A DNA stretch of 64,000 nucleotides from Natrialba asiatica DSM 12278 (GTDB lineage Archaea; Halobacteriota; Halobacteria; Halobacteriales; Natrialbaceae): NCBI RefSeq assembly GCF_000337555.1, contig NZ_AOIO01000039.1, positions 52,722-116,721 on the forward strand, in the 5' to 3' direction. Numbering within the stretch: position 1 is the stretch's first letter; each line of letters starts with the position of its first letter. The translations under genes were made by a program, and so were the position numbers. Under the pieces are notes generated by a model. That model did no database searches, was not told the DNA's origin, and saw nothing but the letters and a program-made list of their open reading frames with translations. Shown one piece after another: positions 1-64,000 of the stretch.

Positions 1-633
1 CGGTGGCGCTACGACGCCGGGAACCGGCTCTCGTCGCTCGAAGTTACGGACGCCGTCTTCTTCACGACGCGAGAGCGCGTGGGGTCGGTCTCGGCCGGCG
101 ACGGCACCGAACGCTGGACGACCGAACTCGAATCGGTGAAGCGACTCCGCGCCGTCGTCCGGGGGACCGTCTTCGTCGTTCGCGGAGACGACCTCTTCGC
201 GATGGACGCCGCGGACGGAACGGAACGCTGGTGCGACGAGACCAATACGGATACCGATCGGACGATCCACGTCGCTGCGAGCGCCGAAACCGACGGTGAC
301 GAGCGCACCTACATCGCTTCCGACGCGGACTCCGACTCCGATCCCGCAACCCTGCGCGCGCTGGCGCTCACCGGCGACGAACGGTGGTCGACTGAACTCG
401 GCGGCGAGAAGGAGCAAGCGGGCGCGAAACCGAAACCGAAAACCGAAACCGAACCCCGCTCGATTTCGGCCGCCGACGGCTCGGTGTACGTCGTGACCGC
501 CGACGCGATCCACCGGTACGAGTTCGGCGGCGAAAATCACTCGGCGGTGCCGATCGCCGATATTGGGAGCCACGTCGTCGACGAACTCGTGTACGTCGGC
601 ACTCGAGATGCCGTGTACGGACTCCGCTTTTGA
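1..633 (+). CDS. PQQ-like beta-propeller repeat protein, 3' part
   Basis: The gene is cut by the left edge; the frame is open from base 1, so only the last 210 residues are seen. The protein is built of short blade-like units with the recurring pattern A-x-D-G-T-E-R-W (for example [13 protein letters not shown] and [12 protein letters not shown]), typical of PQQ/BamB-like beta-propellers. It ends cleanly with YGLRF. In haloarchaea such proteins are usually exported and act as binding scaffolds, but the part with any signal peptide is missing, so location and ligand cannot be judged. A linker around bases 426-454 is a degenerate ACCGAA hexamer repeat coding for alternating lysine/proline and threonine/glutamate. 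The internal GTG at base 79 is not needed as a start because the frame continues upstream. Family call is fairly sure; function is unknown. Confidence 0.75.
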
Positions 634-734
634 GCCGCGATCGAACCCGCCTGGAAACTCTCAACCGAGTAAAAATCCCCCGAGAAGCCTCGAAACGGTT
701 ATCCGACTCGGTAGTGGACTGCCGGATACAGACA

Positions 735-1748
735 ATGATCAAGGTCGCGATCAACGGCTACGGTACCATCGGCAAACGCGTCGCAGACGCCGTCCGAGCC
801 CAGCCCGACATGGAAGTCCTCGGCGTCGCCAAGACGCGGCCGAACTTCGAGGCCGAAACGGCCATCGACAAGGGATTCCCCCTCTACGCCGCCATCGAGG
901 AACGCGAAGATCAGTTCGCGGCCGCCGGCCTCGACATCGCCGGGCCCGTCGCCGAACTCGTCGCCGACGCGGACATCGTCGTCGACGCCACGCCCTCCGG
1001 TATCGGTGCCGAGAACAAATCGCTGTACGAGGAGTACGACACGCCCGCGCTCTACCAGGGCGGCGAGGACGCCGAACTCGTCGACACCAGTTTCAACGCC
1101 CGCTCGAACTTCGAGGACGCCGTCGACGCCGATCACGTCCGGGTCGTCTCCTGTAACACGACCGGCCTTTCGCGCGTCATCGCGCCGCTTCGCGAAACGT
1201 TCGGCGTCGAGAAGGTCCGCGCGACGCTCGTCCGGCGCGGCGGCGATCCCGGCCAGACTTCCCGCGGTCCGATCAACGACGTCCTTCCGGACCCGGTGAC
1301 GATTCCGTCCCACCACGGCCCCGACGTGGAGACGATCTTCGACGACTTGGACATCGACACGCTCGGAATGAAGGTGCCGGCGACGCTGATGCACATGCAC
1401 AGCCTCAACGTCACGCTCGAGGAAGCGGTCGACGCCGCCGAGGTTCGCGACCTGTTCGGCGACGAGTCGCGCCTGTTCCTGATTCCGGAACGCATGTCGA
1501 TCGACGGCAGCGGCAAGCTCAAGGAGTACGCCCTCGACGCGGGCCGTCCGCGCGGCGACATCTGGGAGAACGCCGTCTGGGAGGAGTCCATCTCGACCGT
1601 CGGTCGCGACCTGTATCTCTTCCAGGGAATTCATCAGGAAAGCGATGTCGTCCCCGAGAACGTCGACGCGATCCGGGCGGTCACCGGTAGCGCCGACGCC
1701 GAAGAAAGCATCCGGACGACCAACGAGGCGCTCGGAATCGGCTTCTAG
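735..1748 (+). CDS. gap: Type II glyceraldehyde-3-phosphate dehydrogenase
   Basis: This 337-residue cytosolic enzyme oxidises glyceraldehyde 3-phosphate to 1,3-bisphosphoglycerate, or runs in reverse in gluconeogenesis. It begins with the Rossmann motif [11 protein letters not shown] (residues 6-16), shared by archaeal type II GAPDH. The catalytic cysteine is Cys140 in [10 protein letters not shown], and PSGIGAENK follows the archaeal form. I chose the ATG at 735 because homology begins exactly at [10 protein letters not shown]; the open frame runs further upstream but without family similarity. A TATA-like GGTTATCC lies about 31-37 nt upstream. It appears to be transcribed alone. In haloarchaea that carry two GAPDH types, type II is generally linked to gluconeogenesis; that role here is inference. 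Confidence 0.96.
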
Positions 1749-1837
1749 AGCCAGGCCAAACGCACAGCCAGACACCGGTCATCGAAACAACTAGTTCCGA
1801 CAGAAAGTTTTTCCCGCACGGGCCACTACCAGTCCTT

Positions 1838-2239
1838 ATGCGAAGAGACGACCGCGACGAGCCCTTCGACGACCTCTTTCGTGAGATCGAGCGGATGATG
1901 AACGAGATGATGAACAACAGCGATGCGAACGTCAACTTCAACACCTCTCGGGATATCGACAGCGGCTTCGGCATGGACACCCACGTCGACATCCACGAGA
2001 CGGACGACGAACTCCGCGTCGTCGCCGACCTCCCCGGCGTCGAAAAGGAAAACATCGACCTCGAGTGCGACGGCAAGACGCTGACCATCTCCGCCGGCAG
2101 CGACCACCGTCAGTACGACGAACGCATCACCCTCCCTCAGCGCGTCAACGAACACACGGCCTCCGCAACCTACAACAACGGCGTTCTCGAGGTCGTCTTC
2201 GATCCCGCAGAGCAGTCCTCGGGAATCAGTCTCGAATAA
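1838..2239 (+). CDS. Hsp20/alpha-crystallin small heat-shock protein
   Basis: A 133-residue ATP-independent chaperone of the Hsp20 family. A short, methionine- and asparagine-rich N-terminal arm (residues 1-45) precedes the alpha-crystallin domain (about 46-128). The domain carries the family pattern DLPGVEKENIDLE and, near its end, NNGVLEVVF, matching the conserved A-x-x-x-N-G-V-L signature. The C-terminal GISLE is a shortened form of the I-x-I/V anchoring tail used in oligomer assembly. The gene has its own AT-rich promoter element around 1807-1814 and sits convergently to the ATP-grasp gene. Length is normal for haloarchaeal Hsp20. It would bind unfolding proteins in the cytosol under heat or salt stress. 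Confidence 0.93.
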   Translation: MRRDDRDEPFDDLFREIERMMNEMMNNSDANVNFNTSRDIDSGFGMDTHVDIHETDDELRVVADLPGVEKENIDLECDGKTLTISAGSDHRQYDERITLPQRVNEHTASATYNNGVLEVVFDPAEQSSGISLE

Positions 2240-2406
2240 GTCTTCGCGGTCAAACAGTCGTTTCAGCCGCCCACTATCCCCCCTCGTCCTTCATCGTTCA
2301 CCATCCATCGAGTATCGATATCGCTGAGCGGTAGCACGAGGGCATGAGAGCGCGAGAGCAGCACACGGAAAGACGCGCTTTGCTCGAGAACTCGTCAGTC
2401 GGCTAC

Positions 2407-3270
2407 TCACGCCCGGGAACGAATCGCAGCCGCAAGCCGATCGTAAAAGTCCGGCTCGTATTTCGTCTCCTCGTCGATCGTCGGTCGCGCGTTCGTTTCA
2501 TTGACGACGACCGCCTCACCCGTAACGAGTAAATCGACCCCCACGAACGGAATCTCGAGCGCCCGTGCAACCGACTCGGCGAGTTCACGCCACGGCTCCG
2601 GCAGGTCGACGCCGGTGGCCTCCGCCCCCCGATGGACGTTGTGTTTCCACTGTCCCGATGAAATCGCATCATCGGGAAGTCGACGCTCGACCGCACCCAC
2701 ATACTCGCCCTCGAGGACCATCACCCGGTAATCGGTCGCCTCGGGGAGGAACTCCTGGACGAGAAACGAGCGGTCGCCGGTCGCTCGATAGTCGTGGACC
2801 AGCGAGAGGTAATCACAGATACCGAGGAACGAATCCAGGTCGTGAGCCTTCGCGACGCCGACGCCTCGCGTCGTCGAGTTCGGTTTGACCACGACCGGCG
2901 GCTCGAACCGATCGAAGACGGCCGTCAGTTCGGACTCGGACACGTCGTTCGAAACGTACTCCGTCCGCGGGACCGGGAGCCCGGTCCGGTCGAGTCGGGC
3001 GAGCACGTCGGCCTTGTTCCGCGAGGTGAGCACGGCATCGCGGTCGTTGAGCCACGACACGTCGAGCAGCGCATCGGCGACGCCACCCTCCATGAGCCGC
3101 CCCGGATAGACGAAGCCAGCGCTGAACTCGTCGGGCGACCACGGCGGGTCTCCGAGCGGGATGACGCGTTCGCTCACGGGCACGTGGTGGGCGCGAACGC
3201 CGCGCTCGGCGAGCGGGTCGCGCATCCGCCGGAACGTCTCCTGGTCGTTGGCAACCGCGAGATCGATCAT
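2407..3270 (-). CDS. RimK-like ATP-grasp ligase
   Basis: A 287-residue protein of the ATP-grasp superfamily, closest in style to RimK/LysX-type ligases. These join a carboxylate to an amine using ATP through an acyl phosphate. The central ATP-grasp part runs about residues 90-280: VVVKPNSTTRGVGVAKA is the ATP-binding lysine and glycine-rich loop, FLVQEFLPEA supplies the adenine-contacting segment, and FVGVDLL with VNETNARP carries the magnesium-binding Glu/Asn pair. The N-terminal 90 residues form the pre-ATP-grasp domain. The ATG at 3270 has a TTTTTACC element 21-28 nt upstream, suggesting a nearly leaderless message. No substrate can be named: there is no neighbouring carrier protein or biosynthetic cluster. 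Confidence 0.85.
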   Translation of the reverse strand: MIDLAVANDQETFRRMRDPLAERGVRAHHVPVSERVIPLGDPPWSPDEFSAGFVYPGRLMEGGVADALLDVSWLNDRDAVLTSRNKADVLARLDRTGLPVPRTEYVSNDVSESELTAVFDRFEPPVVVKPNSTTRGVGVAKAHDLDSFLGICDYLSLVHDYRATGDRSFLVQEFLPEATDYRVMVLEGEYVGAVERRLPDDAISSGQWKHNVHRGAEATGVDLPEPWRELAESVARALEIPFVGVDLLVTGEAVVVNETNARPTIDEETKYEPDFYDRLAAAIRSRA

Positions 3271-3477
3271 GCTCGGGAGTCAGGATGGAAGCGGTAAAAA
3301 GCTGCTCGAGACTGCGACCTGAATGCACTCCGAGACCGGGAGTGCGACTCGGCGGAAGGGGGCAATCGCACCGTTCCCGACCGCGAGTGAGCCGAGCGAA
3401 CGAACGGGCCGACGACTGATGCGGACGAACGACTATCTGGAGTGAGGGAACGGACGGAGAAGTGCTTTTAATCGAAT

Positions 3478-3518
3478 TTTTGCCGAGGGCGCGGCGAAGC
3501 CGCGTCCGCAGAGCAAAA
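3478..3518 (-). terminator. Inverted repeat downstream of L10e, probable terminator
   Basis: The inner perfect stem is CGCGGC (3490-3495) and GCCGCG (3499-3504) with a three-base loop. Outer arms TTTTGC and GCAAAA (3478-3483, 3513-3518) add to it. It begins about 10 nt beyond the L10e stop. Read on the minus strand, a T-run comes just before the hairpin, as in archaeal U-rich termination. Role is inferred from position. Confidence 0.4.
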
Positions 3519-3526
3519 CTTCGGTT

Positions 3527-4057
3527 TTACGCGATCAGCTGCTCTTCGCCCTTCTCGACGACGACGCGACACGGCGGCGAGATCTTGTTGTACGCACGAC
3601 GGAGCGCGTCCTTGGCGAACTCGGCGTCGTCGACGTCACACCAGATCGTGAAGATGCGCTCGCCCTGATCGATCCGGGCGGCGGTGCCGACGATCTTCCC
3701 GAACGCCTGGCGCATCCCGTCGGAAACACGGTCTGCACCCGCGCCGGTCGCCTGCTTGTTCTCCCGGATGACGTGGTGGGGGAACTTGCGCAGGATCATC
3801 TTGTAATTGCCCTCGCCGGCGTTTTTCAGCATGTGGCGGTTCGCCGAGAGCCGGGAAGCCTCGAGGCTACCGTGGCGGAGCTGGACTTCCTCTTCCGTGA
3901 TGAGACTAATCTGGATGGGGTAATCCTCGGCGTCTGCCTGCAGGTCGCCCATCTTGTGCTGTGCAATCTTCGAGCCGGGAATGCCAGTGATGTACTCGCG
4001 TCGCGTGTAGGCTGGCTTGCTGATTTCCCGGTACATGGAGGCGGGTTTGTCGGACAT
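3527..4057 (-). CDS. rpl10e: 50S ribosomal protein L10e (L16 family)
   Basis: A 176-residue archaeal/eukaryotic L10e, the counterpart of bacterial L16 (bacterial uL16), a large-subunit protein near the A-site tRNA and the central protuberance. The sequence opens with [20 protein letters not shown] and contains [12 protein letters not shown] and [13 protein letters not shown], characteristic of the family. Length matches archaeal homologues (about 170-180). The start ATG is immediate to the family N-terminus. It is monocistronic here: the gene upstream is divergent and the ATP-grasp gene is 256 bp downstream. A T-rich element (TTTTCG) near 4074-4080 may be its promoter. One of the surest calls in the window. 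Confidence 0.97.
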
Positions 4058-4290
4058 GGTTGTGGTTACTTACGAAAACGGAGGCCTACCGTCCGGATAA
4101 AGCCTTCGAAGCACGCGCTCGAGTTCAGTATCGGTACGCCGTCCGACGGATCGATCTATCGGAGTTCGAAACGACGACTCGATCGGGGCCGGCCACAGTG
4201 CGAGTCGCGGATCGAACGTCGCGACATGAACCGCCACAGTCGGTGGAATTCGGCGGCGTCTTTATGGTTCCGCCGGGGGTAACACAAGGC

Positions 4291-5553
4291 ATGTTGAGGA
4301 GTTTCCGGATCGGCTCTCTCTTCGGAATACCGATCAAACTCGATATCACGTTCTTGCTGGTGCTCCCGCTGTTTGCGTACCTCATCGGGTCCCAGATCGG
4401 CGATGTTGCGGACATCCTGAACACCACCCTCGGTGCCGGAATCGACATCGGGTACATCACGTCCGGGGTGAATCCGTGGCTCTTCGGTCTCGCGGCGGCG
4501 CTCGGGTTGTTCGTGGGCGTCGTGTTACACGAACTCGGGCACTCGCTGACGGCCCAGCGGTACGGGTTTCCGATCGACTCGATTACACTCTGGTTGTTCG
4601 GCGGGGTTGCGTCGTTCACCGAGATGCCCGAGGACTGGCGACAGGAGTTCACGATCGCGGTCGCCGGGCCGATCGTCTCCGTGCTCGTCGGCGTCGGCTC
4701 GTTCGTCCTCTTTACCGTGGCGCCGGTCGGACTCGACGGCGCGCGGTTCGTTCTCGCGTATCTTGCAATCCTGAATATCGCGCTCGCCGCGTTCAACATG
4801 TTGCCGGCGTTCCCGATGGACGGCGGACGCGTGTTGCGGGCGTTTCTCGCCCGGTCGAGGCCGTACGCGCAAGCGACCCAGCAGGCCGCGAGCGTCGGGA
4901 AGCTGCTCGCGGTTCTGATGGGGCTGTTCGGCCTGTTTCAGCTCAATATCATCCTCATCGGGATCGCCTTCTTCGTCTACATCGCGGCCTCGAGCGAGGC
5001 CCAGCAGGTGACGATGAAAGCCGCCTTCCAGGACGTGACCGTCGCCGACATCATGACCCCCGCGGGCAATCTTCACACCGTCTCGCCGGAGACGTCGGTC
5101 GCAGAGCTGGTGCAGCGGATGTTCAGCGAACGGCACACGGGCTATCCGGTCATCGATGCGAGCGGATTCGATGACGGACGGCTGGTCGGCCTCGTGACGC
5201 TCTCGGACGCCCGCGAGATCAAACCCGTCGAACGCGACGCCTACACGGTCGAGGAGATCATGACGACGGACCTCCAGACCATCTCGGCGGGCTCGGACGC
5301 GATGACCGCGATCGAACGGATGCGAGAGCACGATATCGGACGCCTCCTCGTCGTCGAACGACAGTCGCCGACACGAACCCAAACCCAGCCCCTCGGCACC
5401 GATGGCTCTACGGAGTCCGCCACGGAACTGAGAGAGCCACGGGAAGGCGACGACCTCGTCGGCCTGATCTCGCGGTCCGACGTCATGACCGCCTTCGATA
5501 TCGTCCAGAAGAGCGGTGCCGTCGGACTCTCACAGACACAGCGTGCGGACTGA
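4291..5553 (+). CDS. Site-2 protease (M50) with CBS domains
   Basis: A 420-residue intramembrane zinc metalloprotease. Hydrophobic segments occupy roughly residues 18-35, 63-95, 120-145 and 150-175. HELGH (80-84) supplies two zinc-binding histidines and the catalytic glutamate, and NMLPAFPMDGGRV (169-181) carries the third ligand, Asp177. After the membrane core comes a cytosolic pair of CBS domains (about 245-400), each with an MTPAGNL- or MTTDLQT-like opening; these usually sense adenine nucleotides. A serine/threonine-rich insertion splits the second CBS. I chose ATG 4291 because TTTATG at 4261-4266 sits 25-30 nt upstream, fitting a leaderless transcript; ATG 4264 overlaps that TATA box. 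The substrate is unknown; homologues cleave membrane-tethered regulators. Confidence 0.92.
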   Translation: MLRSFRIGSLFGIPIKLDITFLLVLPLFAYLIGSQIGDVADILNTTLGAGIDIGYITSGVNPWLFGLAAALGLFVGVVLHELGHSLTAQRYGFPIDSITLWLFGGVASFTEMPEDWRQEFTIAVAGPIVSVLVGVGSFVLFTVAPVGLDGARFVLAYLAILNIALAAFNMLPAFPMDGGRVLRAFLARSRPYAQATQQAASVGKLLAVLMGLFGLFQLNIILIGIAFFVYIAASSEAQQVTMKAAFQDVTVADIMTPAGNLHTVSPETSVAELVQRMFSERHTGYPVIDASGFDDGRLVGLVTLSDAREIKPVERDAYTVEEIMTTDLQTISAGSDAMTAIERMREHDIGRLLVVERQSPTRTQTQPLGTDGSTESATELREPREGDDLVGLISRSDVMTAFDIVQKSGAVGLSQTQRAD

Positions 5554-5634
5554 CACCCCGTTCTCCCGCTAAAACACCCGTCTCCCGTGCCGAGACCAAC
5601 ATTCTTAACCGCAGCCGTGGCTGACGATGTGTCG

Positions 5635-6663
5635 ATGCCACCGGCCATCGATACTGTCGATCTCGTGAAGGATTACGGTGATCTCCGAGCGCTGAACGAA
5701 CTCTCGCTCACCGTCGAGTCGGGCGAGTTCTTCGGCCTGCTCGGCCCCAACGGGGCCGGCAAGACGACGTTTATCAACACGCTGGTCGGCCTCGTCCGCA
5801 AATCCGGCGGCGAGGCGCGGGTCTTCGGCTACGATGTCGAGGACGACTACCGCCAGGCGCGCGACGCCATCGGCCTCGCGCCACAGGAGTTCAACGTGGA
5901 TCGGTTCTTCCCCATCAAGGAAGTGCTGATGCACAAGGCCGGCTACCACGGGATTTCGGAGGACGAGGCCGCCGAACGGGCCGACGAGGTACTCAAACGC
6001 GTCGGTATCTACGACAAGCGCAACGAGCGCTTCGACTGGCTCTCGGGCGGGATGAAACGACGACTGCTGCTTGCACGGGCGCTCGTCACCGATCCCGACC
6101 TCCTCATCCTGGACGAGCCGACGGCCGGGGTCGACGTGCAGTTGCGCCACGACCTCTGGGACCTCGTCACCGAACTCAACGACGAGGGGACGACGATCCT
6201 CCTGACGACCCACTACATCGAAGAGGCCGAACGCCTCTGCGACCGCGTCGCGATCATGAACGAGGGCCACAAGGTCACCGTCGCCACGCCGGACGACCTC
6301 AAACAGCGCGGCACCGATACCGTCGACGTGCGCCTCGAGTCGCCGCCGGACACCGCAGCCACCGTCGCGGACGAACTCGGCGCGTACGCCCACGACGTGA
6401 CCGTCACCGGCGACCACCTCGAAGTCCGCGTCGACGACGGCGGCTCGACCGCCCCGCAACTGCTGAGTGAACTCGAGACGATGGGCTACGAGATCGCCGA
6501 TCTCGAGATTTCGCGCACGTCGCTCGAGGAGATTTTCGTCGACATGACGAGACAGGAGGATCGCTCGGTGACGCGATCGGATGCACCGAGTTCAGCCGCC
6601 GAGACCGATGACGATCCGGGGTCGAGATACGAATCCGAGCGGGAACAGGAGGGAGTCGCCTGA
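5635..6663 (+). CDS. ABC-2 type exporter, ATP-binding subunit
   Basis: A 342-residue ATPase of the DrrA/CcmA-like ABC-2 class that powers export with the permease encoded next. Walker A is GPNGAGKT (Lys43 binds phosphate), the signature is WLSGGMKRR, and Walker B is LLILDEPTAGVD, followed by the switch histidine in LLTTHYIEEAERLC. Residues from about 225 to 310 form the C-terminal DUF4162-type accessory domain. The last 30 residues are a disordered acidic tail. ATG 5635 is preferred over upstream starts since TTCTTAAC (5602-5609) lies 26-33 nt before it and the family N-terminus begins there. It overlaps the permease start by one base, so the two are translationally coupled. Cargo cannot be predicted. 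Confidence 0.93.
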   Translation: MPPAIDTVDLVKDYGDLRALNELSLTVESGEFFGLLGPNGAGKTTFINTLVGLVRKSGGEARVFGYDVEDDYRQARDAIGLAPQEFNVDRFFPIKEVLMHKAGYHGISEDEAAERADEVLKRVGIYDKRNERFDWLSGGMKRRLLLARALVTDPDLLILDEPTAGVDVQLRHDLWDLVTELNDEGTTILLTTHYIEEAERLCDRVAIMNEGHKVTVATPDDLKQRGTDTVDVRLESPPDTAATVADELGAYAHDVTVTGDHLEVRVDDGGSTAPQLLSELETMGYEIADLEISRTSLEEIFVDMTRQEDRSVTRSDAPSSAAETDDDPGSRYESEREQEGVA

Positions 6664-7460
6664 TGCTCTCCGTCGGCTTTCGCGCGCTCTTCAAGCGCGA
6701 GGTGTTGCGGTTCGTCCGCCGGCCGAAGAACACGTTCATGCCGCCGGCGATTACGAACGTGCTCTACTTCGCGGTCTTCGGGGTGATTCTCGGCGGGCGC
6801 ATCGAAGAGCCCGTCGACGGCATCGGCTACATCCTCTTTCTCATCCCGGGACTCGTCGTCCTCGGGGTGATTTCCAACGCCTTCGAGAACGCCTCGTTCT
6901 CGATCTTCCACGGGCGGTGGAACGAGTATATTCACGAGACGTTGACCTCACCGCTGTCCTACGTCGAGATGGTCGTCGCCTACGTCGCCGCGAGCGCGGT
7001 TCGCGGGCTGATTGTCGGCGTCATCGTCGCCGTCATCGGCGCTCTGTTCGTTCCGGTCACCGTCGAACACGCCGTGTTCCTCGTCGTAACGATGGTCGTC
7101 ATCGCCGCGCTCTTCGCCGGTTTCGGGATCATCGGTGGGCTGATCGCTCGCGACTTCGACGACCTCACCGTGATGAATCAGTTCATCCTTCGCCCGCTGG
7201 TGTTCTTCGGCGCGGTCTTCTACTCGCTGACCATGCTCGAGCCGGTCTGGCAGGCCGTCTCGCTGTTGAACCCCATGGTTTACATGGTCGATAGCGTCCG
7301 GTACGGGCTGCTCGGCTACTCCGACATGTTCGCGGTGACACCGGCCTCCGTCGGCGAGTTCGCGCCGCTGCTCTCGCTCGGCGTGCTGGTCGTGCTGACA
7401 GCCGGCGTCCTCACACTCGACGTCTACCTGTTCAAGATCGGATACGGGTTGACGGACTGA
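6663..7460 (+). CDS. ABC-2 type exporter, permease subunit
   Basis: A 265-residue integral membrane protein with six hydrophobic helices (about residues 22-42, 54-75, 100-130, 135-160, 170-195, 230-255), the usual ABC-2 permease topology. The segment around residues 170-205, NQFILRPLVFFGAVFYSL, is the conserved late-helix motif of this family. Its ATG overlaps the stop of the ATPase gene (TGATG), so the two products are made in step and presumably form a homodimeric exporter. No substrate-binding protein or regulator is adjacent. Homologues are named for drug or sugar export, but nothing here fixes a substrate. Confidence 0.92.
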   Translation: MLSVGFRALFKREVLRFVRRPKNTFMPPAITNVLYFAVFGVILGGRIEEPVDGIGYILFLIPGLVVLGVISNAFENASFSIFHGRWNEYIHETLTSPLSYVEMVVAYVAASAVRGLIVGVIVAVIGALFVPVTVEHAVFLVVTMVVIAALFAGFGIIGGLIARDFDDLTVMNQFILRPLVFFGAVFYSLTMLEPVWQAVSLLNPMVYMVDSVRYGLLGYSDMFAVTPASVGEFAPLLSLGVLVVLTAGVLTLDVYLFKIGYGLTD

Positions 7461-7560
7461 GTCGTCGGACGAGCGATGCACGCCCGACTCAGCATCGAAC
7501 GACGGACGGAAAACGATCGTTCGAAATCCCCGGTCGGAGTTCGCGGACGGCGGTCCGCCT

Positions 7561-8577
7561 CTAGGCGTCGCGTTCGGCGACCTGGACGAGTTGTTTCCCG
7601 ATGTTCTCGCCCTCGAACAGTCCGAGGAACGCATCGGGTGCGTTCTCGAAGCCGTCGACGACGTTGTGACGGTAGTGGAGGGCGTCGTCTGCGATGAACG
7701 TCGAGAGCCGGTCGAGGGCCACGTTCCGGCGGTCGTCGTAGTCGCTGACGAGGAATCCCTCGACGCGGGCGCGGGTTTCGATCAACTTAGCGAGTTTTCG
7801 CGGTCCGGTCGGTACGTCCGTGGCGTTGTAGATCGAAATCTGCCCGCAGACCGCGACGCGGGCGTCGACGTTCAACAGCCGCCAGACGGCATCCGTGATC
7901 GGGCCGCCGACGTTGTCGAAGTACGCGTCGACGCCGTCGGGACACGCTTCGGCCATCGCCTGTCCAAGATCGTCGACCTCCTTGTAGTTGATCGCGTCGT
8001 CGAATCCCAGATCGTCGGTGAGCCAGTCGCATTTCTCGTCGCTGCCGGCGGTTCCGACGACGCGAGCACCCGAGAGACGGGCGAGTTGGCCCGCAACGGA
8101 ACCGACAGCGCCTGCGGCGGCCGAGACGACGACGGTATCGCCGGGCGTGGGGTCGGCGACATCGAGCATGCCGAAGTACCCGGTCACGCCTGGCATGCCG
8201 AGGACGCCGAGGGCGGTTGAGACCGGGCCGCGGTCGGGGTCGACAGGGCGGAGTTCGTCCCCATCCGTAACGGCGTGTTCGGCCCACAGGAGATCGCCCG
8301 TAACGACATCCCCTGCCTCGAATCGATCGTGGTTCGACTCGAGAACTTCGCCGACGATGGCGGCTTGCATCGGGTCGCCGACGTCCCAGGGCTCGGCGTA
8401 GGACTCGGCGTCGCGCATTCGACCGCGCATGTAGGGGTCGACGGACTGGTAGAGGGTCTTCACGAGGACCTCGCCCGGACCGGGCTCGGGACGGTCGACG
8501 GTTACGAGTTCGAAGTTGTCGCGGGTCGGTTCGCCGGTGGGGCGGCTGGCGAGTCGCCACCGTCTGGTTTCTGCCAT
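7561..8577 (-). CDS. NADP-dependent oxidoreductase, zinc-independent MDR family
   Basis: A 338-residue medium-chain dehydrogenase/reductase of the leukotriene B4 dehydrogenase/curcumin reductase group, which reduces activated C=C double bonds with NADPH. The N-terminal GroES-like domain contains SVDPYMRGRM, a hallmark of the zinc-free subgroup. The cofactor domain has AAAGAVGSVAGQLARLSG, the glycine-rich Rossmann loop, then DDAINYKE and ACPDGVDAYFDNVGG typical of the family. No zinc ligands are present. I start it at ATG 8577 (MAETRRWRL); the frame stays open for 78 more codons but these encode arginine/serine-rich sequence with no family resemblance. It stands alone, convergent to the exporter genes. 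Substrate unknown. Confidence 0.92.
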   Translation of the reverse strand: MAETRRWRLASRPTGEPTRDNFELVTVDRPEPGPGEVLVKTLYQSVDPYMRGRMRDAESYAEPWDVGDPMQAAIVGEVLESNHDRFEAGDVVTGDLLWAEHAVTDGDELRPVDPDRGPVSTALGVLGMPGVTGYFGMLDVADPTPGDTVVVSAAAGAVGSVAGQLARLSGARVVGTAGSDEKCDWLTDDLGFDDAINYKEVDDLGQAMAEACPDGVDAYFDNVGGPITDAVWRLLNVDARVAVCGQISIYNATDVPTGPRKLAKLIETRARVEGFLVSDYDDRRNVALDRLSTFIADDALHYRHNVVDGFENAPDAFLGLFEGENIGKQLVQVAERDA

Positions 8578-8833
8578 ACCGAGTCGTAGCGGTCGGCGAC
8601 AGATGAAACACCGGCTCGCGGAAGTCGGTGCCGGTGCTGCAATCGACGGGGGTGAGAGGGGCCTCGAGAGCTGGGCGGCTTCGTCGTCGGCTTCCTGCGT
8701 TTCGTGCTCGTCCACGTCGTTTCGATTACGATCCACAGGCTCGAGAAGCGCGAGGAACTGTAACGCCGGAGTAGCACCGAAGAGGATAAGACGGAGAAAA
8801 AGAGTCGGCAATCAGCGCTCAGTAAGCAACGGA

Positions 8834-11416
8834 TCAATCCTGCGCCGCCGTTGAAATCCGTCCCTGTCCCCGATCGCGGGCCGACATTGCCGTCTGTGAC
8901 TGCGATGTCCACTCGAGATCGCCCCGATAGTGGAACGCCTCGTTATCACGCTCCGGATCGACGACCGTCAGGTCCGCGACCCAGCCGTTGTCGAGCAGTT
9001 CGGCGACCTCGTCGTGGCGGCGGAGGATCTCGGTCACGCGCTCGCGCGGCGCGTGGATGACCGCCGTCAGCCGGAGCGGCTGGTGGTACGGCTCGTCGTC
9101 GGAGCGCTGCAGCGACTGGAGCGGGAGACCGGTCATCAGATCGCCGCCGTTACCCTGCACGACGCCGACGTTGCCGAGCGGGTTCTGCGTGACCTTCGAG
9201 CCGCTGCCGTAGACGCCGTTGTCCACCGTCGCGAAGTAGTACTGGTTGTTGATCCACTGGGTGACGACCAGCGGCCCGGTCACGATGGCCTCCAGCGCCT
9301 CGCCCTCGGGATCGGTCGTCCAGTCGTAGGAGTGGAGGAACGCGCGGCCGTCTAAGCTCTCATCGTCGGTCAACTCGCGCGGGCCGATGACGAACGAGGC
9401 GTTGCCGGCCAGCCCCCACTCGGGGCGGGTTTCCGCCCAGTCGGCGGCCTTCCGTTCGACTTCGGCGACGGCCTCCCGGGGGTCGACATCGGTATCGTCG
9501 GTCATCGACTCGAGGCGCTCGGCCGCCGCGCCGGCCTGCGCGCGCTCGAGGTCGGCCCGCAGCTGCTTGAGGTCCTCGCGGTGGCTCTCGGGGACGCCCT
9601 CGTCGAACAGGGTGATCTCGTCGGTCGTCGTGTTGTGCTCACCCGCGAGGAAAACCGTATCCTCGGGGATGTTGAACCCGCGCTCGCGGAGCTCGGCTTG
9701 CACGTCCGGATCGTTGCAGATTTCGGCGAGCACGCGTGCGTTCGGGCCGCCGGGATTACCGGCGCAGGCCCCGCAGTCGAGGCTCGAGTCGAACGGATTG
9801 TTCGTCGTCTCGCTCGCGTGGCCGGTGAAAACGACCAGCCGGGCGAACTCCGTCCAGCCCATGAGCGCGAAGGCGTTCTGGGCGTACTCGACCTTCTCCT
9901 CGGGGCGCATGCCCTGCGGAAGGTCGTGGTCGGCGTGGCTGTGATCGTCGTGGTCGTCGTAATCGAGGACCGGCGAACAGAACTCGTGCTGGCTCGGGAC
10001 ACGTTCCTCGACGGCGTTCTCGAGCGAGGCGATCGCCGAGGGAGCGAGCGTCCGCGCGGCCATCGCCGAGCCGTACGCGGCGCCGCCGCCTTCGACGAAC
10101 GGGAAGGCGGCGACGACGTTGGCCTTGAGCCGCTTGAAGTGTTTCCGGGTCGCCTTCGCGAGGCCGGTCCAGCGGTCGCGTTTCGTCATCGTCTCTTCGT
10201 CGTCGGGCCGGTCGACCACGCGGTGTTCGGGGTCGACAATCGGCGGACACGCGTCGACGGCGGCGGTCGCGTCGTAGCCGCGGTAGCGCATCGGGACGCC
10301 GAAGAAGCCGGCGTAGCCGTGGGTCTCGTAGCGGCCCTGCCCCTCGATGTAACGGCGGATGATCTCCGAGCGCGTGTCGATGCAAAACACCAGTTGGGCG
10401 GCCGGCCGCGACGACTCGCCCGCATCGGCGGGTTCGGTCACCGAACCGTCGAGTTGCTCGAGCAGGCGCTCGCGATAGCTTTTCTCCCAGGCGGTCAGCC
10501 AAAGTTCGGGGAGCGGGGGCGTCTCGTCTTCACCCTCGCTCTCGTCGCCAGCATCGGCGCCGCGCTCGTCGTCGCTCGAGGGCTCGATCGGCGCGTCCAG
10601 TAACTCCGCGAGCGTCAGCCGCACTGCGAGGTACTCGCGCAGCGTGATCGGATACGTCGACTGCCAGGGGTCGGTGTCGTCGTCGACGCGCTGCTTGATG
10701 AACCCGGTCCAGCCCGGCAGCGCGGCGAAGTGGTGCTCGGCGATGTCGATCCACCGGCCTTCGGGATACTCGTCGAGGACCGACTCGAGCGCCTCGGTCG
10801 CCGTCTCGGGGAGGTCCGACGAGTCGTCGCAGCCGGATACGTCGCCGTCATAGGGGACCATCGAACGCCAGGCGGCGTAGAACCCCTCCTCGCGGTTCGG
10901 CATCGGCCACTTGGCCTGCCCTTCGTCGAGGAAGGCGGCGAGCCACTTCGAGAGCACGCGGTCAAGGATCTCAGTCGCCTCGTCGGGCTCAGCGTCGGCG
11001 TCGCGCGCCGCTTCGGCCGCGGCCATCTCTTCGAGGAGGGACTCGGGATCGTCCGCGATCCCGTGGGCCTCGAGTTCAACGGCGAGCACGTCGGGGTCGA
11101 TCTGGCCGCGCTCCCAGGCCGTGCGAAAGATGTCGGGGTGCGGATACCCCCGTCCGCCGAACAGGCGCTCGCCGTCGGCGACGGCTCGGTGGAACGGCTG
11201 GTCCTCGAACCCCGAAAGAGGGTTGGCCGTGACGAACGAATACAGCGGCCAGACGGCCCCGACCCGCTCGACCGCGCGCTCGATCGTCGCGGCGATGGGG
11301 TCCTGATCGGCGTCGGGGCCAGTCTCGAGGCGGTCCGTCGCCTGATCGGATTGCTGTAGCGTCCGTTCGGTTCGGGCGTCGCGTTCGAGTTCGGATTGGG
11401 AAGGCTGCTTAGACAT
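8834..11416 (-). CDS. dabA: DabA-family inorganic carbon transporter subunit (DUF2309)
   Basis: An 860-residue protein of the DUF2309/UPF0753 family. DabA forms a complex with the membrane protein DabB that takes up inorganic carbon as bicarbonate. The zinc site, which resembles that of beta-carbonic anhydrases, can be placed: Cys345 and Asp347 in CIDTRSE, His533 in VVFTGHASE, and Cys548 in SLDCGACAGNPGGPNAR. The N-terminal segment WPLYSFVTANPL is also typical. The protein is soluble and expected on the cytoplasmic face. Two acidic insertions (about 276-300 and 484-498, the latter histidine/aspartate-rich) look like halophilic additions. Its ATG overlaps the dabB stop by eight bases, so the pair is co-translated. 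Direction of transport rests on bacterial work; function in archaea is inferred. Confidence 0.93.
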   Translation of the reverse strand: MSKQPSQSELERDARTERTLQQSDQATDRLETGPDADQDPIAATIERAVERVGAVWPLYSFVTANPLSGFEDQPFHRAVADGERLFGGRGYPHPDIFRTAWERGQIDPDVLAVELEAHGIADDPESLLEEMAAAEAARDADAEPDEATEILDRVLSKWLAAFLDEGQAKWPMPNREEGFYAAWRSMVPYDGDVSGCDDSSDLPETATEALESVLDEYPEGRWIDIAEHHFAALPGWTGFIKQRVDDDTDPWQSTYPITLREYLAVRLTLAELLDAPIEPSSDDERGADAGDESEGEDETPPLPELWLTAWEKSYRERLLEQLDGSVTEPADAGESSRPAAQLVFCIDTRSEIIRRYIEGQGRYETHGYAGFFGVPMRYRGYDATAAVDACPPIVDPEHRVVDRPDDEETMTKRDRWTGLAKATRKHFKRLKANVVAAFPFVEGGGAAYGSAMAARTLAPSAIASLENAVEERVPSQHEFCSPVLDYDDHDDHSHADHDLPQGMRPEEKVEYAQNAFALMGWTEFARLVVFTGHASETTNNPFDSSLDCGACAGNPGGPNARVLAEICNDPDVQAELRERGFNIPEDTVFLAGEHNTTTDEITLFDEGVPESHREDLKQLRADLERAQAGAAAERLESMTDDTDVDPREAVAEVERKAADWAETRPEWGLAGNASFVIGPRELTDDESLDGRAFLHSYDWTTDPEGEALEAIVTGPLVVTQWINNQYYFATVDNGVYGSGSKVTQNPLGNVGVVQGNGGDLMTGLPLQSLQRSDDEPYHQPLRLTAVIHAPRERVTEILRRHDEVAELLDNGWVADLTVVDPERDNEAFHYRGDLEWTSQSQTAMSARDRGQGRISTAAQD

Positions 11417-12908
11417 CGTTGTACTCGTCCTTGGTCGTGAGCACGGTCGCGGAATCGGGCTGCGAGAGGTTCACCAGCGAGACGTAGAGGCGCTCGCTCG
11501 AGCGGTGCCACCCGAATTCAGTTGCGAGGTAGGCCCCGACGAACAGGGCGACGACGAGGCCGTGGGCGATCGTCACGTCGGTTGACGTGTGGGTCATCGC
11601 CGAGGGGACCACCGCCGAGATCGCGTTGTACAGCAGGGCGTAGCCGCCGATCGCGGTGAGAACGACCAGCGGGACGCTGACGAACCGAACCGCCCGCGGC
11701 AGGGTCGTCCGGTTGAGGATGTCCCGCGCTGCGGTCAGCGTCGTCAGGACCACCACGAGCGTCAGGATCGTCCCGCTGCCGAACGCCAGGCCCGTCGCCT
11801 TTCCGGTGAGGGCGCCGAAGAGCACGCCGCCGCCGACGGCCGTCGCCAGGCTGACGGTGGCGCTCGCGAAGCCGAACTCGGTGTGGCCGGCGTGTGTGGC
11901 CGTCGATGCGGGCGCGACCTCCTCGACAGCAGTTCCCGACGAGAGGAAGAGGTAGGCCTTGTAGCAGCCGTGAAGGATCAGGTGGGCGATCGCGGCCGCG
12001 AAGAAGCCGAGACCGCACTGGAGGATCATAAAGCCCATCTGGGCCATCGTCGAACTGCCGAGCTTGCGCTTGACGTTCGTCTGAACGAGCAACATCGCCT
12101 GCCCTAGCAGGGCGCTGACCGCGCCGAGGACGACGACGGCCGACATGATCGCGAGGTGGTCGGAAACCAGCGGCGCGAAGCGGGTCAGCAGGACGCCGCC
12201 CGCGTTGACGAAGCCGGCGTGCATCAGCGCCGAGGCCGGCGTCGGCGCCGTCATCGAGGACAGCAGCCACCCGTGGAACGGGACTAGCGCCGACTGGATC
12301 AGCGCCGCGAGGACGATCCCGCCGGCGGCGACGAGGCCGATCGTCGCGGAAACATCCCTGAGACCGCCGAGAATTCCGGCGATCGATGTCGTTCCCGTCT
12401 CCCAGGCAAGCAGCGCCAGACTGCCGGCGAGCACCGCGCTGCTGGCGACGAAGTAGCGACGCGCAAGCGAACCGGCGGCCCGGGCCTGCTCCCAGTCGCG
12501 GACGTGGCCGATGAGGCCGGCCATCAGCAGCCCCATCGCGAGCCACGCCGCCGCGAACAGCGCGACGTGATCGGCCGCGGTCAGCGCCATCACGACGAGC
12601 GTGAACCCGAGCACGCGGGCGAAAAAGCGCTCGAGGTCGCGGTCGCCCGCCATGTAGCGCCGGGAGTAGCTGTGGACGATGCCGCTGAAGAAGGTGACCA
12701 CCATCCACAGCACCGCGGTCAGGCCGTCGACGACCACGTAGTCGACGCCGGTCCACGGCTCGCCGCGGTTGACCGTCAGCGCGAGGACGCCGACGCTACA
12801 GAGAAACAGCGCCCACACCAGCCGCGTCGACGCCCGGGGGACGACCGAATCGTCCGTCGTCGTCAGTTCCGAGAGTTGTACGGCGTCGATCGAGCGTTCG
12901 TCGGTCAT
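11409..12908 (-). CDS. dabB: DabB-family membrane subunit (NuoL/MrpA-like)
   Basis: A 499-residue membrane protein related to the proton-channel subunits NuoL/ND5 and MrpA, here the partner of DabA. About 13 hydrophobic helices fill residues 25-460. Family features are GIVHSYSRRYMAGD in the early part, LLSSMTAPTPASALMHAGFVNAGG in the middle (the proton-antiporter core with a conserved histidine) and NVKRKLGSSTMAQMGFM. In the known complex DabB supplies ion-coupled energy for carbon uptake. No other complex I or Mrp genes are nearby, which supports DabB over a respiratory role. A TATA-like element (plus-strand 12994-13002) lies about 90 nt upstream, giving a leader of about 60 nt. Confidence 0.92.
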   Translation of the reverse strand: MTDERSIDAVQLSELTTTDDSVVPRASTRLVWALFLCSVGVLALTVNRGEPWTGVDYVVVDGLTAVLWMVVTFFSGIVHSYSRRYMAGDRDLERFFARVLGFTLVVMALTAADHVALFAAAWLAMGLLMAGLIGHVRDWEQARAAGSLARRYFVASSAVLAGSLALLAWETGTTSIAGILGGLRDVSATIGLVAAGGIVLAALIQSALVPFHGWLLSSMTAPTPASALMHAGFVNAGGVLLTRFAPLVSDHLAIMSAVVVLGAVSALLGQAMLLVQTNVKRKLGSSTMAQMGFMILQCGLGFFAAAIAHLILHGCYKAYLFLSSGTAVEEVAPASTATHAGHTEFGFASATVSLATAVGGGVLFGALTGKATGLAFGSGTILTLVVVLTTLTAARDILNRTTLPRAVRFVSVPLVVLTAIGGYALLYNAISAVVPSAMTHTSTDVTIAHGLVVALFVGAYLATEFGWHRSSERLYVSLVNLSQPDSATVLTTKDEYNDV

Positions 12909-13213
12909 GTATCGAGTATCACCTTCGACCAGCGCGGGCGTTCATACGGGTCGATCCGTCTGGTCGCGTTACCAGCTCTTTGAACACCCTGGTTATTATA
13001 TCCTGCTGTTCGAACAAATCGTTCGCTAAATACCGTGTGAGAGAACAGCATGATCTACCGCAAAAAGTGCCGTGAACCAACCTGCCGATCCGACGACGAT
13101 CCGGAGGGCCAATCGCGCTGGCACGACTGAGACGCCGCTCACCCGCCGTTATCGTCGAAGGCGGGCGAGAAGAGGTGGTATAAAAATCGAGCCGGGAATC
13201 CGCACCGGTGCGG
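12909..13213. other. Spacer between lrp-like gene and dabB
   Basis: A 305-bp gap between two minus-strand genes. It holds the probable dabB promoter: the minus strand reads GGATATAATAACC across 12991-13003. A TTTAGCGAAC stretch lies further upstream near 13020-13030. I see no credible gene, tRNA or repeat. A short arginine-rich plus-strand frame (13072-13278) is compositional noise. Confidence 0.5.
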
Positions 13214-13678
13214 TCACTCCGCGGAGAACTCGTCGAACGAGGTCGACTCGTGGCTGCGCACGAGCACCTCGTCGGTAATCGTCAGGCCCATGTCCGAAAT
13301 CTCCTGCGCGATCGGCGTGATGTCCCGGTCGTTCTTGACGACGGCCGTTACGAGGAGGTTCTCCTCGCCCGTTACCAGTTCCTGCACCGAGACGACGCCG
13401 GGAATGTCCAGAGTGTCGTCGATGTAGTCGCCTCGGTCCGGAATCGGCGCCGTACAGAAGAGGAGCATCCGGATCGGATACCCGGACTTCATGTAATCGA
13501 TGTTGGCGCTGTACCCCTTGATGACCCCCTCCGATTCGAGGCGCTGGATGCGCTTGCGGACCGTACTCGAGGACGCGTCGGTCCGTTCGGCGATCTCGCC
13601 GGACGAAAGGTTCCGGGCCTCCTCCTGGAGCGCGTAGAGGATCTCCCGGTCGACCGCGTCGAGCTCGTACTCGGACAT
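13214..13678 (-). CDS. Lrp/AsnC-family transcriptional regulator
   Basis: A 154-residue regulator. Residues 5-60 form the AsnC winged helix-turn-helix: LDAVDREILYALQEEARNLS, then ERTDASSSTVRKRIQRLESE as recognition region. Residues 65-145 form the ligand-binding beta-alpha domain (VQELVTGEENLLVTAVV). It starts at ATG 13678, 26 nt below a TTATATTC TATA element (13701-13708), indicating a leaderless message; longer upstream frames lack similarity. It sits directly upstream of dabB in the same direction, 305 bp away, making the DAB operon a candidate target. Lrp proteins in haloarchaea usually respond to amino acids or nitrogen status. Ligand and targets are inference. Confidence 0.93.
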   Translation of the reverse strand: MSEYELDAVDREILYALQEEARNLSSGEIAERTDASSSTVRKRIQRLESEGVIKGYSANIDYMKSGYPIRMLLFCTAPIPDRGDYIDDTLDIPGVVSVQELVTGEENLLVTAVVKNDRDITPIAQEISDMGLTITDEVLVRSHESTSFDEFSAE

Positions 13679-13824
13679 ACCGCGTCGTTTCGACCGGCGA
13701 ATATAAGGGACTTCGCCTGCGTCCCGCGGACCGGGTCCGGGTCCGACGGACCGGCGCTCGCCGGTCTCGAGCCGGCCTCGCACGCCTCGCTTTCGACTCG
13801 AGGAGAAGGACGGCAACGGCTCGG

Positions 13825-14019
13825 TTAGTACCCGCCTGCGTCGGAGAAACAGCGACCACACCGGGAGACGTTTCGGTCCGTCGTCGTCCGGTCAATCGAG
13901 ACGAGGCGGAGCCGATCGTGCGTAACGTGCGACGTCGCGCCGCAGTGTGTTCTGAAGTCGGAGCGGCCGGTCTTGTGCTTGTGAACGGTGTTCGTTGTTT
14001 CGTTTAAGACCCCATCCAT
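13825..14019 (-). CDS. Small zinc-finger-like haloarchaeal protein
   Basis: A 64-residue basic protein with cysteines in HCGATSHV and RCGRCFSDAGGY. With nearby histidines these suggest a small single-zinc ribbon. The C-terminal R-C-G-R-C-F ending in G-G-Y recurs, as far as I recall, in small haloarchaeal proteins of unknown role. I chose ATG 14019 because the minus strand has ACTATATGC at about 14043-14051, 25-32 nt upstream, so the transcript would be leaderless; the ATG at 14040 lies too close to the TATA box. It is divergent from the cold-shock gene. Function is unknown; nucleic-acid or protein binding are both possible. Confidence 0.65.
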   Translation of the reverse strand: MDGVLNETTNTVHKHKTGRSDFRTHCGATSHVTHDRLRLVSIDRTTTDRNVSRCGRCFSDAGGY

Positions 14020-14226
14020 GACATATGATAGCACCCCCAAAGCATATAGTTTCAGACCCGGAGTACGTAGGCGACCCGCGTTCTTCGACGCGGTCTCGGT
14101 TGGCCAGTCGAATCGAAAGAGACCTCGATTCGTCTAAACTCGCCAAAAGAGGACGCACGGACGATCTATCGGCAAATATGTCGAGTCGCAGGGTTTATGC
14201 ATACAGGGACGTTCTCTTTAGAGGCA

Positions 14227-14421
14227 ATGGCGAAAGGAACCGTTGATTTCTTCAACGACACTGGCGGCTACGGATTCATCGAGACTGAGGACGCGGACGA
14301 CGACGTGTTCTTCCACATGGAAGACATCGGCGGCCCGGACCTTGAGGAAGGACAGGAACTCGAGTTCGAAATCGAGCAGGCCCCCAAGGGCCCGCGCGCG
14401 ACGAACGTCGAGCGCCTGTAA
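14227..14421 (+). CDS. Cold-shock domain protein
   Basis: A 64-residue CspA-type single-strand nucleic-acid binding protein. One OB-fold fills the whole length, with RNP1 as NDTGGYGFIE and RNP2 as DDVFFHMED, and the conserved C-terminal PKGPRATNVERL. Such proteins melt RNA secondary structure and act as RNA chaperones in the cytosol. ATG 14227 begins the family sequence (MAKGTVDFF); an in-frame ATG 30 bases earlier overlaps the TTTATGC promoter element at 14193-14199. Its glutamate/aspartate content is typical of halophilic versions. It is a single-gene unit. Confidence 0.96.
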   Translation: MAKGTVDFFNDTGGYGFIETEDADDDVFFHMEDIGGPDLEEGQELEFEIEQAPKGPRATNVERL

Positions 14422-14619
14422 GGCGGATTCGTACGGTATCGGCACTTGACTGCAGTATTTTATTTTGGCGAGCAACAGCACCGTGTGTCAGGGTTGTGCG
14501 GAGAACGTGTCTTCCCGTGGACAAACGTGACCTTTTATCTCGCTCGATTCTGTACTCTCGAAAGACTCGCTGGTCGTGGGCCACACGCGGTCGCGATCCG
14601 CACCTCCATGAACTCGACT

Positions 14620-15204
14620 ATGGCGAACCAGTACATTACCGCCGACGAGCACCTGCCAGAGACGGGAACAGACGAGACCGTAACGCATCTCCAGATCCGG
14701 GATCCGGAGACGAAAGAGATCTTCGAGGCGCGAGTTCACGTCGCGAGGGAGTCGGATCGGCTCGACGATCCGAAGCCGCTGTCGGTCGTCAGGGGGCCAC
14801 ACGAAAACACGACCGAACAGTGGTACGTCGAGTTCGTCGACGAGGCGGTCGAAAGAGAGCGACTCGAGCGACTCGCCGACGAGCAGCGCGAGCGCTCGAA
14901 CGTGGTCAACACCCGGTCCGACGATCTGACGGTTTTGTTGCGGTATCTCGTCGAGACCGGCCGCTACGAGTCGACGGCGGCGGCCGTCAGAGCGATCTTG
15001 TTCGAGCATCTCGCCGACCGCGATCCGGCGGTGCTCGAAGCCTACGACGAGATTCGGACGGCCTACGACGCGGACCCGTTGCGGGAGGCGCTCGCGGGTG
15101 TAAGCCGTGAGGAAACGGACGCTAACGCCGTCTCAGACGCCGACGATCCCGCCGTCGTGGTAACGGAACGGGAGACGGGAACCGACCGGTCCGGGGCCAG
15201 ATGA
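14620..15204 (+). CDS. Ribbon-helix-helix-like protein leading the ubiD-like operon
   Basis: A 194-residue acidic protein. Residues 95-140 (SNVVNTRSDDLTVLLRYLVE then GRYESTAAAVRAILFEHLA) have the strand followed by helix-turn-helix pattern of ribbon-helix-helix proteins. The first 90 residues resemble no family I know, and the last 45 are disordered. Its stop overlaps the start of the first UbiD-like gene (ATGA), so it is translationally coupled to a decarboxylase-type enzyme pair and may regulate that operon. ATG 14608 is an equally possible start (four more residues). Function unproven. Confidence 0.65.
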   Translation: MANQYITADEHLPETGTDETVTHLQIRDPETKEIFEARVHVARESDRLDDPKPLSVVRGPHENTTEQWYVEFVDEAVERERLERLADEQRERSNVVNTRSDDLTVLLRYLVETGRYESTAAAVRAILFEHLADRDPAVLEAYDEIRTAYDADPLREALAGVSREETDANAVSDADDPAVVVTERETGTDRSGAR

Positions 15205-16772
15205 CCGCCGAGACGTTTCGAGACTTTTTGCGGTTGCTCACCGATGCCGGCGCAGCCAACGAGATCCAGACGTCAGTCTCGTGGGATCTCGAGGCGAGCG
15301 CGATTACGATGCGGGCAAACGCCACCGACGAACGGATTCCGATCTTCGAAACCGTCGAGTTCGAGGGGACGGACGCCCGCCTCGTCGGCGATCCCTATCG
15401 AGGGCCGCGCGCGCGCGTCTTCGAGCACCTTTCGCGGGCGTTCGAGCTGCCCGATCCGGCGGGGCTGTCGGGACCGGCGTACTACGAACGGGTGATCGAT
15501 CGACTTGCGGACCGGCGCGAACCGACCGTCGTCGATCCGGCGACCGCCCCCTGCAAGGAGGTCGTCCGAACCGGCTCGGCGGCCGATCTGCTCGACTTTC
15601 CCTGGCCGTACATCCACCAGCAAGACGGCGGTCGGTACGCGACCCTGACGACGCTCGTCGCGCCCGATCGGGACGGCGCGTGGGGCCGGTGGTCGCGCCA
15701 CCGCGCGATGATCCACGGCCGCTCGCAGGCCAGTCTCTTGTTTCTCGCCGGCGAACAGTTGCCGAATCGCTACTACTACGAGTTCGAACGCCGCGGCGAG
15801 GCGATGCCGGTCGCGCTGACGGTCGGGACGCCCCCGGCCGTGACGGCCGCAAGCGAGATGTGGATTCCAGTCGGCCGCCAGGAAGCGACGTTCGCCGGCG
15901 GCCTCCAGGAATCGCCGGTCGACCTCGTCCCCTGCGAGACGAACGACCTCCGCGTCCCGGCGTCGGCCGAACTCGTCATCGAGGGCCGCGTGCTGCCGGA
16001 CGAACGCCTCGACGAGGGGCCGTTCGGGGACTACTTCGGCTACGTCAACGGCCCGCGGCGATCGATGCCCGCCCTCGCGGTCGACGCGATCACCCACCGC
16101 AAGCAGCCGTATCTCCCCTTCTGTGTGGGCGGATCGGGCGTCGGCTATGCCGAGAACTCGACGAGTTCGCTCCAGGTTGCAGCGGGCGGGCCGGACGCTA
16201 CCCTCGGACTGCGCGCCGCGGGCTATGACGTGAGCATGGCCGCTCCCTGGCCGTTCACCGAGCGGACGGTCTGGGTGATCGCGACGGACCGCCCCTACGC
16301 GGGCTACCTGCACGAACTCGCGAACTTCATCTTCACGACCTGGGGGATGCTCCACATCGACTGCTTCGTCTTCGTCGACGCCGACGTCAACCCGCTGCAC
16401 CCGCGTGCGGTGGTGGAAGCGCTCGCGCTGCACGCCGATCCGGCGACGGACTTCCACCAGTTCGGCGTCGAGCGGATGCCGAAGGTGCCGCTGAACATCT
16501 ACCAGACGCCCGACGAGAAGGGCAACGCGGCGGTCGGAACCTCGAAGTCGAAGACGGCGAAGGCGTACGTCGATGCGCTTTCGGCCGGAGACCGACCGAC
16601 GCGGGCGATCGGCGAGCGCGAGGATCGCGAGCGCGCCCGCGATCTGCTCTCGACGGCCGGCGTCGACGGGGCGGTCGAACCCCACTATGTGACCGACACC
16701 GACGCCAACGCCAACGCCAACGCCAACACCAGCACCGACACCGGGACCACGACCCACCGATCAAACCGATGA
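15201..16772 (+). CDS. UbiD-family decarboxylase
   Basis: A 523-residue protein of the UbiD family. Members add or remove a carboxyl group on aromatic or alpha,beta-unsaturated acids using prenylated FMN made by UbiX. Recognisable parts are PAGLSGPAYYERV near the N-terminus, YATLTTLVAPDRDG, the core IEGRVLPDERLDEGPFGDYFGYV (about residues 257-279) with acidic residues of the active site, and the C-terminal VPLNIYQTPDEKGNAAVG region. No ubiX is in the window. A hexamer repeat (GCCAAC four times, 16704-16727) encodes an alternating Asn/Ala tail at the C-terminus. Both ends overlap neighbours by ATGA. The substrate is unknown; aromatic acid breakdown or quinone synthesis are options. Confidence 0.88.
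   Translation: MTAETFRDFLRLLTDAGAANEIQTSVSWDLEASAITMRANATDERIPIFETVEFEGTDARLVGDPYRGPRARVFEHLSRAFELPDPAGLSGPAYYERVIDRLADRREPTVVDPATAPCKEVVRTGSAADLLDFPWPYIHQQDGGRYATLTTLVAPDRDGAWGRWSRHRAMIHGRSQASLLFLAGEQLPNRYYYEFERRGEAMPVALTVGTPPAVTAASEMWIPVGRQEATFAGGLQESPVDLVPCETNDLRVPASAELVIEGRVLPDERLDEGPFGDYFGYVNGPRRSMPALAVDAITHRKQPYLPFCVGGSGVGYAENSTSSLQVAAGGPDATLGLRAAGYDVSMAAPWPFTERTVWVIATDRPYAGYLHELANFIFTTWGMLHIDCFVFVDADVNPLHPRAVVEALALHADPATDFHQFGVERMPKVPLNIYQTPDEKGNAAVGTSKSKTAKAYVDALSAGDRPTRAIGEREDRERARDLLSTAGVDGAVEPHYVTDTDANANANANTSTDTGTTTHRSNR
16704..16727 (+). repeat. Hexanucleotide repeat (GCCAAC)x4
   Basis: Four perfect tandem copies of GCCAAC lie in the last 25 codons of the UbiD-like gene and encode Ala-Asn repeats. 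Copy-number changes would keep the reading frame, so tail length may vary between strains. Confidence 0.9.
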
Positions 16773-18208
16773 CTGCCTTCCGGAATCACCTCGAGTTCCT
16801 CCGTCGAACCGACGACTGCTGCGCGCTCGACCGTCCCGATGGTCTCTCCCCGCAGGTCGTCGCCGCGGAGGCGCTTCGAGCCGACGGTCCCGCGATCGAG
16901 TTGACGACCGATGGTCGAGCCGGCGTTGAACTCGCGAGCGGCGTCTACGGCGGTATCGACCAGACGCGCGGTCGAACGCGGGGACAACCCCGTGGCCGGT
17001 ATCCCTGGACCCGCCTCGGGCTCGGCCTCGGAGTCGACCGCGATCCGGCGTACGTCGACGTGCTCGAGACCCTGCTCGCACTCGGCGAGCGACGGGCAGA
17101 ACGCGACGTGACCTACGTCGAACGCGCCGCCGCGGCGACCGAACTCGGCGTGCGGGAGCTGGGCTTGCCGACGCCGCCGGACGAGGCCTGGCCCCGGTTC
17201 ACGCTTGGCGTGCTCTCGATCGGCGCCGACGCGGGATCGTACTGGGCACCGATTCACGGCACGATCCTCGACGGACGGACGATCCGCGCCCGCGTTCCCG
17301 AGGCGATCGCCGCCCACGATCGGCTCTCGACGGGCGCGTCCGCCACGATCGCGCTCGGCGTCCCGTCGGAAGCACTCGCGGCGGCGCACTTGCTTGCGAT
17401 CACCGACCGGCTCGCGACGCCGATCGAGGACCGCGGCGTCGGCGCGACGGTCCCGCTCATTCCCACCGCGGGCGGCGTCGTCCCGAGTTCAGCGGAGGTC
17501 GTCATCGAGACCGCCGTTGCGGACCGCCAGCCCGACACCCGGTCCGAGAAGCGCGAGTTCTGGGAGCACCTGGTCCCGAGTACGACGCTGACGCTCGAAG
17601 CCGAGGCCGTCTTCTCCCGCGAGGACCCCGTCGTGCCGTACGCGCCGCTCGGAGCGGCGCTGTCGGACGACCTCCAGTTGGCGGCGCTCTCGTTATCGGC
17701 GACGCTGTGCGATCGGGTCAACAGCTACTGGGGCGTGTCACCGGTCGACTGGCTGTTGCTCCCGGCGGAGGGACGGCTCGGGCTCTGTCTGGTCGCCTCA
17801 GAAATCCTCTACGCCGGCTTCGAGTGGCAACTGGCGAACCTGCTGTTTTCGCTGTCCGACTGCTTCGACAAGGTGATCGTCGTCGACACCGAGACCGGGC
17901 CGCGAAATCTCGGGCAAGTACTCGGCGATAGCTGGGTCAAAGCCCACCCCTCGCGGGACTGGCTGTTCAGCGAAGCCGACGCCCCGGCCGCCCGGCTGCC
18001 GGCCTACGGCCGGGACGACGAGACGGGCGCGCGACTCTATGTCGATGCCACCTGGGACCCCCGCTGGAAGGACGAGTTCATCGCGCCGCGCGTGTCGATC
18101 ACCGACTCCTATCCGCCGGAGATTCGCGCGGCGGTTCGCGACTCATGGGCTGAGCTCGGCTTCGAGTCCGATGCTGCGTTCGAAGAAGCGAGCGGCTCCG
18201 GGAGTTAG
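16769..18208 (+). CDS. Divergent UbiD-family paralogue
   Basis: A 479-residue protein coupled by ATGA overlap to the preceding UbiD-like gene. General architecture matches UbiD: an N-terminal segment (YPWTRLGLGLGVDRDPAYVD), a middle domain (GSYWAPIHGTILDGRTI, where the partner has SRHRAMIHGRSQASLLF) and a C-terminal part (FEWQLANLLFSLSDCFDKVIVVD aligning with the partner's ANFIFTTWGMLHIDCFVFVD). The catalytic-core pattern EGPFGDYFGY of the partner is missing; the matching place reads AVADRQPDTRSEKREFWEHL. It may be a non-catalytic or structural subunit, or act on another substrate. Length is slightly short for UbiD. Family membership is fairly sure, activity is not. Confidence 0.78.
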   Translation: MTAFRNHLEFLRRTDDCCALDRPDGLSPQVVAAEALRADGPAIELTTDGRAGVELASGVYGGIDQTRGRTRGQPRGRYPWTRLGLGLGVDRDPAYVDVLETLLALGERRAERDVTYVERAAAATELGVRELGLPTPPDEAWPRFTLGVLSIGADAGSYWAPIHGTILDGRTIRARVPEAIAAHDRLSTGASATIALGVPSEALAAAHLLAITDRLATPIEDRGVGATVPLIPTAGGVVPSSAEVVIETAVADRQPDTRSEKREFWEHLVPSTTLTLEAEAVFSREDPVVPYAPLGAALSDDLQLAALSLSATLCDRVNSYWGVSPVDWLLLPAEGRLGLCLVASEILYAGFEWQLANLLFSLSDCFDKVIVVDTETGPRNLGQVLGDSWVKAHPSRDWLFSEADAPAARLPAYGRDDETGARLYVDATWDPRWKDEFIAPRVSITDSYPPEIRAAVRDSWAELGFESDAAFEEASGSGS

Positions 18209-18315
18209 CTTGTGGCCGGTGGTGCTGGGCCGGTAGGAGGACTGGACGAGTAGCGTCGGCCCGATTCTGCGAGTTCGATTCGTGATCGGGTTTGGAGGGA
18301 CAGTCGTGCTCGAGT

Positions 18316-18343
18316 CTTGCGTATACGAAACTGTTTACGCAAG
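18316..18343. repeat. Inverted repeat upstream of the acyl-CoA gene cluster
   Basis: Perfect 8-bp arms CTTGCGTA and TACGCAAG are separated by 12 bp. It lies 108 bp after the UbiD paralogue stop and 110 bp before the synthetase start. Position would suit an operator or a terminator; there is no adjacent T-run. Confidence 0.55.
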
Positions 18344-18453
18344 CGGGCGTCGGAGTGCGCTGGCTGCTCGGCAACGAACACGATTCATTGTTTGCCTCGG
18401 CGGCGCAAAAATTACCGGAACAGTTATCACGACCGGAGTAACCGCTTCGGAGT

Positions 18454-20181
18454 ATGCCAGCGGACCACAACCTGTCGGGCTACGACGAGACGCGCCAGGC
18501 GTTTTCGTGGGACGACGGTTACGAGGAAGCCGACTGGGACGCCCCGGAGCGAATAAATATCGCACACGAGGTCTGCGATCGCCACGCCGAAAACAAGGAG
18601 AAGGTGGCGCTGTACCAGGTCGGCGAGGACGGCGAGTTGACGACGTTTTCCTTCTGGGAACTCGCCGAGCGAACCGACCGGTTCGCGAACCTCCTCGCCG
18701 AACTCGGGATCGAGCGCGGCGACCGGGTCTTCTCGTATCTGCCGCGGATTCCCGAACACTACGTGGCGCTCGTCGGGACGCTGAAACGCGGTGCCGTCTT
18801 CGGCGGTGTCAACGAGCGGTTCGGGCCGGACGGCATCGCCTACCGGCTCGACGACTGCGACGCGAAGGCGATCGTCACGACCGCCGACAACCGAGACACC
18901 GTCGAGGCGGCGCTCGAAGACGCGCCGTCGGTCGAGCACGTCATCGTCGTCAGCGACGACGGGACGGGGCTTCGCCGCGGCGACGTGAGCTACCGCGCGG
19001 CCATGGAGCGAGCGAGCCGCGAGTACGAGACGGCCGAGACGAGCGGCGAGGACGACGCGCTGTTGTACTACACCAGCGGAACGACCGGACCGGCGAAGGG
19101 CGTCCTCCACAAACACCGGTGGGTTGTCGGCGTGGCAACGACGCAGCGCTACGCCGCCGACCTCCAACCGGGGGACCTGTACTGGTCGACGGCCGATCTC
19201 GGCTGGCTGACCGGCCCCATCAACACGCTCGGAGCCTGGTTCCGGGGCACCGCCCTGTTCACCTACGAGGGTGAGTTCGACCCCGAGGCGTGGGCCGACC
19301 TGCTCGACACCTACCCGATCAGCGTCCTCTTCTCGGTGCCGACGGCCTACCGAATGCTCCGGGAAAACGAGGCCGTACTCGAGGGGACCGAACTCGACCT
19401 GCGCCACGCGCTGTCGATCGGCGAACCGCTCTCGGCCGGCGTCGTCGAGTGGGGCGAAGAGACCCTCGGCGTCACCATTCACGACACCTACGGCCAGACC
19501 GAGACGGGGAACATGATCGTCAACAACTACCCGACGATGGAGGTCCGACCGGGATCGATGGGCAAACCGCTACCCGGCATCGAGGCGGAGGTAGTCGATC
19601 CCGAAACCGGCGCGGTGCTCGACCCCGGCGAGACGGGCGAGATCGCCCAGCGCGGGGACTACCCCTGCTTCTTCGCCGAGTACTGGGAGAAGCCCGACAA
19701 GACGGCCGACTGCTTCGTCGACGGTCCCGACGGCGGTGAGCAGAGCGAGACGATGCGATCCTCGCCGGACGAGACGGCTGGCGGCGAGTGGTACCTCTCG
19801 GGCGACCTCGCGCACAAGGACGAGGACGGCTACCTCTGGTTCGAGGGGCGGGCGGACGACGTGATCCTCTCCTCGGGCTACCGCATCGGCCCCTTCGAGG
19901 TCGAGAGTTCGCTCGGCGAGCACGAGGCCGTCGCGGAGGCGGCCGTCGTACCGAAGCCCCACCGCGAGCGCGGCAACATCGTGAAGGCGTACGTAGTGCC
20001 GGGCGGCGACGCGACGCCCACGGAATCGCTCAAAGACGAGATCACGGACCACGTCAAGTCCGAACTCTCCGCCCACGAGTACCCCCGCGAGGTCGAGTTC
20101 CGCGAGGAGTTGCCCAAGACGGTGACGGGGAAGATCCGACGGACGGAGTTACAGGACGAGGCGGCCGCGGAGGCCGAATAG
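18454..20181 (+). CDS. AMP-forming acyl-CoA synthetase (acetyl-CoA synthetase family)
   Basis: A 575-residue adenylate-forming enzyme that turns a carboxylic acid, CoA and ATP into acyl-CoA, AMP and pyrophosphate in the cytosol. The phosphate-binding loop is YYTSGTTGPAKG (about residues 206-217). DTYGQTETG (about 347-355) contacts AMP, SGDLAHKDEDGYLWFEGRADD is the hinge region, and the catalytic lysine lies in the C-terminal KTVTGKIRR. It is nearer the acetyl/medium-chain synthetases than long-chain ones, but the acid it uses cannot be fixed. It opens a same-strand set with an acyl-CoA dehydrogenase and a carboxylase, so it probably feeds that pathway. AGTTATCAC (18422-18430) may be the TATA box. 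Confidence 0.9.
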   Translation: MPADHNLSGYDETRQAFSWDDGYEEADWDAPERINIAHEVCDRHAENKEKVALYQVGEDGELTTFSFWELAERTDRFANLLAELGIERGDRVFSYLPRIPEHYVALVGTLKRGAVFGGVNERFGPDGIAYRLDDCDAKAIVTTADNRDTVEAALEDAPSVEHVIVVSDDGTGLRRGDVSYRAAMERASREYETAETSGEDDALLYYTSGTTGPAKGVLHKHRWVVGVATTQRYAADLQPGDLYWSTADLGWLTGPINTLGAWFRGTALFTYEGEFDPEAWADLLDTYPISVLFSVPTAYRMLRENEAVLEGTELDLRHALSIGEPLSAGVVEWGEETLGVTIHDTYGQTETGNMIVNNYPTMEVRPGSMGKPLPGIEAEVVDPETGAVLDPGETGEIAQRGDYPCFFAEYWEKPDKTADCFVDGPDGGEQSETMRSSPDETAGGEWYLSGDLAHKDEDGYLWFEGRADDVILSSGYRIGPFEVESSLGEHEAVAEAAVVPKPHRERGNIVKAYVVPGGDATPTESLKDEITDHVKSELSAHEYPREVEFREELPKTVTGKIRRTELQDEAAAEAE

Positions 20182-20310
20182 GGAGTAGCGAGCAGCAAGT
20201 AACGAGTCGCAAGGAGCAAGCAGCGGATGGCGGGTCCCAAGGAGCAACTACCGAGACCCGCAATCGACACGATACGGCGACGACGAAATCAGACACAACG
20301 GAGAGACACC

Positions 20311-21477
20311 ATGAACTTCGAATCCACGCAGGAACGCGAGATGATCCGACGGACGGCGGCCGACGTCGCCGCCGAGTACGGGCCGGAGCACTGGCGCGAG
20401 AAAGAACGAGCGGGCGAGTTCTCCGAAGCCTTCTGGGCTGAACTCGCGGACGCGGGCTTTCACGGCCTGTTGATCCCCGAGGAGTACGAGGGGGCCGGCA
20501 TGGGAATGCAGGAGATGGGCCTGGCGATGGAGACACTCTGCGCCGAGGGCTGCGGCATGGCCGGAACCTGGTACCTGGTCCTCACCGCGGGGATGGCCGC
20601 GGTCGGCATCCGCGAGTACGGTACCGAGGCCCAGAAGGAGACCTACCTGCCGGACATCGCGAACGGGAAGCGCAACTTCTCGATCGGGATCACCGAGCCC
20701 GAGGCTGGGACGAACACGCTGAACGTGGCAACGACGGCCGAGAAGGAGGGAGACGAGTACGTCCTCAACGGCCAGAAGGCCTGGATCACGTTCTCGGATC
20801 GCGCCGAGAACATGATCATCGTCACGCGGACGACGCCTCGCGATGAGGTCGACCGCGGGACGGACGGGATCAGCCTGTTCGTCGTCGACATGAACGACCC
20901 GAACATCGACGTCTCGCCGATCGAAAAGCACGGGATCAACTACTCGAAGTCCTGCGAGGTGTTCCTCGAGGACGTACGCGTCCCTGCCGAGAACATGCTC
21001 GGCGACGAGGACGACGGCTGGTGGGTGCTGGTCGACATGCTCAACCCCGAACGGATCGGCTTCGCCGCGGCGGGGACGGGGATCGGCAAACTCGCCGCGA
21101 ACACGGCGATCGAGTACGCCAACGAGCGCGAGGTGTTCGACGCGCCGATCGGCTCCCACCAGGGCGTCTCGTTCCCGATCACGAAGGCGTACGCGCAGAT
21201 GGAGACCGCCGCGCTCATGCGCGAGAAGGCGGCCTGGCGCTACGATCAGGGCGAGGAGTGTGGCTACGAGACCAACGTCGCGAAGGCGACCGCTGTCGCG
21301 GCCGGCATCGAGGCCGTCAAGCAGTCCATGCAGGCCTTCGGCGGCTGGGGCTACGCCACGGAGTACGACGTCGAGCGCTGGTGGCGAGAGATCAACCTGA
21401 CCCGGCTCGCACCGGTCTCCCAGCAGATGGCGTACAACCACATCAGCCAGCAGCTCGGATTCCCGAAGTCCTACTGA
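20311..21477 (+). CDS. Acyl-CoA dehydrogenase
   Basis: A 388-residue FAD enzyme that introduces an alpha,beta double bond in an acyl-CoA and passes electrons to ETF. The FAD/substrate motif FSIGITEPEAGTN is at about residues 127-139, and the C-terminal helical domain has QAFGGWGYATEYDVERWWREI. Where many family members carry the catalytic Y-E-G-T, this one reads LTRLAPVSQQMAYN; instead LNPERIGFAA (about 249-258) places a glutamate where isovaleryl- and long-chain dehydrogenases keep their base. The start at 20311 fits the family N-terminus (MNFESTQER). Only 9 bp separate it from the carboxylase gene. Branched-chain acyl-CoA is a plausible substrate, by inference. Confidence 0.92.
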   Translation: MNFESTQEREMIRRTAADVAAEYGPEHWREKERAGEFSEAFWAELADAGFHGLLIPEEYEGAGMGMQEMGLAMETLCAEGCGMAGTWYLVLTAGMAAVGIREYGTEAQKETYLPDIANGKRNFSIGITEPEAGTNTLNVATTAEKEGDEYVLNGQKAWITFSDRAENMIIVTRTTPRDEVDRGTDGISLFVVDMNDPNIDVSPIEKHGINYSKSCEVFLEDVRVPAENMLGDEDDGWWVLVDMLNPERIGFAAAGTGIGKLAANTAIEYANEREVFDAPIGSHQGVSFPITKAYAQMETAALMREKAAWRYDQGEECGYETNVAKATAVAAGIEAVKQSMQAFGGWGYATEYDVERWWREINLTRLAPVSQQMAYNHISQQLGFPKSY

Positions 21478-21486
21478 TCTATTAGC

Positions 21487-23280
21487 ATGTTCGACAAACT
21501 ACTCGTTGCCAACCGCGGCGAAATCGCCGTACGCGTCATGCAAGCGTGTGAAGAACTGGGCATCGACACCGTCGCGATCTACAGCGACGCGGACCGCAAC
21601 GCGGGTCACGTCGAGTTCGCAGACGAGGCGTACAACGTCGGCCCCGCACCCGCGAGCGAGTCGTATCTCGACCAGGGGACGATCCTCGACGTCGCCGACC
21701 GCGCAGGCGCGGATGCGATTCATCCGGGCTACGGTTTCCTCGCCGAAAACGCCGCGTTCGCCGCGCGCGTCGAGGATGCAGAGGGAATTACCTGGGTCGG
21801 GCCGCCCAGCGAGGCGATGGACGCCCTCGGCGAGAAGACGACGGCCCGACAGGTCATGCAGGCGGCCGACGTGCCGGTCGTCCCGGGGACGAGCGATCCC
21901 GTCGACTCCGCCGCCGAGGTTCGCGAACTCGGCGACGAGTTCGGCTACCCGGTCGCGATCAAGGCCGCCGGCGGCGGCGGCGGTCGCGGGATGAAGATCG
22001 TCCGCAGCGCGGACGAAGCCGAAGACGCCCTCGAGAGCGCGAAACGCGAGGGCGAGGCCTACTTCGACGACGCGACCGTCTACGTCGAGAAGTACCTCGG
22101 GTCCCCGAAGCACGTCGAGGTCCAGATCCTCGCGGACGAGCACGACACCGTGCTCCACCTCGGCGAGCGGGACTGCTCGCTCCAGCGGCGTCATCAGAAG
22201 GTCATCGAGGAAGCGCCGAGTCCCGCACTCGACGGGGCGCTGCGCGAAGCGATCGGCGAGGCCGCCCGCCGCGGGGTCCGCGAAGCCGGCTACACGAACG
22301 CGGGCACCGTCGAGTTCCTCGTCGAAGACGGCGAGTTCTACTTCATGGAGGTCAACACCCGGATTCAGGTCGAACACACCGTCACCGAGGAGGTGACGGG
22401 GATCGATATCGTCCGGGAACAGCTACGAATCGCGGCCGGCGAGGAACTTCCCTTCGCGCAGGCGGATGTAGACATCAACGGCCACGCCATCGAGTTCAGA
22501 ATCAACGCCGAGAACCCCGCCGCGGAGTTCGCGCCGACGCCGGGTGAACTCGAGACCTACGTCCCGCCCGGAGGGCTCGGTGTTCGGGTCGACGACGCCG
22601 TTACCGAGGGCGACGAGATCGCCGGCGACTACGACTCGATGATCGCGAAACTGATCGTTCGCGCGCCGACGCGCGAGCGGTGTCTCGAGCGCTCCCGGCG
22701 CGCGCTTTGCCATTTCGATATCTCGGGTCCCGAGACGATCGTGCCGTTCCACCGGCTCATGATAGACGACGAGCGGTTCCGCGCGGGCGAGCACACGACC
22801 GACTACCTCGACCGCGAGGTCGACGCAGATGAACTCGTTGCGGCGGTCGAGCGGTGGGGCTCCAGCGCGGCCGGGAGCGGAGCAGACGGCGACGCCACGG
22901 ACGAGCACGAACTCGTCGTCGAAGTCGACGGGCGGCGGTTCGACGTGCTCGTCGAGGACGATCGTCCGCGGGTGGCGAGCAACGGCGGAGCCGACGCAGG
23001 TACGACCACGGGATCGGCGAGTTCGGGTTCGAGCAGCGGCGCAGCCGCGACCGAACAGGTCGCGGCCGGCGATGCCATCACGGCCGAGATGCAAGGCACC
23101 GTACTCTCGGTCGACGTCGAACCCGGCGACGAGATCGGTGCCGGGGACGTGGTCTGCGTGCTCGAGGCGATGAAGATGGAGAACGACGTGGTCGCGCCGG
23201 GGGCCGGCTCCGTCGCCGCAGTTCCCGTTTCCGAGGGCGACTCGGTCGACATGGGCGACCCGCTGATCGTACTGGAGTGA
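21487..23280 (+). CDS. Acyl-CoA carboxylase, biotin carboxylase plus BCCP subunit
   Basis: A 597-residue biotin carboxylase joined to a biotin carrier domain. It carboxylates biotin with bicarbonate and ATP, then the carboxyl is moved to an acyl-CoA by the next gene's product. The N-terminal motif is [19 protein letters not shown]-grasp loop [14 protein letters not shown] starts near residue 159; [14 protein letters not shown] holds metal and catalytic residues near 290. A glycine/serine/alanine linker (about 495-520) leads to the biotinyl domain, with Lys563 in EAMKMEND as the biotin site. It lies in an operon with the dehydrogenase (9 bp) and carboxyltransferase (3 bp). Acetyl-, propionyl- and methylcrotonyl-CoA are all possible substrates. 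Confidence 0.95.
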
Positions 23281-23283
23281 GCA

Positions 23284-25128
23284 ATGACGATGGAACTCAG
23301 ACTCAGTGTGAAAGAGACGGCAGGACAGGACGAAAACGAGATACAGGCGGTCGCGACGGCGCTTGCGACCCACTTCGGCGAAGCCGTCGACCTCTATCCC
23401 GAGACCGGTGACGAACTCCTCGCGAGCGCGTCGCCGCCGGACAACGGAACCGAAACCGAAACCGGAGCCGGAACCGGAATCGGGGGCGCTGGCAGCGGTC
23501 CTGGACCAGTACAAAGCGCCGGTCGCAGCCGCGACCGAGGAAGCGAGCGGGACGACCTCGAACCGACCGAACGCGAGGAACTCCTGCGCGAAGAGATCGA
23601 GGAGATACTCGAGGGCGGCCCGGAGAAGTACAAGGAACGCCTTCCGGAGCAGGGAAAGCTGTTCGTGCGCGATCGGCTCGACCTCTGGTTCGGCGACGGC
23701 GACGGGTCAGGCGGTGACAAACCAAACGGAATCACGTTCGAGGACGGAAGGTTCGCCAACTTCGACGCCGAGGACGACCTGCCGGCGGACGGCCTCATCA
23801 CGGGCGCGGCCGAGTTCGAGGGCCGGGACCTGCACTTCATGGCCAACGACTTCACCGTCAAGGCGGGCTCGATGGCCGAGAAAGGCGTCGAGAAGTTCCT
23901 CCGAATGCAACAGCGAGCGCTGAAGACCGGCCGTCCGGTCCTCTATCTCATGGATTCGTCGGGCGGCCGGATCGACCAGCAGACCGGCTTCTTCGCCAAC
24001 CGCGAGGGCATCGGGAAGTACTACTACAACCACTCGATGCTCTCCGGACGCGTTCCCCAGATCTGCGTGCTCTACGGCCCCTGTATCGCCGGCGCGGCCT
24101 ACACGCCCGTCTTCGCCGACTTCACCGTTATGGTCCGAGACGTAAGCGCGATGGCCATCGCCTCGCCGCGGATGGTCGAGATGGTCACCGGCGAGGACAT
24201 CGATCTGCAAGATCTGGGCGGCCCGGACGTCCACGCCCGCCACTCCGGTAGCGCCGACCTGATCGCCGAGGACGAAGAGCACGCGCGCGAACTCGTGGCG
24301 AAGCTGATCGGCTACCTGCCGGATAACAGCGACGAGAAGCCGCCACAGACCGAGGGGACGGCACCGCGACTCTCGCCCGACGGCATCGACGCCGTCGTCC
24401 CGCAGGAACCGAACCGCGGATACGACATGTTCGACGTCATCGAGCGCGTCGTCGACGCCGACTCGGTGCTCGAACTCCGACCGGAGTACGGCAAGGAGAT
24501 CATCACGGCCTTCGCCCGGATCGACGGCCGGCCGATCGGCATCGTCGCCAACCAGCCCAACCACCGCGCCGGGGCGATCTTCCCCGACGCGGCCGAGAAG
24601 GCCGCCGAGTTCATCTGGACCTGCGACGCCTACGACGTGCCGCTGCTGTACCTGTGTGACACGCCGGGCTTCATGGCCGGTTCGCAGGTCGAGAAAGACG
24701 GCATCTTAGAGCAGGGCAAGAAGATGATCTACGCGACTTCCTCGGCCACCGTCCCGAAGCAGTCCGTCGTCGTCCGCAAAGCCTACGGCGCGGGGATCTA
24801 CGCGATGTCCGGGCCGGCCTACGACCCCGAGAGCGTGATCGGACTCCCGAGTGGCGAGATCGCCATTATGGGTCCCGAGGCCGCGATCAACGCGGTCTAC
24901 GCGAACCGGCTCGCGGATATCGACGATCCGGACGAGCGCGCCGCGCGCGAGCAGGAACTGCGCGAGGAGTACCGCGAGGACATCGACATCCACCGGATGG
25001 CGAGCGAGGTCGTCATCGACGAGATCGTCCCGCCGAGTTCACTGCGCGACGAACTCGAGAATCGCTTTGCGTTCTACGAGACGGTCGAGAAGGACCTGCC
25101 GGACAAGAAACACGGGACGATCCTCTAA
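23284..25128 (+). CDS. Acyl-CoA carboxyltransferase subunit with extra N-terminal module
   Basis: A 614-residue carboxyltransferase that moves CO2 from carboxybiotin to an acyl-CoA. The ordinary family start (EREELLREEIEEILEGGPEK, about residue 97) is preceded by some 95 additional residues: a 55-residue acidic module (ELRLSVKETAGQDENEIQAV onward) and a repeat-rich linker of Glu/Thr/Gly. That module looks like the small 'acc operon' or epsilon/PccX-type protein found beside haloarchaeal carboxylases. The core shows MDSSGGRIDQQTGFF, YGPCIAGAAYTPVFADF (acyl-CoA oxyanion hole) and RKAYGAGIYAMSGPAY. It ends 4 bp inside an opposing damaged gene. The acyl substrate is undetermined; the dehydrogenase upstream favours a branched or short chain. 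Confidence 0.93.
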   Translation: MTMELRLSVKETAGQDENEIQAVATALATHFGEAVDLYPETGDELLASASPPDNGTETETGAGTGIGGAGSGPGPVQSAGRSRDRGSERDDLEPTEREELLREEIEEILEGGPEKYKERLPEQGKLFVRDRLDLWFGDGDGSGGDKPNGITFEDGRFANFDAEDDLPADGLITGAAEFEGRDLHFMANDFTVKAGSMAEKGVEKFLRMQQRALKTGRPVLYLMDSSGGRIDQQTGFFANREGIGKYYYNHSMLSGRVPQICVLYGPCIAGAAYTPVFADFTVMVRDVSAMAIASPRMVEMVTGEDIDLQDLGGPDVHARHSGSADLIAEDEEHARELVAKLIGYLPDNSDEKPPQTEGTAPRLSPDGIDAVVPQEPNRGYDMFDVIERVVDADSVLELRPEYGKEIITAFARIDGRPIGIVANQPNHRAGAIFPDAAEKAAEFIWTCDAYDVPLLYLCDTPGFMAGSQVEKDGILEQGKKMIYATSSATVPKQSVVVRKAYGAGIYAMSGPAYDPESVIGLPSGEIAIMGPEAAINAVYANRLADIDDPDERAAREQELREEYREDIDIHRMASEVVIDEIVPPSSLRDELENRFAFYETVEKDLPDKKHGTIL

Positions 25129-25478
25129 CGCGGGTCCCGTTGTGCCGGTTTGAGCGGTCCGTAACGGCTACCGAATCCGTACGTGAGAACGGCGACCGAA
25201 CACAGCGCGAGGCCGAGACGGAGGTGTATTACGGCGACCGTTCGCGGCGTCCGAACGAGAGCGGCGTTTCCGGTCACGTCGAGAGCCACGTTGTAGAGAG
25301 TGTTGTCGACGGCGGTCGCCGTCGCGATCCCAGCGACACTGACGGCCCCGACGAAACCGGTTCAGAGACACTGCAGCCGAAACGAAAGGTTCCGCCGGAT
25401 CGTATCCAGATACACGAGAACGGGGGCAGCAACGCCGAAAAGGAGACCGGCCAGGATGGGTGTCGGTATCGAGACCAT
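25125..25478 (-). pseudogene. Small membrane protein gene interrupted by in-frame TGA
   Basis: Read on the minus strand from ATG 25478, the frame codes for MVSIPTPILAGLLFGVAAPV, continues to LSFRLQCL, and meets TGA at 25362-25364 (codon 39). The same frame then stays open for another 78 codons: TGFVGAVSVAGIATATAVDN and later LGLALCSVAVLTYGFGSRYG, ending with TAG at 25125-25127. Together this is a 117-residue protein with about three hydrophobic helices. A TATA element (GTTTATCG, plus-strand 25503-25510) lies 25-32 nt upstream of the start, so the promoter looks intact. The frame is otherwise clean, so the nonsense change is recent or a base error. Function unknown; it converges on the carboxyltransferase gene. 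Confidence 0.7.
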
Positions 25479-25650
25479 ATCGTCCCGTTTGCACAGTGAC
25501 ACGATAAACCCGCTGTTAGGCGACCAGGGTGACGCCCGACGTGACACACCGAACCGACGAGTTCACTCTCGAATCCGTCCATCGATCACTGCGCGCTGAA
25601 CTCGATTCGGATCGGATGCTGTTTTAGTCGTGGCCGCCATACCGACGGCT

Positions 25651-26016
25651 ATGACCGAGCCGCTGATCCGCACCGGAAACGAGATCGAGTACGACGCCGT
25701 GGACGCCGCGGACGGCCTCGAAAAGGGCGTCCTGATCGCCGAGGAGCACGGCGCGCCGAACTTCGCGATCCGCCGATTTGAACTCGAGGCGGGAGCCGCA
25801 GTCCCGGAACATACGAACGAGGTCGAACACGAGCAGTACGTACTACAAGGAGCGTATACGGTCGGGATTAACGACGAAGAGTACGAGGTCGAAGCCGGCG
25901 ACTCGCTGCTGATTCCCGCAGGAACGGTCCACTGGTACCGAAACGAGAGCGACGACCGGGGCGCGTTCCTCTGTGCGGTGCCAAACGGCGACGACGAGAT
26001 CGACCTGCTGGAGTAA
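25651..26016 (+). CDS. Cupin-domain protein
   Basis: A 121-residue single-domain cupin. The metal-binding pattern is visible in two parts: PEHTNEVEHEQYVLQGAYTV (histidines and glutamate of cupin motif 1, about residues 55-74) and IPAGTVHWYRN (motif 2, with a histidine). Small cupins of this kind are varied: isomerases, dioxygenases or binding proteins; nothing singles out one. ATG 25651 has TTTTAGT at 25622-25628, 23-29 nt upstream, consistent with a leaderless transcript. It lies between the damaged membrane gene and the iron transporter, with its own promoter. Confidence 0.88.
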   Translation: MTEPLIRTGNEIEYDAVDAADGLEKGVLIAEEHGAPNFAIRRFELEAGAAVPEHTNEVEHEQYVLQGAYTVGINDEEYEVEAGDSLLIPAGTVHWYRNESDDRGAFLCAVPNGDDEIDLLE

Positions 26017-26112
26017 CCCTCGTCGGGCCCGGCTGCAGGCAACGCCTCCGATGTCGGCCGCCGGGACCAGCAAAGATTGTGCGTCGTTGGCATACGGTTT
26101 TGCAACCGCAAC

Positions 26113-26120
26113 TACTATAT
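26113..26120 (+). promoter_or_regulatory. TATA element of the iron importer permease operon
   Basis: ACTATAT lies 25-32 nt upstream of ATG 26145, the standard archaeal distance to the initiation site of a leaderless transcript. It is directly followed by the palindromic operator at 26123. Confidence 0.6.
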
Positions 26121-26122
26121 CT

Positions 26123-26140
26123 TTTTAGGGTTACCTAAAA
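26123..26140. promoter_or_regulatory. Iron-box-like operator 1
   Basis: TTTTAGG-GTTA-CCTAAAA is a perfect 7-bp inverted repeat with a 4-bp spacer, lying between the TATA element and the permease ATG. A near-identical copy is at 28307. TTAGG/CCTAA half-sites with short spacers are known for DtxR-type iron regulators. A bound protein here would block transcription initiation, so iron-dependent repression is likely. Confidence 0.75.
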
Positions 26141-26144
26141 CCAG

Positions 26145-27254
26145 ATGGCAGAAGCGCAGTCGATTGACGAGCATGCAGCCGTCCGGGAGCGGGAGGGGTG
26201 GGTGACCGGACGGCTCGTTCTCTTTTGTCTGGCGAGTGCAATCATTACCGTCGTCGCCGGACTGATACAGGTGAGTTTCGGGGAATACTCGATGACGTTC
26301 GTCGAGACGTGGGAGGCGGTTTTCAATCCCGCGGTGATCTTCAGCCTCGACGCGTGGTCGGCGTTTCTCTTCGGCACCGAACTCCCGAACATGACCACCG
26401 GGAGCGTCGTCGTCTGGGACCTCCGGCTGCCGCGAGTGTTCGTCGGGATCATCGCCGGCGCGACGCTTGCGGTCTCGGGAGCGATCTTCCAGGCGGTAAC
26501 GCGAAACGAACTGGCGAGTCCGTTCATACTGGGGGTCAGCTCCGGTGCAGGATTCGCCGTCCTGGCGACGCTCGTCGTTTTCAGCGGGCTCTCGCATCTT
26601 CTGCCGCTGGTCGCCGCCCTCGGCGGAACGGTCGCGTTCGTGGTCGTGTACGTGATCGCCTGGAAAGGGGGAACGAGCCCGGTCCGACTCGTGCTCGCTG
26701 GCGTCATCGTCAACATGGTCTTCCAGTCGCTCCAGCAGGGACTGTTCTTCTTCGCGGACGATCTGGGGGTCGTCCAGACGGCGATCGCCTGGCTGACGGG
26801 CTCGCTGACGGGAACCGGCTGGGGAGAAGTTCGGATCGCGATTGTGCCGGCGATCGTCGCGATCGGAATCGCACTCGCCGGCTCGCGGCAGTTGAACGTC
26901 CTGATGCTCGGCGAAACCACCGCCCGATCGCTCGGGATGCAGGTCGAGCGAGTTCGGTTTTTCCTCTCGGCCGTCGCGATCCTGGCGGCCAGCGTCGCAA
27001 TCGCCGTCGCGGGCATCGTCAGCTTCTTCGGACTCGTCGTGCCCCACATCGTCCGCAACACGCTGGGCGGGGATTACCGGCGGCTGATGGTCGGCTGTCT
27101 CTTCGCCGGCCCCGCGCTGATGGTCACCGCAGACGTCGGCGCGCGGCTCGCGCTGAGCGGCACCCAGATACCCGTTGGCATCGTCACCGGCCTGATCGGC
27201 GGCCCCTATTTCCTCTACCTGATGCGCAAACAGCACTCGATGGGTGAACTCTAA
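26145..27254 (+). CDS. FecCD-family iron-type ABC importer permease
   Basis: A 369-residue BtuC/FecCD-type permease for iron-siderophore, haem or cobalamin uptake. About ten hydrophobic helices cover residues 25-365. Family landmarks are WDLRLPRVFVGIIAGATLAV (residues 87-106), GVSSGAGFAVLATLV, TARSLGMQVERVRF (coupling helix that contacts the ATPase) and FFGLVVPHIVRNTLGGDYR. The long first extracellular loop (about 50-85) is usual in haloarchaeal versions. The start overlaps the ATPase gene's start region at its other end (TAATG), so both are co-translated. The operator before it makes ferric-siderophore the most likely cargo. Confidence 0.93.
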   Translation: MAEAQSIDEHAAVREREGWVTGRLVLFCLASAIITVVAGLIQVSFGEYSMTFVETWEAVFNPAVIFSLDAWSAFLFGTELPNMTTGSVVVWDLRLPRVFVGIIAGATLAVSGAIFQAVTRNELASPFILGVSSGAGFAVLATLVVFSGLSHLLPLVAALGGTVAFVVVYVIAWKGGTSPVRLVLAGVIVNMVFQSLQQGLFFFADDLGVVQTAIAWLTGSLTGTGWGEVRIAIVPAIVAIGIALAGSRQLNVLMLGETTARSLGMQVERVRFFLSAVAILAASVAIAVAGIVSFFGLVVPHIVRNTLGGDYRRLMVGCLFAGPALMVTADVGARLALSGTQIPVGIVTGLIGGPYFLYLMRKQHSMGEL

Positions 27255-28177
27255 TGGCACACCAGTACCACTCCGCGACGGAGGAGCAAGAACGAGGACA
27301 AGAACAGGGACAGAAACACGGAAACGGAGACGGACACGAGACGGAAGCGGGACAGATCACCGACAGCAACGGCGTGACAGTCGAGAGCGCACTGGTCGGC
27401 GACGGTCTCGAACTCAGCTACCCCACGAGCGAAGAAACCATCGTCGACTGCGCCCGCCTCGACATTCCCGAAGCCGCGGTAACCGCACTCGTCGGTCCCA
27501 ACGGGAGCGGAAAGAGTACGCTGCTGAAATCCCTCTCGAACCATCTCGATCCGGACGCGGGGACGGTTCGGATCCACGGCGAGGACCTCGACTCGTTCAG
27601 TCAAAAAGAATTAGCGCGCGAATTGAGCGTCCTCTCACAGGAGAACGATTCGCTGGGATCAATCACCGTCGAAGACCTCGTGTATCACGGCCGCTACCCG
27701 CACCGCGGCTTTTTCGACTCGGTCAGCGAGGAGGATCACCGGGCGGTCGAGCGCGCGATCGAACTCGCGGGAATCGAACACATCTGCGACACCGAACTCG
27801 GGCAACTGAGCGGCGGCCAGAAACAACTGGCCTGGATCGCGATGGTACTGGCACAGGACACCGACGTCCTGTTACTCGACGAACCGACGACGTTCCTCGA
27901 CATCCACCACCAGTTCCGCGTCCTCGAGACGATCCGGCAGTTGAACGAACAGAAAGGCGTCACCGTGGCCGTCATCCTGCACGATATCTCGCAGGCGGCC
28001 CGTTTTGCGGACTACCTCGTCGCGATCCGCGACGGCGAACTCTACGACTGGGGTCCGCCCGAGGAGGTCGTGACCGAACAGTTACTCGCCGACGTCTTCG
28101 GCGTCGAAGCGACCGTCGAATACGAGCCCGAACTCCAGGTGCTTCCAAAGCAAGCGCTGCCGAACAGTCGGTTGTAG
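27254..28177 (+). CDS. Iron-type ABC importer ATP-binding protein (FecE-like)
   Basis: A 307-residue ATPase that energises the FecCD-type permease. Walker A is GPNGSGKST with Lys87, the Q-loop is LSQENDSLGS, the signature is LSGGQKQLAWIAM, and Walker B is VLLLDEPTTFLD, followed by the switch histidine in VILHDISQAA. The C-terminal tail is the usual BtuD/FecE regulatory part. The first 35 residues are unusual: a glutamine-, glutamate- and histidine-rich repeat region (EEQERGQEQGQKHGNGDGHE) absent from the family core, probably grown by short-repeat slippage. ATG overlaps the permease stop by one base. Start further downstream cannot be excluded, but no better codon is seen before residue 40. 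Confidence 0.93.
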   Translation: MAHQYHSATEEQERGQEQGQKHGNGDGHETEAGQITDSNGVTVESALVGDGLELSYPTSEETIVDCARLDIPEAAVTALVGPNGSGKSTLLKSLSNHLDPDAGTVRIHGEDLDSFSQKELARELSVLSQENDSLGSITVEDLVYHGRYPHRGFFDSVSEEDHRAVERAIELAGIEHICDTELGQLSGGQKQLAWIAMVLAQDTDVLLLDEPTTFLDIHHQFRVLETIRQLNEQKGVTVAVILHDISQAARFADYLVAIRDGELYDWGPPEEVVTEQLLADVFGVEATVEYEPELQVLPKQALPNSRL

Positions 28178-28297
28178 TCCCACCGGGCGATGAAAAACCG
28201 GCGGCTGGATTCAAATATCGAGACGCTCCGTTGAGAGATCGCTGAAACGATCCGGGAGGACGCTGAATTGAACTGGAAGACGGTCCCCTTCGGAACA

Positions 28298-28306
28298 CTT
28301 TTATAA
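28298..28306 (+). promoter_or_regulatory. TATA element of the iron-binding lipoprotein gene
   Basis: CTTTTATAA at 28298-28306 lies 23-31 nt upstream of ATG 28329 and abuts the operator at 28307. This gene therefore has its own promoter although its permease and ATPase are immediately upstream. Confidence 0.6.
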
Positions 28307-28324
28307 TTTTAGGCTCACCTAAAT
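28307..28324. promoter_or_regulatory. Iron-box-like operator 2
   Basis: TTTTAGG-CTCA-CCTAAAT has 6-bp perfect core arms TTTAGG/CCTAAA with a 4-bp spacer and the same spacing to TATA and ATG as operator 1 at 26123. The pair implies that both transcription units answer to one iron regulator, which is not encoded in the window. Confidence 0.75.
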
Positions 28325-28328
28325 TCTG

Positions 28329-29447
28329 ATGAGTGATCGACGACCGTGGACGAGACGGACCGTCCTTCGAACCAGTGGCACAATTGCTGGCGTGGGTGCG
28401 ATGGCCGGCTGTCTCGATTCCCTCGGACAGACGGAACAGGAAAGCGAATACACGGTGTCGATGCCGCCAGTTGGCGACGTCGAGTTCTCCGGCGTTCCGG
28501 AAACGTGGGCCGCCAACAACGGCACCTGGGCCGGCATGGGCGTCGCGCTCGGCCAGGACCCGCCGGAAGCCGTCTACCTCACCGAGCGGTTTCACACGCA
28601 ACACTACGAGGAGATACCCGGCCTGAGCATCGACAAAGAGGACGTCGGGATGGACTCGCTCTGGGGGGACGAACTGACCACGGAGGAGTTTCTGGAACTC
28701 AGCGAGGACGTGGACGTCTTCATCATGGATCCGAACTTCATCCGCGGTCGAACCGATAACTGGACCGAGGACGACATCGAAACCATCGAAAACACCGGTA
28801 CGCCCTTCTTCGGCAACAGCATCTTCTCGCGGGGTTACGAGTGGCACGACTACGACTACTTGACGCTGTACGAAGCCTTCGAGTACCTCTCGCAAGTCTT
28901 CCAGGAGGAAGATCGCTACGAGGCCTTCGAGACCCTCCACGACGAGTTCCAGAACGAACTCGACGACATCGTCCCGCCGGAAGACGAGCGGCCGTCGGTC
29001 GCCATCATGTGGCCCCAGCCGGCCGAGGAGCCCGAGACGTTCTCGCCGTACCTCATCGACGAGGGAACGAGCTTCAAGCAGTGGCGGGATCTGGGCGTCG
29101 AGGACGCGTTCGCGACGACGGACGTCGAGGACTTCCACGCCGGCCGAACCGAGGTCGACTACGAACTGCTCCTCGAGATCGACCCGGACGTGCTGTTGAT
29201 CCGCGGCAACGAGCAAAAAAGCGCCGACGAGTTCGCCGACACGGTCGTCTCGCACATGGAGAACCACAACGTCGCAAGCGAGTTGACGGCCGTCCAGAAC
29301 GGCGACGTCTACCGCGGCGGCCCGCTCCACCAGGGGCCGATCGTCAACCTGGTGCTGACCGAACGCGCAGCACGGCAGGTCTACGGCGTCGACGAGGAAC
29401 TGTTCGACCGCGACCGCGTCGGCGATATCGTCGCCGGCGACCTGTAG
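28329..29447 (+). CDS. Iron-siderophore-type ABC substrate-binding lipoprotein
   Basis: A 372-residue substrate-binding protein. The N-terminus is a Tat lipoprotein signal: twin arginines 9-10 in WTRRTVLR, a hydrophobic stretch, then lipobox MAGC with Cys28 as lipidated residue. It is therefore anchored outside the cytoplasmic membrane. The mature part has the FepB/FhuD class III layout with two lobes, for example DVDVFIMDPNFIRG in the first lobe and LEIDPDVLLIRGNEQKS in the second, joined by a long helix. The gene stands 151 bp after the ATPase gene and has a separate iron-box promoter, allowing more binding protein than transporter. The siderophore is unknown. Confidence 0.9.
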   Translation: MSDRRPWTRRTVLRTSGTIAGVGAMAGCLDSLGQTEQESEYTVSMPPVGDVEFSGVPETWAANNGTWAGMGVALGQDPPEAVYLTERFHTQHYEEIPGLSIDKEDVGMDSLWGDELTTEEFLELSEDVDVFIMDPNFIRGRTDNWTEDDIETIENTGTPFFGNSIFSRGYEWHDYDYLTLYEAFEYLSQVFQEEDRYEAFETLHDEFQNELDDIVPPEDERPSVAIMWPQPAEEPETFSPYLIDEGTSFKQWRDLGVEDAFATTDVEDFHAGRTEVDYELLLEIDPDVLLIRGNEQKSADEFADTVVSHMENHNVASELTAVQNGDVYRGGPLHQGPIVNLVLTERAARQVYGVDEELFDRDRVGDIVAGDL

Positions 29448-29776
29448 CGTAGACGCGGTAATAGTCCGTATCTGCGGCCCTGTACGGCCCTCGTTGCCGA
29501 CGAACGCGTAGTCGTCCGCACCGTCTCCGTCGACGGGCGTCACGGCGAGACGATCCGTCGCAATAACGCCGCCAACGCCGAAGCGATCACCACGCTACGA
29601 CTGCAACAGCGGTTCGCCGGGAGGTGACAGCAACCGACGAATACGGTGGCGGTCGCTGCGGTCAACGAGCCGGAGGCTGCATCTGACGGAGACGCACGCG
29701 TGCGTTCAGTTACTGACGACAACGGCGACCGCCGAAGTCCGAATCGCTCAAGTACGCCACGCGTGTATCACGTCTC
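29448..29776. other. Spacer between iron lipoprotein and helicase genes
   Basis: A 329-bp gap with no believable open frame, tRNA or long repeat. The helicase promoter should lie near its right end, but I could not pick out a convincing TATA box. Confidence 0.4.
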
Positions 29777-31843
29777 GTGTCGAAGCAGGTCCAGCAGGTC
29801 GAAACGATCTTCTGCCACGAAACCGGCGGCGACTATCTGCTCGTCGTCCAACGGGACGGCAAGCGACTGTTCCGTGCGAAGCTCGGCCTCTCCGAAACGT
29901 CGGCCGGCCCTCGCCCCGCCAAATTCCGGCTTAAAGACGGATCGAGCGAAGAGCCGCGCCAACCCGACGAGTTCGTCGAACTCGCGCGCCGCGCAAAGCG
30001 CATTCGGATCTCCGAGCAGACCTCCCAGGAGGGCCGCCAGGAACTGACCGAGATGCTGTCGGGCTACCAGCTCGCGGACAAAGTCAAGACCGTTCGGACC
30101 TGTCGCTACTGCGCCTCCGCCGGGCGTTACTCGCCGATCACGACGGAGACGGCGGTCAAAGACGACGCGGACTGGATCTGTCAGGACTGCGCCCGCCGCG
30201 AACTCGAGCGTCAGCTTTCCTACTCGGGCGGCGGCGAAGTGACGGGGGCGGCGAAGGACCGACTCGAGGACCTCATGCTCGAAGTACAGGACTTAGACCG
30301 GATCGTCAACCTGCTTCAGGGGCGACTCGACCCGGATCTGACGAAGTTCGATACAATCTCGGCGACGACCGACGAGGTCGATCCCGTCCGGGTGGATTCG
30401 CTGAACCTGCACCCGGGACTGCAGGGATTGCTCGAGGACCGGTTCGAGACGTTGCTGCCGGTGCAGAGCCTCGCCGTCGAAAACGGTCTCTTCGACGGCG
30501 AGGATCAGATGGTCGTCTCGGCGACGGCAACCGGGAAGACGCTCGTCGGCGAGATGACCGGGATCAACCGCGTTCTCAACGGCAAGGGGAAGATGCTCTT
30601 TCTCGTCCCCCTCGTCGCGCTCGCCAACCAGAAACACGAGGACTTCGAAGCGGAGTACGGCGACCTCGTCGACGTCTCCATCCGCGTCGGTGCGAGTCGG
30701 ATCACCGACAACGGCAACCAGTTCGACCCCAACGCCGACGTCATCGTCGGCACCTACGAAGGGATCGACCACGCCCTGCGAACGGGCAAGGACATGGGCG
30801 ACATCGGTACCGTCGTCATCGACGAGGTCCACACCCTGAAAGAGGAAGAGCGCGGCCACCGACTGGACGGGCTGATCTCGCGACTCAAACACACCTGCGA
30901 ACGGCGAGCCGAGCGCCGCGACGACTATCACGGTTCCCAGTGGGTCTACCTCTCCGCGACCGTCGGCAACCCCGAACACCTCGCCGGCGCGCTGGAATCG
31001 ACGCTCATCGAGTTCGAAGAGCGTCCCGTCCCCATCGAACGCCACGTCACCTTCGCCGACGGCCAGGAGAAAGTCCGCGTCGCAAACAAACTCGTCAAAC
31101 GCGAGTTCGACACCGAATCCTCCAAGGGATATCGGGGCCAGACGATCATCTTCACGAACTCGCGCCGTCGGTGTCACGAAATCTCTCGAAAGCTCGAGTA
31201 CTCTTCAGCACCCTATCACGCCGGGCTGGACTACAAACGCCGAAAAACGGTCGAACGACAGTTCGGCGACCAGGAGCTGTCCGCCGTCGTCACGACCGCT
31301 GCACTCGCGGCAGGGGTCGACTTCCCGGCCTCGCAGGTCGTCTTCGACTCGCTGGCGATGGGCATCGAGTGGCTCTCGGTCCAGGAGTTCCACCAGATGC
31401 TCGGCCGCGCCGGCCGCCCGGACTACCACGACAAGGGGACCGTCTACGTCCTCGTCGAACCCGACTGTGCCTACCACAACTCGATGGAGATGTCCGAGGA
31501 CGAAGTCGCCTTCACCCTCCTGAAAGGCGAGATGGAGTCGGTGATGACCCACTACGACGAACGCGCCGCAATCGAGGAGACGCTCGCAAACATCACCGTC
31601 GGCGGCAAAGCCGCGAAGGCGCTCAACGACCGCATGCTCGGCGATGTTCCGACGAAACACGCTATCGGCAAACTCCTCCAGTACGAGTTCATCGACGGCT
31701 TCGAGCCCACGCCGCTCGGGCGCGTCGTCACGGAGCACTTCCTGGCACCGGACGAGGCGTTCACCCTGCTCGACGGCATCCGCAAGGACGCCGCGCCGGC
31801 CGAACTCGTGGCGGATATCGAACTCCGCGATGCGGAGTTGTGA
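29777..31843 (+). CDS. Ski2-like DEAD/DEAH-box helicase with zinc ribbon
   Basis: A 688-residue superfamily 2 helicase. After an N-terminal region of about 105 residues comes a zinc ribbon with Cys109, Cys112, Cys135 and Cys138. Motif Q/I follow: LPVQSLAVEN and Walker A SATATGKT (Lys254), then the DEVH box at 349-352 (IDEVHTL), motif III YLSATVGNP, and motif VI HQMLGRAGRPDYH. The C-terminal part, after TKHAIGKLLQYEF, holds a winged-helix region as in Ski2/Hel308-type enzymes. It starts at a GTG; homology supports this start and no upstream ATG is in frame. Such proteins unwind DNA or RNA; whether this acts in repair or RNA processing is not visible. Confidence 0.9.
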   Translation: MSKQVQQVETIFCHETGGDYLLVVQRDGKRLFRAKLGLSETSAGPRPAKFRLKDGSSEEPRQPDEFVELARRAKRIRISEQTSQEGRQELTEMLSGYQLADKVKTVRTCRYCASAGRYSPITTETAVKDDADWICQDCARRELERQLSYSGGGEVTGAAKDRLEDLMLEVQDLDRIVNLLQGRLDPDLTKFDTISATTDEVDPVRVDSLNLHPGLQGLLEDRFETLLPVQSLAVENGLFDGEDQMVVSATATGKTLVGEMTGINRVLNGKGKMLFLVPLVALANQKHEDFEAEYGDLVDVSIRVGASRITDNGNQFDPNADVIVGTYEGIDHALRTGKDMGDIGTVVIDEVHTLKEEERGHRLDGLISRLKHTCERRAERRDDYHGSQWVYLSATVGNPEHLAGALESTLIEFEERPVPIERHVTFADGQEKVRVANKLVKREFDTESSKGYRGQTIIFTNSRRRCHEISRKLEYSSAPYHAGLDYKRRKTVERQFGDQELSAVVTTAALAAGVDFPASQVVFDSLAMGIEWLSVQEFHQMLGRAGRPDYHDKGTVYVLVEPDCAYHNSMEMSEDEVAFTLLKGEMESVMTHYDERAAIEETLANITVGGKAAKALNDRMLGDVPTKHAIGKLLQYEFIDGFEPTPLGRVVTEHFLAPDEAFTLLDGIRKDAAPAELVADIELRDAEL

Positions 31844-31953
31844 CGGGGTGAGTTGCGTGGCTGGTCGAGTAGCGTGTCGTTGTCTCGTTTTCAGATGAAG
31901 AGAGTACAGCGGTTACGGGTTGAGCGTCGAGCGGGGAGTGGAGGTGGAGAGCT

Positions 31954-31992
31954 AAGAGTCGAGAGTTGAGAGTCGAGAACTGAGGGCTGAGA
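31954..31992. repeat. Short purine-rich degenerate repeat
   Basis: The unit AGAGTCGAGAGTTG recurs imperfectly within a wider purine-rich stretch (about 31925-32010) between the helicase and the BofA gene. It has no coding potential. Slippage is the simplest origin. Confidence 0.5.
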
Positions 31993-32038
31993 ACGGAAAG
32001 TGGAGCGGTGCGAAGAGACTGATGATGGCGGTTAGCCG

Positions 32039-32293
32039 TCAGGGGACGAACGCGACCCCGAACACAGACAGGAGCATGACGAGCAGGGCACCCGGGAAGC
32101 CGCCGATCGCGACGATGACGAGGACGATCGGCGTAACGGCAACTGGAAGGCCAAACAGTTGCGCGAGGAATAATACGATGAGTCCAACGACGGCGTTGAC
32201 GATGAAGGGGCGGACGGTCTGGACAATCGTCGATGCGCCGATAATAACGGCGAGGACGAGGACCAGGAGGAGGATTTCGAGTCCTGTAACCAT
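32039..32293 (-). CDS. BofA-family small membrane protein
   Basis: An 84-residue, almost wholly hydrophobic protein with two or three transmembrane helices. The conserved central pattern RPFIVNAVVGLIVLFLAQLF resembles the BofA (pro-sigma-K processing inhibitor) family, as does the glycine-rich end IGGFPGALLVMLLSVFG. BofA of Bacillus inhibits an M50 site-2 protease; haloarchaea have no sigma K, so the name gives a fold rather than a role. An M50 protease is encoded at 4291, but the two genes are 28 kb apart. ATG 32293 (MVTGLEILL) starts the hydrophobic protein; the longer frame adds non-matching residues. Confidence 0.75.
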   Translation of the reverse strand: MVTGLEILLLVLVLAVIIGASTIVQTVRPFIVNAVVGLIVLFLAQLFGLPVAVTPIVLVIVAIGGFPGALLVMLLSVFGVAFVP

Positions 32294-32375
32294 AGGCGAC
32301 TCTAGCGTGGCAAGGAACAAAACCATTCGGAACGGAACGAAACCCTTTATGGTCTCCACTCAGAAGGGTTGGTAC

Positions 32376-32448
32376 GGGATCGTGGGTTAGCCTGGTATAC
32401 TTCGGGCCTTGGGTGCCCGTGACCCCGGTTCAAATCCGGGCGATCCCA
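32376..32448 (+). tRNA. tRNA-Pro (anticodon TGG)
   Basis: Acceptor arms GGGATCG (32376-32382) and CGATCCC (32441-32447) pair fully, with discriminator A at 32448. The anticodon stem CGGGC/GCCCG encloses the loop CTTGGGT, giving anticodon TGG, so proline. The T-arm has CCCGG TTCAAAT CCGGG. The D-arm contains the GGGTTAGCCTGG pattern. No intron is seen and CCA is not encoded. Confidence 0.95.
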
Positions 32449-32540
32449 TATTGTTGTCGCGAACAAATCCGTGAGCGACAGTCATTGGAACGAGTGCAGA
32501 TTTAAGGGAGACCGAGGTTCTGTGCTCCGTGCAGGTTTTC

Positions 32541-32570
32541 GGGCGTGGTTCAAATTCGAGCGGGCCCATA
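32541..32570 (+). repeat. tRNA 3'-end-like fragment
   Basis: This stretch carries GGTTCAAATTCGAGCGGGCCC followed by ATA, resembling the T-arm and acceptor 3' strand of a tRNA, about 95 bp after the end of tRNA-Pro. No D-arm or matching 5' acceptor strand lies upstream. The bases after it (GTTG...GGTGAGCAGCAG) also recall those after the intact tRNA (GTTG...CGTGAGCGACAG). It may be a decayed duplicate or an old integration junction. Confidence 0.55.
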
Positions 32571-32694
32571 GTTGCCCGGAAGAAGTTGGTGAGCAGCAGC
32601 GAGTGGCCAGCAATCCGCTGCGGCCTGACGAGAGGCGGTGTCGAGCGATCGAAGCCGAGCGAGCAGGTGAACGGGAACGCTGTGAGCGAATCCG

Positions 32695-32907
32695 TTACTC
32701 CCCGTCGATCCGTTTCAAAGCGGCCCAGACACCGAACACGAGGACGGCGAAAACGGCGAATGCAACGAAGAATAAGACTGCTTCGAGCCAGCCCGAGAGG
32801 TTGACTTCGATAGCTTCCACGAGGGCCAGTTCCCATCCGACGAAGAGGACGAGCAGTCCGGTAGCTGCGATCAGGAGAATTATGAGTCGGTCGCTAACGG
32901 CAGCCAT
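32695..32907 (-). CDS. Small two-helix membrane protein
   Basis: A 70-residue protein with two clear transmembrane helices (about residues 8-26 and 40-62) and a charged C-terminus ending LKRIDGE. I do not recognise a family. The start ATG 32907 is supported by a TTTATCG element at plus-strand 32928-32934, 21-27 nt upstream, and by the fact that residues before it are unlike a membrane protein. Its genomic neighbours (tRNA-Pro fragment, histidine kinase) give no clue. Small membrane proteins of this type are frequent in haloarchaea and often uncharacterised. Confidence 0.65.
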   Translation of the reverse strand: MAAVSDRLIILLIAATGLLVLFVGWELALVEAIEVNLSGWLEAVLFFVAFAVFAVLVFGVWAALKRIDGE

Positions 32908-33178
32908 ATCGGACGTTTGGGTCTGAGAACGATAAACAACGGACTTGAACTGGCCAACCAAGCGCGGATACTGGGTTCGGTCCGGCGCTGTACGGCGGCC
33001 GAAATAGTCGCTTCCCGAGCGCAACGGCGGAGTTGGTGTTAGAATAGACTGCGGGTCGCTGCACACCCGATCGCACGACGGTTGTGTGATGGTGTGAGAA
33101 TCGTTGCGGTTGGTACTATAGCCGGCAGTTCACGGAGTTGTCTTCGGGGCTGGTTGCAGGGTCGCGGTCACCGCGGGA

Positions 33179-34333
33179 TCACTGGGGACGATCGGTTACT
33201 GCTGGTAACGAAAACGAGAACGTCGATCCGTCGCCGGGTGTAGAATCAACCCAAATTTCGCCGCCGTGGCGTTCGACAATCCGTTTACAGAGGGCGAGCC
33301 CGATTCCCGTCCCTGACGTTTCTTCACGAGTGTGGAGTCGCTGGAACACTTCGAAGATACGGTCTTGATCCGCGGGATCGATTCCGATGCCGGTATCTCG
33401 AACCGAGATGATACACTCGTCAGCACTACGTTTCGCGGAAATACTGATCCGGGGCGGCTCGTCGCCGCTATACTCGATCGCGTTCGAAAGAAGGTTCTGG
33501 AAGAGTTGTCGTAGCTGTCTCTTATCGCCCACAGTACGCGGTAATTCCTCGGTTTCGATAGTGGTGTCGGTCTCGGTAAGCCGGAGTTCGAGATCCTTTC
33601 GAACGGTCGCAAGTACCTCGTCGAGAGCAACGGGTTCGAGCGATTTCCCCCGCGTATCGACGCGTGAGTATTCGAGTAGTCCCTCGATCATCGCTCGCAT
33701 TCGCTCCGAGCCGTCGATCGCGTAGCCGAGAAATTCGTCGGCGTCCTCGTCGAGTTCATCTCCGTAGCGCCGCTCGATAAGTTGCAGGTAACTCGTCACC
33801 ATTCGGAGCGGTTCCTGGAGGTCGTGAGAGGCCGCGTACGCGAACTGTTCGAGCCGTTCGTTCGATGCCTCGAGTTGCGCTTGTGTTCGTTCGAGAAGGC
33901 GGTTTTGTCGTTCGAGTCGATAGGCGTGCGTTTTCGCCTGGGCGGCGTAGGTGCCGACGCCGTATCCGGCGACGGAACTGAATCCAGTGAGGAGAAGGAC
34001 GGATCGGACCGGGTTAGCGAGCGCCGGGCCGGGCTGGAGGTTGTAGAGCGCGAGAATGGCGAGCATCGCCCCGATACCGACGAGACACCAGCCCGCGATA
34101 GTGGCGTAGAATCGAGGATGGATGTCGGTCTGGGGCAAACGATACCCGCCGCCGAGAAGGACGAGGCCGGGCCCGGCGATAAAACTGGAGACGATGAGGA
34201 TGCTCGAGAGGGACAATTCCTGGGCTATCGGCAGAGACACCCAGGTTACAGCAAGTGCGAGGTACAGGACGCCGAGGGCGAGGATGACGGTTCTCCCACC
34301 GGTAATAGTTCCCAGGCGATCCCACGGGAGCAT
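33179..34333 (-). CDS. Membrane sensor histidine kinase
   Basis: A 384-residue histidine kinase. Four hydrophobic helices (about residues 15-62 as two, 78-100 and 108-130) form a membrane input region with no obvious soluble sensor. A coiled coil (about 135-165, RLERQNRLLERTQAQLEASN) leads to the phosphorylated histidine in AASHDLQEPLRMV. The ATPase domain follows: N box QNLLSNAIEYSG, G1 box RDTGIGI, G2 box TGIGLALCKRIVERHGG. The ATG at 34333 lies 22-28 nt from a TATAATC element. No response regulator is adjacent, so it is an orphan kinase, common in haloarchaea; its signal is unknown. Confidence 0.93.
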   Translation of the reverse strand: MLPWDRLGTITGGRTVILALGVLYLALAVTWVSLPIAQELSLSSILIVSSFIAGPGLVLLGGGYRLPQTDIHPRFYATIAGWCLVGIGAMLAILALYNLQPGPALANPVRSVLLLTGFSSVAGYGVGTYAAQAKTHAYRLERQNRLLERTQAQLEASNERLEQFAYAASHDLQEPLRMVTSYLQLIERRYGDELDEDADEFLGYAIDGSERMRAMIEGLLEYSRVDTRGKSLEPVALDEVLATVRKDLELRLTETDTTIETEELPRTVGDKRQLRQLFQNLLSNAIEYSGDEPPRISISAKRSADECIISVRDTGIGIDPADQDRIFEVFQRLHTREETSGTGIGLALCKRIVERHGGEIWVDSTPGDGSTFSFSLPAVTDRPQ

Positions 34334-34617
34334 GACAATACGTGTGGATCAGGGCTGATTATAGACCTTGTGTGTTAATAGTTTGTTACCGCTCTGATGG
34401 TGATTCGAACACGAGCCGAGAATAGCTATCGTCTCGAAACATGGTCGACCGAATCGCATTTACCGGGAAAGAAGAGTACCGGGTCGACGCGGTCCGTACC
34501 CCACAGGTGAAGGGTAAACTGACAGGAACGGGCCCGGTGCCGTTAGTTCCATACCGGTCCTCGATATCGGTCCTGCAAGCCGAACGACTACCCTCACCCG
34601 CAGTACACGCTGTATGC

Positions 34618-35304
34618 ATGACGGCTCGTCGAACCAGCGTTCAGACTGCGCTTAAACGATGGCTCGTCAACGGTGTCGTCGTGACGATTCCGCTCGTGAT
34701 TACGCTCGTTATCTTGCTCGTCGTCGTCGATTTCGTCCTCGGCGTTCTCTCGCCCGTCGTCGACGGAATCATTTACGCGCTCCCGAACGATCCACCAACC
34801 GCAGTCGTTCAACTGGTGACGCTCGCGTCGCTGGTCGCCTTCTTCCTCCTCGTCGGTATCATCGCGGACTACACCCCCGGTCGATACATCTCGAAACGAG
34901 TTCACGCCACGATGGAAACCATTCCCGGCATCAGCACCGTATACGAAAGCGTCCGCCGGGCCAGTCGGCTGTTGCTCGACGACGAGACGGACCAATTCAA
35001 GGACGTGAAACTCGTCAAGTTCCCTCACAGAGACGCCTACACGCTCGCCTTTCTCACTGCAACGACGCCATCCGTGATCGAAGGCCAACTCGACAGCGGT
35101 GCGATGGTGACGGTCATGGTTCCGCTCGGACCGAATCCGACGACTAACGGCTTCGTCATGCACATGCCTGCAAAACACGTCTACGACGTGGACGTCACCG
35201 TCGAGGAAGCCATTCGATCCATCGCGACGCTGGGTGTTGCCTCCGGCGAAATCGGAACCGAGACGGAGACCGAACCGTCCACTCCCTCCGAATCACCGGT
35301 TTAG
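34618..35304 (+). CDS. DUF502-family membrane protein
   Basis: A 228-residue membrane protein with two helices (about residues 17-42 and 57-78) followed by a soluble domain. Family traits are LKRWLVNGVVVTIPLVITL at the start, the pattern TPGRYISKRVHATMETIPGI and the stretch VPLGPNPTTNGFVMHMPAKH, all typical of DUF502. The family has no settled biochemical role. The ATG at 34618 fits the family start; 59 upstream in-frame codons look non-coding. A 9-bp-stem inverted repeat lies 24 nt after its stop. The last 18 residues are a Thr/Glu/Ser-rich tail. Confidence 0.85.
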   Translation: MTARRTSVQTALKRWLVNGVVVTIPLVITLVILLVVVDFVLGVLSPVVDGIIYALPNDPPTAVVQLVTLASLVAFFLLVGIIADYTPGRYISKRVHATMETIPGISTVYESVRRASRLLLDDETDQFKDVKLVKFPHRDAYTLAFLTATTPSVIEGQLDSGAMVTVMVPLGPNPTTNGFVMHMPAKHVYDVDVTVEEAIRSIATLGVASGEIGTETETEPSTPSESPV

Positions 35305-35328
35305 TGCATAAAATACAACGGACGGTCG

Positions 35329-35352
35329 ATAGTGACCGTCCGGCTGAAGGGA
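35329..35352. repeat. 9-bp inverted repeat between DUF502 gene and mcm
   Basis: CGGACGGTC and GACCGTCCG pair perfectly around the loop GATAGT. It starts 24 nt after the DUF502 stop and 180 bp before mcm. Without a T-run it is not a classical terminator; a protein-binding site is equally possible. Confidence 0.6.
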
Positions 35353-35531
35353 TAGCGATCTCACTATCACGATCGTCCGGTTAGACAGACGGGCAGATAG
35401 GCGGAGAGAAACATCGACGCCCGCTATCACCCGGTTTCCGCACCGCACGTCAGCCACAGTGAGACTCACCGCAACCAGTTCCGATCTGCTTTGCAACCAT
35501 TTATACCCGAAGGCAGCCCTACCACAGTGTA

Positions 35532-37634
35532 ATGGCGCAAGCGGGAAATTCTGAACTCGTCGACGCATTCGAGCAGTTCTTCCGCAACTACTACGACAAC
35601 GAGATCAAGCAGCTTGCGCAGCAGTATCCCAACGAGCAGCGATCGCTTCACGTCGACTGGCAGGACCTGTATCGATTCGATCCCGATCTGGCTGACGATG
35701 TCTTAGCTCAACCGGAACAACTCCAGCGCTACGCCGAGGAAGCGCTTCGCCTCTACGACCTCCCGATCGACGTCAGCCTCGGCCAGGCCCACGTCCGCAT
35801 CAAAAACCTGCCCGAGACGGAGACCCCCGAAATCCGCGAGATCCGCGCCCGCGACATGAACTCGCTCGTGGAGGTCCACGGCATCGTCCGCAAGGCGACG
35901 GACGTCCGCCCGAAGATCGAAGAGGCAGCCTTCGAGTGCCAGCTCTGTGGCACACTCAGCCGTGTTCCCCAGTCGAGCGGCGACTTCCAGGAACCCCACG
36001 AGTGCCAGGGCTGCGAGCGACAGGGGCCGTTCAAGGTCAACTTCGACCAGTCCGAGTTCGTCGACTCCCAGAAGCTTCGCATTCAGGAGAGTCCCGAAGG
36101 ACTCCGCGGCGGTGAGACGCCCCAATCACTCGACGTACACGTCGAGGACGATATCACCGGCGAGGTGACGCCCGGCGACCACGTCTCCGCAACCGGGGTA
36201 TTGCGGCTCGAACAACAGAGCAATCAAGGCGAGAAGACGCCGGTGTTCGACTTCTACATGGAGGGGATGTCCGTCGACATCGACGAAGAGCAGTTCGAGG
36301 ACATGGACATCACCGACGAGGACAAGAAAGAGATCTACGAGATTTCGAACCAGGAGGAGGTCTACGAGAAGATGGTCGGCTCCATCGCGCCCTCCATCTA
36401 CGGCTACGAGCAGGAGAAACTCGCGATGACGCTCCAGTTGTTCTCCGGCGTCACGAAGCACTTACCCGACGGATCGCGGATCCGCGGGGACCTTCATATG
36501 CTCCTTATCGGGGATCCGGGTACCGGCAAATCGCAGATGATCGGCTACATCCAGAACATCGCACCCCGCTCCGTCTACACCTCCGGGAAAGGCTCATCCT
36601 CGGCGGGTCTGACCGCGGCGGCGGTACGAGACGACTTCGGCGACGGCCAGCAGTGGACGCTCGAAGCCGGCGCACTCGTCCTCGCCGATCAGGGGATTGC
36701 GGCCGTTGACGAACTCGATAAGATGAGGTCGGAAGATCGGAGTGCCATGCACGAGGCCCTCGAGCAGCAGAAAATCTCCGTCTCGAAGGCCGGCATCAAC
36801 GCCACCCTCAAGTCCCGCTGTTCGCTCCTCGGCGCAGCCAACCCCAAGTACGGCCGCTTCGACCAGTACGAACCCATCAGCGAGCAGATCGACCTCGAAC
36901 CGGCACTCATCTCCCGATTCGACCTGATCTTCACCGTCACGGACACCCCCGACGAGGAGAAAGACCGCAATCTCGCAGAGCACATTCTCACCACCAACTA
37001 CGCCGGCGAACTGACCACCCAACGCGAGCAGATGACCAACATCGACGTCAGCCAGGGTGAACTCGAGGAGATGACCGAGCAGGTCGATCCGGTAATCGAC
37101 GCTGAACTCCTCCGGAAGTACATCGCGTACGCCAAGCAAAACTGTCACCCGCGGATGACCGAGGAAGCCCGCGAGGCGATTCGAGACTTCTACGTCAACC
37201 TCCGTTCGAAGGGAACCGACGAGGACGCGGCCGTCCCCGTCACGGCGCGAAAACTCGAGGCGCTGGTCCGCCTCTCGGAAGCGAGTGCACGAGTTCGGCT
37301 GTCGGATACCGTCGAGCAGTCGGATGCGGAGCAGGTGATCGAGATCGTTCGCTCGTGTTTGCAGGACGTGGGGGTGGATCCGGAGACGGGCGAGTTCGAT
37401 GCGGACATCGTCGAGGCGGGGACGTCGAAGTCCCAGCGTGATCGGATCAAGAATCTCAAGCAACTCATCAGCGATATCGAGGAGGAGTACGACGAGGGTG
37501 CGCCGGTCGATATCGTCATGGAGCGAGCCGAAGAGATCGGATTGGATCAATCGAAGGCAGAGCACGAGATCGAGAAGCTAAAGCAGAAAGGAGAGGTGTA
37601 CGAGCCGAGTATGGATACGCTACGAACGACGTGA
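35532..37634 (+). CDS. mcm: Replicative DNA helicase MCM, intein-free
   Basis: A 700-residue minichromosome maintenance protein, the hexameric 3'-5' replicative helicase. The N-terminal domain carries a zinc ribbon with Cys136, Cys139, Cys158 and Cys161. The AAA+ core has Walker A GDPGTGKS (Lys333), Walker B as VLADQGIAAVDELDKM, sensor 1 LGAANPKYGRF, and arginine finger LISRFDL. A winged helix closes the protein (from about 620). Length shows no intein, although many haloarchaeal mcm genes carry one to four at Walker and sensor motifs. TTTATAC at 35500-35506 lies 26-32 nt upstream: a leaderless transcript. It is a single-gene unit convergent with tfb. Confidence 0.97.
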   Translation: MAQAGNSELVDAFEQFFRNYYDNEIKQLAQQYPNEQRSLHVDWQDLYRFDPDLADDVLAQPEQLQRYAEEALRLYDLPIDVSLGQAHVRIKNLPETETPEIREIRARDMNSLVEVHGIVRKATDVRPKIEEAAFECQLCGTLSRVPQSSGDFQEPHECQGCERQGPFKVNFDQSEFVDSQKLRIQESPEGLRGGETPQSLDVHVEDDITGEVTPGDHVSATGVLRLEQQSNQGEKTPVFDFYMEGMSVDIDEEQFEDMDITDEDKKEIYEISNQEEVYEKMVGSIAPSIYGYEQEKLAMTLQLFSGVTKHLPDGSRIRGDLHMLLIGDPGTGKSQMIGYIQNIAPRSVYTSGKGSSSAGLTAAAVRDDFGDGQQWTLEAGALVLADQGIAAVDELDKMRSEDRSAMHEALEQQKISVSKAGINATLKSRCSLLGAANPKYGRFDQYEPISEQIDLEPALISRFDLIFTVTDTPDEEKDRNLAEHILTTNYAGELTTQREQMTNIDVSQGELEEMTEQVDPVIDAELLRKYIAYAKQNCHPRMTEEAREAIRDFYVNLRSKGTDEDAAVPVTARKLEALVRLSEASARVRLSDTVEQSDAEQVIEIVRSCLQDVGVDPETGEFDADIVEAGTSKSQRDRIKNLKQLISDIEEEYDEGAPVDIVMERAEEIGLDQSKAEHEIEKLKQKGEVYEPSMDTLRTT

Positions 37635-37726
37635 TAGCCCCACGAGTCGGAACGTAGCGTAGCGCTCGAGACGGACGAAAGAACACGGGACCAGGCGGAC
37701 GAGCGAGGAGGACGAGGCGGGACCGG

Positions 37727-38638
37727 TCAGGAGTCGGCAGAAAGCGAGCGGAGTTCGGTGAGTGTCGAGCGGATCGTTACTGTTGCGACATCGGCGACCT
37801 CGGCAGCGGCGGTTTGCGTGATCGACTCGGTGTGCGGACAGTCACAAGCGGCCTTGTAGAGGCAGGCAGCGGCGACGCCGCTCGGGTTGCGGCCGCCAAT
37901 ACGGTTTGCAGTGATGAGGGAATCGAGGTGGTCACGGGCGCGGCGTTCGACGGTTGTGTCGAGGTCGAGGTTCGAAGCGAAGCGCGGGAGGTACTGCCCG
38001 GGGTCGATCGGACCGGTTGGGAGACCTAGGTCGCGATTAAGTGCGTCGTAGGCGGCTTTGAGTTCGGCTTCGGTGGCCGCGGCGATGGTGACGACTTCGT
38101 CGATCGTTCTGGGGAGCGATCGAACCCGACAACTCGCGTAGACGCAGGCGGCCGCAAAGCCTTCGATGGAGCGGCCTTGCAGGAGATTTTCGGATTGGGC
38201 GGAGTCGAACAGCGCACAGGCTTGTTCACGGAGGCAGTCGGGAAGGGAAAGGCGTGCCGTGATCCGTTTGATTTCGGTGAAGCCGAGAACCTGGTTGTAC
38301 TCGGCTTTCGTCGAAATCGTGGCTCGAGTGTGTTCGCGGCGGAGACGCGAGAGTTGTCGGCGTTTCCGGCCGGTAATGCGGGTACTACGGTCGGAGACCG
38401 AGTCAGAACCGTAGCCGATCTGCGTCGAGAGACCGCGATCGTGTCGAGAACGGGTGAGCGGAGCGCCGGTTCGGCGACGATCGGTGTCATCGTCCGCAAA
38501 CGAGCGCCACTCGGGACCGCGATCGATCGGGTCTTCGCCGAGAACGAGTCCACAGTCCTCGCAGACGGTTTCGGTAGCTGTCAGTCGGAGGAACCCACCA
38601 CACTCCGGACAGGTCGGAGACGAATCGGATTGTGCCAT
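37727..38638 (-). CDS. tfb: Transcription initiation factor TFB
   Basis: A 303-residue archaeal TFIIB homologue that bridges TBP at the promoter and RNA polymerase. The zinc ribbon uses Cys10, Cys13, Cys26 and Cys29 (CPEC and CEDC); the B-finger region follows (GPEWRSFADDD), then two cyclin folds (about 105-195 and 200-295), the first with EGFAAACVYASCR and the second with NPSGVAAACLYKA. Haloarchaea hold several TFBs with different promoter preferences; this one lacks features that assign it. ATG 38638 is chosen by the zinc-ribbon start; TTTAAATAC (38676-38684) is 38-46 nt upstream, giving a short leader. One may speculate on stress roles, but nothing here shows it. Confidence 0.95.
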   Translation of the reverse strand: MAQSDSSPTCPECGGFLRLTATETVCEDCGLVLGEDPIDRGPEWRSFADDDTDRRRTGAPLTRSRHDRGLSTQIGYGSDSVSDRSTRITGRKRRQLSRLRREHTRATISTKAEYNQVLGFTEIKRITARLSLPDCLREQACALFDSAQSENLLQGRSIEGFAAACVYASCRVRSLPRTIDEVVTIAAATEAELKAAYDALNRDLGLPTGPIDPGQYLPRFASNLDLDTTVERRARDHLDSLITANRIGGRNPSGVAAACLYKAACDCPHTESITQTAAAEVADVATVTIRSTLTELRSLSADS

Positions 38639-38847
38639 CGGTAAGTAATCTTCGTATTGTGTTGAGTAATCCAGAGTATTTAAAATAATCGAAGTGTAGA
38701 AAACTAAGGGATATCGTGGCGGAACGGAACAGGTTTTCGGGAGGAGAAGGGGAGAAGAAAAGCACCGAACGGCCACCGGTTTTGGCAGACAACGGGTCGT
38801 TTTATGCATCTGTTCAGTGGAGTGGACAGAGAGGATCAGGGATCGAG

Positions 38848-39687
38848 ATGATAGGGACACAGGCGAGACGGCATCGGTCCCCGCTTAGGTCGAGTTCAGG
38901 ACGGCGGCTGCCACACGTTGGATCGATGACGTTGCGACACGGACTGTTCGTGAACTGGCCGATCGACCCCGAGCGGATTCGGCCCCACGTTCCGTCCGAG
39001 TTGACGGTCGACACCCGAGACGGCACGGCGTGGCTTAGCGTGCTCCCGTTCGTGCTCACGAACGTCGGTTTCCGCGGGACACCGGCGAGTACGCGATTCG
39101 CGTTTGCGGAACTCAACGTTCGGACGTACGTGACGTACCGCGGTGATCCGGGGCTGTACTTTTTCAGTGTCGATGTCGGCCAGCAACTCCTCGCAAGCGT
39201 AGCCGGGTGGCTCACTCGACTCCCGGTTTTCCCGGCGAAGATGCACGTCGGTGGCGGCGGTGAGGGCATTCGATTTTCGAGTCGGCGACTGCATGCATCC
39301 AGTTGGCAGCGGCGGCTCCAGGACGCGATGCGGTCGGGACGGAAACCCGAAGCAACGAGAGCGGCGAATACGGATCCGAGTGCAGGTGGAGGTGCGGAAC
39401 CGCCCTGGTTCGCCGCAACGTATCGTCCAACCGGCCCAGTCGAGACGCCCGATTCGGGAACGCTCGAACACTGGTTGACCGAACGGAGGCGATTCTATGC
39501 ACCGAATCGCGACAGCGTGTTGGTCTGCGAAGTCGCACACGATCCGTGGCCGCTCCAGCCAGCCGAGGCGACCATCACCGAGAATACGATGTTCGACGCG
39601 CTCGGGCTGGCACCGACGCGCGATGAGCCACTCGTCTACTACTGCGACGAACTCGAGATGACGGGCTCGATCCCGCGCCGACTCTAA
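38848..39687 (+). CDS. DUF2071-family protein
   Basis: A 279-residue protein of the DUF2071 (YqjF-like) family. It has the characteristic opening HGLFVNWPIDPERIRPHVPS, then TAWLSVLPFVLTNVGFRGTP, the segment ELNVRTYVTYRGDPGLYFF and a closing VAHDPWPLQPAEATITENTM. The fold is related to acetoacetate decarboxylase, but no catalytic function is established for this branch. The middle (about 155-190) contains a poorly conserved basic stretch. I start it at ATG 38848; TTTATGC at 38801-38807 would give a leader of some 20 nt. An earlier GTG in frame (38716) adds residues without similarity. Cytosolic; role unknown. Confidence 0.82.
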   Translation: MIGTQARRHRSPLRSSSGRRLPHVGSMTLRHGLFVNWPIDPERIRPHVPSELTVDTRDGTAWLSVLPFVLTNVGFRGTPASTRFAFAELNVRTYVTYRGDPGLYFFSVDVGQQLLASVAGWLTRLPVFPAKMHVGGGGEGIRFSSRRLHASSWQRRLQDAMRSGRKPEATRAANTDPSAGGGAEPPWFAATYRPTGPVETPDSGTLEHWLTERRRFYAPNRDSVLVCEVAHDPWPLQPAEATITENTMFDALGLAPTRDEPLVYYCDELEMTGSIPRRL

Positions 39688-39773
39688 ACGGATTTCAGGC
39701 GGCGGTGAGAAAACTACGTACCGGAATTTTCGCCGGGAAAGCCAGTATTGGAAGTAAATATAATCCTCAATAG

Positions 39774-39791
39774 ACTAATCTATAGATTGGT
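39774..39791. promoter_or_regulatory. Palindrome upstream of the sugar transporter
   Basis: ACTAATCTATAGATTGGT is an 18-bp palindrome with one mismatched pair, centred about 78 bp upstream of the transporter ATG. It lies in an AT-rich stretch (39745-39850) with several TATA-like sequences. It is the right size for a dimeric regulator; it does not match the TACT-N7/8-GAGTA motif of TrmB. Confidence 0.5.
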
Positions 39792-39860
39792 TGAACGGTT
39801 CCTGCCGAGATCGATAGATATGTTACTATCATCCGAGATAATTATTATGGCACACAATCG

Positions 39861-41306
39861 ATGGCACTCTCAGAGACAGACACAGCCACTGGGAATCAGA
39901 ACTCGTTCGTGTACGTAGTTGCGGCGTTAGCCGCGCTCAACGGCCTTTTATTCGGGTTCGATACCGGCGTGATTTCCGGTGCAATGCTGTACATCAAGGA
40001 CACGTTCGACATAACGATGTTATTCGGCCAGTCGATCCACCCGTCTCTCGTCGAAGGGGTGATCGTCAGCGGCGCGATGGTCGGGGCGATCGTCGGGGCC
40101 GCGCTCGGCGGTCGGCTGGCGGATCGGATCGGACGCCGGCGGCTCATCTTGGTCGGGGCCGTCGTGTTTTTCGTCGGCTCGCTTATCATGGCGATTGCGC
40201 CGAACACTGAGATACTGATCGTTGGACGTATCCTCGACGGTGTTGGCGTCGGCTTCGCCTCCGTCGTCGGGCCGCTGTATATCTCGGAGATCGCACCGCC
40301 GAAGATCCGCGGGTCGCTGGTGGCGTTAAACCAACTGACGATTACGAGCGGGATCCTCATCGCCTACATCGTGAACTACGCGTTCTCGAGCGGCGGCGAG
40401 TGGCGCTGGATGCTCGGCCTCGGGATGGTCCCCGCAGCGATCCTGTTCGTCGGGATGCTGTTCATGCCCGAGAGCCCGCGCTGGCTCTACGAACAGGGCT
40501 ACAAGGAGACCGCCCGCGACGTGCTCTCGCGGATTCGGACCGAGGACCAGATCGACGCCGAGTTACGCGAAATCACGGAGACTATCCAGAGCGAAACCGG
40601 GGGCCTGCGCGATCTGTTTCAGCCGTGGATCGTTCCGATGCTCGTCGTCGGCAGCGGACTGGCAATATTCCAGCAAGTGACCGGGATCAACGCGGTCATG
40701 TACTACGCGCCGCGGATCCTCGAGTCGACCGGTTTCGGAGATACGAACTCGATCCTTGCAACCGTCGCAATCGGAGTCGTCAACGTCATCATGACCGCCG
40801 TCGCGGTGGCGTTGATCGACCGAACCGGCCGCCGACCGCTGCTTCTGACCGGCCTCACCGGAATGACGGCGATGCTCGGCATCGCCGGCCTCGTCTACTA
40901 TCTGCCCGGCCTCTCGGGCGGACTCGGTGTGCTCGCGACCGGCAGTCTAATGCTTTACGTGGCGTTCTTCGCCATCGGCCTCGGGCCGGCGTTCTGGCTG
41001 CTCATCTCGGAGATCTATCCGATGGAGGTCCGCGGCATCGCGATGGGGGTTGTGACGGTACTCAACTGGGCCGCAAACCTGCTCGTTTCGCTCACGTTCC
41101 TCCGCCTCGTCGATGTCATCGGGCAGTCCGGAACGTTCTGGCTGTACGGCATCCTCTCGCTCGTCGCCCTCGTCTTCTGTTACCGACTCGTCCCGGAAAC
41201 GAAGGGGCGCTCACTCGAGGAGATCGAGGCCGACCTCCGGAACACCTCTATCGGATCCGATTCGTCCGCGACGGACCGGACCGACGCCGTTCAAACGGAC
41301 GACTGA
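39861..41306 (+). CDS. MFS sugar:proton symporter
   Basis: A 481-residue major facilitator of the sugar-porter family. Twelve helices span residues 15-455. The signatures are GFDTGVISGAMLYI in helix 1, GGRLADRIGRRRLIL after helix 2 (loop 2-3), GPLYISEIAPPKIRG in the first half, PESPRWLYEQG after helix 6, QQVTGINAVMYYAPRI in helix 7 and PETKGRSLEEIE after helix 12. These point to a hexose or pentose carrier energised by cations. The C-terminal 30 residues are acidic and disordered. The upstream palindrome suggests control by a sugar-sensing regulator; no catabolic gene is adjacent, so substrate is open. Confidence 0.94.
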   Translation: MALSETDTATGNQNSFVYVVAALAALNGLLFGFDTGVISGAMLYIKDTFDITMLFGQSIHPSLVEGVIVSGAMVGAIVGAALGGRLADRIGRRRLILVGAVVFFVGSLIMAIAPNTEILIVGRILDGVGVGFASVVGPLYISEIAPPKIRGSLVALNQLTITSGILIAYIVNYAFSSGGEWRWMLGLGMVPAAILFVGMLFMPESPRWLYEQGYKETARDVLSRIRTEDQIDAELREITETIQSETGGLRDLFQPWIVPMLVVGSGLAIFQQVTGINAVMYYAPRILESTGFGDTNSILATVAIGVVNVIMTAVAVALIDRTGRRPLLLTGLTGMTAMLGIAGLVYYLPGLSGGLGVLATGSLMLYVAFFAIGLGPAFWLLISEIYPMEVRGIAMGVVTVLNWAANLLVSLTFLRLVDVIGQSGTFWLYGILSLVALVFCYRLVPETKGRSLEEIEADLRNTSIGSDSSATDRTDAVQTDD

Positions 41307-41440
41307 CACCGACGAGAGACGACAGCGACGAGCGACGGTCGAAGCCGAGCTGAAGTGATGTGAACCGCGCCCGGTTCGCCGGTCCTCACTCCTTTCTCCC
41401 GAATCCGCATCATTATCTCCGTTACTCGCCTGAGTCAACT

Positions 41441-42046
41441 ATGGACGGACCAACACTGTTTCACCTTCACTTCAATACACCCGACGTAGAGAGCGCGGCC
41501 GATCGACTCGAGCGGGAGGGACTCCCCTGCAAGCGCCGTTTCGGGACCGTTCGTGGAGAGAGTCGATCGCTCGGTCCCGAAGACGCCGTTCCGGACGAGT
41601 TCAGATTCAAACTGCAGGTTCATCGTCGGGGGAACGTAGATATCACGCTTGCCCCTGGGAAGCGGTCCCGAATTGATCATCTCGGCCTTCGCAGTTCGGA
41701 TTTCGATGGGACGCTCGAGCGGGCGCGCTCGCGTGGAGCGTCCGTTCGGCAGAACAGCCGGCGGACGTTCGTGATGACGCCGTGGACGTTCCGGGTTGAG
41801 TTGCACCCGAGGGCTGACGGGGAGCGAGGAACGGCGGAACGGGACAGAGATGCCGCATACCATATCGAGGACGCACTGCTCTCGGTACCGGAGGCCGGTG
41901 CGGTGCGAACGTATTTCGATTCTGTATTCGGGGCCGTACCGCAGTTGACGATCGAATCCGGTGAAGAGATCTGGCTGGAGTCGTTCACGATCGCTACTGA
42001 CCGAAAGTCGAGGAGAATAGACGTCGCAGAACTCCTTGGTGCATAG
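41441..42046 (+). CDS. VOC (glyoxalase/bleomycin resistance) superfamily protein
   Basis: A 201-residue protein with the beta-alpha-beta-beta-beta pattern of the vicinal-oxygen-chelate fold. The N-terminal half reads LFHLHFNTPDVESAADRLER and, later, IDHLGLRSSDFDGTLERARS; the two segments fit the two modules of one VOC domain with candidate metal ligands His and Glu. A C-terminal part (about 140-200) may be a partial third module. Such proteins include glyoxalases, dioxygenases and resistance proteins; none is specified here. ATG 41441 is placed by CATTATC (41410-41416) 25-31 nt upstream. Confidence 0.7.
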   Translation: MDGPTLFHLHFNTPDVESAADRLEREGLPCKRRFGTVRGESRSLGPEDAVPDEFRFKLQVHRRGNVDITLAPGKRSRIDHLGLRSSDFDGTLERARSRGASVRQNSRRTFVMTPWTFRVELHPRADGERGTAERDRDAAYHIEDALLSVPEAGAVRTYFDSVFGAVPQLTIESGEEIWLESFTIATDRKSRRIDVAELLGA

Positions 42047-42171
42047 ACGGCGTCCGTTTCGAGTAGCTGCGACCCGGGTAGAACTGGGATCGGGAAGAGA
42101 GTACTGCGAGACCAAGTCCGGTTCGGGAGACGGAACCGTTGCCCGGCGCCCTACAGTTTCTTTCCTTGCCC

Positions 42172-43224
42172 TTACTGCACGTCCGTATCGATCAGCCCAA
42201 ACCGCGAGCCGCTGTCGCTCTCGCTCGCGTTTTCGTACACCACGTGTGCTGCGGCAACGTCCTGAATTGCCAGTCCCGTCGAGTCGAACACCGTCACATC
42301 CGTCTCAGCCGTGCGGCCGTCCGTCGTGCCGACGACGAGTTCACCGAGTTCGGCGTGGATGTCGGCGTCGGTGAGCGTGCCGTCGGTGTAGGGCACGTTG
42401 ATCTCGCCGGAGTGAGTGCACTGCTCGTGGTCGTCGATGACGACCGTCGCCGCCTGCAGAAGTTCGTCTGCGAGTTCGTGTTTGCCCTCTGCGTCGGCAC
42501 CGATGGCGTTGATGTGCGTGTGCTCGCCGACGTCCTCGGGCGTGACGACCGGGTCGCGAACGGGCGTCACCGTCGAGAGCACGTCACAGTGACCGGCCTC
42601 GGAGATCGAGCCGGCGCGAACGGTGAACTCGTCGTCGTAGGCGTCGATGAAGCGCTGGACGCGTTCCTCGTCGAGGTCCGAGACGACGACCTCCTCGATC
42701 GGGCGAATCTCGCTGATCGCGTCGAGTTGAGTGTACGATTGGACGCCCGCGCCGACGAGGCCGAGACTCGTGGCGTCGGAGACGGCGAGGTGATCCGTCG
42801 CGACGGCCGCGGCGGCTCCGGTCCGTTTCATCGTGAGCGTCGTTCCGTCCATGATCGCAAGCGGGAACGCGGTTTCGGGGTCCGAGTAGATCATCGTCCC
42901 CAGCACGGTCGGCAGATCGTGGTCGGTCGGGTTGTCCGGGTGGACGTTGACCCACTTCAGGCCGGCGGCGTCCCACCCATCGGCAGCGTCAGCATCCCGC
43001 CGTGATCCTGACTGGCTCGAGGAGGCGTCGCTCCCTCGAACGTTCAGGTAGGCCGGCATCGAGCGAAAGTCCCCGTTGTATTGGGGTAAATCGATATAGG
43101 ACTTGGCCGGCATCTGGGTGTCTCCCCGTTCGAACGCGCCGAAGGCCTGTTCGACTGCGTCGATGAGAGCCCCCATCCGAATGTTCTCGTCGACATCGTC
43201 GCTATCCAGAAGAATGGTGTTCAT
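42172..43224 (-). CDS. Ornithine cyclodeaminase/alanine dehydrogenase family enzyme
   Basis: A 350-residue NAD(P)-dependent enzyme of the OCD/mu-crystallin family. Archaeal members include alanine dehydrogenase and, in other branches, ornithine cyclodeaminase and ketimine reductases. LKWVNVHPDNP carries the substrate-binding lysine, MDGTTLTMKRTGAAAAVA is the hallmark of the family, and LGLVGAGVQSYTQLDAI is the Rossmann loop. An aspartate/serine insertion (about 64-84) precedes the first motif. ATG 43224 has ACTTAAGG upstream at 43248-43255. It is convergent to the VOC gene. Substrate cannot be decided from sequence alone. Confidence 0.9.
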   Translation of the reverse strand: MNTILLDSDDVDENIRMGALIDAVEQAFGAFERGDTQMPAKSYIDLPQYNGDFRSMPAYLNVRGSDASSSQSGSRRDADAADGWDAAGLKWVNVHPDNPTDHDLPTVLGTMIYSDPETAFPLAIMDGTTLTMKRTGAAAAVATDHLAVSDATSLGLVGAGVQSYTQLDAISEIRPIEEVVVSDLDEERVQRFIDAYDDEFTVRAGSISEAGHCDVLSTVTPVRDPVVTPEDVGEHTHINAIGADAEGKHELADELLQAATVVIDDHEQCTHSGEINVPYTDGTLTDADIHAELGELVVGTTDGRTAETDVTVFDSTGLAIQDVAAAHVVYENASESDSGSRFGLIDTDVQ

Positions 43225-43423
43225 ATCCGCGAATATTGCGGGCGGAACCTTAAGTGGTTCTTCCTGTGGTCGCGGCGCGAGTGTGAACGTGGACCGAGCG
43301 ACGGATTGAGCGGGTGCTATCCGGTTGGAGCGCGGAGACGAACGGCAAACGGCAGAAAATGGGCCGCCGCAAGCGGTCGGCGATGGTGGTCGGGAAGTCG
43401 CGTGTAAGGGGGTCGTCCCTCGC

Positions 43424-45100
43424 TTACATCATGCCGCCCATACCGCCACCCATGCCGCCCATACCGCCCATGCCACCGGCACCGCCGGCGGGCATGTCTT
43501 CTTCGTCGTCGTCGTCGGCAACCGCGAGGTCGCCGGCGGCGATGACGTCGTCGATGCGAAGCAGCATAACGGCCGCTTCGGTGGCGGATTCGATCGCCTG
43601 GGTCTTCACGCGAAGCGGCTCGTAGACGCCTTCCTCGCCCATGTCGATGGTGTCGCCGGTGAATGCGTCCAGTCCGGCAGCCTCGTTGCCGCCGTCGTGG
43701 TCGGCGCGGAGTTCGACGAGCGAGTCGATTGGGTCGAGTCCTGCGTTCTCGGCCAGCGTGCGTGGGATGATCTCGAGCGCGTCCGCGAAGGCTTCGACGG
43801 CGAGCTGTTCGCGCCCGCCGACGGAGTCGGCGTAGTCGCGCAGCGCAAGCGAGAGTTCGACTTCGGGCGCGCCGCCGCCGGCGAGCACCTTGCCGTCCTC
43901 GAGGGTCGTCCGCACCACACCGAGGGAGTCCTCGATGGCGCGGTCGACCTCGTCGATGACGTGCTCGGTGCCACCCCGGAGGATGAGCGTGACGGCCTGT
44001 GCGTCGTCGACGTCCTCGACGAAGATGCGCTGGTCACCGGCGATCTCCTTCTGGGCGACGCTGCCGGCGAAGCCGAGGTCGTCCTCGGTCAGGTCGTCGA
44101 CCGTTGAGACCGGCGTTGCGCCGGTTGCGCGGGCGAGCTGGGACTGGTCGCTGGACTTGACGCGGCGGACGGCGATGATGCCCTCCTGTGCGAGGTAGTG
44201 CTGGGCCATGTCGTCGATGCCGCCGTCGACGAAGACGACTTCCGCGCCGACGTCGGCGACCTGCTCGGCCATCTCGCGAAGCTGGGCCTCCTCCTGCTCT
44301 AAGAACTGCTCGAGCTGGTCCGGGTCGGTGACGTTGACTTCGGCGTCGATCTCGGTCTCTTTGATCTCGAGGTCGCCGTTGACGATCGCGACCGAGGCGT
44401 CCTCGGCGAAGTACGGCATGTTGTCGGAGACACGCTCCTTGTCGACGATGACGCCCTCGACGAGTTCGGAGTTCTCGATCGAGCCGCCGACGACCTTTTC
44501 GACTTTGACGTTGTCCGTGTCGACGTCGTCGCCGTCGGAGACGGACTGGACGGCGTCGACGACGAGATCGGCGAGCAGGTCGCGGGCGCTCTCTGCGCCC
44601 TTGCCGGTCATCGCGGTAGCGGCGATCTGGTGGAGGATCTCGTCGTCGTCCTCGTCGACATCGACTGCGATCTCTTCGAGGGCCTCCGTGGCCTCTTCGG
44701 CGGCCTGGCGGTATCCCTGCGCGAGCGTGGTCGCGTGGATGTCCTGATCGAGGAGGTCCTCGGCCTGGCTCAGGAGTTCACCGGCGACGACGACGGCGCT
44801 CGTGGTGCCGTCGCCGACCTCGTCCTCCTGGGTCTCGGCGACTTCGACGATCATGTCGGCCGCCGGGTGGTCGATTTCCATCTCCGAGAGGAGGGTGACG
44901 CCGTCGTTCGTCACGATGACGTTGCCCGAGGAATCGACGAGCATCTTGTCCATCCCCTTCGGTCCGAGTGTCGTGCGGACGGACTCGGCAACGGCCTTGC
45001 CGGCCTGTACGTTCATCGACTGCGCGTCTTTCCCGGAGGTTCGCTGGCTGTCCTCCGAGAGAACGATAAGGGGCTGGTTGCCCATCTGCTGTTGCGCCAT
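43424..45100 (-). CDS. ths: Thermosome subunit (group II chaperonin)
   Basis: A 558-residue group II chaperonin subunit that builds the double-ring, ATP-driven protein-folding cage. The equatorial domain has [20 protein letters not shown] and [17 protein letters not shown] (ATP-binding with the catalytic aspartate); the apical and intermediate domains follow, and [17 protein letters not shown] marks the C-terminal equatorial half. The protein ends in the Gly-Gly-Met repeat tail typical of haloarchaeal thermosomes. ATG 45100 is preferred to GTG 45106. A strong TATA box (TTTATATAG, 45128-45136) is 28-36 nt upstream, in an AT-rich context expected for a heat-inducible gene. Confidence 0.97.
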
Positions 45101-45252
45101 AGTCACCCGAAGGATTGATTGTTATTCTATATAAATCCTTTGGTGTCAATTCACTCAGAGCGCCTGAATCGACGGGGGCTATCGCTTCGAGAGAGAACGA
45201 CCGGCGGTTATTTATGAGTGAACCGAACGAAAAACGGGAGTCAAGCGACAGA

Positions 45253-45813
45253 TCAAGACGATCCGGAGCCGGGGAAGCGGTGGTACTGCATCCCCTGGTG
45301 TTTCATCTCGTTGTGTCGCTCCTCCAGGAACGAGTAAACGGTGCCGTGTGGCGCGCCGTCGAGAAGCATCTCTGCGGCGCTGCGGACCGCATCGACTTGC
45401 GGCGGCGTGCCGATGATACCGAGCGTCGAGCCGTAGATGACGACCGATGCGCCCGACAGTTCCTCCATGAGTTCGCGCGTTCGGCCACCTTCGCCGATGA
45501 GTCGGCCCTTCTGGCGCTTCAGGTCGTTCTTGTTCCGGGCCGCCGCGTCGATGTCGACGACGTCGAACAGCATCATGTCGTCTTCGAGCAACTGCAGCGC
45601 CTCCTCGGGAGCGAATCCGCGCCCGATCGCACGGACGATTTCGGGGCCTTTGAGGCCGCGAACGGGGTCGCCGACCGTCTCGACGGCGACGGCACCGTCC
45701 TCCGAGTCGATATCCAATCGCACTTCGGCTTCCGCCTCGATCTCGCGCATCGTCTCGCCGCCCTCACCGATGAGAACTCCGATCCGGTCCTGCGGAATCT
45801 TCACGTGCTGCAT
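45253..45813 (-). CDS. KH-domain RNA-binding protein (Dim2/Krr1-like)
   Basis: A 186-residue protein with two KH domains. The first (about residues 3-60) has the loop IGVLIGEGGETMREIE, the second (about 95-155) has KGRLIGEGGRTRELMEELSG, both matching the I-G-x-x-G-x-x RNA-contact loop. This is the archaeal relative of Dim2/Pno1 and Krr1, which help process and dock small-subunit rRNA; in archaea it accompanies aIF2 alpha. ATG 45813 has TCTTAACC at 45837-45844, 24-31 nt upstream. It is divergent from the PAC2 gene. It follows, convergently in none, the thermosome gene on the same strand. Confidence 0.93.
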   Translation of the reverse strand: MQHVKIPQDRIGVLIGEGGETMREIEAEAEVRLDIDSEDGAVAVETVGDPVRGLKGPEIVRAIGRGFAPEEALQLLEDDMMLFDVVDIDAAARNKNDLKRQKGRLIGEGGRTRELMEELSGASVVIYGSTLGIIGTPPQVDAVRSAAEMLLDGAPHGTVYSFLEERHNEMKHQGMQYHRFPGSGSS

Positions 45814-45919
45814 ACACCCGGGTATTCGCTGCGTGAGGTTAAGACCTTGGTCCCCGCACGAGCACCGCCGACCCGTCCGCAGGGCCGGCAACTATACTCG
45901 AGTTCAGCGTACCGGTCGT

Positions 45920-46681
45920 ATGGCGACCGACCCGCAGTACGAACTCGTCACGAGCGCCACCGACCGGCTCGAGGGACCGCTGTTCCTCTCCCTCTCGAAT
46001 CTCGGGTTGGCGGGTCTCACCGCCGCCGATTACCTCGTCCAGCAACTCGAGTTCACCCAGATCGGTCACGTGCGGACGAAAAACCTGCCGACCGTCGTTC
46101 CGTTCCGAAACGGCGAGCCGCGTCGTCCGATCCGCCTCTACGCGAGCGACGACGACGACTGCTGCGTGCTGCTCGGCGAAACCGTCATCCCGGTCTGGAC
46201 CGCCGAGGCGTTCACCGACGCGGTCGTCGACTGGCTCGCCGAGACGGCGCTCGACGACCTCACCGTCTTGCACGGCATCCCGTTTCCGCACGGTCCCGAC
46301 GAACACGAGGTCTTCTCGGTGGCAACACCGGACTACCAACGGCAACGGCTAGCCGACGCCGACAGCACGCCGCTCAGCGGCGGCATCTTAGACGGCGTGC
46401 CCGGCGAACTCACGACCCGCCGGTTCGACGGCGACGTCCCGCCGGTCGGCGTCCTGGTGACGCCGAGTCACCCGCCGGGACCGGATCTCGATGCGGCGCT
46501 TCGCTATCTCGCGTTCCTGACCGCGCACTACGACCTCGAAATCGACACCGAGCCGTTGCGCGAGCGCTCGGAAGCGCTCACCAGATACTACGCCGAACTC
46601 GCCGAGCGCATGGCGGCGATCGAGTCCCAGGACACCCCGCTCGAGGGACGAACGCTTCCCGACGACCGGATGTATATGTAA
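45920..46681 (+). CDS. PAC2-family protein (proteasome assembly chaperone-like)
   Basis: A 253-residue protein of the PAC2 (DUF75) family, relatives of which help assemble the 20S proteasome in eukaryotes and archaea. Recognisable parts are LFLSLSNLGLAGLTAADYL, QIGHVRTKNLPTVVPFRNGE, the segment LHGIPFPHGPDEHEV and a C-terminal helix (about 205-240). No proteasome gene is in the window, so the partnership is inferred from the family. ACTATACTC (45891-45899) is 21-29 nt upstream of the ATG, implying a leaderless message. It shares the 106-bp intergenic space with the divergent KH gene. Confidence 0.86.
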   Translation: MATDPQYELVTSATDRLEGPLFLSLSNLGLAGLTAADYLVQQLEFTQIGHVRTKNLPTVVPFRNGEPRRPIRLYASDDDDCCVLLGETVIPVWTAEAFTDAVVDWLAETALDDLTVLHGIPFPHGPDEHEVFSVATPDYQRQRLADADSTPLSGGILDGVPGELTTRRFDGDVPPVGVLVTPSHPPGPDLDAALRYLAFLTAHYDLEIDTEPLRERSEALTRYYAELAERMAAIESQDTPLEGRTLPDDRMYM

Positions 46682-46732
46682 CGCGTGGCTCGCCGGCCGA
46701 GCAGCGGCTGGGGGAACCGGACAGTGCCGGCA

Positions 46733-47236
46733 CTACTCCGGGACGGAGCGGAACCGCACTGACTCCGAACCCGTCTCGAGGATCGCGACCGTCCGGTCCT
46801 CCGCGGCCGTCGTCGGAAACTGCGCCCCCGGGTTCAGCAGCGTCGTTCCCCCGTATTCGGTGCGTTCGTTGACGTGGTGATGACCGTAACAGACGAACTC
46901 GTGTTCGTCGGCGGCGGCGATCGCCCGCACCTCGTCCATCGACTCGCCGTGGAGGACGGCGATCGAGAGCCCGTCGAACTCGAGAGCTGCGAACCGGCCG
47001 TGGAGTTCGCTCCCGCCGCCGAGCGAGTCGAAGGCCGTCTGCAGGTTGCGAGCGTCGCCGTCGTTGTTCCCGAGAACGCCGTGGAGTTCGAATTCCGAGA
47101 AGTACGGCACGATCAGCGGCGCAACGAAGTCGCCGCAGTGGACGACGATCTCGACGCCTTCGTCCTCGAAAATCTCGGTGATGCGCTCGACCGCGTCGAC
47201 GTTGTCGTGGGTGTCGGCGACGATGCCGATGTTCAT
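46733..47236 (-). CDS. YfcE/MJ0936-like metallophosphoesterase
   Basis: A 167-residue calcineurin-like phosphodiesterase. Metal-binding motifs of the family are in order: GIVADTHDN (Asp, His), HCGDFVAP (Asp), GVLGNNDGD (Asn) , VLHGES (His) and CYGHHHVNE (two histidines). It would hydrolyse phosphodiesters in the cytosol with two metal ions such as Mn2+ or Ni2+. The size is typical of the short YfcE branch. The start ATG 47236 is at the motif beginning MNIGIVADTHD; upstream codons in frame are not conserved. It is convergent to the PAC2 gene. The natural substrate is unknown. Confidence 0.92.
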   Translation of the reverse strand: MNIGIVADTHDNVDAVERITEIFEDEGVEIVVHCGDFVAPLIVPYFSEFELHGVLGNNDGDARNLQTAFDSLGGGSELHGRFAALEFDGLSIAVLHGESMDEVRAIAAADEHEFVCYGHHHVNERTEYGGTTLLNPGAQFPTTAAEDRTVAILETGSESVRFRSVPE

Positions 47237-47356
47237 ACGCAGTTCCCCGCGGGCGACCGACAAATGTGTTGGGTCCGATTTCCCGATAGCGGCCTTCCCG
47301 GAGGGTCGAACAGTGCCAGGATCGGACGATCAGGAACAGGGCCCAGGGCCCAGCGA

Positions 47357-48598
47357 TCAGACTCCGACGACCGACGGCACCCCGGCGCTATCGAGCGCCC
47401 GTCGCCGTTCCTCGTCGGTGAGCCGGTAGGGCTCGAGTTCGGTCGCGAGTTCATCGAGCGCGTTCCGCCGGCGCTGGTGGGCGGCGAGGAAGTCGGTGAT
47501 GCGCTCGATCGCGAGGTCTTTGAGGTCGCCGCTCAGCAGGTCGCCCGCGCGGTAGGCCGCGGCGATGCGCTCGAGTTCGTCGTCGTCCGGTTCGAAGAAG
47601 TATCGGAGATACTGGAAGGGAACGTCGACCGTCGGGTCGCCGCCCTTCTCGCGGTGGTCTTCGAGCGTCGGGCGTCCGCCGGTGTAGGCGTGCGTGTGAA
47701 TGGTCTCGGCGACGGTTTCCGGATCGTCGGTGAGTTCGATCGAGGGCGCGTCGCCGGACGAACTCATCTTCCCGGGGCCGGCGAGACTCGGGAGGAAGCG
47801 CCCGAGCAGCGCGCCCGGTTTTCGGACCGGAAGGGCCTCCTTCGCGGCCACGTCGCGGCAGACGCGAACGTGTGGGTCCTGGTCGACGGCGATGGGGACG
47901 AGCGTCGGCTGTCGGCCGGCGACGAGTTGCGGAAGCAGGAGGTGGGTCGCCTGCACAGCGGGGTAGAACTGCAGACCGACGGTGTCCTGCTCGCCGTAGA
48001 CGGCCTCAACGGTCGCCGGGGTGAGGTGCTTCGCGAGGCGGACCGCGATCGGGTAGAGCACGTCCGCGTCGGCGGTGTCGATCACGATCCGCGTCCTTGC
48101 GGGGTCGAACCCGACCGCGAGGATATCCCGCAGGTTCTCGCGGGTGTGCTCGCCGATCGACGCAAAGGACTGCTCTTTCGCGAGGAACTTTTCGTCGTCC
48201 GACAGCGGGACGTAGACCGTCGCGCCCGTCTCCCGCTGGAAGCGCTTTGCGAGATAGAGCGGCAGGACGTGGCCGAGGTGCATCGGCCCCGACGGCCCCC
48301 TGCCGGTGACGACCGCGTGCGGGTCGCCCGCCCCGGCGGCCGCGAGGTAGTCGTCCACGTCCCGGCCGGCGTAGAACGTCCGGCGGCGGAGCAGCGGGTG
48401 GTCGGGAAAGCGTGTGATCTGTTCGTCCGTCAGTTCGGCAGCGCCGAAGCGCGCTACGAGTTTGTCGTAATTGACCTCGCCCGAGACGGCGTACGGTGTG
48501 ACGGTGAACTCGTCGGCCTCGTCGCTCGAGCGAGACCCGTCGGCTTCGGGAGGGGTGGTTGCGTTCGGTTCGCGGTGATTGTCGGTTGGATCTGACAT
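47357..48598 (-). CDS. trpS: Tryptophan-tRNA ligase
   Basis: A 413-residue class I aminoacyl-tRNA synthetase that charges tRNA-Trp. The HIGH motif is seen as MHLGHVLPL and the KMSKS motif as GKMSSSGD. TGRGPSGPMHLGH and GEQDTVGLQFYPAVQATH are as in archaeal/eukaryotic TrpRS. The first 45 residues form a disordered acidic extension. Haloarchaea often carry two TrpRS paralogues; a second is not in this window, so essentiality cannot be judged. ATG 48598 (MSDPTDNHR) is the first good start; earlier in-frame codons are arginine-rich. It runs on the same strand as the phosphodiesterase, 120 bp upstream. Confidence 0.95.
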   Translation of the reverse strand: MSDPTDNHREPNATTPPEADGSRSSDEADEFTVTPYAVSGEVNYDKLVARFGAAELTDEQITRFPDHPLLRRRTFYAGRDVDDYLAAAGAGDPHAVVTGRGPSGPMHLGHVLPLYLAKRFQRETGATVYVPLSDDEKFLAKEQSFASIGEHTRENLRDILAVGFDPARTRIVIDTADADVLYPIAVRLAKHLTPATVEAVYGEQDTVGLQFYPAVQATHLLLPQLVAGRQPTLVPIAVDQDPHVRVCRDVAAKEALPVRKPGALLGRFLPSLAGPGKMSSSGDAPSIELTDDPETVAETIHTHAYTGGRPTLEDHREKGGDPTVDVPFQYLRYFFEPDDDELERIAAAYRAGDLLSGDLKDLAIERITDFLAAHQRRRNALDELATELEPYRLTDEERRRALDSAGVPSVVGV

Positions 48599-48920
48599 TC
48601 GTATCGGCGGTGGGATTCGACTGCAGTGGCTACGGCGCGGAACGAGAACCGACACAGAACGGAGGGAGCGACCGCCGCTGCGACCGACGAGTTAGGTCGC
48701 GCCGACAGCCGCGACGGTACTGTCCGCTCTCGAGGGGACCGACCAGCGCCACCGCCGCTCGAGAGCGGTCGTCATCGAATCACGGTACGAACCCGGTTCC
48801 ATTGAACGTTACGCCGCGGGGTCGCGTCAGGACGGACGACGCTATAGCGACCCGCGTGATAACGTACCTCAATGTAGAACTATTACAATATTACATTACG
48901 ATCGCCGAAAGAAAGGGAGT
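48599..48920. other. Divergent spacer between trpS and the 5'-nucleotidase gene
   Basis: A 322-bp gap. Its right end is AT-rich (48870-48900, ACTATTACAATATTACATTACG) and supplies the nucleotidase promoter. The rest is GC-rich and shows no gene or strong repeat. Confidence 0.5.
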
Positions 48921-50576
48921 ATGTCCGAGCGCAACGGGCCCGAGATCGAACGGCGTCGGTTACTGACTCGCGTCGGGGTCGCCGGAACGGCCGCGCTCGC
49001 CGGGTGCTCGAACGAGGAACCCGCGACGAGCGACGCGAGAACCGACGGTGAACCGAGCGGAGAGAAGGGAACTAAACGGAACGGAAACGGTGACGGGCCC
49101 GAAAACGAAAGGACGACCCTCCGACTCCTCCACGATACGCACATCCACGGACGGTTGGGTAACAGCGGCGAGCCCCACAACGTCGCGAACTACTTCGGGC
49201 TGATCGAGGAGTTGTACGCGGCAGCCGATCACGCCGTCGCGGTCGGCAACGGGGACGACCTGCACATGTCCGTCGAATCGTCCGTCTTCGACGGCAACCA
49301 CGTGACGACGATTCTCAACGAGAGCCCCGTCTCGTACAACACGATCGGCAATCACGAGTTCGACAACGGTCCCGAAAGCCTGCGCGAGAACATCGCCGCG
49401 AGCGAGTTTACCTGGGTGAGCGCGAACGTTCTCGAGAGCGACGCCGAGGCGGTCTTCGGGAGCGACGAGGGGGCAGTTCGATACGCGACCGAAGAGATCG
49501 GCGGCGTACGGGTCGGGTTCACCGGGTTCGCACCTGAGAACACGCCCGACGTCACGTCGGTCGACGGTGCGGCCGAGGTGCTCGAACCCGTCGGTGCCGC
49601 CGAAGCCGTCGTCGCCGATCTCGAAGCGGACGGTGCCGACGTGATCGTCGTCCTCTCGCACCTCGCGAGTTCGGTCGCCGAGGAACTCGTCGCCGCCGTC
49701 GACGGGATCGACGTCGTCGTCGGCGATCACACGGCGTCCGTCGTGGACGAGCCCGTCGAGGTAAACGAGACGCTCCTCTCGTACGTCGGCGACGAGTTCG
49801 ATTACGTCGGACAACTCGACCTCGAGATCGCTATCGAGAGCGAGGGCGAGAGCGGTGCTATCGAAGAGTACGCGTTCGAGCGCCACGATCTCGCGGCGCT
49901 CGTGGACGACAGTGCGGTCGACCCGCACGAGGGCGTTCGGGAGCTACTCGTCGACTACGAGGCGCGACTCGACGAGGAACTCGGCGAGGTGATCGGCGAA
50001 ACGACGGTCGATCTCGACGTCCGCGCGGAGACGGTCCGTCGCGAGGAGTCGAACTTCGGTACCTGGCTCGCGGACGTGATCCGCGACGACGTCGACGCCG
50101 ACGTGGCGATACAGAACGGCGGCGGCATCAGGAGCGATCGGCTGTACGAGGCGGGCGAGCTATCCCGCGGAACGGTCGTCGATATCCTTCCGTTCCCGAA
50201 CCGAACGGTGAAACTCGAGGTTTCCGGCGAGACTCTCGAGGGCGCGATCGAACACGGCGTCAGCGCGGTGGCGGACGGTCACGGTCGGTTCCCGCAGGTC
50301 AGCGGCCTGTCGTTCGCGTACGATCCCGACGCCGAAGCGGGTCGCCGCGTCGAAGAGTTGCGCGTCGGCGAGAACTCGGTCGATTCCGACGCGACGTACG
50401 AACTCGGGACCAACGATTTCCTCGCGGGCGGCGGCGACGGGTACGACGAACTCGAGGAGTCCGCCGTGCTAGTTCCGCCGGACGAAGGAACGGTGTTGTC
50501 GGCGCTCGCGATGGCGACGATCGAGACGAACGGGACGATTTCGCCGATCATCGAGGGACGAATCGAAACGGTCTGA
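48921..50576 (+). CDS. 5'-nucleotidase/UshA-like lipoprotein
   Basis: A 551-residue exported metallophosphatase. The N-terminus has an arginine-rich Tat-like signal (RRRLLTRVGVAG) and lipobox LAGC with Cys29, predicting a surface lipoprotein. A disordered linker (30-65) precedes the calcineurin-like domain: HDTHIHGRL (metal ligands at 72 and 74), GNGDDLHMS, TIGNHEFDNG, and VLSHLAS, then GDHT. The C-terminal 5'-nucleotidase domain (about 335-550) contains NFGTWLADVI and NGGGIRSD, which bind the nucleotide. It would salvage phosphate or nucleosides from external nucleotides. No phosphate-uptake gene is adjacent. Confidence 0.93.
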   Translation: MSERNGPEIERRRLLTRVGVAGTAALAGCSNEEPATSDARTDGEPSGEKGTKRNGNGDGPENERTTLRLLHDTHIHGRLGNSGEPHNVANYFGLIEELYAAADHAVAVGNGDDLHMSVESSVFDGNHVTTILNESPVSYNTIGNHEFDNGPESLRENIAASEFTWVSANVLESDAEAVFGSDEGAVRYATEEIGGVRVGFTGFAPENTPDVTSVDGAAEVLEPVGAAEAVVADLEADGADVIVVLSHLASSVAEELVAAVDGIDVVVGDHTASVVDEPVEVNETLLSYVGDEFDYVGQLDLEIAIESEGESGAIEEYAFERHDLAALVDDSAVDPHEGVRELLVDYEARLDEELGEVIGETTVDLDVRAETVRREESNFGTWLADVIRDDVDADVAIQNGGGIRSDRLYEAGELSRGTVVDILPFPNRTVKLEVSGETLEGAIEHGVSAVADGHGRFPQVSGLSFAYDPDAEAGRRVEELRVGENSVDSDATYELGTNDFLAGGGDGYDELEESAVLVPPDEGTVLSALAMATIETNGTISPIIEGRIETV

Positions 50577-50617
50577 GGAAGTCTCAGCGAAGGCGATCGG
50601 GCGAGGATCGAACCGAC

Positions 50618-51493
50618 TCAGTCCCGGGACGGGTCCGGCTCGGGATCGGTCACGAACTCGAGGAGGTCGTCGGCGTCGGCGTCCAAGCCCTGCCGGGAGA
50701 AGAAACTCGACACGTTCTCGCAGTCGCGCTCTAAGAAATCGCGGCTGTTGGGATGGTGGACGGTGACGGCCTGGCCCAGGTCGATCACCACGAGTTCACC
50801 CTCGTGGAAGACGACGTTGTACTCGCTCAGGTCGCCGTGGACGATGCCGGCCGCGTAGAGGCGGCGCATGTACTCGCGCATGACCTCGTAGGCGGTCTGG
50901 GGATTCTCGATGTGGACTTCGCCGAGGCGCTTTGCCCGGCCCTCGGCGTTGCCGATGTACTCCATGACGAGCACGTTTCGTTCGGTGGCGATCGGTTCGG
51001 GGACGCGGACACCGGCTTTCTTGGCCCGCCGGAGGTTCGCGAACTCCTTTTTGGTCCAGGCGAGGACGACGTCTTTCTTCTTGCCGCCCAGGCCTTCGAA
51101 GCGCGGGTCGCCCTCGAGATAGTCGCGCATCTGGCGAAAATTCGAGGCGTTGATCCGGTAGACCTTGACCGCGACGTCGCGGTCGTCGCCGAGCGCGTGA
51201 TAGACGTTCGCCTCCTTGCCCGTCGAGAGCGGCCCGCCGAAGGCCTCGACGTAGCCGTCCTGGACGAGTTTGTACAGCGCGGCGAACGTTGCATCGTCGA
51301 ACACCGACTGCTCGACCTTGAACTGGTCGGCGTCCTTGATACGCTCCTCGAACTGCTCGAACTTGCGATCGCGTTTGCGGGCGATTCGGTCGGCTTCGGT
51401 GTCCGACACGTCGATCTCCTCCCACTCGTCGCCCGGCGTCTCGGCCTCGTCGAGGTCGACTAACCCGAATTCCGCGTCCGTTCCCTGTCCCAT
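50618..51493 (-). CDS. rio1: RIO1-type atypical protein kinase
   Basis: A 291-residue RIO-family kinase. The nucleotide loop GGPLSTGKEANVYHA replaces a normal P-loop (residues about 90-104), and the ATP-binding lysine is in DVAVKVYRI. The catalytic loop is HGDLSEYN and the metal-binding segment is VIDLGQAVTVHHP, both RIO hallmarks. RIO1 acts in late small-subunit ribosome maturation, mostly as an ATPase. ATG 51493 has CTTTACC at 51519-51525, 26-32 nt upstream, so the transcript is probably leaderless. N- and C-terminal tails are acidic. The gene stands alone, convergent to the nucleotidase. Confidence 0.95.
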   Translation of the reverse strand: MGQGTDAEFGLVDLDEAETPGDEWEEIDVSDTEADRIARKRDRKFEQFEERIKDADQFKVEQSVFDDATFAALYKLVQDGYVEAFGGPLSTGKEANVYHALGDDRDVAVKVYRINASNFRQMRDYLEGDPRFEGLGGKKKDVVLAWTKKEFANLRRAKKAGVRVPEPIATERNVLVMEYIGNAEGRAKRLGEVHIENPQTAYEVMREYMRRLYAAGIVHGDLSEYNVVFHEGELVVIDLGQAVTVHHPNSRDFLERDCENVSSFFSRQGLDADADDLLEFVTDPEPDPSRD

Positions 51494-51714
51494 CTACTCC
51501 GTGGTAGGGGGCGCAGGCGGGTAAAGGACCGGGTATCCCTCGCCGGTGAACCGACGGCTTTCACCCGCCTCGAATCAGTATGTCGGGCCTGTCTTTTTTC
51601 GCTTCGCGTCGTAGGGTTACAGATGAACGGAGCGCAGAACGAGACCATGAACGCGAACAGGCCCCCGACCACGACCGACCGCGCCAACGTCCAGCCGATG
51701 GTGACGGCCGACCG

Positions 51715-52143
51715 ATGACCAGCTACGACGTGACGCTCGAACGGACCGAGGGCCCGACCCAAACGATCGCGGTCGACGAGCGCGAGACGATACTCGAGGC
51801 CGCCCGGCGGGCCGGCGTCCGGCTCCCGTCCGACTGTCGGAAAGGGACTTGCACGACGTGCGTGGGACGAGTGCTCGCCGTCGACGGCGAACCTGAACCT
51901 GAACCCGAAGCCGAGGCCGAGGCCGAAACCGAACCTGAACTCGAGACGCCGTCCGGCGATCGGAGCGACCACCACCCCGACGCCGCGACCGCCGTCGACT
52001 ACCGACGGCCGCCGCGGGCGCTCGACGAGCGCGAACGCACCGACGGCTATGCGCTGCTGTGTATCGCGCTGCCAAGAGCCGACTGTCGAATCGAGGTGGG
52101 GCCGAGGGTGCGCGCGGAAGTCGGCGACAGTCCGTGGAAGTAG
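51715..52143 (+). CDS. 2Fe-2S ferredoxin with acidic repeat insertion
   Basis: A 142-residue plant-type ferredoxin. Cys41, Cys46 and Cys49 lie in DCRKGTCTTCVGRV, and Cys116 in YALLCIALP completes the cluster. Between the third and fourth cysteines a run of about 40 residues (57-97), beginning with alternating Glu-Pro and Glu-Ala dipeptides, interrupts the fold where other family members have a short loop; it comes from a hexamer repeat. Electron transfer partner is unknown. The start ATG 51715 begins the conserved sequence. It precedes ligA by 108 bp on the same strand, without obvious functional link. Confidence 0.88.
   Translation: MTSYDVTLERTEGPTQTIAVDERETILEAARRAGVRLPSDCRKGTCTTCVGRVLAVDGEPEPEPEAEAEAETEPELETPSGDRSDHHPDAATAVDYRRPPRALDERERTDGYALLCIALPRADCRIEVGPRVRAEVGDSPWK
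51889..51940 (+). repeat. Degenerate GAACCT/GAGGCC hexamer repeat
   Basis: About eight imperfect hexamers (GAACCT, GAACCC, GAAGCC, GAGGCC and variants) encode a Glu-Pro/Glu-Ala stretch inside the ferredoxin gene. The spacing keeps frame, as expected for slippage. Confidence 0.85.
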
Positions 52144-54348
<2,205 letters not shown>

Positions 54349-54448
54349 CGAGCTATCGGCTCGGTGGCGAACTCGTTGCAGCGGATGGCAGTCACCTGTA
54401 GTGGCATGAAGGGTGCGTAACTTAGTACCAGAACGGTGTACCGCGGCT

Positions 54449-54850
54449 ATGGCGTCGATTCCAGACGACTTCCACGATCTGTTCGAGAAGAAAACGTTCG
54501 CTCACGTGGCGACGGTGTTACCGGACGACGAGCTGCACGTCACGCCCGTGTGGATCGACTACGACGCGGACGCGGATCGCCTGCTTATCAACACCGAACG
54601 AGACCGACGGAAGACGAAAAACGCCAGCAACGATTCGCGGATCGGCGTGAGCATGACCGATCCCGACAGCCCCTATCGCATGCTCTCCGTGACGGGTTCG
54701 GTCGACGAGATCACGACCGACGGTGCGCGCGAGCACATCGACGAACTCGCACAGCGATATACGGGCAACGAGGAGTACCAGAATCCGATCCAGAGCGAGC
54801 GGGTCATCATCTCGATCGAACCTGAAGAGGTTCGCCACGCCGCACAATAG
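54449..54850 (+). CDS. Flavin/F420-dependent split-barrel protein (PPOX class)
   Basis: A 133-residue protein of the pyridoxamine-phosphate-oxidase-like split barrel superfamily. The pattern FAHVATVLPDDELHVTPVWI and NTERDRRKTKNASNDSRIGV matches the small F420- or FMN-binding enzymes of this class, and the ending SERVIISIEPEEV is also usual. They reduce diverse substrates with F420H2, which haloarchaea make. ATG 54449 is favoured by AACTTAGTA (54418-54426), 23-31 nt upstream. It is convergent to the exporter permease, with a repeat-rich 60-bp gap between. Confidence 0.85.
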   Translation: MASIPDDFHDLFEKKTFAHVATVLPDDELHVTPVWIDYDADADRLLINTERDRRKTKNASNDSRIGVSMTDPDSPYRMLSVTGSVDEITTDGAREHIDELAQRYTGNEEYQNPIQSERVIISIEPEEVRHAAQ

Positions 54851-54910
54851 GGTGAACGCGAACGTGGCGGCGAACGCAAACAGAAACGAGAGTGCGAACG
54901 CGAACCGCGC
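54851..54910. repeat. Degenerate GCGAAC repeat between convergent genes
   Basis: The 60-bp gap holds repeated GCGAAC/GAACGC/AACGAG units. It separates the stops of the split-barrel protein and the exporter permease, and resembles the hexamer repeats seen inside several coding regions of this window. Confidence 0.55.
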
Positions 54911-55843
54911 TTAGAGATCGACGCGGTCGAACCGATAGAGCGCGATCGCGATCGGAACGACGATCCAGGCGAGCAGGATGATAAACGAGAACCAGTCCTG
55001 CAGATAGAACGGGACGCTACCGAACATGCCCTCGAGTAGGGCGACGGTTTGCGGAGAAGTTTCGCCCATCGAGGTCACGAGCGAGAGGACGTTCTGGTAG
55101 GCGCTGTTGAGCGAGAGGCTATTAAACAGCAAAGTGGCCTGGGCGGTCGTCTCGTTCTGGGGCAGGTATCCCGCGTTCATCAACATCGAAAGCGCGACGA
55201 TAACGGTGTCCCAGATGATGTAAAACAGGACGAAGAGGCCGAACATCGCAGCGCCGGCGATCGTCGTCGACCGCGTTACGGACGAGAGCGAAACCGCGAG
55301 GCTCGTGTAGGCGACGCCGTAGAGGATCGACACCGCGAGCAGTCCCGCGTAGTCGGCGACGCTGAAACTCCCGAGTAACGCGGCGACGACGATAGCAGCG
55401 AGGACGAATCCGGCGATCAGCGAGACCGACAGGACGGTCGAGCGGCCGATGAGCTTCCCGAGCAGCACGTCCTTTCGCGAGTGCGGGAGCGAGAGCAGTA
55501 TCTTGAGACTGCCGGACTCGCGCTCGCCCGCGATCGACTTCCAGCCAAGGATCAGCGCGATCAGCGGGATGACGAGGCTCGTGATCCCCTGCACCAAACC
55601 GACGAGGGCCGTCGTCGTCTGCCCCTGGGCGGCGATATCGTCCCCGAAGTAGGAGATGATCCCCGTCGTCGCAACCAACAGCATGAAAAAGAAGATGCTC
55701 AGGCCCCAGAACACCCACGAGCGGATCGAATCCCGAAAGTCCTTGCGCGCGACTGCGCGAACGCTGTCCGGGTTGACCGAACTCGTACTGGACGTCGTCC
55801 CCGTCCTCGACGCGCTAGCGTCGGTTCCAGTTTCGGCGCTCAT
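54911..55843 (-). CDS. ABC-2 type exporter, permease subunit
   Basis: A 310-residue integral membrane protein. A 35-residue Ser/Thr-rich cytoplasmic lead is followed by six helices (about residues 45-70, 85-105, 130-165, 170-195, 200-230, 280-305). KDFRDSIRSWVFWGLSIFFF and LILGWKSIAGERESGSLKILLSLPHSRKDVLLGK are characteristic of ABC-2 permeases of the NosY/YhaP style common in haloarchaea. Its start lies within the last bases of the ATPase gene (ATGA overlap), so the two are translated together. It is unrelated in detail to the exporter at 6663. Cargo unknown; copper or antibiotic export have been suggested for relatives. Confidence 0.92.
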   Translation of the reverse strand: MSAETGTDASASRTGTTSSTSSVNPDSVRAVARKDFRDSIRSWVFWGLSIFFFMLLVATTGIISYFGDDIAAQGQTTTALVGLVQGITSLVIPLIALILGWKSIAGERESGSLKILLSLPHSRKDVLLGKLIGRSTVLSVSLIAGFVLAAIVVAALLGSFSVADYAGLLAVSILYGVAYTSLAVSLSSVTRSTTIAGAAMFGLFVLFYIIWDTVIVALSMLMNAGYLPQNETTAQATLLFNSLSLNSAYQNVLSLVTSMGETSPQTVALLEGMFGSVPFYLQDWFSFIILLAWIVVPIAIALYRFDRVDL

Positions 55844-56766
55844 CGCGCCGTCACCTCCGCGCCCGTCGTGTACGACTGGAACACGTCCTCGAGCGATGCC
55901 TCCGTCGTCGAGAAGTCCCGCACCTCGACGCCGTGGTCTTCGAGTTCAGCGAGGACGGTCGTTTTCGAGCCGTCGACCTGGGCGGTGATCGTCGGCGGAT
56001 CGCGGTCCTCGGCGGCGACGTTCGAAACGGTCGGCAGCGACCGAACCGCCTGGAGGGCGTCGTCGTCGATCCGGTCGACGGTGACCCGAAGCGAGGTGCC
56101 GCCGCCGATGGAGTCGCGCAGCCCCTCGACGGAGTCGACGGCGACCATCTGGCCGTCCTGCAGGATGCCGACGCGGTCACAGACCGCCTCGACCTGCTCC
56201 ATGCTGTGACTCGAGAAGAAGACGGTCGCGCCGCGAGCGTTCTCCTCGCGGACGATCTCGCGCATCTCGCGGGCACCGTTGGGGTCGAGCCCGGTGGAGG
56301 GTTCGTCGAGGATGAGCAGGTCCGGCTCGCCCACGAGCGCCATCGCGAGCATGAGCCGCTGGGCCATCCCCTTCGAGTAGCCGCCGGCCTTCCGGTCGAT
56401 CGCGTCGGTCAGGCCGACCCGTTCGAGCAGCGCCTCCGGCTCGTCGTCGCTTCCTTTCGACTCGATGGCGAACTCGAGGTGCTGGCGGGCGGTGAGGCGG
56501 TCGTAAACTTGATAGCCTTCGGGGAGGACGCCGGTCCGCGAGCGAATCTCGCGGCTGTGGGCCTGAGCGTCGAGACCGAGGACCTCGACCCGTCCCGCAG
56601 TCGGCCGGATGAAATCGAGCACGACGTTGATCGTCGTCGACTTCCCTGCGCCGTTCGGACCGAGAAAGCCGAACACCTCGCCCTCGTGAACCTCGAAGGA
56701 GAGGGTATCGAGCGCGAGCGTCTGCCCGTAGGACTTCGTCAGTTCGTCGACGCGAAGTGCAGGCAT
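55840..56766 (-). CDS. ABC-2 type exporter, ATP-binding subunit
   Basis: A 308-residue ATPase. Walker A is GPNGAGKST, the signature is YSKGMAQRLMLAM and Walker B is LLILDEPSTGLD, with switch histidine in FFSSHSMEQVEAVC. The terminal 90 residues form the accessory domain found in NosF/CcmA-like ATPases. ATG 56766 (MPALRVDELTKSYG) begins the conserved sequence, and the minus strand has TCTTATCGG near 56787-56795, 21-29 nt upstream, pointing to a nearly leaderless transcript. It heads a two-gene operon with the permease. The protein sits on the cytoplasmic side of the membrane. Confidence 0.93.
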   Translation of the reverse strand: MPALRVDELTKSYGQTLALDTLSFEVHEGEVFGFLGPNGAGKSTTINVVLDFIRPTAGRVEVLGLDAQAHSREIRSRTGVLPEGYQVYDRLTARQHLEFAIESKGSDDEPEALLERVGLTDAIDRKAGGYSKGMAQRLMLAMALVGEPDLLILDEPSTGLDPNGAREMREIVREENARGATVFFSSHSMEQVEAVCDRVGILQDGQMVAVDSVEGLRDSIGGGTSLRVTVDRIDDDALQAVRSLPTVSNVAAEDRDPPTITAQVDGSKTTVLAELEDHGVEVRDFSTTEASLEDVFQSYTTGAEVTAR

Positions 56767-56879
56767 GGCTGAGTCATCTCGGCGTTCACCGATAAGAGTT
56801 GCCACTTGGGGAGGATAATACACCCGAACATGGACGGTGAAGAAACCGATTCCGACTAGTCGTGATCGAACCGTCGAGT

Positions 56880-57149
56880 TCAGATCGAGTCGTCCGGCTC
56901 GTATTGCGCTTGGACGCGGTCAACTTCGGTCGCGTATCGTTCGCGCGTTTCCGCATCGTCGACCGGTTCGAGGTCCGATTCGGGAACGTCGGTCGCCGCA
57001 GTGACCGCAGGCCCCGTTCGAAGCGCCGTCGAGGATCGTTCGCGCTGGTGGTACTGCGATCCGTCCGGCGTCGCGTAGACGAGCGTGACGATGTTTCGCG
57101 CGCCGAAGTCGCGTTCGACCAGCCAGCACCGGACCGTCGGGTCAGACAT
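56880..57149 (-). CDS. Small haloarchaeal hypothetical protein
   Basis: An 89-residue acidic soluble protein, opening MSDPTVRCWLVERDFGARNI and carrying TLVYATPDGSQYHQRERSS in the first half; the second half is rich in aspartate and glutamate. I recognise no domain. The size and style suggest a conserved haloarchaeal protein, perhaps a small beta-sheet fold in residues 5-40. ATG 57149 is the obvious start; the longer upstream frame is arginine-rich. It lies 113 bp upstream of the exporter ATPase on the same strand and could be co-transcribed with it. Confidence 0.65.
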   Translation of the reverse strand: MSDPTVRCWLVERDFGARNIVTLVYATPDGSQYHQRERSSTALRTGPAVTAATDVPESDLEPVDDAETRERYATEVDRVQAQYEPDDSI

Positions 57150-57361
57150 ACCCGGGAATTGCGGCCGGACCACCGAGAAAGTATCGCGTCGCTTCCGGGT
57201 GCCGGGCCAGCGCAGCCAGCCGTCGCGTGGCCGTCCGGTCGGCGTTCGCACACACAGCAGAACGCCCCAGCGTACTTGACCCCCGGCGGTGCACTCTGGG
57301 GCAACGACTCACGACGACCGCGAGCCAGCGCCCGCCCGATGCGGCTCACCTTCCGATTCAG

Positions 57362-58105
57362 ATGGCTGTCAACTGGACACACCACGTCGACGCCTTGCAC
57401 TACGACGGCGAAGCCGAACAGCGGCGACTCGAACTCGAAACCGCGACGATCGTCGTCACGAGCCACCGCGTTCTCGCGTTCGATCGCTCCAGTCGCTCAC
57501 GCCTACCAGGGACGCACCCCTATCGTCACGTCGACCGCCCGAACGTCCAACACGTCACCGTCAGCCAAAGCGGATCGACGAGACACCTGCTCCGGAGCCT
57601 CCTGACCGGCGCGATCGGACTCACGCTGCTTACCACCGCGGCAGTCGTCTCCTTCGGCGAGTTGGTTCCCGAACTCGAACTGGACGGAACAGCCGCCAGA
57701 GACAGGGCGGGAACGGCAACCGACGCCGGAGATGCCGCCGGAACGACTGCGGCTGTCGACAGCACGTTCGAGACACTCGGGGTACTGTTCCAGATACTCG
57801 ATACCGGCGTCCTCGTTGGCGGCATCCTCTCGCTCGCGCTTGCCGCCGTCTTCGCCGGGCTCTACATCCGCTCACGATCGAGGCAACTCGTCCTCCAAGT
57901 CGCCGGCGGTGACGACATCGCCGTTCCGCTCGGCGAGACTGACGACGCTGCCCCGATCACGCTCAGTCTCAGCGAGGCCATTCAGCCGGGTCCGACGGCC
58001 GATCAGCGTTCGCCGGCCGAGAGAGCCGAGTTCAGCCGGTCCTCGGAGTCGGGCGAATCCCACCCGCGGGGCGACCGCTGGCGCGGTCGCGATGAGTCAG
58101 GCTGA
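57362..58105 (+). CDS. Membrane protein with PH-like N-terminal region
   Basis: A 247-residue protein of unknown function. Residues 1-80 look like a small PH-like beta-domain (the string [18 protein letters not shown] is the type of strand-turn-strand found in bacterial PH domains). Then come two transmembrane helices (about 84-105 and 150-182) with an extracytoplasmic Asp/Ala/Thr-rich loop between, and an acidic C-terminal tail after [19 protein letters not shown] 57362 is chosen as homology-free but plausible: upstream codons are arginine-rich. It runs into uvrC (26 bp gap), so co-transcription is likely; any link to repair is unproven. Confidence 0.65.
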
Positions 58106-58131
58106 AAGCCGTCGACGCCTTAGGACCGGTG

Positions 58132-59913
58132 ATGAACGCTGACGGGGTTCGCGACCGCGCGCGATCGCTGCCGCGTGAGCCCGGCGTCTACCAGTTCCGG
58201 GCCGACGGAACGACGCTCTACGTCGGCAAAGCCGTCGACCTCCGGAGTCGCGTCGGCTCCTACGCCGACCCGCGGAGCGCGCGCATCCGACGGATGGTCG
58301 ACCGCGCCGACGGGATCGAAATCGCCGTCACCGACACCGAGACGCAGGCGCTCTTGCTCGAGGCCAACCTGATCAAGCGCCACCAGCCCCGCTACAACGT
58401 CCGGCTCAAGGACGACAAGTCCTACCCGATGGTACAGTTGACCGACCACCCGGCCCCGCGGATCGAGATCACCCGCGATCCCGACGGCGAGGCACAAGGC
58501 ACTGCCAGCGGGCCGACCGTGTTCGGCCCCTACACGAACAAGCGACAGGTCGAAACCGTCGTGAAAGCCCTCCGGGAAACCTACGGCGTCCGCGGCTGTT
58601 CGGACCACAAGTACGCAAACAGGGATCGGCCCTGTCTCGACCACGAGATGGGACTCTGCACCGCCCCCTGCACCCGCGAAATCGAACTCGAGGACTACGT
58701 CGCGGACGTGACGGCGGTCGAGCGCTTCTTCGAGGGCGAGGCGGGCATTCTCACCGATCCGCTGCGCCGGGAGATGGAGGCCGCCGCCCAGGAGCGGAAC
58801 TTCGAGCGCGCGGCGAACCTCCGCGACCGGCTCGAGACCGTCGAGGCCTTCCACGGCGAAGGCGGCGAGGCGGTCCAGTCGGTCGGCGACGAGCGCGCGG
58901 TCGACGTACTCGGCGTCGCGATCGAAGGCGAGGACGCAACCGTCGCCCGCCTGCGAGCCGAGGACGGCAAACTCGTGGATCGAGAGCGCCACACGCTCGA
59001 CGCACCCGGCGCGGCCGCGACGGGAGCAGGAGAAATCGAACGGGGCGGCGTCCCCGCCGTCCTCGCCGCATTCATCGTCCAGTACTACGCCGAACGCGAC
59101 CTGCCCGACGCGCTCCTCCTCCCCGAGCGCCACGGCGACGAGGAGGTCGCCGCCTGGCTCGACGCCGAGACCGTCTCCGTTCGGGTTCCGGGGGCCGGCC
59201 GCGAGGCCAAACTCGTCGATCTCGCGCTCAAGAACGCCCGCCGGAACGTCGGCCGCCGCGACGAGTGTGGCATGCTCGCCGACGCGCTCGAACTCGATGT
59301 CTCCCGGCGGATCGAAGGGTTCGACGTGAGCCACGCTCAGGGAACGTCAGCAGTGGGAAGCAACGTCACGTTCGTCGACGGAAGCGCCGAGAAGGCAGAT
59401 TATCGCCGGAAGAAACTGCGAGACCAAAACGACGACTACGATAACATGCACGCGCTGCTCGCGTGGCGCGCCCGCCGCGCCGTCGAGGGACGGGACGATC
59501 GGTCCGACCCCGATCTCCTGCTGATCGACGGCGGCGAGGGCCAGCTCGAGGCCGCCCGCGACGCGCTCGACGAGGTCGGCTGGGACGTGCCCGCCGTCGC
59601 GCTCGCGAAGGCCGAGGAGACGGTCATCACGCCGGACCGGCAGTTCTCCTGGCCCGCGGACGCGCCGCACCTGCACCTCCTGCAGCGAGTTCGCGACGAG
59701 TCCCACCGCTTTGCCGTGCAGTACCACCAGACGCTGCGCGACGACGTGTCGACGGTGCTCGATGACGTGCCCGGAATCGGCCCCGAAACGCGAAAGCGGC
59801 TCCTCGGGCGGTTCGGCAGCGTCGAGAACGTCCGCGAGGCGACCGTAGCGGACTTGCAAAGTGTTTCGGGCGTCGGCGAGAAGACGGCACGGACGGTCAA
59901 GGAGCGGCTGTGA
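58132..59913 (+). CDS. uvrC: UvrABC system protein C
   Basis: A 593-residue nucleotide-excision-repair endonuclease that cuts on both sides of a lesion recognised by UvrAB. The N-terminal GIY-YIG domain has [21 protein letters not shown] (split below 20 in effect: GVYQF and LYVGKAV) and [16 protein letters not shown] UvrB-binding UVR motif is near residue 215 ([20 protein letters not shown]), the RNase H-like C-terminal nuclease contains [28 protein letters not shown] and [14 protein letters not shown]-like hairpins ([14 protein letters not shown]). The preceding GTG at 58129 is not needed; ATG 58132 is used. UvrA and UvrB are elsewhere. Confidence 0.96.
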
Positions 59914-60303
59914 TGTAGCGTCGACCGATGACTTCTGTCGGGAGCGCTCCGCCGGAAGCGCACGTATAGATCGGATCGGTGTCACCGACACTCGATCGTT
60001 TCACTCTAACGGCTCTGTTGAACTCCTAAATGCATGATGGGGTTTCGTACCCGCACCGAATAGAATGCGCGTATGCAGCACTGGGATTAGTTCAAATAAG
60101 CTCCAATCGAATCGGTAGAGGTAGACCGTGTAACTATCAATCTCGTCGGTGTTTCCGTAGCCGTCTCGATTCCGTGATCGTCAGTCCGTACCGGAAGGGA
60201 TGCAGGGGCAGCTAGCCGACTACCCTTACTAGAAAATTTCGGGTGAAATTACAGTTGCGGGAGATATGGGGACGGTTAAATTGGGGGCGGCGGCTTGGTA
60301 GGT
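59914..60303. other. AT-richer spacer with possible IS scar before the M29 gene
   Basis: A 390-bp gap of visibly lower GC than its surroundings, with no gene. GGCTCTGTTGAACTCC near 60010 resembles ends of haloarchaeal insertion sequences as I remember them, but there is no matching second end or target duplication. GGTTAAATTG at 60274-60283 is the probable promoter of the aminopeptidase gene. Confidence 0.35.
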
Positions 60304-61389
60304 ATGGACGAACGAGTTCGGGAGCACGCCGCGGTGCTCGTCGAATGGAGCGGGAGCATTAAGGCGGGTGACGATGTCGTCATCGCGGTCGGTGAGGGCG
60401 CACACGAACTCGGCGTGGCCGTCGCCGAGAAACTCGGGGCTGTCGGTGCCCATCCAGTCACAACGTACGTCTCAGACGAAATAGAACGAGCGTATCTCCG
60501 CGCTCATGACCGTGATTTCGACGAAACCCCGGCCCACGAACTCGCACTCTACGAGGAAACCGACTCAGTACTCCTTCTCGTCGGGTCGCGGAATACGACT
60601 ACCTTCGCGGACGTCCCCCAAGAGGTCCGCCACGCCTGGCCGACCGAGCCGGTTCGCGAAGCCTGGCTGGCGACTGACTGGGTGAAGACCGTCCATCCAA
60701 CTCGGGCCCACGCACAGCAGGCCGGGATGACTTACGAGGCGTATCAGGACTTCGTTTACGACGCCGTGCTCCGCGACTGGGAGGCCTTCGCCGATGAGAT
60801 GGCAGAGTTAAAGACCCTGCTCGACGCTGGCAGTGAGGTGCGAATTGTGAAGGGCATGGACGGCACGGACATCACGATGTCTATTGAGGGTCGCAAGGCC
60901 GTCATCGGCGATGGTTCCGTCAATCTCCCGAGCGGCGAGGTGTACACCGTTCCCTCTCATACGACCGGCGAGGTATACTTCGACGTCCCGATGACCGTTC
61001 AGGGTCGACGCGTCCAGGGCGTCCGACTCCGCTTCGAAGACGGCGAGGTCGTCAACCACGCGGCTGAGACGGGTGAGACTGCGCTTGGAGAACTACTCGA
61101 GACCGACGCGGGTGCCCGACGACTAGGTGAACTCGGTGTTGGGATGAACCGTGGTATCGACCGCTTCACTGACAACGTTCTCTTCGACGAAAAGATGGGC
61201 GGCACTGTCCACCTTGCGGTCGGGAGCGCTTACAACGAATGCCTTCCCGATGGCGAAACGGGCAATCAGAGCGCTATTCACACCGATCTTATCACCGACA
61301 TGACCCGCGGGGAGACCCGGCTGGAGGTCGACGGAGAGGTCATCCAGTGCAACGGGACGTTTCGCTGGGAGGAAGGCTTCGATGGTTAG
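60304..61389 (+). CDS. M29-family aminopeptidase (AmpS/AmpT-like)
   Basis: A 361-residue metallo-aminopeptidase that removes N-terminal residues from peptides in the cytosol. The M29 metal site can be placed: Glu212 in NLPSGEVYT, Glu276 in RLGELGVGMN, His303 in GGTVHLAVGSAY, Tyr310, His326 and Asp328 in IHTDLI. Length is a little below the typical 370-410. ATG 60304 lies 21-30 nt from a GGTTAAATTG element, suggesting a leaderless transcript. Codon use includes more T-ending codons than neighbouring genes and the flanks are AT-richer, hinting at later acquisition; this is an impression, not a calculation. Confidence 0.9.
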   Translation: MDERVREHAAVLVEWSGSIKAGDDVVIAVGEGAHELGVAVAEKLGAVGAHPVTTYVSDEIERAYLRAHDRDFDETPAHELALYEETDSVLLLVGSRNTTTFADVPQEVRHAWPTEPVREAWLATDWVKTVHPTRAHAQQAGMTYEAYQDFVYDAVLRDWEAFADEMAELKTLLDAGSEVRIVKGMDGTDITMSIEGRKAVIGDGSVNLPSGEVYTVPSHTTGEVYFDVPMTVQGRRVQGVRLRFEDGEVVNHAAETGETALGELLETDAGARRLGELGVGMNRGIDRFTDNVLFDEKMGGTVHLAVGSAYNECLPDGETGNQSAIHTDLITDMTRGETRLEVDGEVIQCNGTFRWEEGFDG

Positions 61390-61713
61390 TGGCCAGCGAG
61401 GAACCGCACTAGTTCAGGTCAGAGTCGGGGTATAGATTCGGGAGACGTGACGGCATCGGGAGAATCACTATGTTTCAGGATAGAGTGAGTGGTTCGACTA
61501 CCTTCGAACCGGCTGATTGAGCCAACTTGATCTGAACCGGACACACGTATCACGCTGAATCTATCCCCTGTATTCAGCAGACCGTTCCTATCAATCGTCA
61601 ATGATTTCAACGGAGTCACTCGAGCGAAGGATCCGCGGCTCTTGGAGCTCAAATCAATGAAGGGCGGGCAATCACAGTACCTTTTAAATCATGATACCAT
61701 GAACCACAGTAGC
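61390..61713. other. Spacer between aminopeptidase and nhaC
   Basis: A 324-bp gap without a believable gene. It contains a perfect 7-bp inverted repeat GGTTCGA-CTACCT-TCGAACC (61491-61510), about 100 nt after the aminopeptidase stop, and the TTTTAAATC promoter element of nhaC at 61682-61690. Confidence 0.5.
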
Positions 61714-63387
61714 ATGACATCAGAATTCGGTGCGCTATCGCTGGTACCACCGCTGCTCGCGATCGCGCTCGCTATCGTCACCCGACGGGCGCTGCTGTCG
61801 TTGTTCATCGGCATCTGGGCGGGCGGCGCGATCATCGCAGCGGACGGCGCGGAGACCGCACTCGAGTTCGTTGCCGTCCCGTTCGTGGCCGTCGTGGAAG
61901 CGTTCGGGTGGATCGTCGCCTCCTACGGAGACGATACGTTCCACGCCGAGATCATCGCGTTCACGTTCCTGCTGGGTGCCGGCATCGCGCTCGTCTGGCG
62001 GATGGGCGGCTCGGTCGCCGTCGCTCAGGCTGCCACCACGAGAGTCGACTCGCACCGCCGGGTCGGGCTGGCCGCGTGGCTGCTCGGGCTGGTGTGGTTC
62101 TTCGACGACTACGCAAACACCGCCATCGTCGGCTCGGCCGTCAAGGATATCGCCGACGAGGTTCGGATGTCGCGCGAAAAGCTGGCGTACATCTTAGACT
62201 CGACCGCCGCACCGGTTGCAACGTTCGGCATCTCGAGCTGGGTCGCGTTTCAGATCGGCCTCATTCAGGACGTCTACGACTCCGAGACGATCAGCGGGGA
62301 GACCCCCTCGGCCGTCGGGACGTTCCTCTGGTCGATCCCGTTCAACGTCTACTGTCTGCTGGCCCTGTTGATGGTGCTTATCATCGTGCTAACCCGGCGG
62401 GACTTCGGCGAGATGCTCGACGCCGAAACGCGCGCACAGCGAACGGGGAAGGTGACCCGGGAGGACGCCACCCCGCTCCAGAGCATGAAGGAGGATCTCG
62501 GCGAGCCCGCCGTCGACGACCCGCTGCTCCGGACGTTCGTCGTCCCGGTAGCCGTCCTCGTCACCGTCGTCATCGGCGGAGCGACGATCACCGGCTTCCA
62601 GGCCGCTGGCGTGACGCCCGGAGAGGTCCTCTCGGAGACCGGCGCGCTCATCGACCTGATCGACAACACGGATTTCACCGGCGCGCTCGTCTGGGGCTCG
62701 TTCTCGATGGTCGCGACGGCCGTCGCGATGGCGCTGTACGACGACGTGCTCACCCTCGAGGAGTCGATGGAGACCATCTTCGACGGCTTCGGGATCATGC
62801 TCACCGCCGTCAGTATCCTCGTGATGGCGTGGTCGATCGGCACCGTCGCCGAGGTTCTCGAAACCGGCCGGTACGTGACGGCCCTCGCCGAGGGGATCGT
62901 CACTCCCACGTTGCTTCCGGTCGTCGTGTTGCTGTCGACGGGAATCATCGCCTTCTCGATCGGAACGTCCTGGGGGACGATGGGCATCGTGACGCCCATC
63001 GCGGTGCCGATGGCCTACGAGATCGGGAGCGGATCGCCGGAACTGCTGTCGGTCGCCGTCGGCGCGATTTTCTCCGGGGCGATCTTCGGCGACCACTGCT
63101 CGCCGATCTCCGACACTACCATCCTCTCGTCGACGTTCGCCGGTGCCGACCACATCGACCACGTCCGCACGCAACTGTACTACGCCCTCACCGTGCTCGC
63201 CGTCTCCATCGTCGTCTACCTCCTGTACGGACTCTTCGGCCTCTCCCCGTTCGTTCTGGTTCCGATCGGTGCGGTCGTGCTCGTCGGACTCGTCTACGCC
63301 CTCTCGGAACTCGACGCCGCCCGCAAGAACCTCGTCGCAAAACCGTTCGCCGGCGCGGGAGAGCGCGACGTTCCGAGCGACGACTGA
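61714..63387 (+). CDS. nhaC: NhaC-family Na+/H+ antiporter
   Basis: A 557-residue ion antiporter that moves sodium out in exchange for protons. About 12 hydrophobic helices cover residues 8-520. Family features include RRALLSLFIGIWAGG near the start, WFFDDYANTAIVGSAVKDI (residues about 129-147, with buried acidic residues), GTSWGTMGIVTPIAVPMAYE, and IFGDHCSPISDTTILSST near residue 460. A short soluble segment lies around 225-265. Haloarchaea typically keep several of these for salt and pH balance. ATG 61714 lies 24-32 nt from TTTTAAATC (61682-61690); ATG 61699 is the alternative with five more residues. Confidence 0.94.
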   Translation: MTSEFGALSLVPPLLAIALAIVTRRALLSLFIGIWAGGAIIAADGAETALEFVAVPFVAVVEAFGWIVASYGDDTFHAEIIAFTFLLGAGIALVWRMGGSVAVAQAATTRVDSHRRVGLAAWLLGLVWFFDDYANTAIVGSAVKDIADEVRMSREKLAYILDSTAAPVATFGISSWVAFQIGLIQDVYDSETISGETPSAVGTFLWSIPFNVYCLLALLMVLIIVLTRRDFGEMLDAETRAQRTGKVTREDATPLQSMKEDLGEPAVDDPLLRTFVVPVAVLVTVVIGGATITGFQAAGVTPGEVLSETGALIDLIDNTDFTGALVWGSFSMVATAVAMALYDDVLTLEESMETIFDGFGIMLTAVSILVMAWSIGTVAEVLETGRYVTALAEGIVTPTLLPVVVLLSTGIIAFSIGTSWGTMGIVTPIAVPMAYEIGSGSPELLSVAVGAIFSGAIFGDHCSPISDTTILSSTFAGADHIDHVRTQLYYALTVLAVSIVVYLLYGLFGLSPFVLVPIGAVVLVGLVYALSELDAARKNLVAKPFAGAGERDVPSDD

Positions 63388-63475
63388 GCCGCGGTCGATC
63401 CCGCTCGACGCTCGAAACGAGTCGGAAAACCGGACAATGGACATTTCTATGCCCTTCGCGAGCGTAGTTACTCCC

Positions 63476-63772
63476 GTGTCTAACGACGACCCGCTCGACG
63501 ACCTGCTCGACGAACTCGACAGCCAAAGCGACCTCGAAACGGCGGAACAAGTCCTCTCGATCCGCATGGAAGAACGACGCTACGGAAAACCGGTGACGAT
63601 CGTCGAGGGCTTCGACCTCTCCGAGTCCGAGATCGAATCGATCGCTTCCGACCTCAAGTCGTCGCTCGGAACCGGCGGGACCGTCGACGAGGGCCGTATC
63701 GAACTCCAGGGCGACCACCGCGACAGAGTGCCGGACCTACTTCGCGACCGCGGCTTCGACGTCCAAACGTAA
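63476..63772 (+). CDS. SUI1-family translation factor (aIF1/YciH-like)
   Basis: A 98-residue protein with the SUI1 fold. Residues 20-98 contain RRYGKPVTIVEGFDL, then DLKSSLGTGGTVDEGRIELQ and GDHRDRVPDLLRDRGFDV, the conserved core that binds the small ribosomal subunit and checks start codon choice. Size equals archaeal aIF1. The start is GTG 63476, because TTTCTATG (63444-63451) lies 25-32 nt before it and family members begin with an acidic lead like SNDDPLDDLL; ATG codons at 63437 and 63449 overlap that promoter. It follows nhaC by 88 bp on the same strand but has its own promoter. Confidence 0.9.
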   Translation: MSNDDPLDDLLDELDSQSDLETAEQVLSIRMEERRYGKPVTIVEGFDLSESEIESIASDLKSSLGTGGTVDEGRIELQGDHRDRVPDLLRDRGFDVQT

Positions 63773-63840
63773 CGCGAGTTGCACCGGTCCAAATCGAGTT
63801 GCGAGTACAACTTTGTGCACTGCTGTCGTGGCTCATACTA

Positions 63841-64000
63841 TGGAGATTCGCCCGGCAACCGCCGACGACCGCAGCGCCATCCGCGAAGTCGCTCGCGACA
63901 CCTGGCACGACACCTACGACGACCTTGCGAGCGACGTCATCGACGACACCGTCGACGACTGGTACGATGACGACGAACTCGAGCGCGCGCTTTCGAAGCC
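63841..64000 (+). CDS. GNAT-family N-acetyltransferase, 5' part
   Basis: The gene runs off the right edge; 53 residues are visible. The start MEIRPATADDRSAIREVARD has the first strand and helix of the GNAT acetyl-CoA-dependent acetyltransferases, followed by TWHDTYDDLASDVIDD and an acidic continuation. The catalytic acetyl-CoA loop (Q/R-x-x-G-x-G/A) lies beyond the window, so family is inferred from the N-terminus only. ATG 63841 is the natural start. The substrate is unknown. Confidence 0.7.

Follow-up and report, generated by a model that had tools for sequence, protein, structure and literature searches.

A conserved three-gene locus of Halobacteria encoding a putative heteromeric UbiD-type (de)carboxylase

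Multi-subunit UbiD systems and the haloarchaeal locus

UbiD enzymes are regarded as strictly dependent on the prenyl-FMN made by UbiX, which is to our knowledge the only maker of the prenylated flavin that they use. Enzymes with two UbiD subunits are known, namely phenylphosphate carboxylase with its PpcA and PpcB subunits, and naphthalene carboxylase. The phenylphosphate carboxylase of Thauera/Azoarcus (PpcABGD) combines two UbiD-like subunits with a small gamma subunit in one gene cluster. The Desulfatiglans carboxylase requires both of its UbiD-like subunits (PMC7500099), and the anaerobic naphthalene/benzene carboxylases have several UbiD-like subunits per complex or gene cluster (PMC12016498). 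Activity of the vanillate decarboxylase VdcCD requires a small partner, VdcD, which binds the UbiD protein (PMC8379154).

We analyzed a 64,000-nucleotide stretch of the Natrialba asiatica DSM 12278 genome (the window), which contains three coupled genes on the forward strand: P1 (14620..15204, 194 aa), P2 (15201..16772, a UbiD-family protein of 523 aa) and P3 (16769..18208, a UbiD-fold paralogue of 479 aa). The ORF coordinates bear out the ATGA overlaps of 4 bp that an earlier note on this DNA had described at both the P1/P2 and P2/P3 junctions. The only RefSeq names for these proteins are 'UbiD family decarboxylase' and 'ubiD operon protein', and nothing on the trio was found in the open-access literature on UbiD operons of haloarchaea or on UbiD enzymes without UbiX.

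We infer, with a probability of roughly 0.6, that the trio encodes a UbiD-type (de)carboxylase that is an alpha-beta(-gamma) heteromer, the conjectural parts of this reading being complex formation, the role of P1, the reaction direction, the substrate and the cofactor. P2 would be the catalytic alpha subunit with an intact Glu-Arg-Asp triad. P3 would be a beta subunit devoid of catalytic activity, binding P2 via its C-terminal oligomerisation domain and stabilising or gating the P2 active site, and the N-terminal half of P1 may serve as a small accessory gamma-like subunit. The earlier note had called two-subunit UbiD enzymes with one inactive partner unusual, which is overstated: since phenylphosphate and naphthalene carboxylases are already known, a heteromer formed by the trio would be a variant and not a new kind of enzyme.

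The trio shares with PpcABGD the combination of two UbiD-like proteins and a small one. Among the PpcABGD subunits P2 is closest to PpcA (30%, E=4e-43), and P3 also favours PpcA/PpcB-type sequences. However, P2 scores 144 bits against the cut-off of 565 for the phenylphosphate carboxylase equivalog (TIGR02723), and P3 scores 32 bits. Both PpcA and PpcB carry the triad, unlike P3, and the phenylphosphate carboxylase cluster includes UbiX, unlike the trio. The PpcD phosphatase and phenylphosphate synthase were absent from the trio neighbourhoods inspected. The naphthalene/benzene carboxylases are anaerobic and have been proposed to use prenyl-FMN, whereas the trio genomes lack UbiX and some trio clusters contain oxygenase-like genes. 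VdcD is a zinc ribbon, whereas P1 lacks a four-cysteine ribbon, and VdcCD has a single type of UbiD chain in place of P2 and P3.

Conservation and origin of the trio

The trio is present in 66 of 292 Halobacteria genomes belonging to many genera; the P3 search gave 67 matches, of which one (G267) was dropped as a weak match to the ordinary UbiD of that genome. The earlier note had regarded a P3 gene standing alone in many genomes as evidence against its proposal. No P3 without P2 was found among the 292 Halobacteria genomes, and close P2 and P1 proteins accompany P3 in all 66 genomes that possess it. The three-gene order is also kept, as P1 lies directly 5' of P2-P3 in 40 of 41 loci in Halobacteria and the overlap between P2 and P3 is exactly 4 bp in 36 of them. 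This recurrence across Halobacteria indicates that the arrangement is not due to chance. Purifying selection acts on each of the three genes (dN/dS 0.04-0.27 across P1, P2 and P3).

Two archaea of the same phylum outside Halobacteria have related loci. One (G494) encodes orthologues of both P2 and P3, the P3-like protein being full length, and the other (G466) encodes a P2 orthologue next to a P3-like gene that is cut by the contig end. In the phylogenetic trees, the halophile P2 proteins cluster with the P2-like proteins of both archaea (support 1.0), and the halophile P3 proteins cluster with the P3-like protein of G494 (support 0.99), a single draft genome with UbiX that forms the whole P3 outgroup outside Halobacteria. 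These groupings suggest that the alpha/beta split is older than the halophiles. Small proteins are encoded between and beside the UbiD genes of G494 and G466. In contrast to the trio, both genomes encode UbiX, their small proteins lack a ribbon-helix-helix tail, and the P3-like protein of G494 keeps the Arg and the first Glu of the triad, with Gly in place of the last acid.

A UbiD protein with the triad, its paralogue and P1

P2 matches three Pfam families above their cut-offs: UbiD (PF01977, 209 bits, 4e-62), UbiD_N (PF20695, 29 bits) and UbiD_C (PF20696, 49 bits). It contains the EGPFGDYFGY core, as the earlier note had reported. The closest solved structures are PA0254/HudA and Fdc1, both homodimers that depend on UbiX-made prenyl-FMN. 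In an alignment to these two proteins, R168 (codon 15702-15704), E272 (16014-16016) and D277 (16029-16031) of P2, all on the forward strand, correspond to R173, E277 and E282 of Fdc1, and E228 corresponds to the metal-ligand Glu, E233. All four residues are invariant in 41 of 41 relatives aligned. Judged from its sequence, P2 is thus a complete UbiD protein in which the catalytic Glu-Arg-Asp triad is intact.

P3 has a single Pfam match, to UbiD_C (9e-11). Its C-terminal half aligns directly with that of P2 (28% identity, E=9e-11), and profile-profile comparison of the two proteins spans their full length (prob 99.8, E=7e-29), in agreement with the similar overall layout noticed earlier. The AF2 model of the single P3 chain (pLDDT 80) matches PA0254/HudA, the closest solved structure by fold, in Foldseek (E=9e-24, prob 1.00, TM 0.68), so the whole UbiD fold is predicted to be kept. 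The alignment shows that P3 lacks the triad: the columns of Fdc1 E277 and E282 are unconserved or gapped, and the Arg column has His in the clade of the window and Arg or Lys in the other clade. Where P2 has EGPFGDYFGY, P3 has SEKREFWEHLV. The loss of the core motif claimed by the earlier note is therefore real; its description of the sequence there as unrelated is too simple, as the region contains a Trp-Glu pair (W265-E266) that is invariant across 45 relatives.

The idea that P3 is a duplicate in decay, about to turn into a pseudogene, is highly improbable. Its triad is lost and it diverges faster than P2, as seen from its long branch in the tree. However, its dN/dS of 0.05-0.26 rules out a pseudogene, 51 residues are invariant in 45 relatives, and P3 has a full-length frame in nearly all genomes and accompanies every P2. 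P3 would clearly exemplify a UbiD paralogue that has lost the triad and is retained as an obligate partner.

The best-conserved part of P3, with the densest invariant columns, is its C-terminal oligomerisation domain (UbiD_C, residues 312-427, 17702..18049 on the forward strand), and UbiD dimer contacts are formed mainly via this domain (PMC3650080). A heteromer of P2 and P3 is likely because the pair always occurs together and because this domain is conserved. In an alternative that we consider unlikely, P2 and P3 do not bind each other: P2 would be a homo-oligomer, P3 would act separately in the pathway (e.g. repurposed to bind a ligand or CoA), and P1 would be a pure ribbon-helix-helix repressor of the operon. 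The invariant residue set that P3 has of its own and the ribbon-helix-helix-like end of P1 agree with such a separation, and gene coupling on its own is no proof of binding; the conserved dimerisation domain, the constant pairing with P2 and the N-terminal domain of P1 described below argue for the heteromer.

P1 consists of an N-terminal beta domain (residues ~1-75) and a ribbon-helix-helix-like C-terminal part (~92-135). Its AF2 model (mean pLDDT 78) has five N-terminal strands followed by helices 101-112 and 119-134. In Foldseek the tail resembles SegB (prob 0.90) and ParD (prob 0.82), both weak matches with E about 0.5, and P1 had no Pfam family hit. The N-terminal domain scores 30.4 against a profile of the small proteins of G494 and G466, compared with at most 14.8 in 60 column-shuffles. 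The relationship is remote, with an hhalign probability of 44.5% and no match in a direct BLAST comparison. A homology of P1 to PpcG was rejected, since hhalign was at noise level and the PpcG family (PF09662) was absent among the best 25 of 35 Pfam families listed for P1 members (E up to 10).

Since its N-terminal half is similar to the small proteins that alternate with UbiD genes in these archaea, P1 is less likely to be a regulator only than a third subunit that carries a ribbon-helix-helix tail. The tail, which is fused in halophiles, may add autoregulation or dimerisation. No operator was identified in the listed regions upstream of P1. The earlier proposal of a new heteromeric decarboxylase with its own regulator is thus retained for the heteromer, which we predict from the conserved pair and the oligomerisation domain; a dedicated regulator could fit the C-terminal part of P1 and is not the best single reading of the whole protein.

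UbiX, the cofactor and the gene neighbourhood

UbiX (TIGR00421) was found in none of the 66 trio genomes, in contrast to its presence in all 10 of 10 Halobacteria with other UbiD proteins (Fisher p=1e-12). The earlier note had mentioned neither this lack of UbiX nor the CoA-dependent surroundings of the trio. The PF02441 family is represented by a single protein in each of the 32 trio genomes tested, and that of the window's own genome is read as CoaBC. With UbiX absent, prenyl-FMN would therefore be obtained otherwise, or a different flavin would be used. The persistence of a conserved UbiD protein with an intact triad without UbiX is replicated in nature, in 66 genomes of many genera, and makes UbiD chemistry without UbiX a directly testable question in genetically tractable haloarchaea.

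One possibility, which we hold tentatively, is that the trio complex uses ordinary prenyl-FMN, which would either be taken up from neighbouring cells or come from a flavin prenyltransferase other than UbiX that has escaped recognition. The full Glu-Arg-Glu/Asp network and the metal-ligand Glu retained in P2 point this way, as do the coexistence of alpha/beta orthologues with UbiX in G494 and G466 and the activity of the E282D variant of Fdc1 (PMC5818171). The lack of UbiX and the lone PF02441 proteins speak against it, and the two neighbourhood types share no additional gene that would be an obvious replacement.

An equally tentative possibility is that the complex has the UbiD fold but no longer depends on prenyl-FMN, using unmodified FMN, another flavin or none. 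It would account for the missing UbiX, and the two-UbiD carboxylase of Desulfatiglans anilini has been reported to be active with FMN alone (PMC7500099); the fully retained triad of P2 argues against it. The position of Fdc1 N168, near the cofactor metal, is Arg in P2 (residue 163, 15687..15689 on the forward strand), drifts in halophile P2 proteins (R/D/S/T/H/N) and is Asn in the orthologues of both G494 and G466. The position of Fdc1 H191 is likewise changed in P2, and the orthologues of these UbiX-bearing archaea also have Gln there. However, prenyl-FMN enzymes vary as well: PA0254 is active and requires prenyl-FMN with Ser at position 168, and Gly occupies position 191 in bona fide UbiD proteins. 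These cases rule out the metal-site changes as proof of prenyl-FMN independence, of which they give a weak hint. It is plausible, at slightly less than even odds, that the trio represents a widespread UbiD lineage working without UbiX-made prenyl-FMN, through either an unknown haloarchaeal prenyltransferase or an alpha-beta-gamma complex that is aided by its triad-less beta subunit and uses a different cofactor.

The trio is located in CoA-dependent catabolic clusters. In the window it is followed on the forward strand by an AMP-binding acyl-CoA synthetase (18454..20181), a conserved downstream neighbour in one of two clades (clade A), and by two further conserved neighbours, an acyl-CoA dehydrogenase (20305..21477, start codon not settled) and the biotin carboxylase subunit of an acyl-CoA carboxylase (21487..23280). 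The carboxyltransferase subunit of the acyl-CoA carboxylase (23284..25128) was assigned by its position and its homology to a clade A neighbour. The substrate would be a carboxylic acid or an acyl-CoA that is degraded aerobically by a CoA-dependent route. The neighbours of the trio differ between the two clades, therefore no single substrate fits all. The trio may offer an entry point to a little-known side of haloarchaeal metabolism, the breakdown of aromatic or unsaturated acids. A DabAB bicarbonate transporter was rejected as a part of the system, as it adjoins the trio in Natrialba relatives only.

A three-gene UbiD cluster and its conservation

The ORFs P1 (14620-15204), P2 (15201-16772) and P3 (16769-18208) lie on the forward strand of the window and overlap by four bases at both junctions, which confirms the joined three-gene set described in the earlier note. 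The closest named relatives are Natrialba species. P2 contains all three UbiD-family Pfam domains, and its nearest solved structures are PA0254/HudA and Fdc1. By alignment to Fdc1, Arg173, Glu277, the metal ligand Glu233 and an acidic residue (Asp) at position 282 are kept by P2 in 41 of 41 relatives; Fdc1 E282D has reduced activity, which is still present (PMC5818171). A low-complexity tail, DANANANANTSTDTG... (16690-16760, forward strand), ends P2; P2 of most relatives lacks it and is ~20 residues shorter.

In Pfam, the only match of P3 is to the UbiD C-terminal domain, and profile-profile alignment identifies it as a full-length relative of P2. Its AlphaFold2 model (mean pLDDT 80) matches PA0254 over the whole length (Foldseek E=9e-24, probability 1.00). 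The second UbiD-like protein had been described as lacking the core motif, and conservation was not found in the P3 columns for Glu233, Glu277 and Glu282; at the Arg173 column the window's clade has His and the second clade Arg or Lys. Among 45 P3 sequences, 51 residues are invariant, the majority of them in the C-terminal oligomerisation domain, and an invariant Trp-Glu lies near the lost motif. P3 could be a decaying gene, but this is ruled out by the dN/dS values of 0.04-0.27 for P1, P2 and P3 in eight close pairs.

P3 is present in 66 genomes from a draw of 292 Halobacteria (a 67th, weak match, in genome G267, is an ordinary UbiD and was not counted). In the detailed set, P2 and P3 overlap by 4 bp in 36/41 loci and P1 is directly upstream in 40/41. 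The P1-P2-P3 order, which the earlier note had proposed to follow across haloarchaea, is kept in all but one of 106 stretches (some genomes are included twice), the exception having P1 elsewhere; 17 of 72,556 plasmids searched carry P3, all haloarchaeal. The contrary case of P3 standing alone in many genomes therefore does not apply to these Halobacteria, where a close P2 and P1 accompany it in 66/66. G212 has two P2-P3 copies (L061, L060): one is accompanied by a truncated and divergent P1, and the P1 of the other lies at a distant chromosomal site.

Absence of UbiX

UbiD enzymes use prenyl-FMN, which is made by UbiX. The most surprising result, beyond what the earlier note had seen, is that UbiX (TIGR00421) was found in none of the 66 trio genomes, versus 10/10 Halobacteria of the same draw with other UbiD proteins at the search threshold (Fisher p=1e-12). 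UbiX is uncommon (24/292 Halobacteria) and its non-overlap with the trio by itself gives p=0.0016, so the contrast with carriers of other UbiD proteins is the stronger statement. Missing data do not explain the absence, since the genomes are mostly 95-100% complete. PF02441, the broader flavoprotein family that includes UbiX, has exactly one member per genome in 32 trio genomes tested; that of the window's genome (390 residues) reads as CoaBC.

Distant relatives and the proposed complex

When the phylum was searched with the P3 profile, a full-length P3-like protein (E=7e-67) turned up in a single genome outside Halobacteria, G494. Its locus encodes, in order, a P2-like UbiD, a 79-aa protein, the P3-like UbiD, a 112-aa protein and a phenylacetate-CoA-ligase-like protein. 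In another such archaeon, G466, a 118-aa protein, a P2-like UbiD and a 93-aa protein precede a P3-like UbiD cut at the contig end. UbiX is present in both. In a tree, the P2-like proteins of both genomes cluster with halophile P2 (support 1.0) and the G494 P3-like protein with halophile P3 (support 0.99); therefore, the split between P2 (proposed alpha) and P3 (proposed beta) predates the halophiles.

P1 matched no family in profile-family searches, consistent with its earlier description as a protein without a named family; one RefSeq record names it 'ubiD operon protein'. In a profile comparison, its N-terminal 75 residues align with the four small proteins of G494 and G466 (hhalign score 30.4, probability 44.5%; maximum of 60 column-shuffled controls 14.8, reversed 8.1). 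This similarity, to which gene position adds weight, is suggestive of a relationship, though not conclusive. The C-terminal part has a ribbon-helix-helix-like order and weakly resembles SegB and ParD in structure, and we interpret P1 as the fusion of a small, subunit-like domain with a ribbon-helix-helix tail. The earlier proposal that the set has its own regulator thus holds only in part: the C-terminus makes a regulatory role possible, whereas the N-terminal part resembles proteins encoded beside UbiD genes.

Phenylphosphate carboxylase is a known two-UbiD enzyme. Both its UbiD-like subunits in Azoarcus, PpcA and PpcB, keep the triad, whereas P3 does not; thus the triad-less partner is the variant feature here, along with the absence of UbiX. 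In the Desulfatiglans carboxylase, reported active with FMN, both UbiD-like subunits are needed (PMC7500099), and culture N47 has genes for four UbiD-like proteins in its naphthalene carboxylase cluster (PMC12016498). The P2/P3 heteromer put forward in the earlier note is likely. Beside the directly established facts of sequence, conservation, fold and genome, we propose that P2 would perform (de)carboxylation by an acid-Arg-acid network, that P3, having lost its own active site, would pair with P2 via its C-terminal domain, and that the P1 N-domain may act as an accessory subunit, in the manner of VdcD with VdcC (PMC8379154). Two-UbiD enzymes as such are already known; what is new here is an obligate UbiD/pseudo-UbiD pair without UbiX.

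Gene neighbourhoods

The trio occurs in two neighbourhood types, both of which are CoA-thioester catabolic settings. Clade A comprises 49 stretches, among them the window, and has acyl-CoA synthetase, acyl-CoA dehydrogenase, biotin carboxylase, carboxyltransferase and often MaoC hydratase genes. Clade B (about 50 stretches) usually has a metallo-beta-lactamase-fold protein adjoining P3, then divergent PaaA/PaaC/PaaB/PaaD-like genes, with 2Fe-2S ferredoxin, benzoate-CoA-ligase-like synthetase, acyl-CoA dehydrogenase and enoyl-CoA hydratases. The metallo-beta-lactamase-fold gene (13415-14371 in clade B locus L159, and equivalents) generally comes after P3 or overlaps it (48 stretches), and its product may belong to the system as a fourth component. 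The PaaA/PaaC matches fall under equivalog cut-offs; the divergent oxygenase set (L159 15717-18010 and equivalents), which includes a ferredoxin of its own and a GNAT gene, scores well under known phenylacetyl-CoA epoxidase cut-offs.

In the window, an AsnC/Lrp-type regulator gene (13214-13861, reverse strand) is divergent from P1 and possibly controls the cluster; it adjoins the trio in close relatives too. Upstream of the trio, an inorganic-carbon transporter pair, DabA (PF10070, 894 bits) and a DabB-like proton-channel subunit (8834-12908, reverse strand), stays beside it only in Natrialba relatives. Downstream lies an iron or cobalamin uptake set of FecCD permease, ABC ATPase and periplasmic-binding protein (26145-29447, forward strand).
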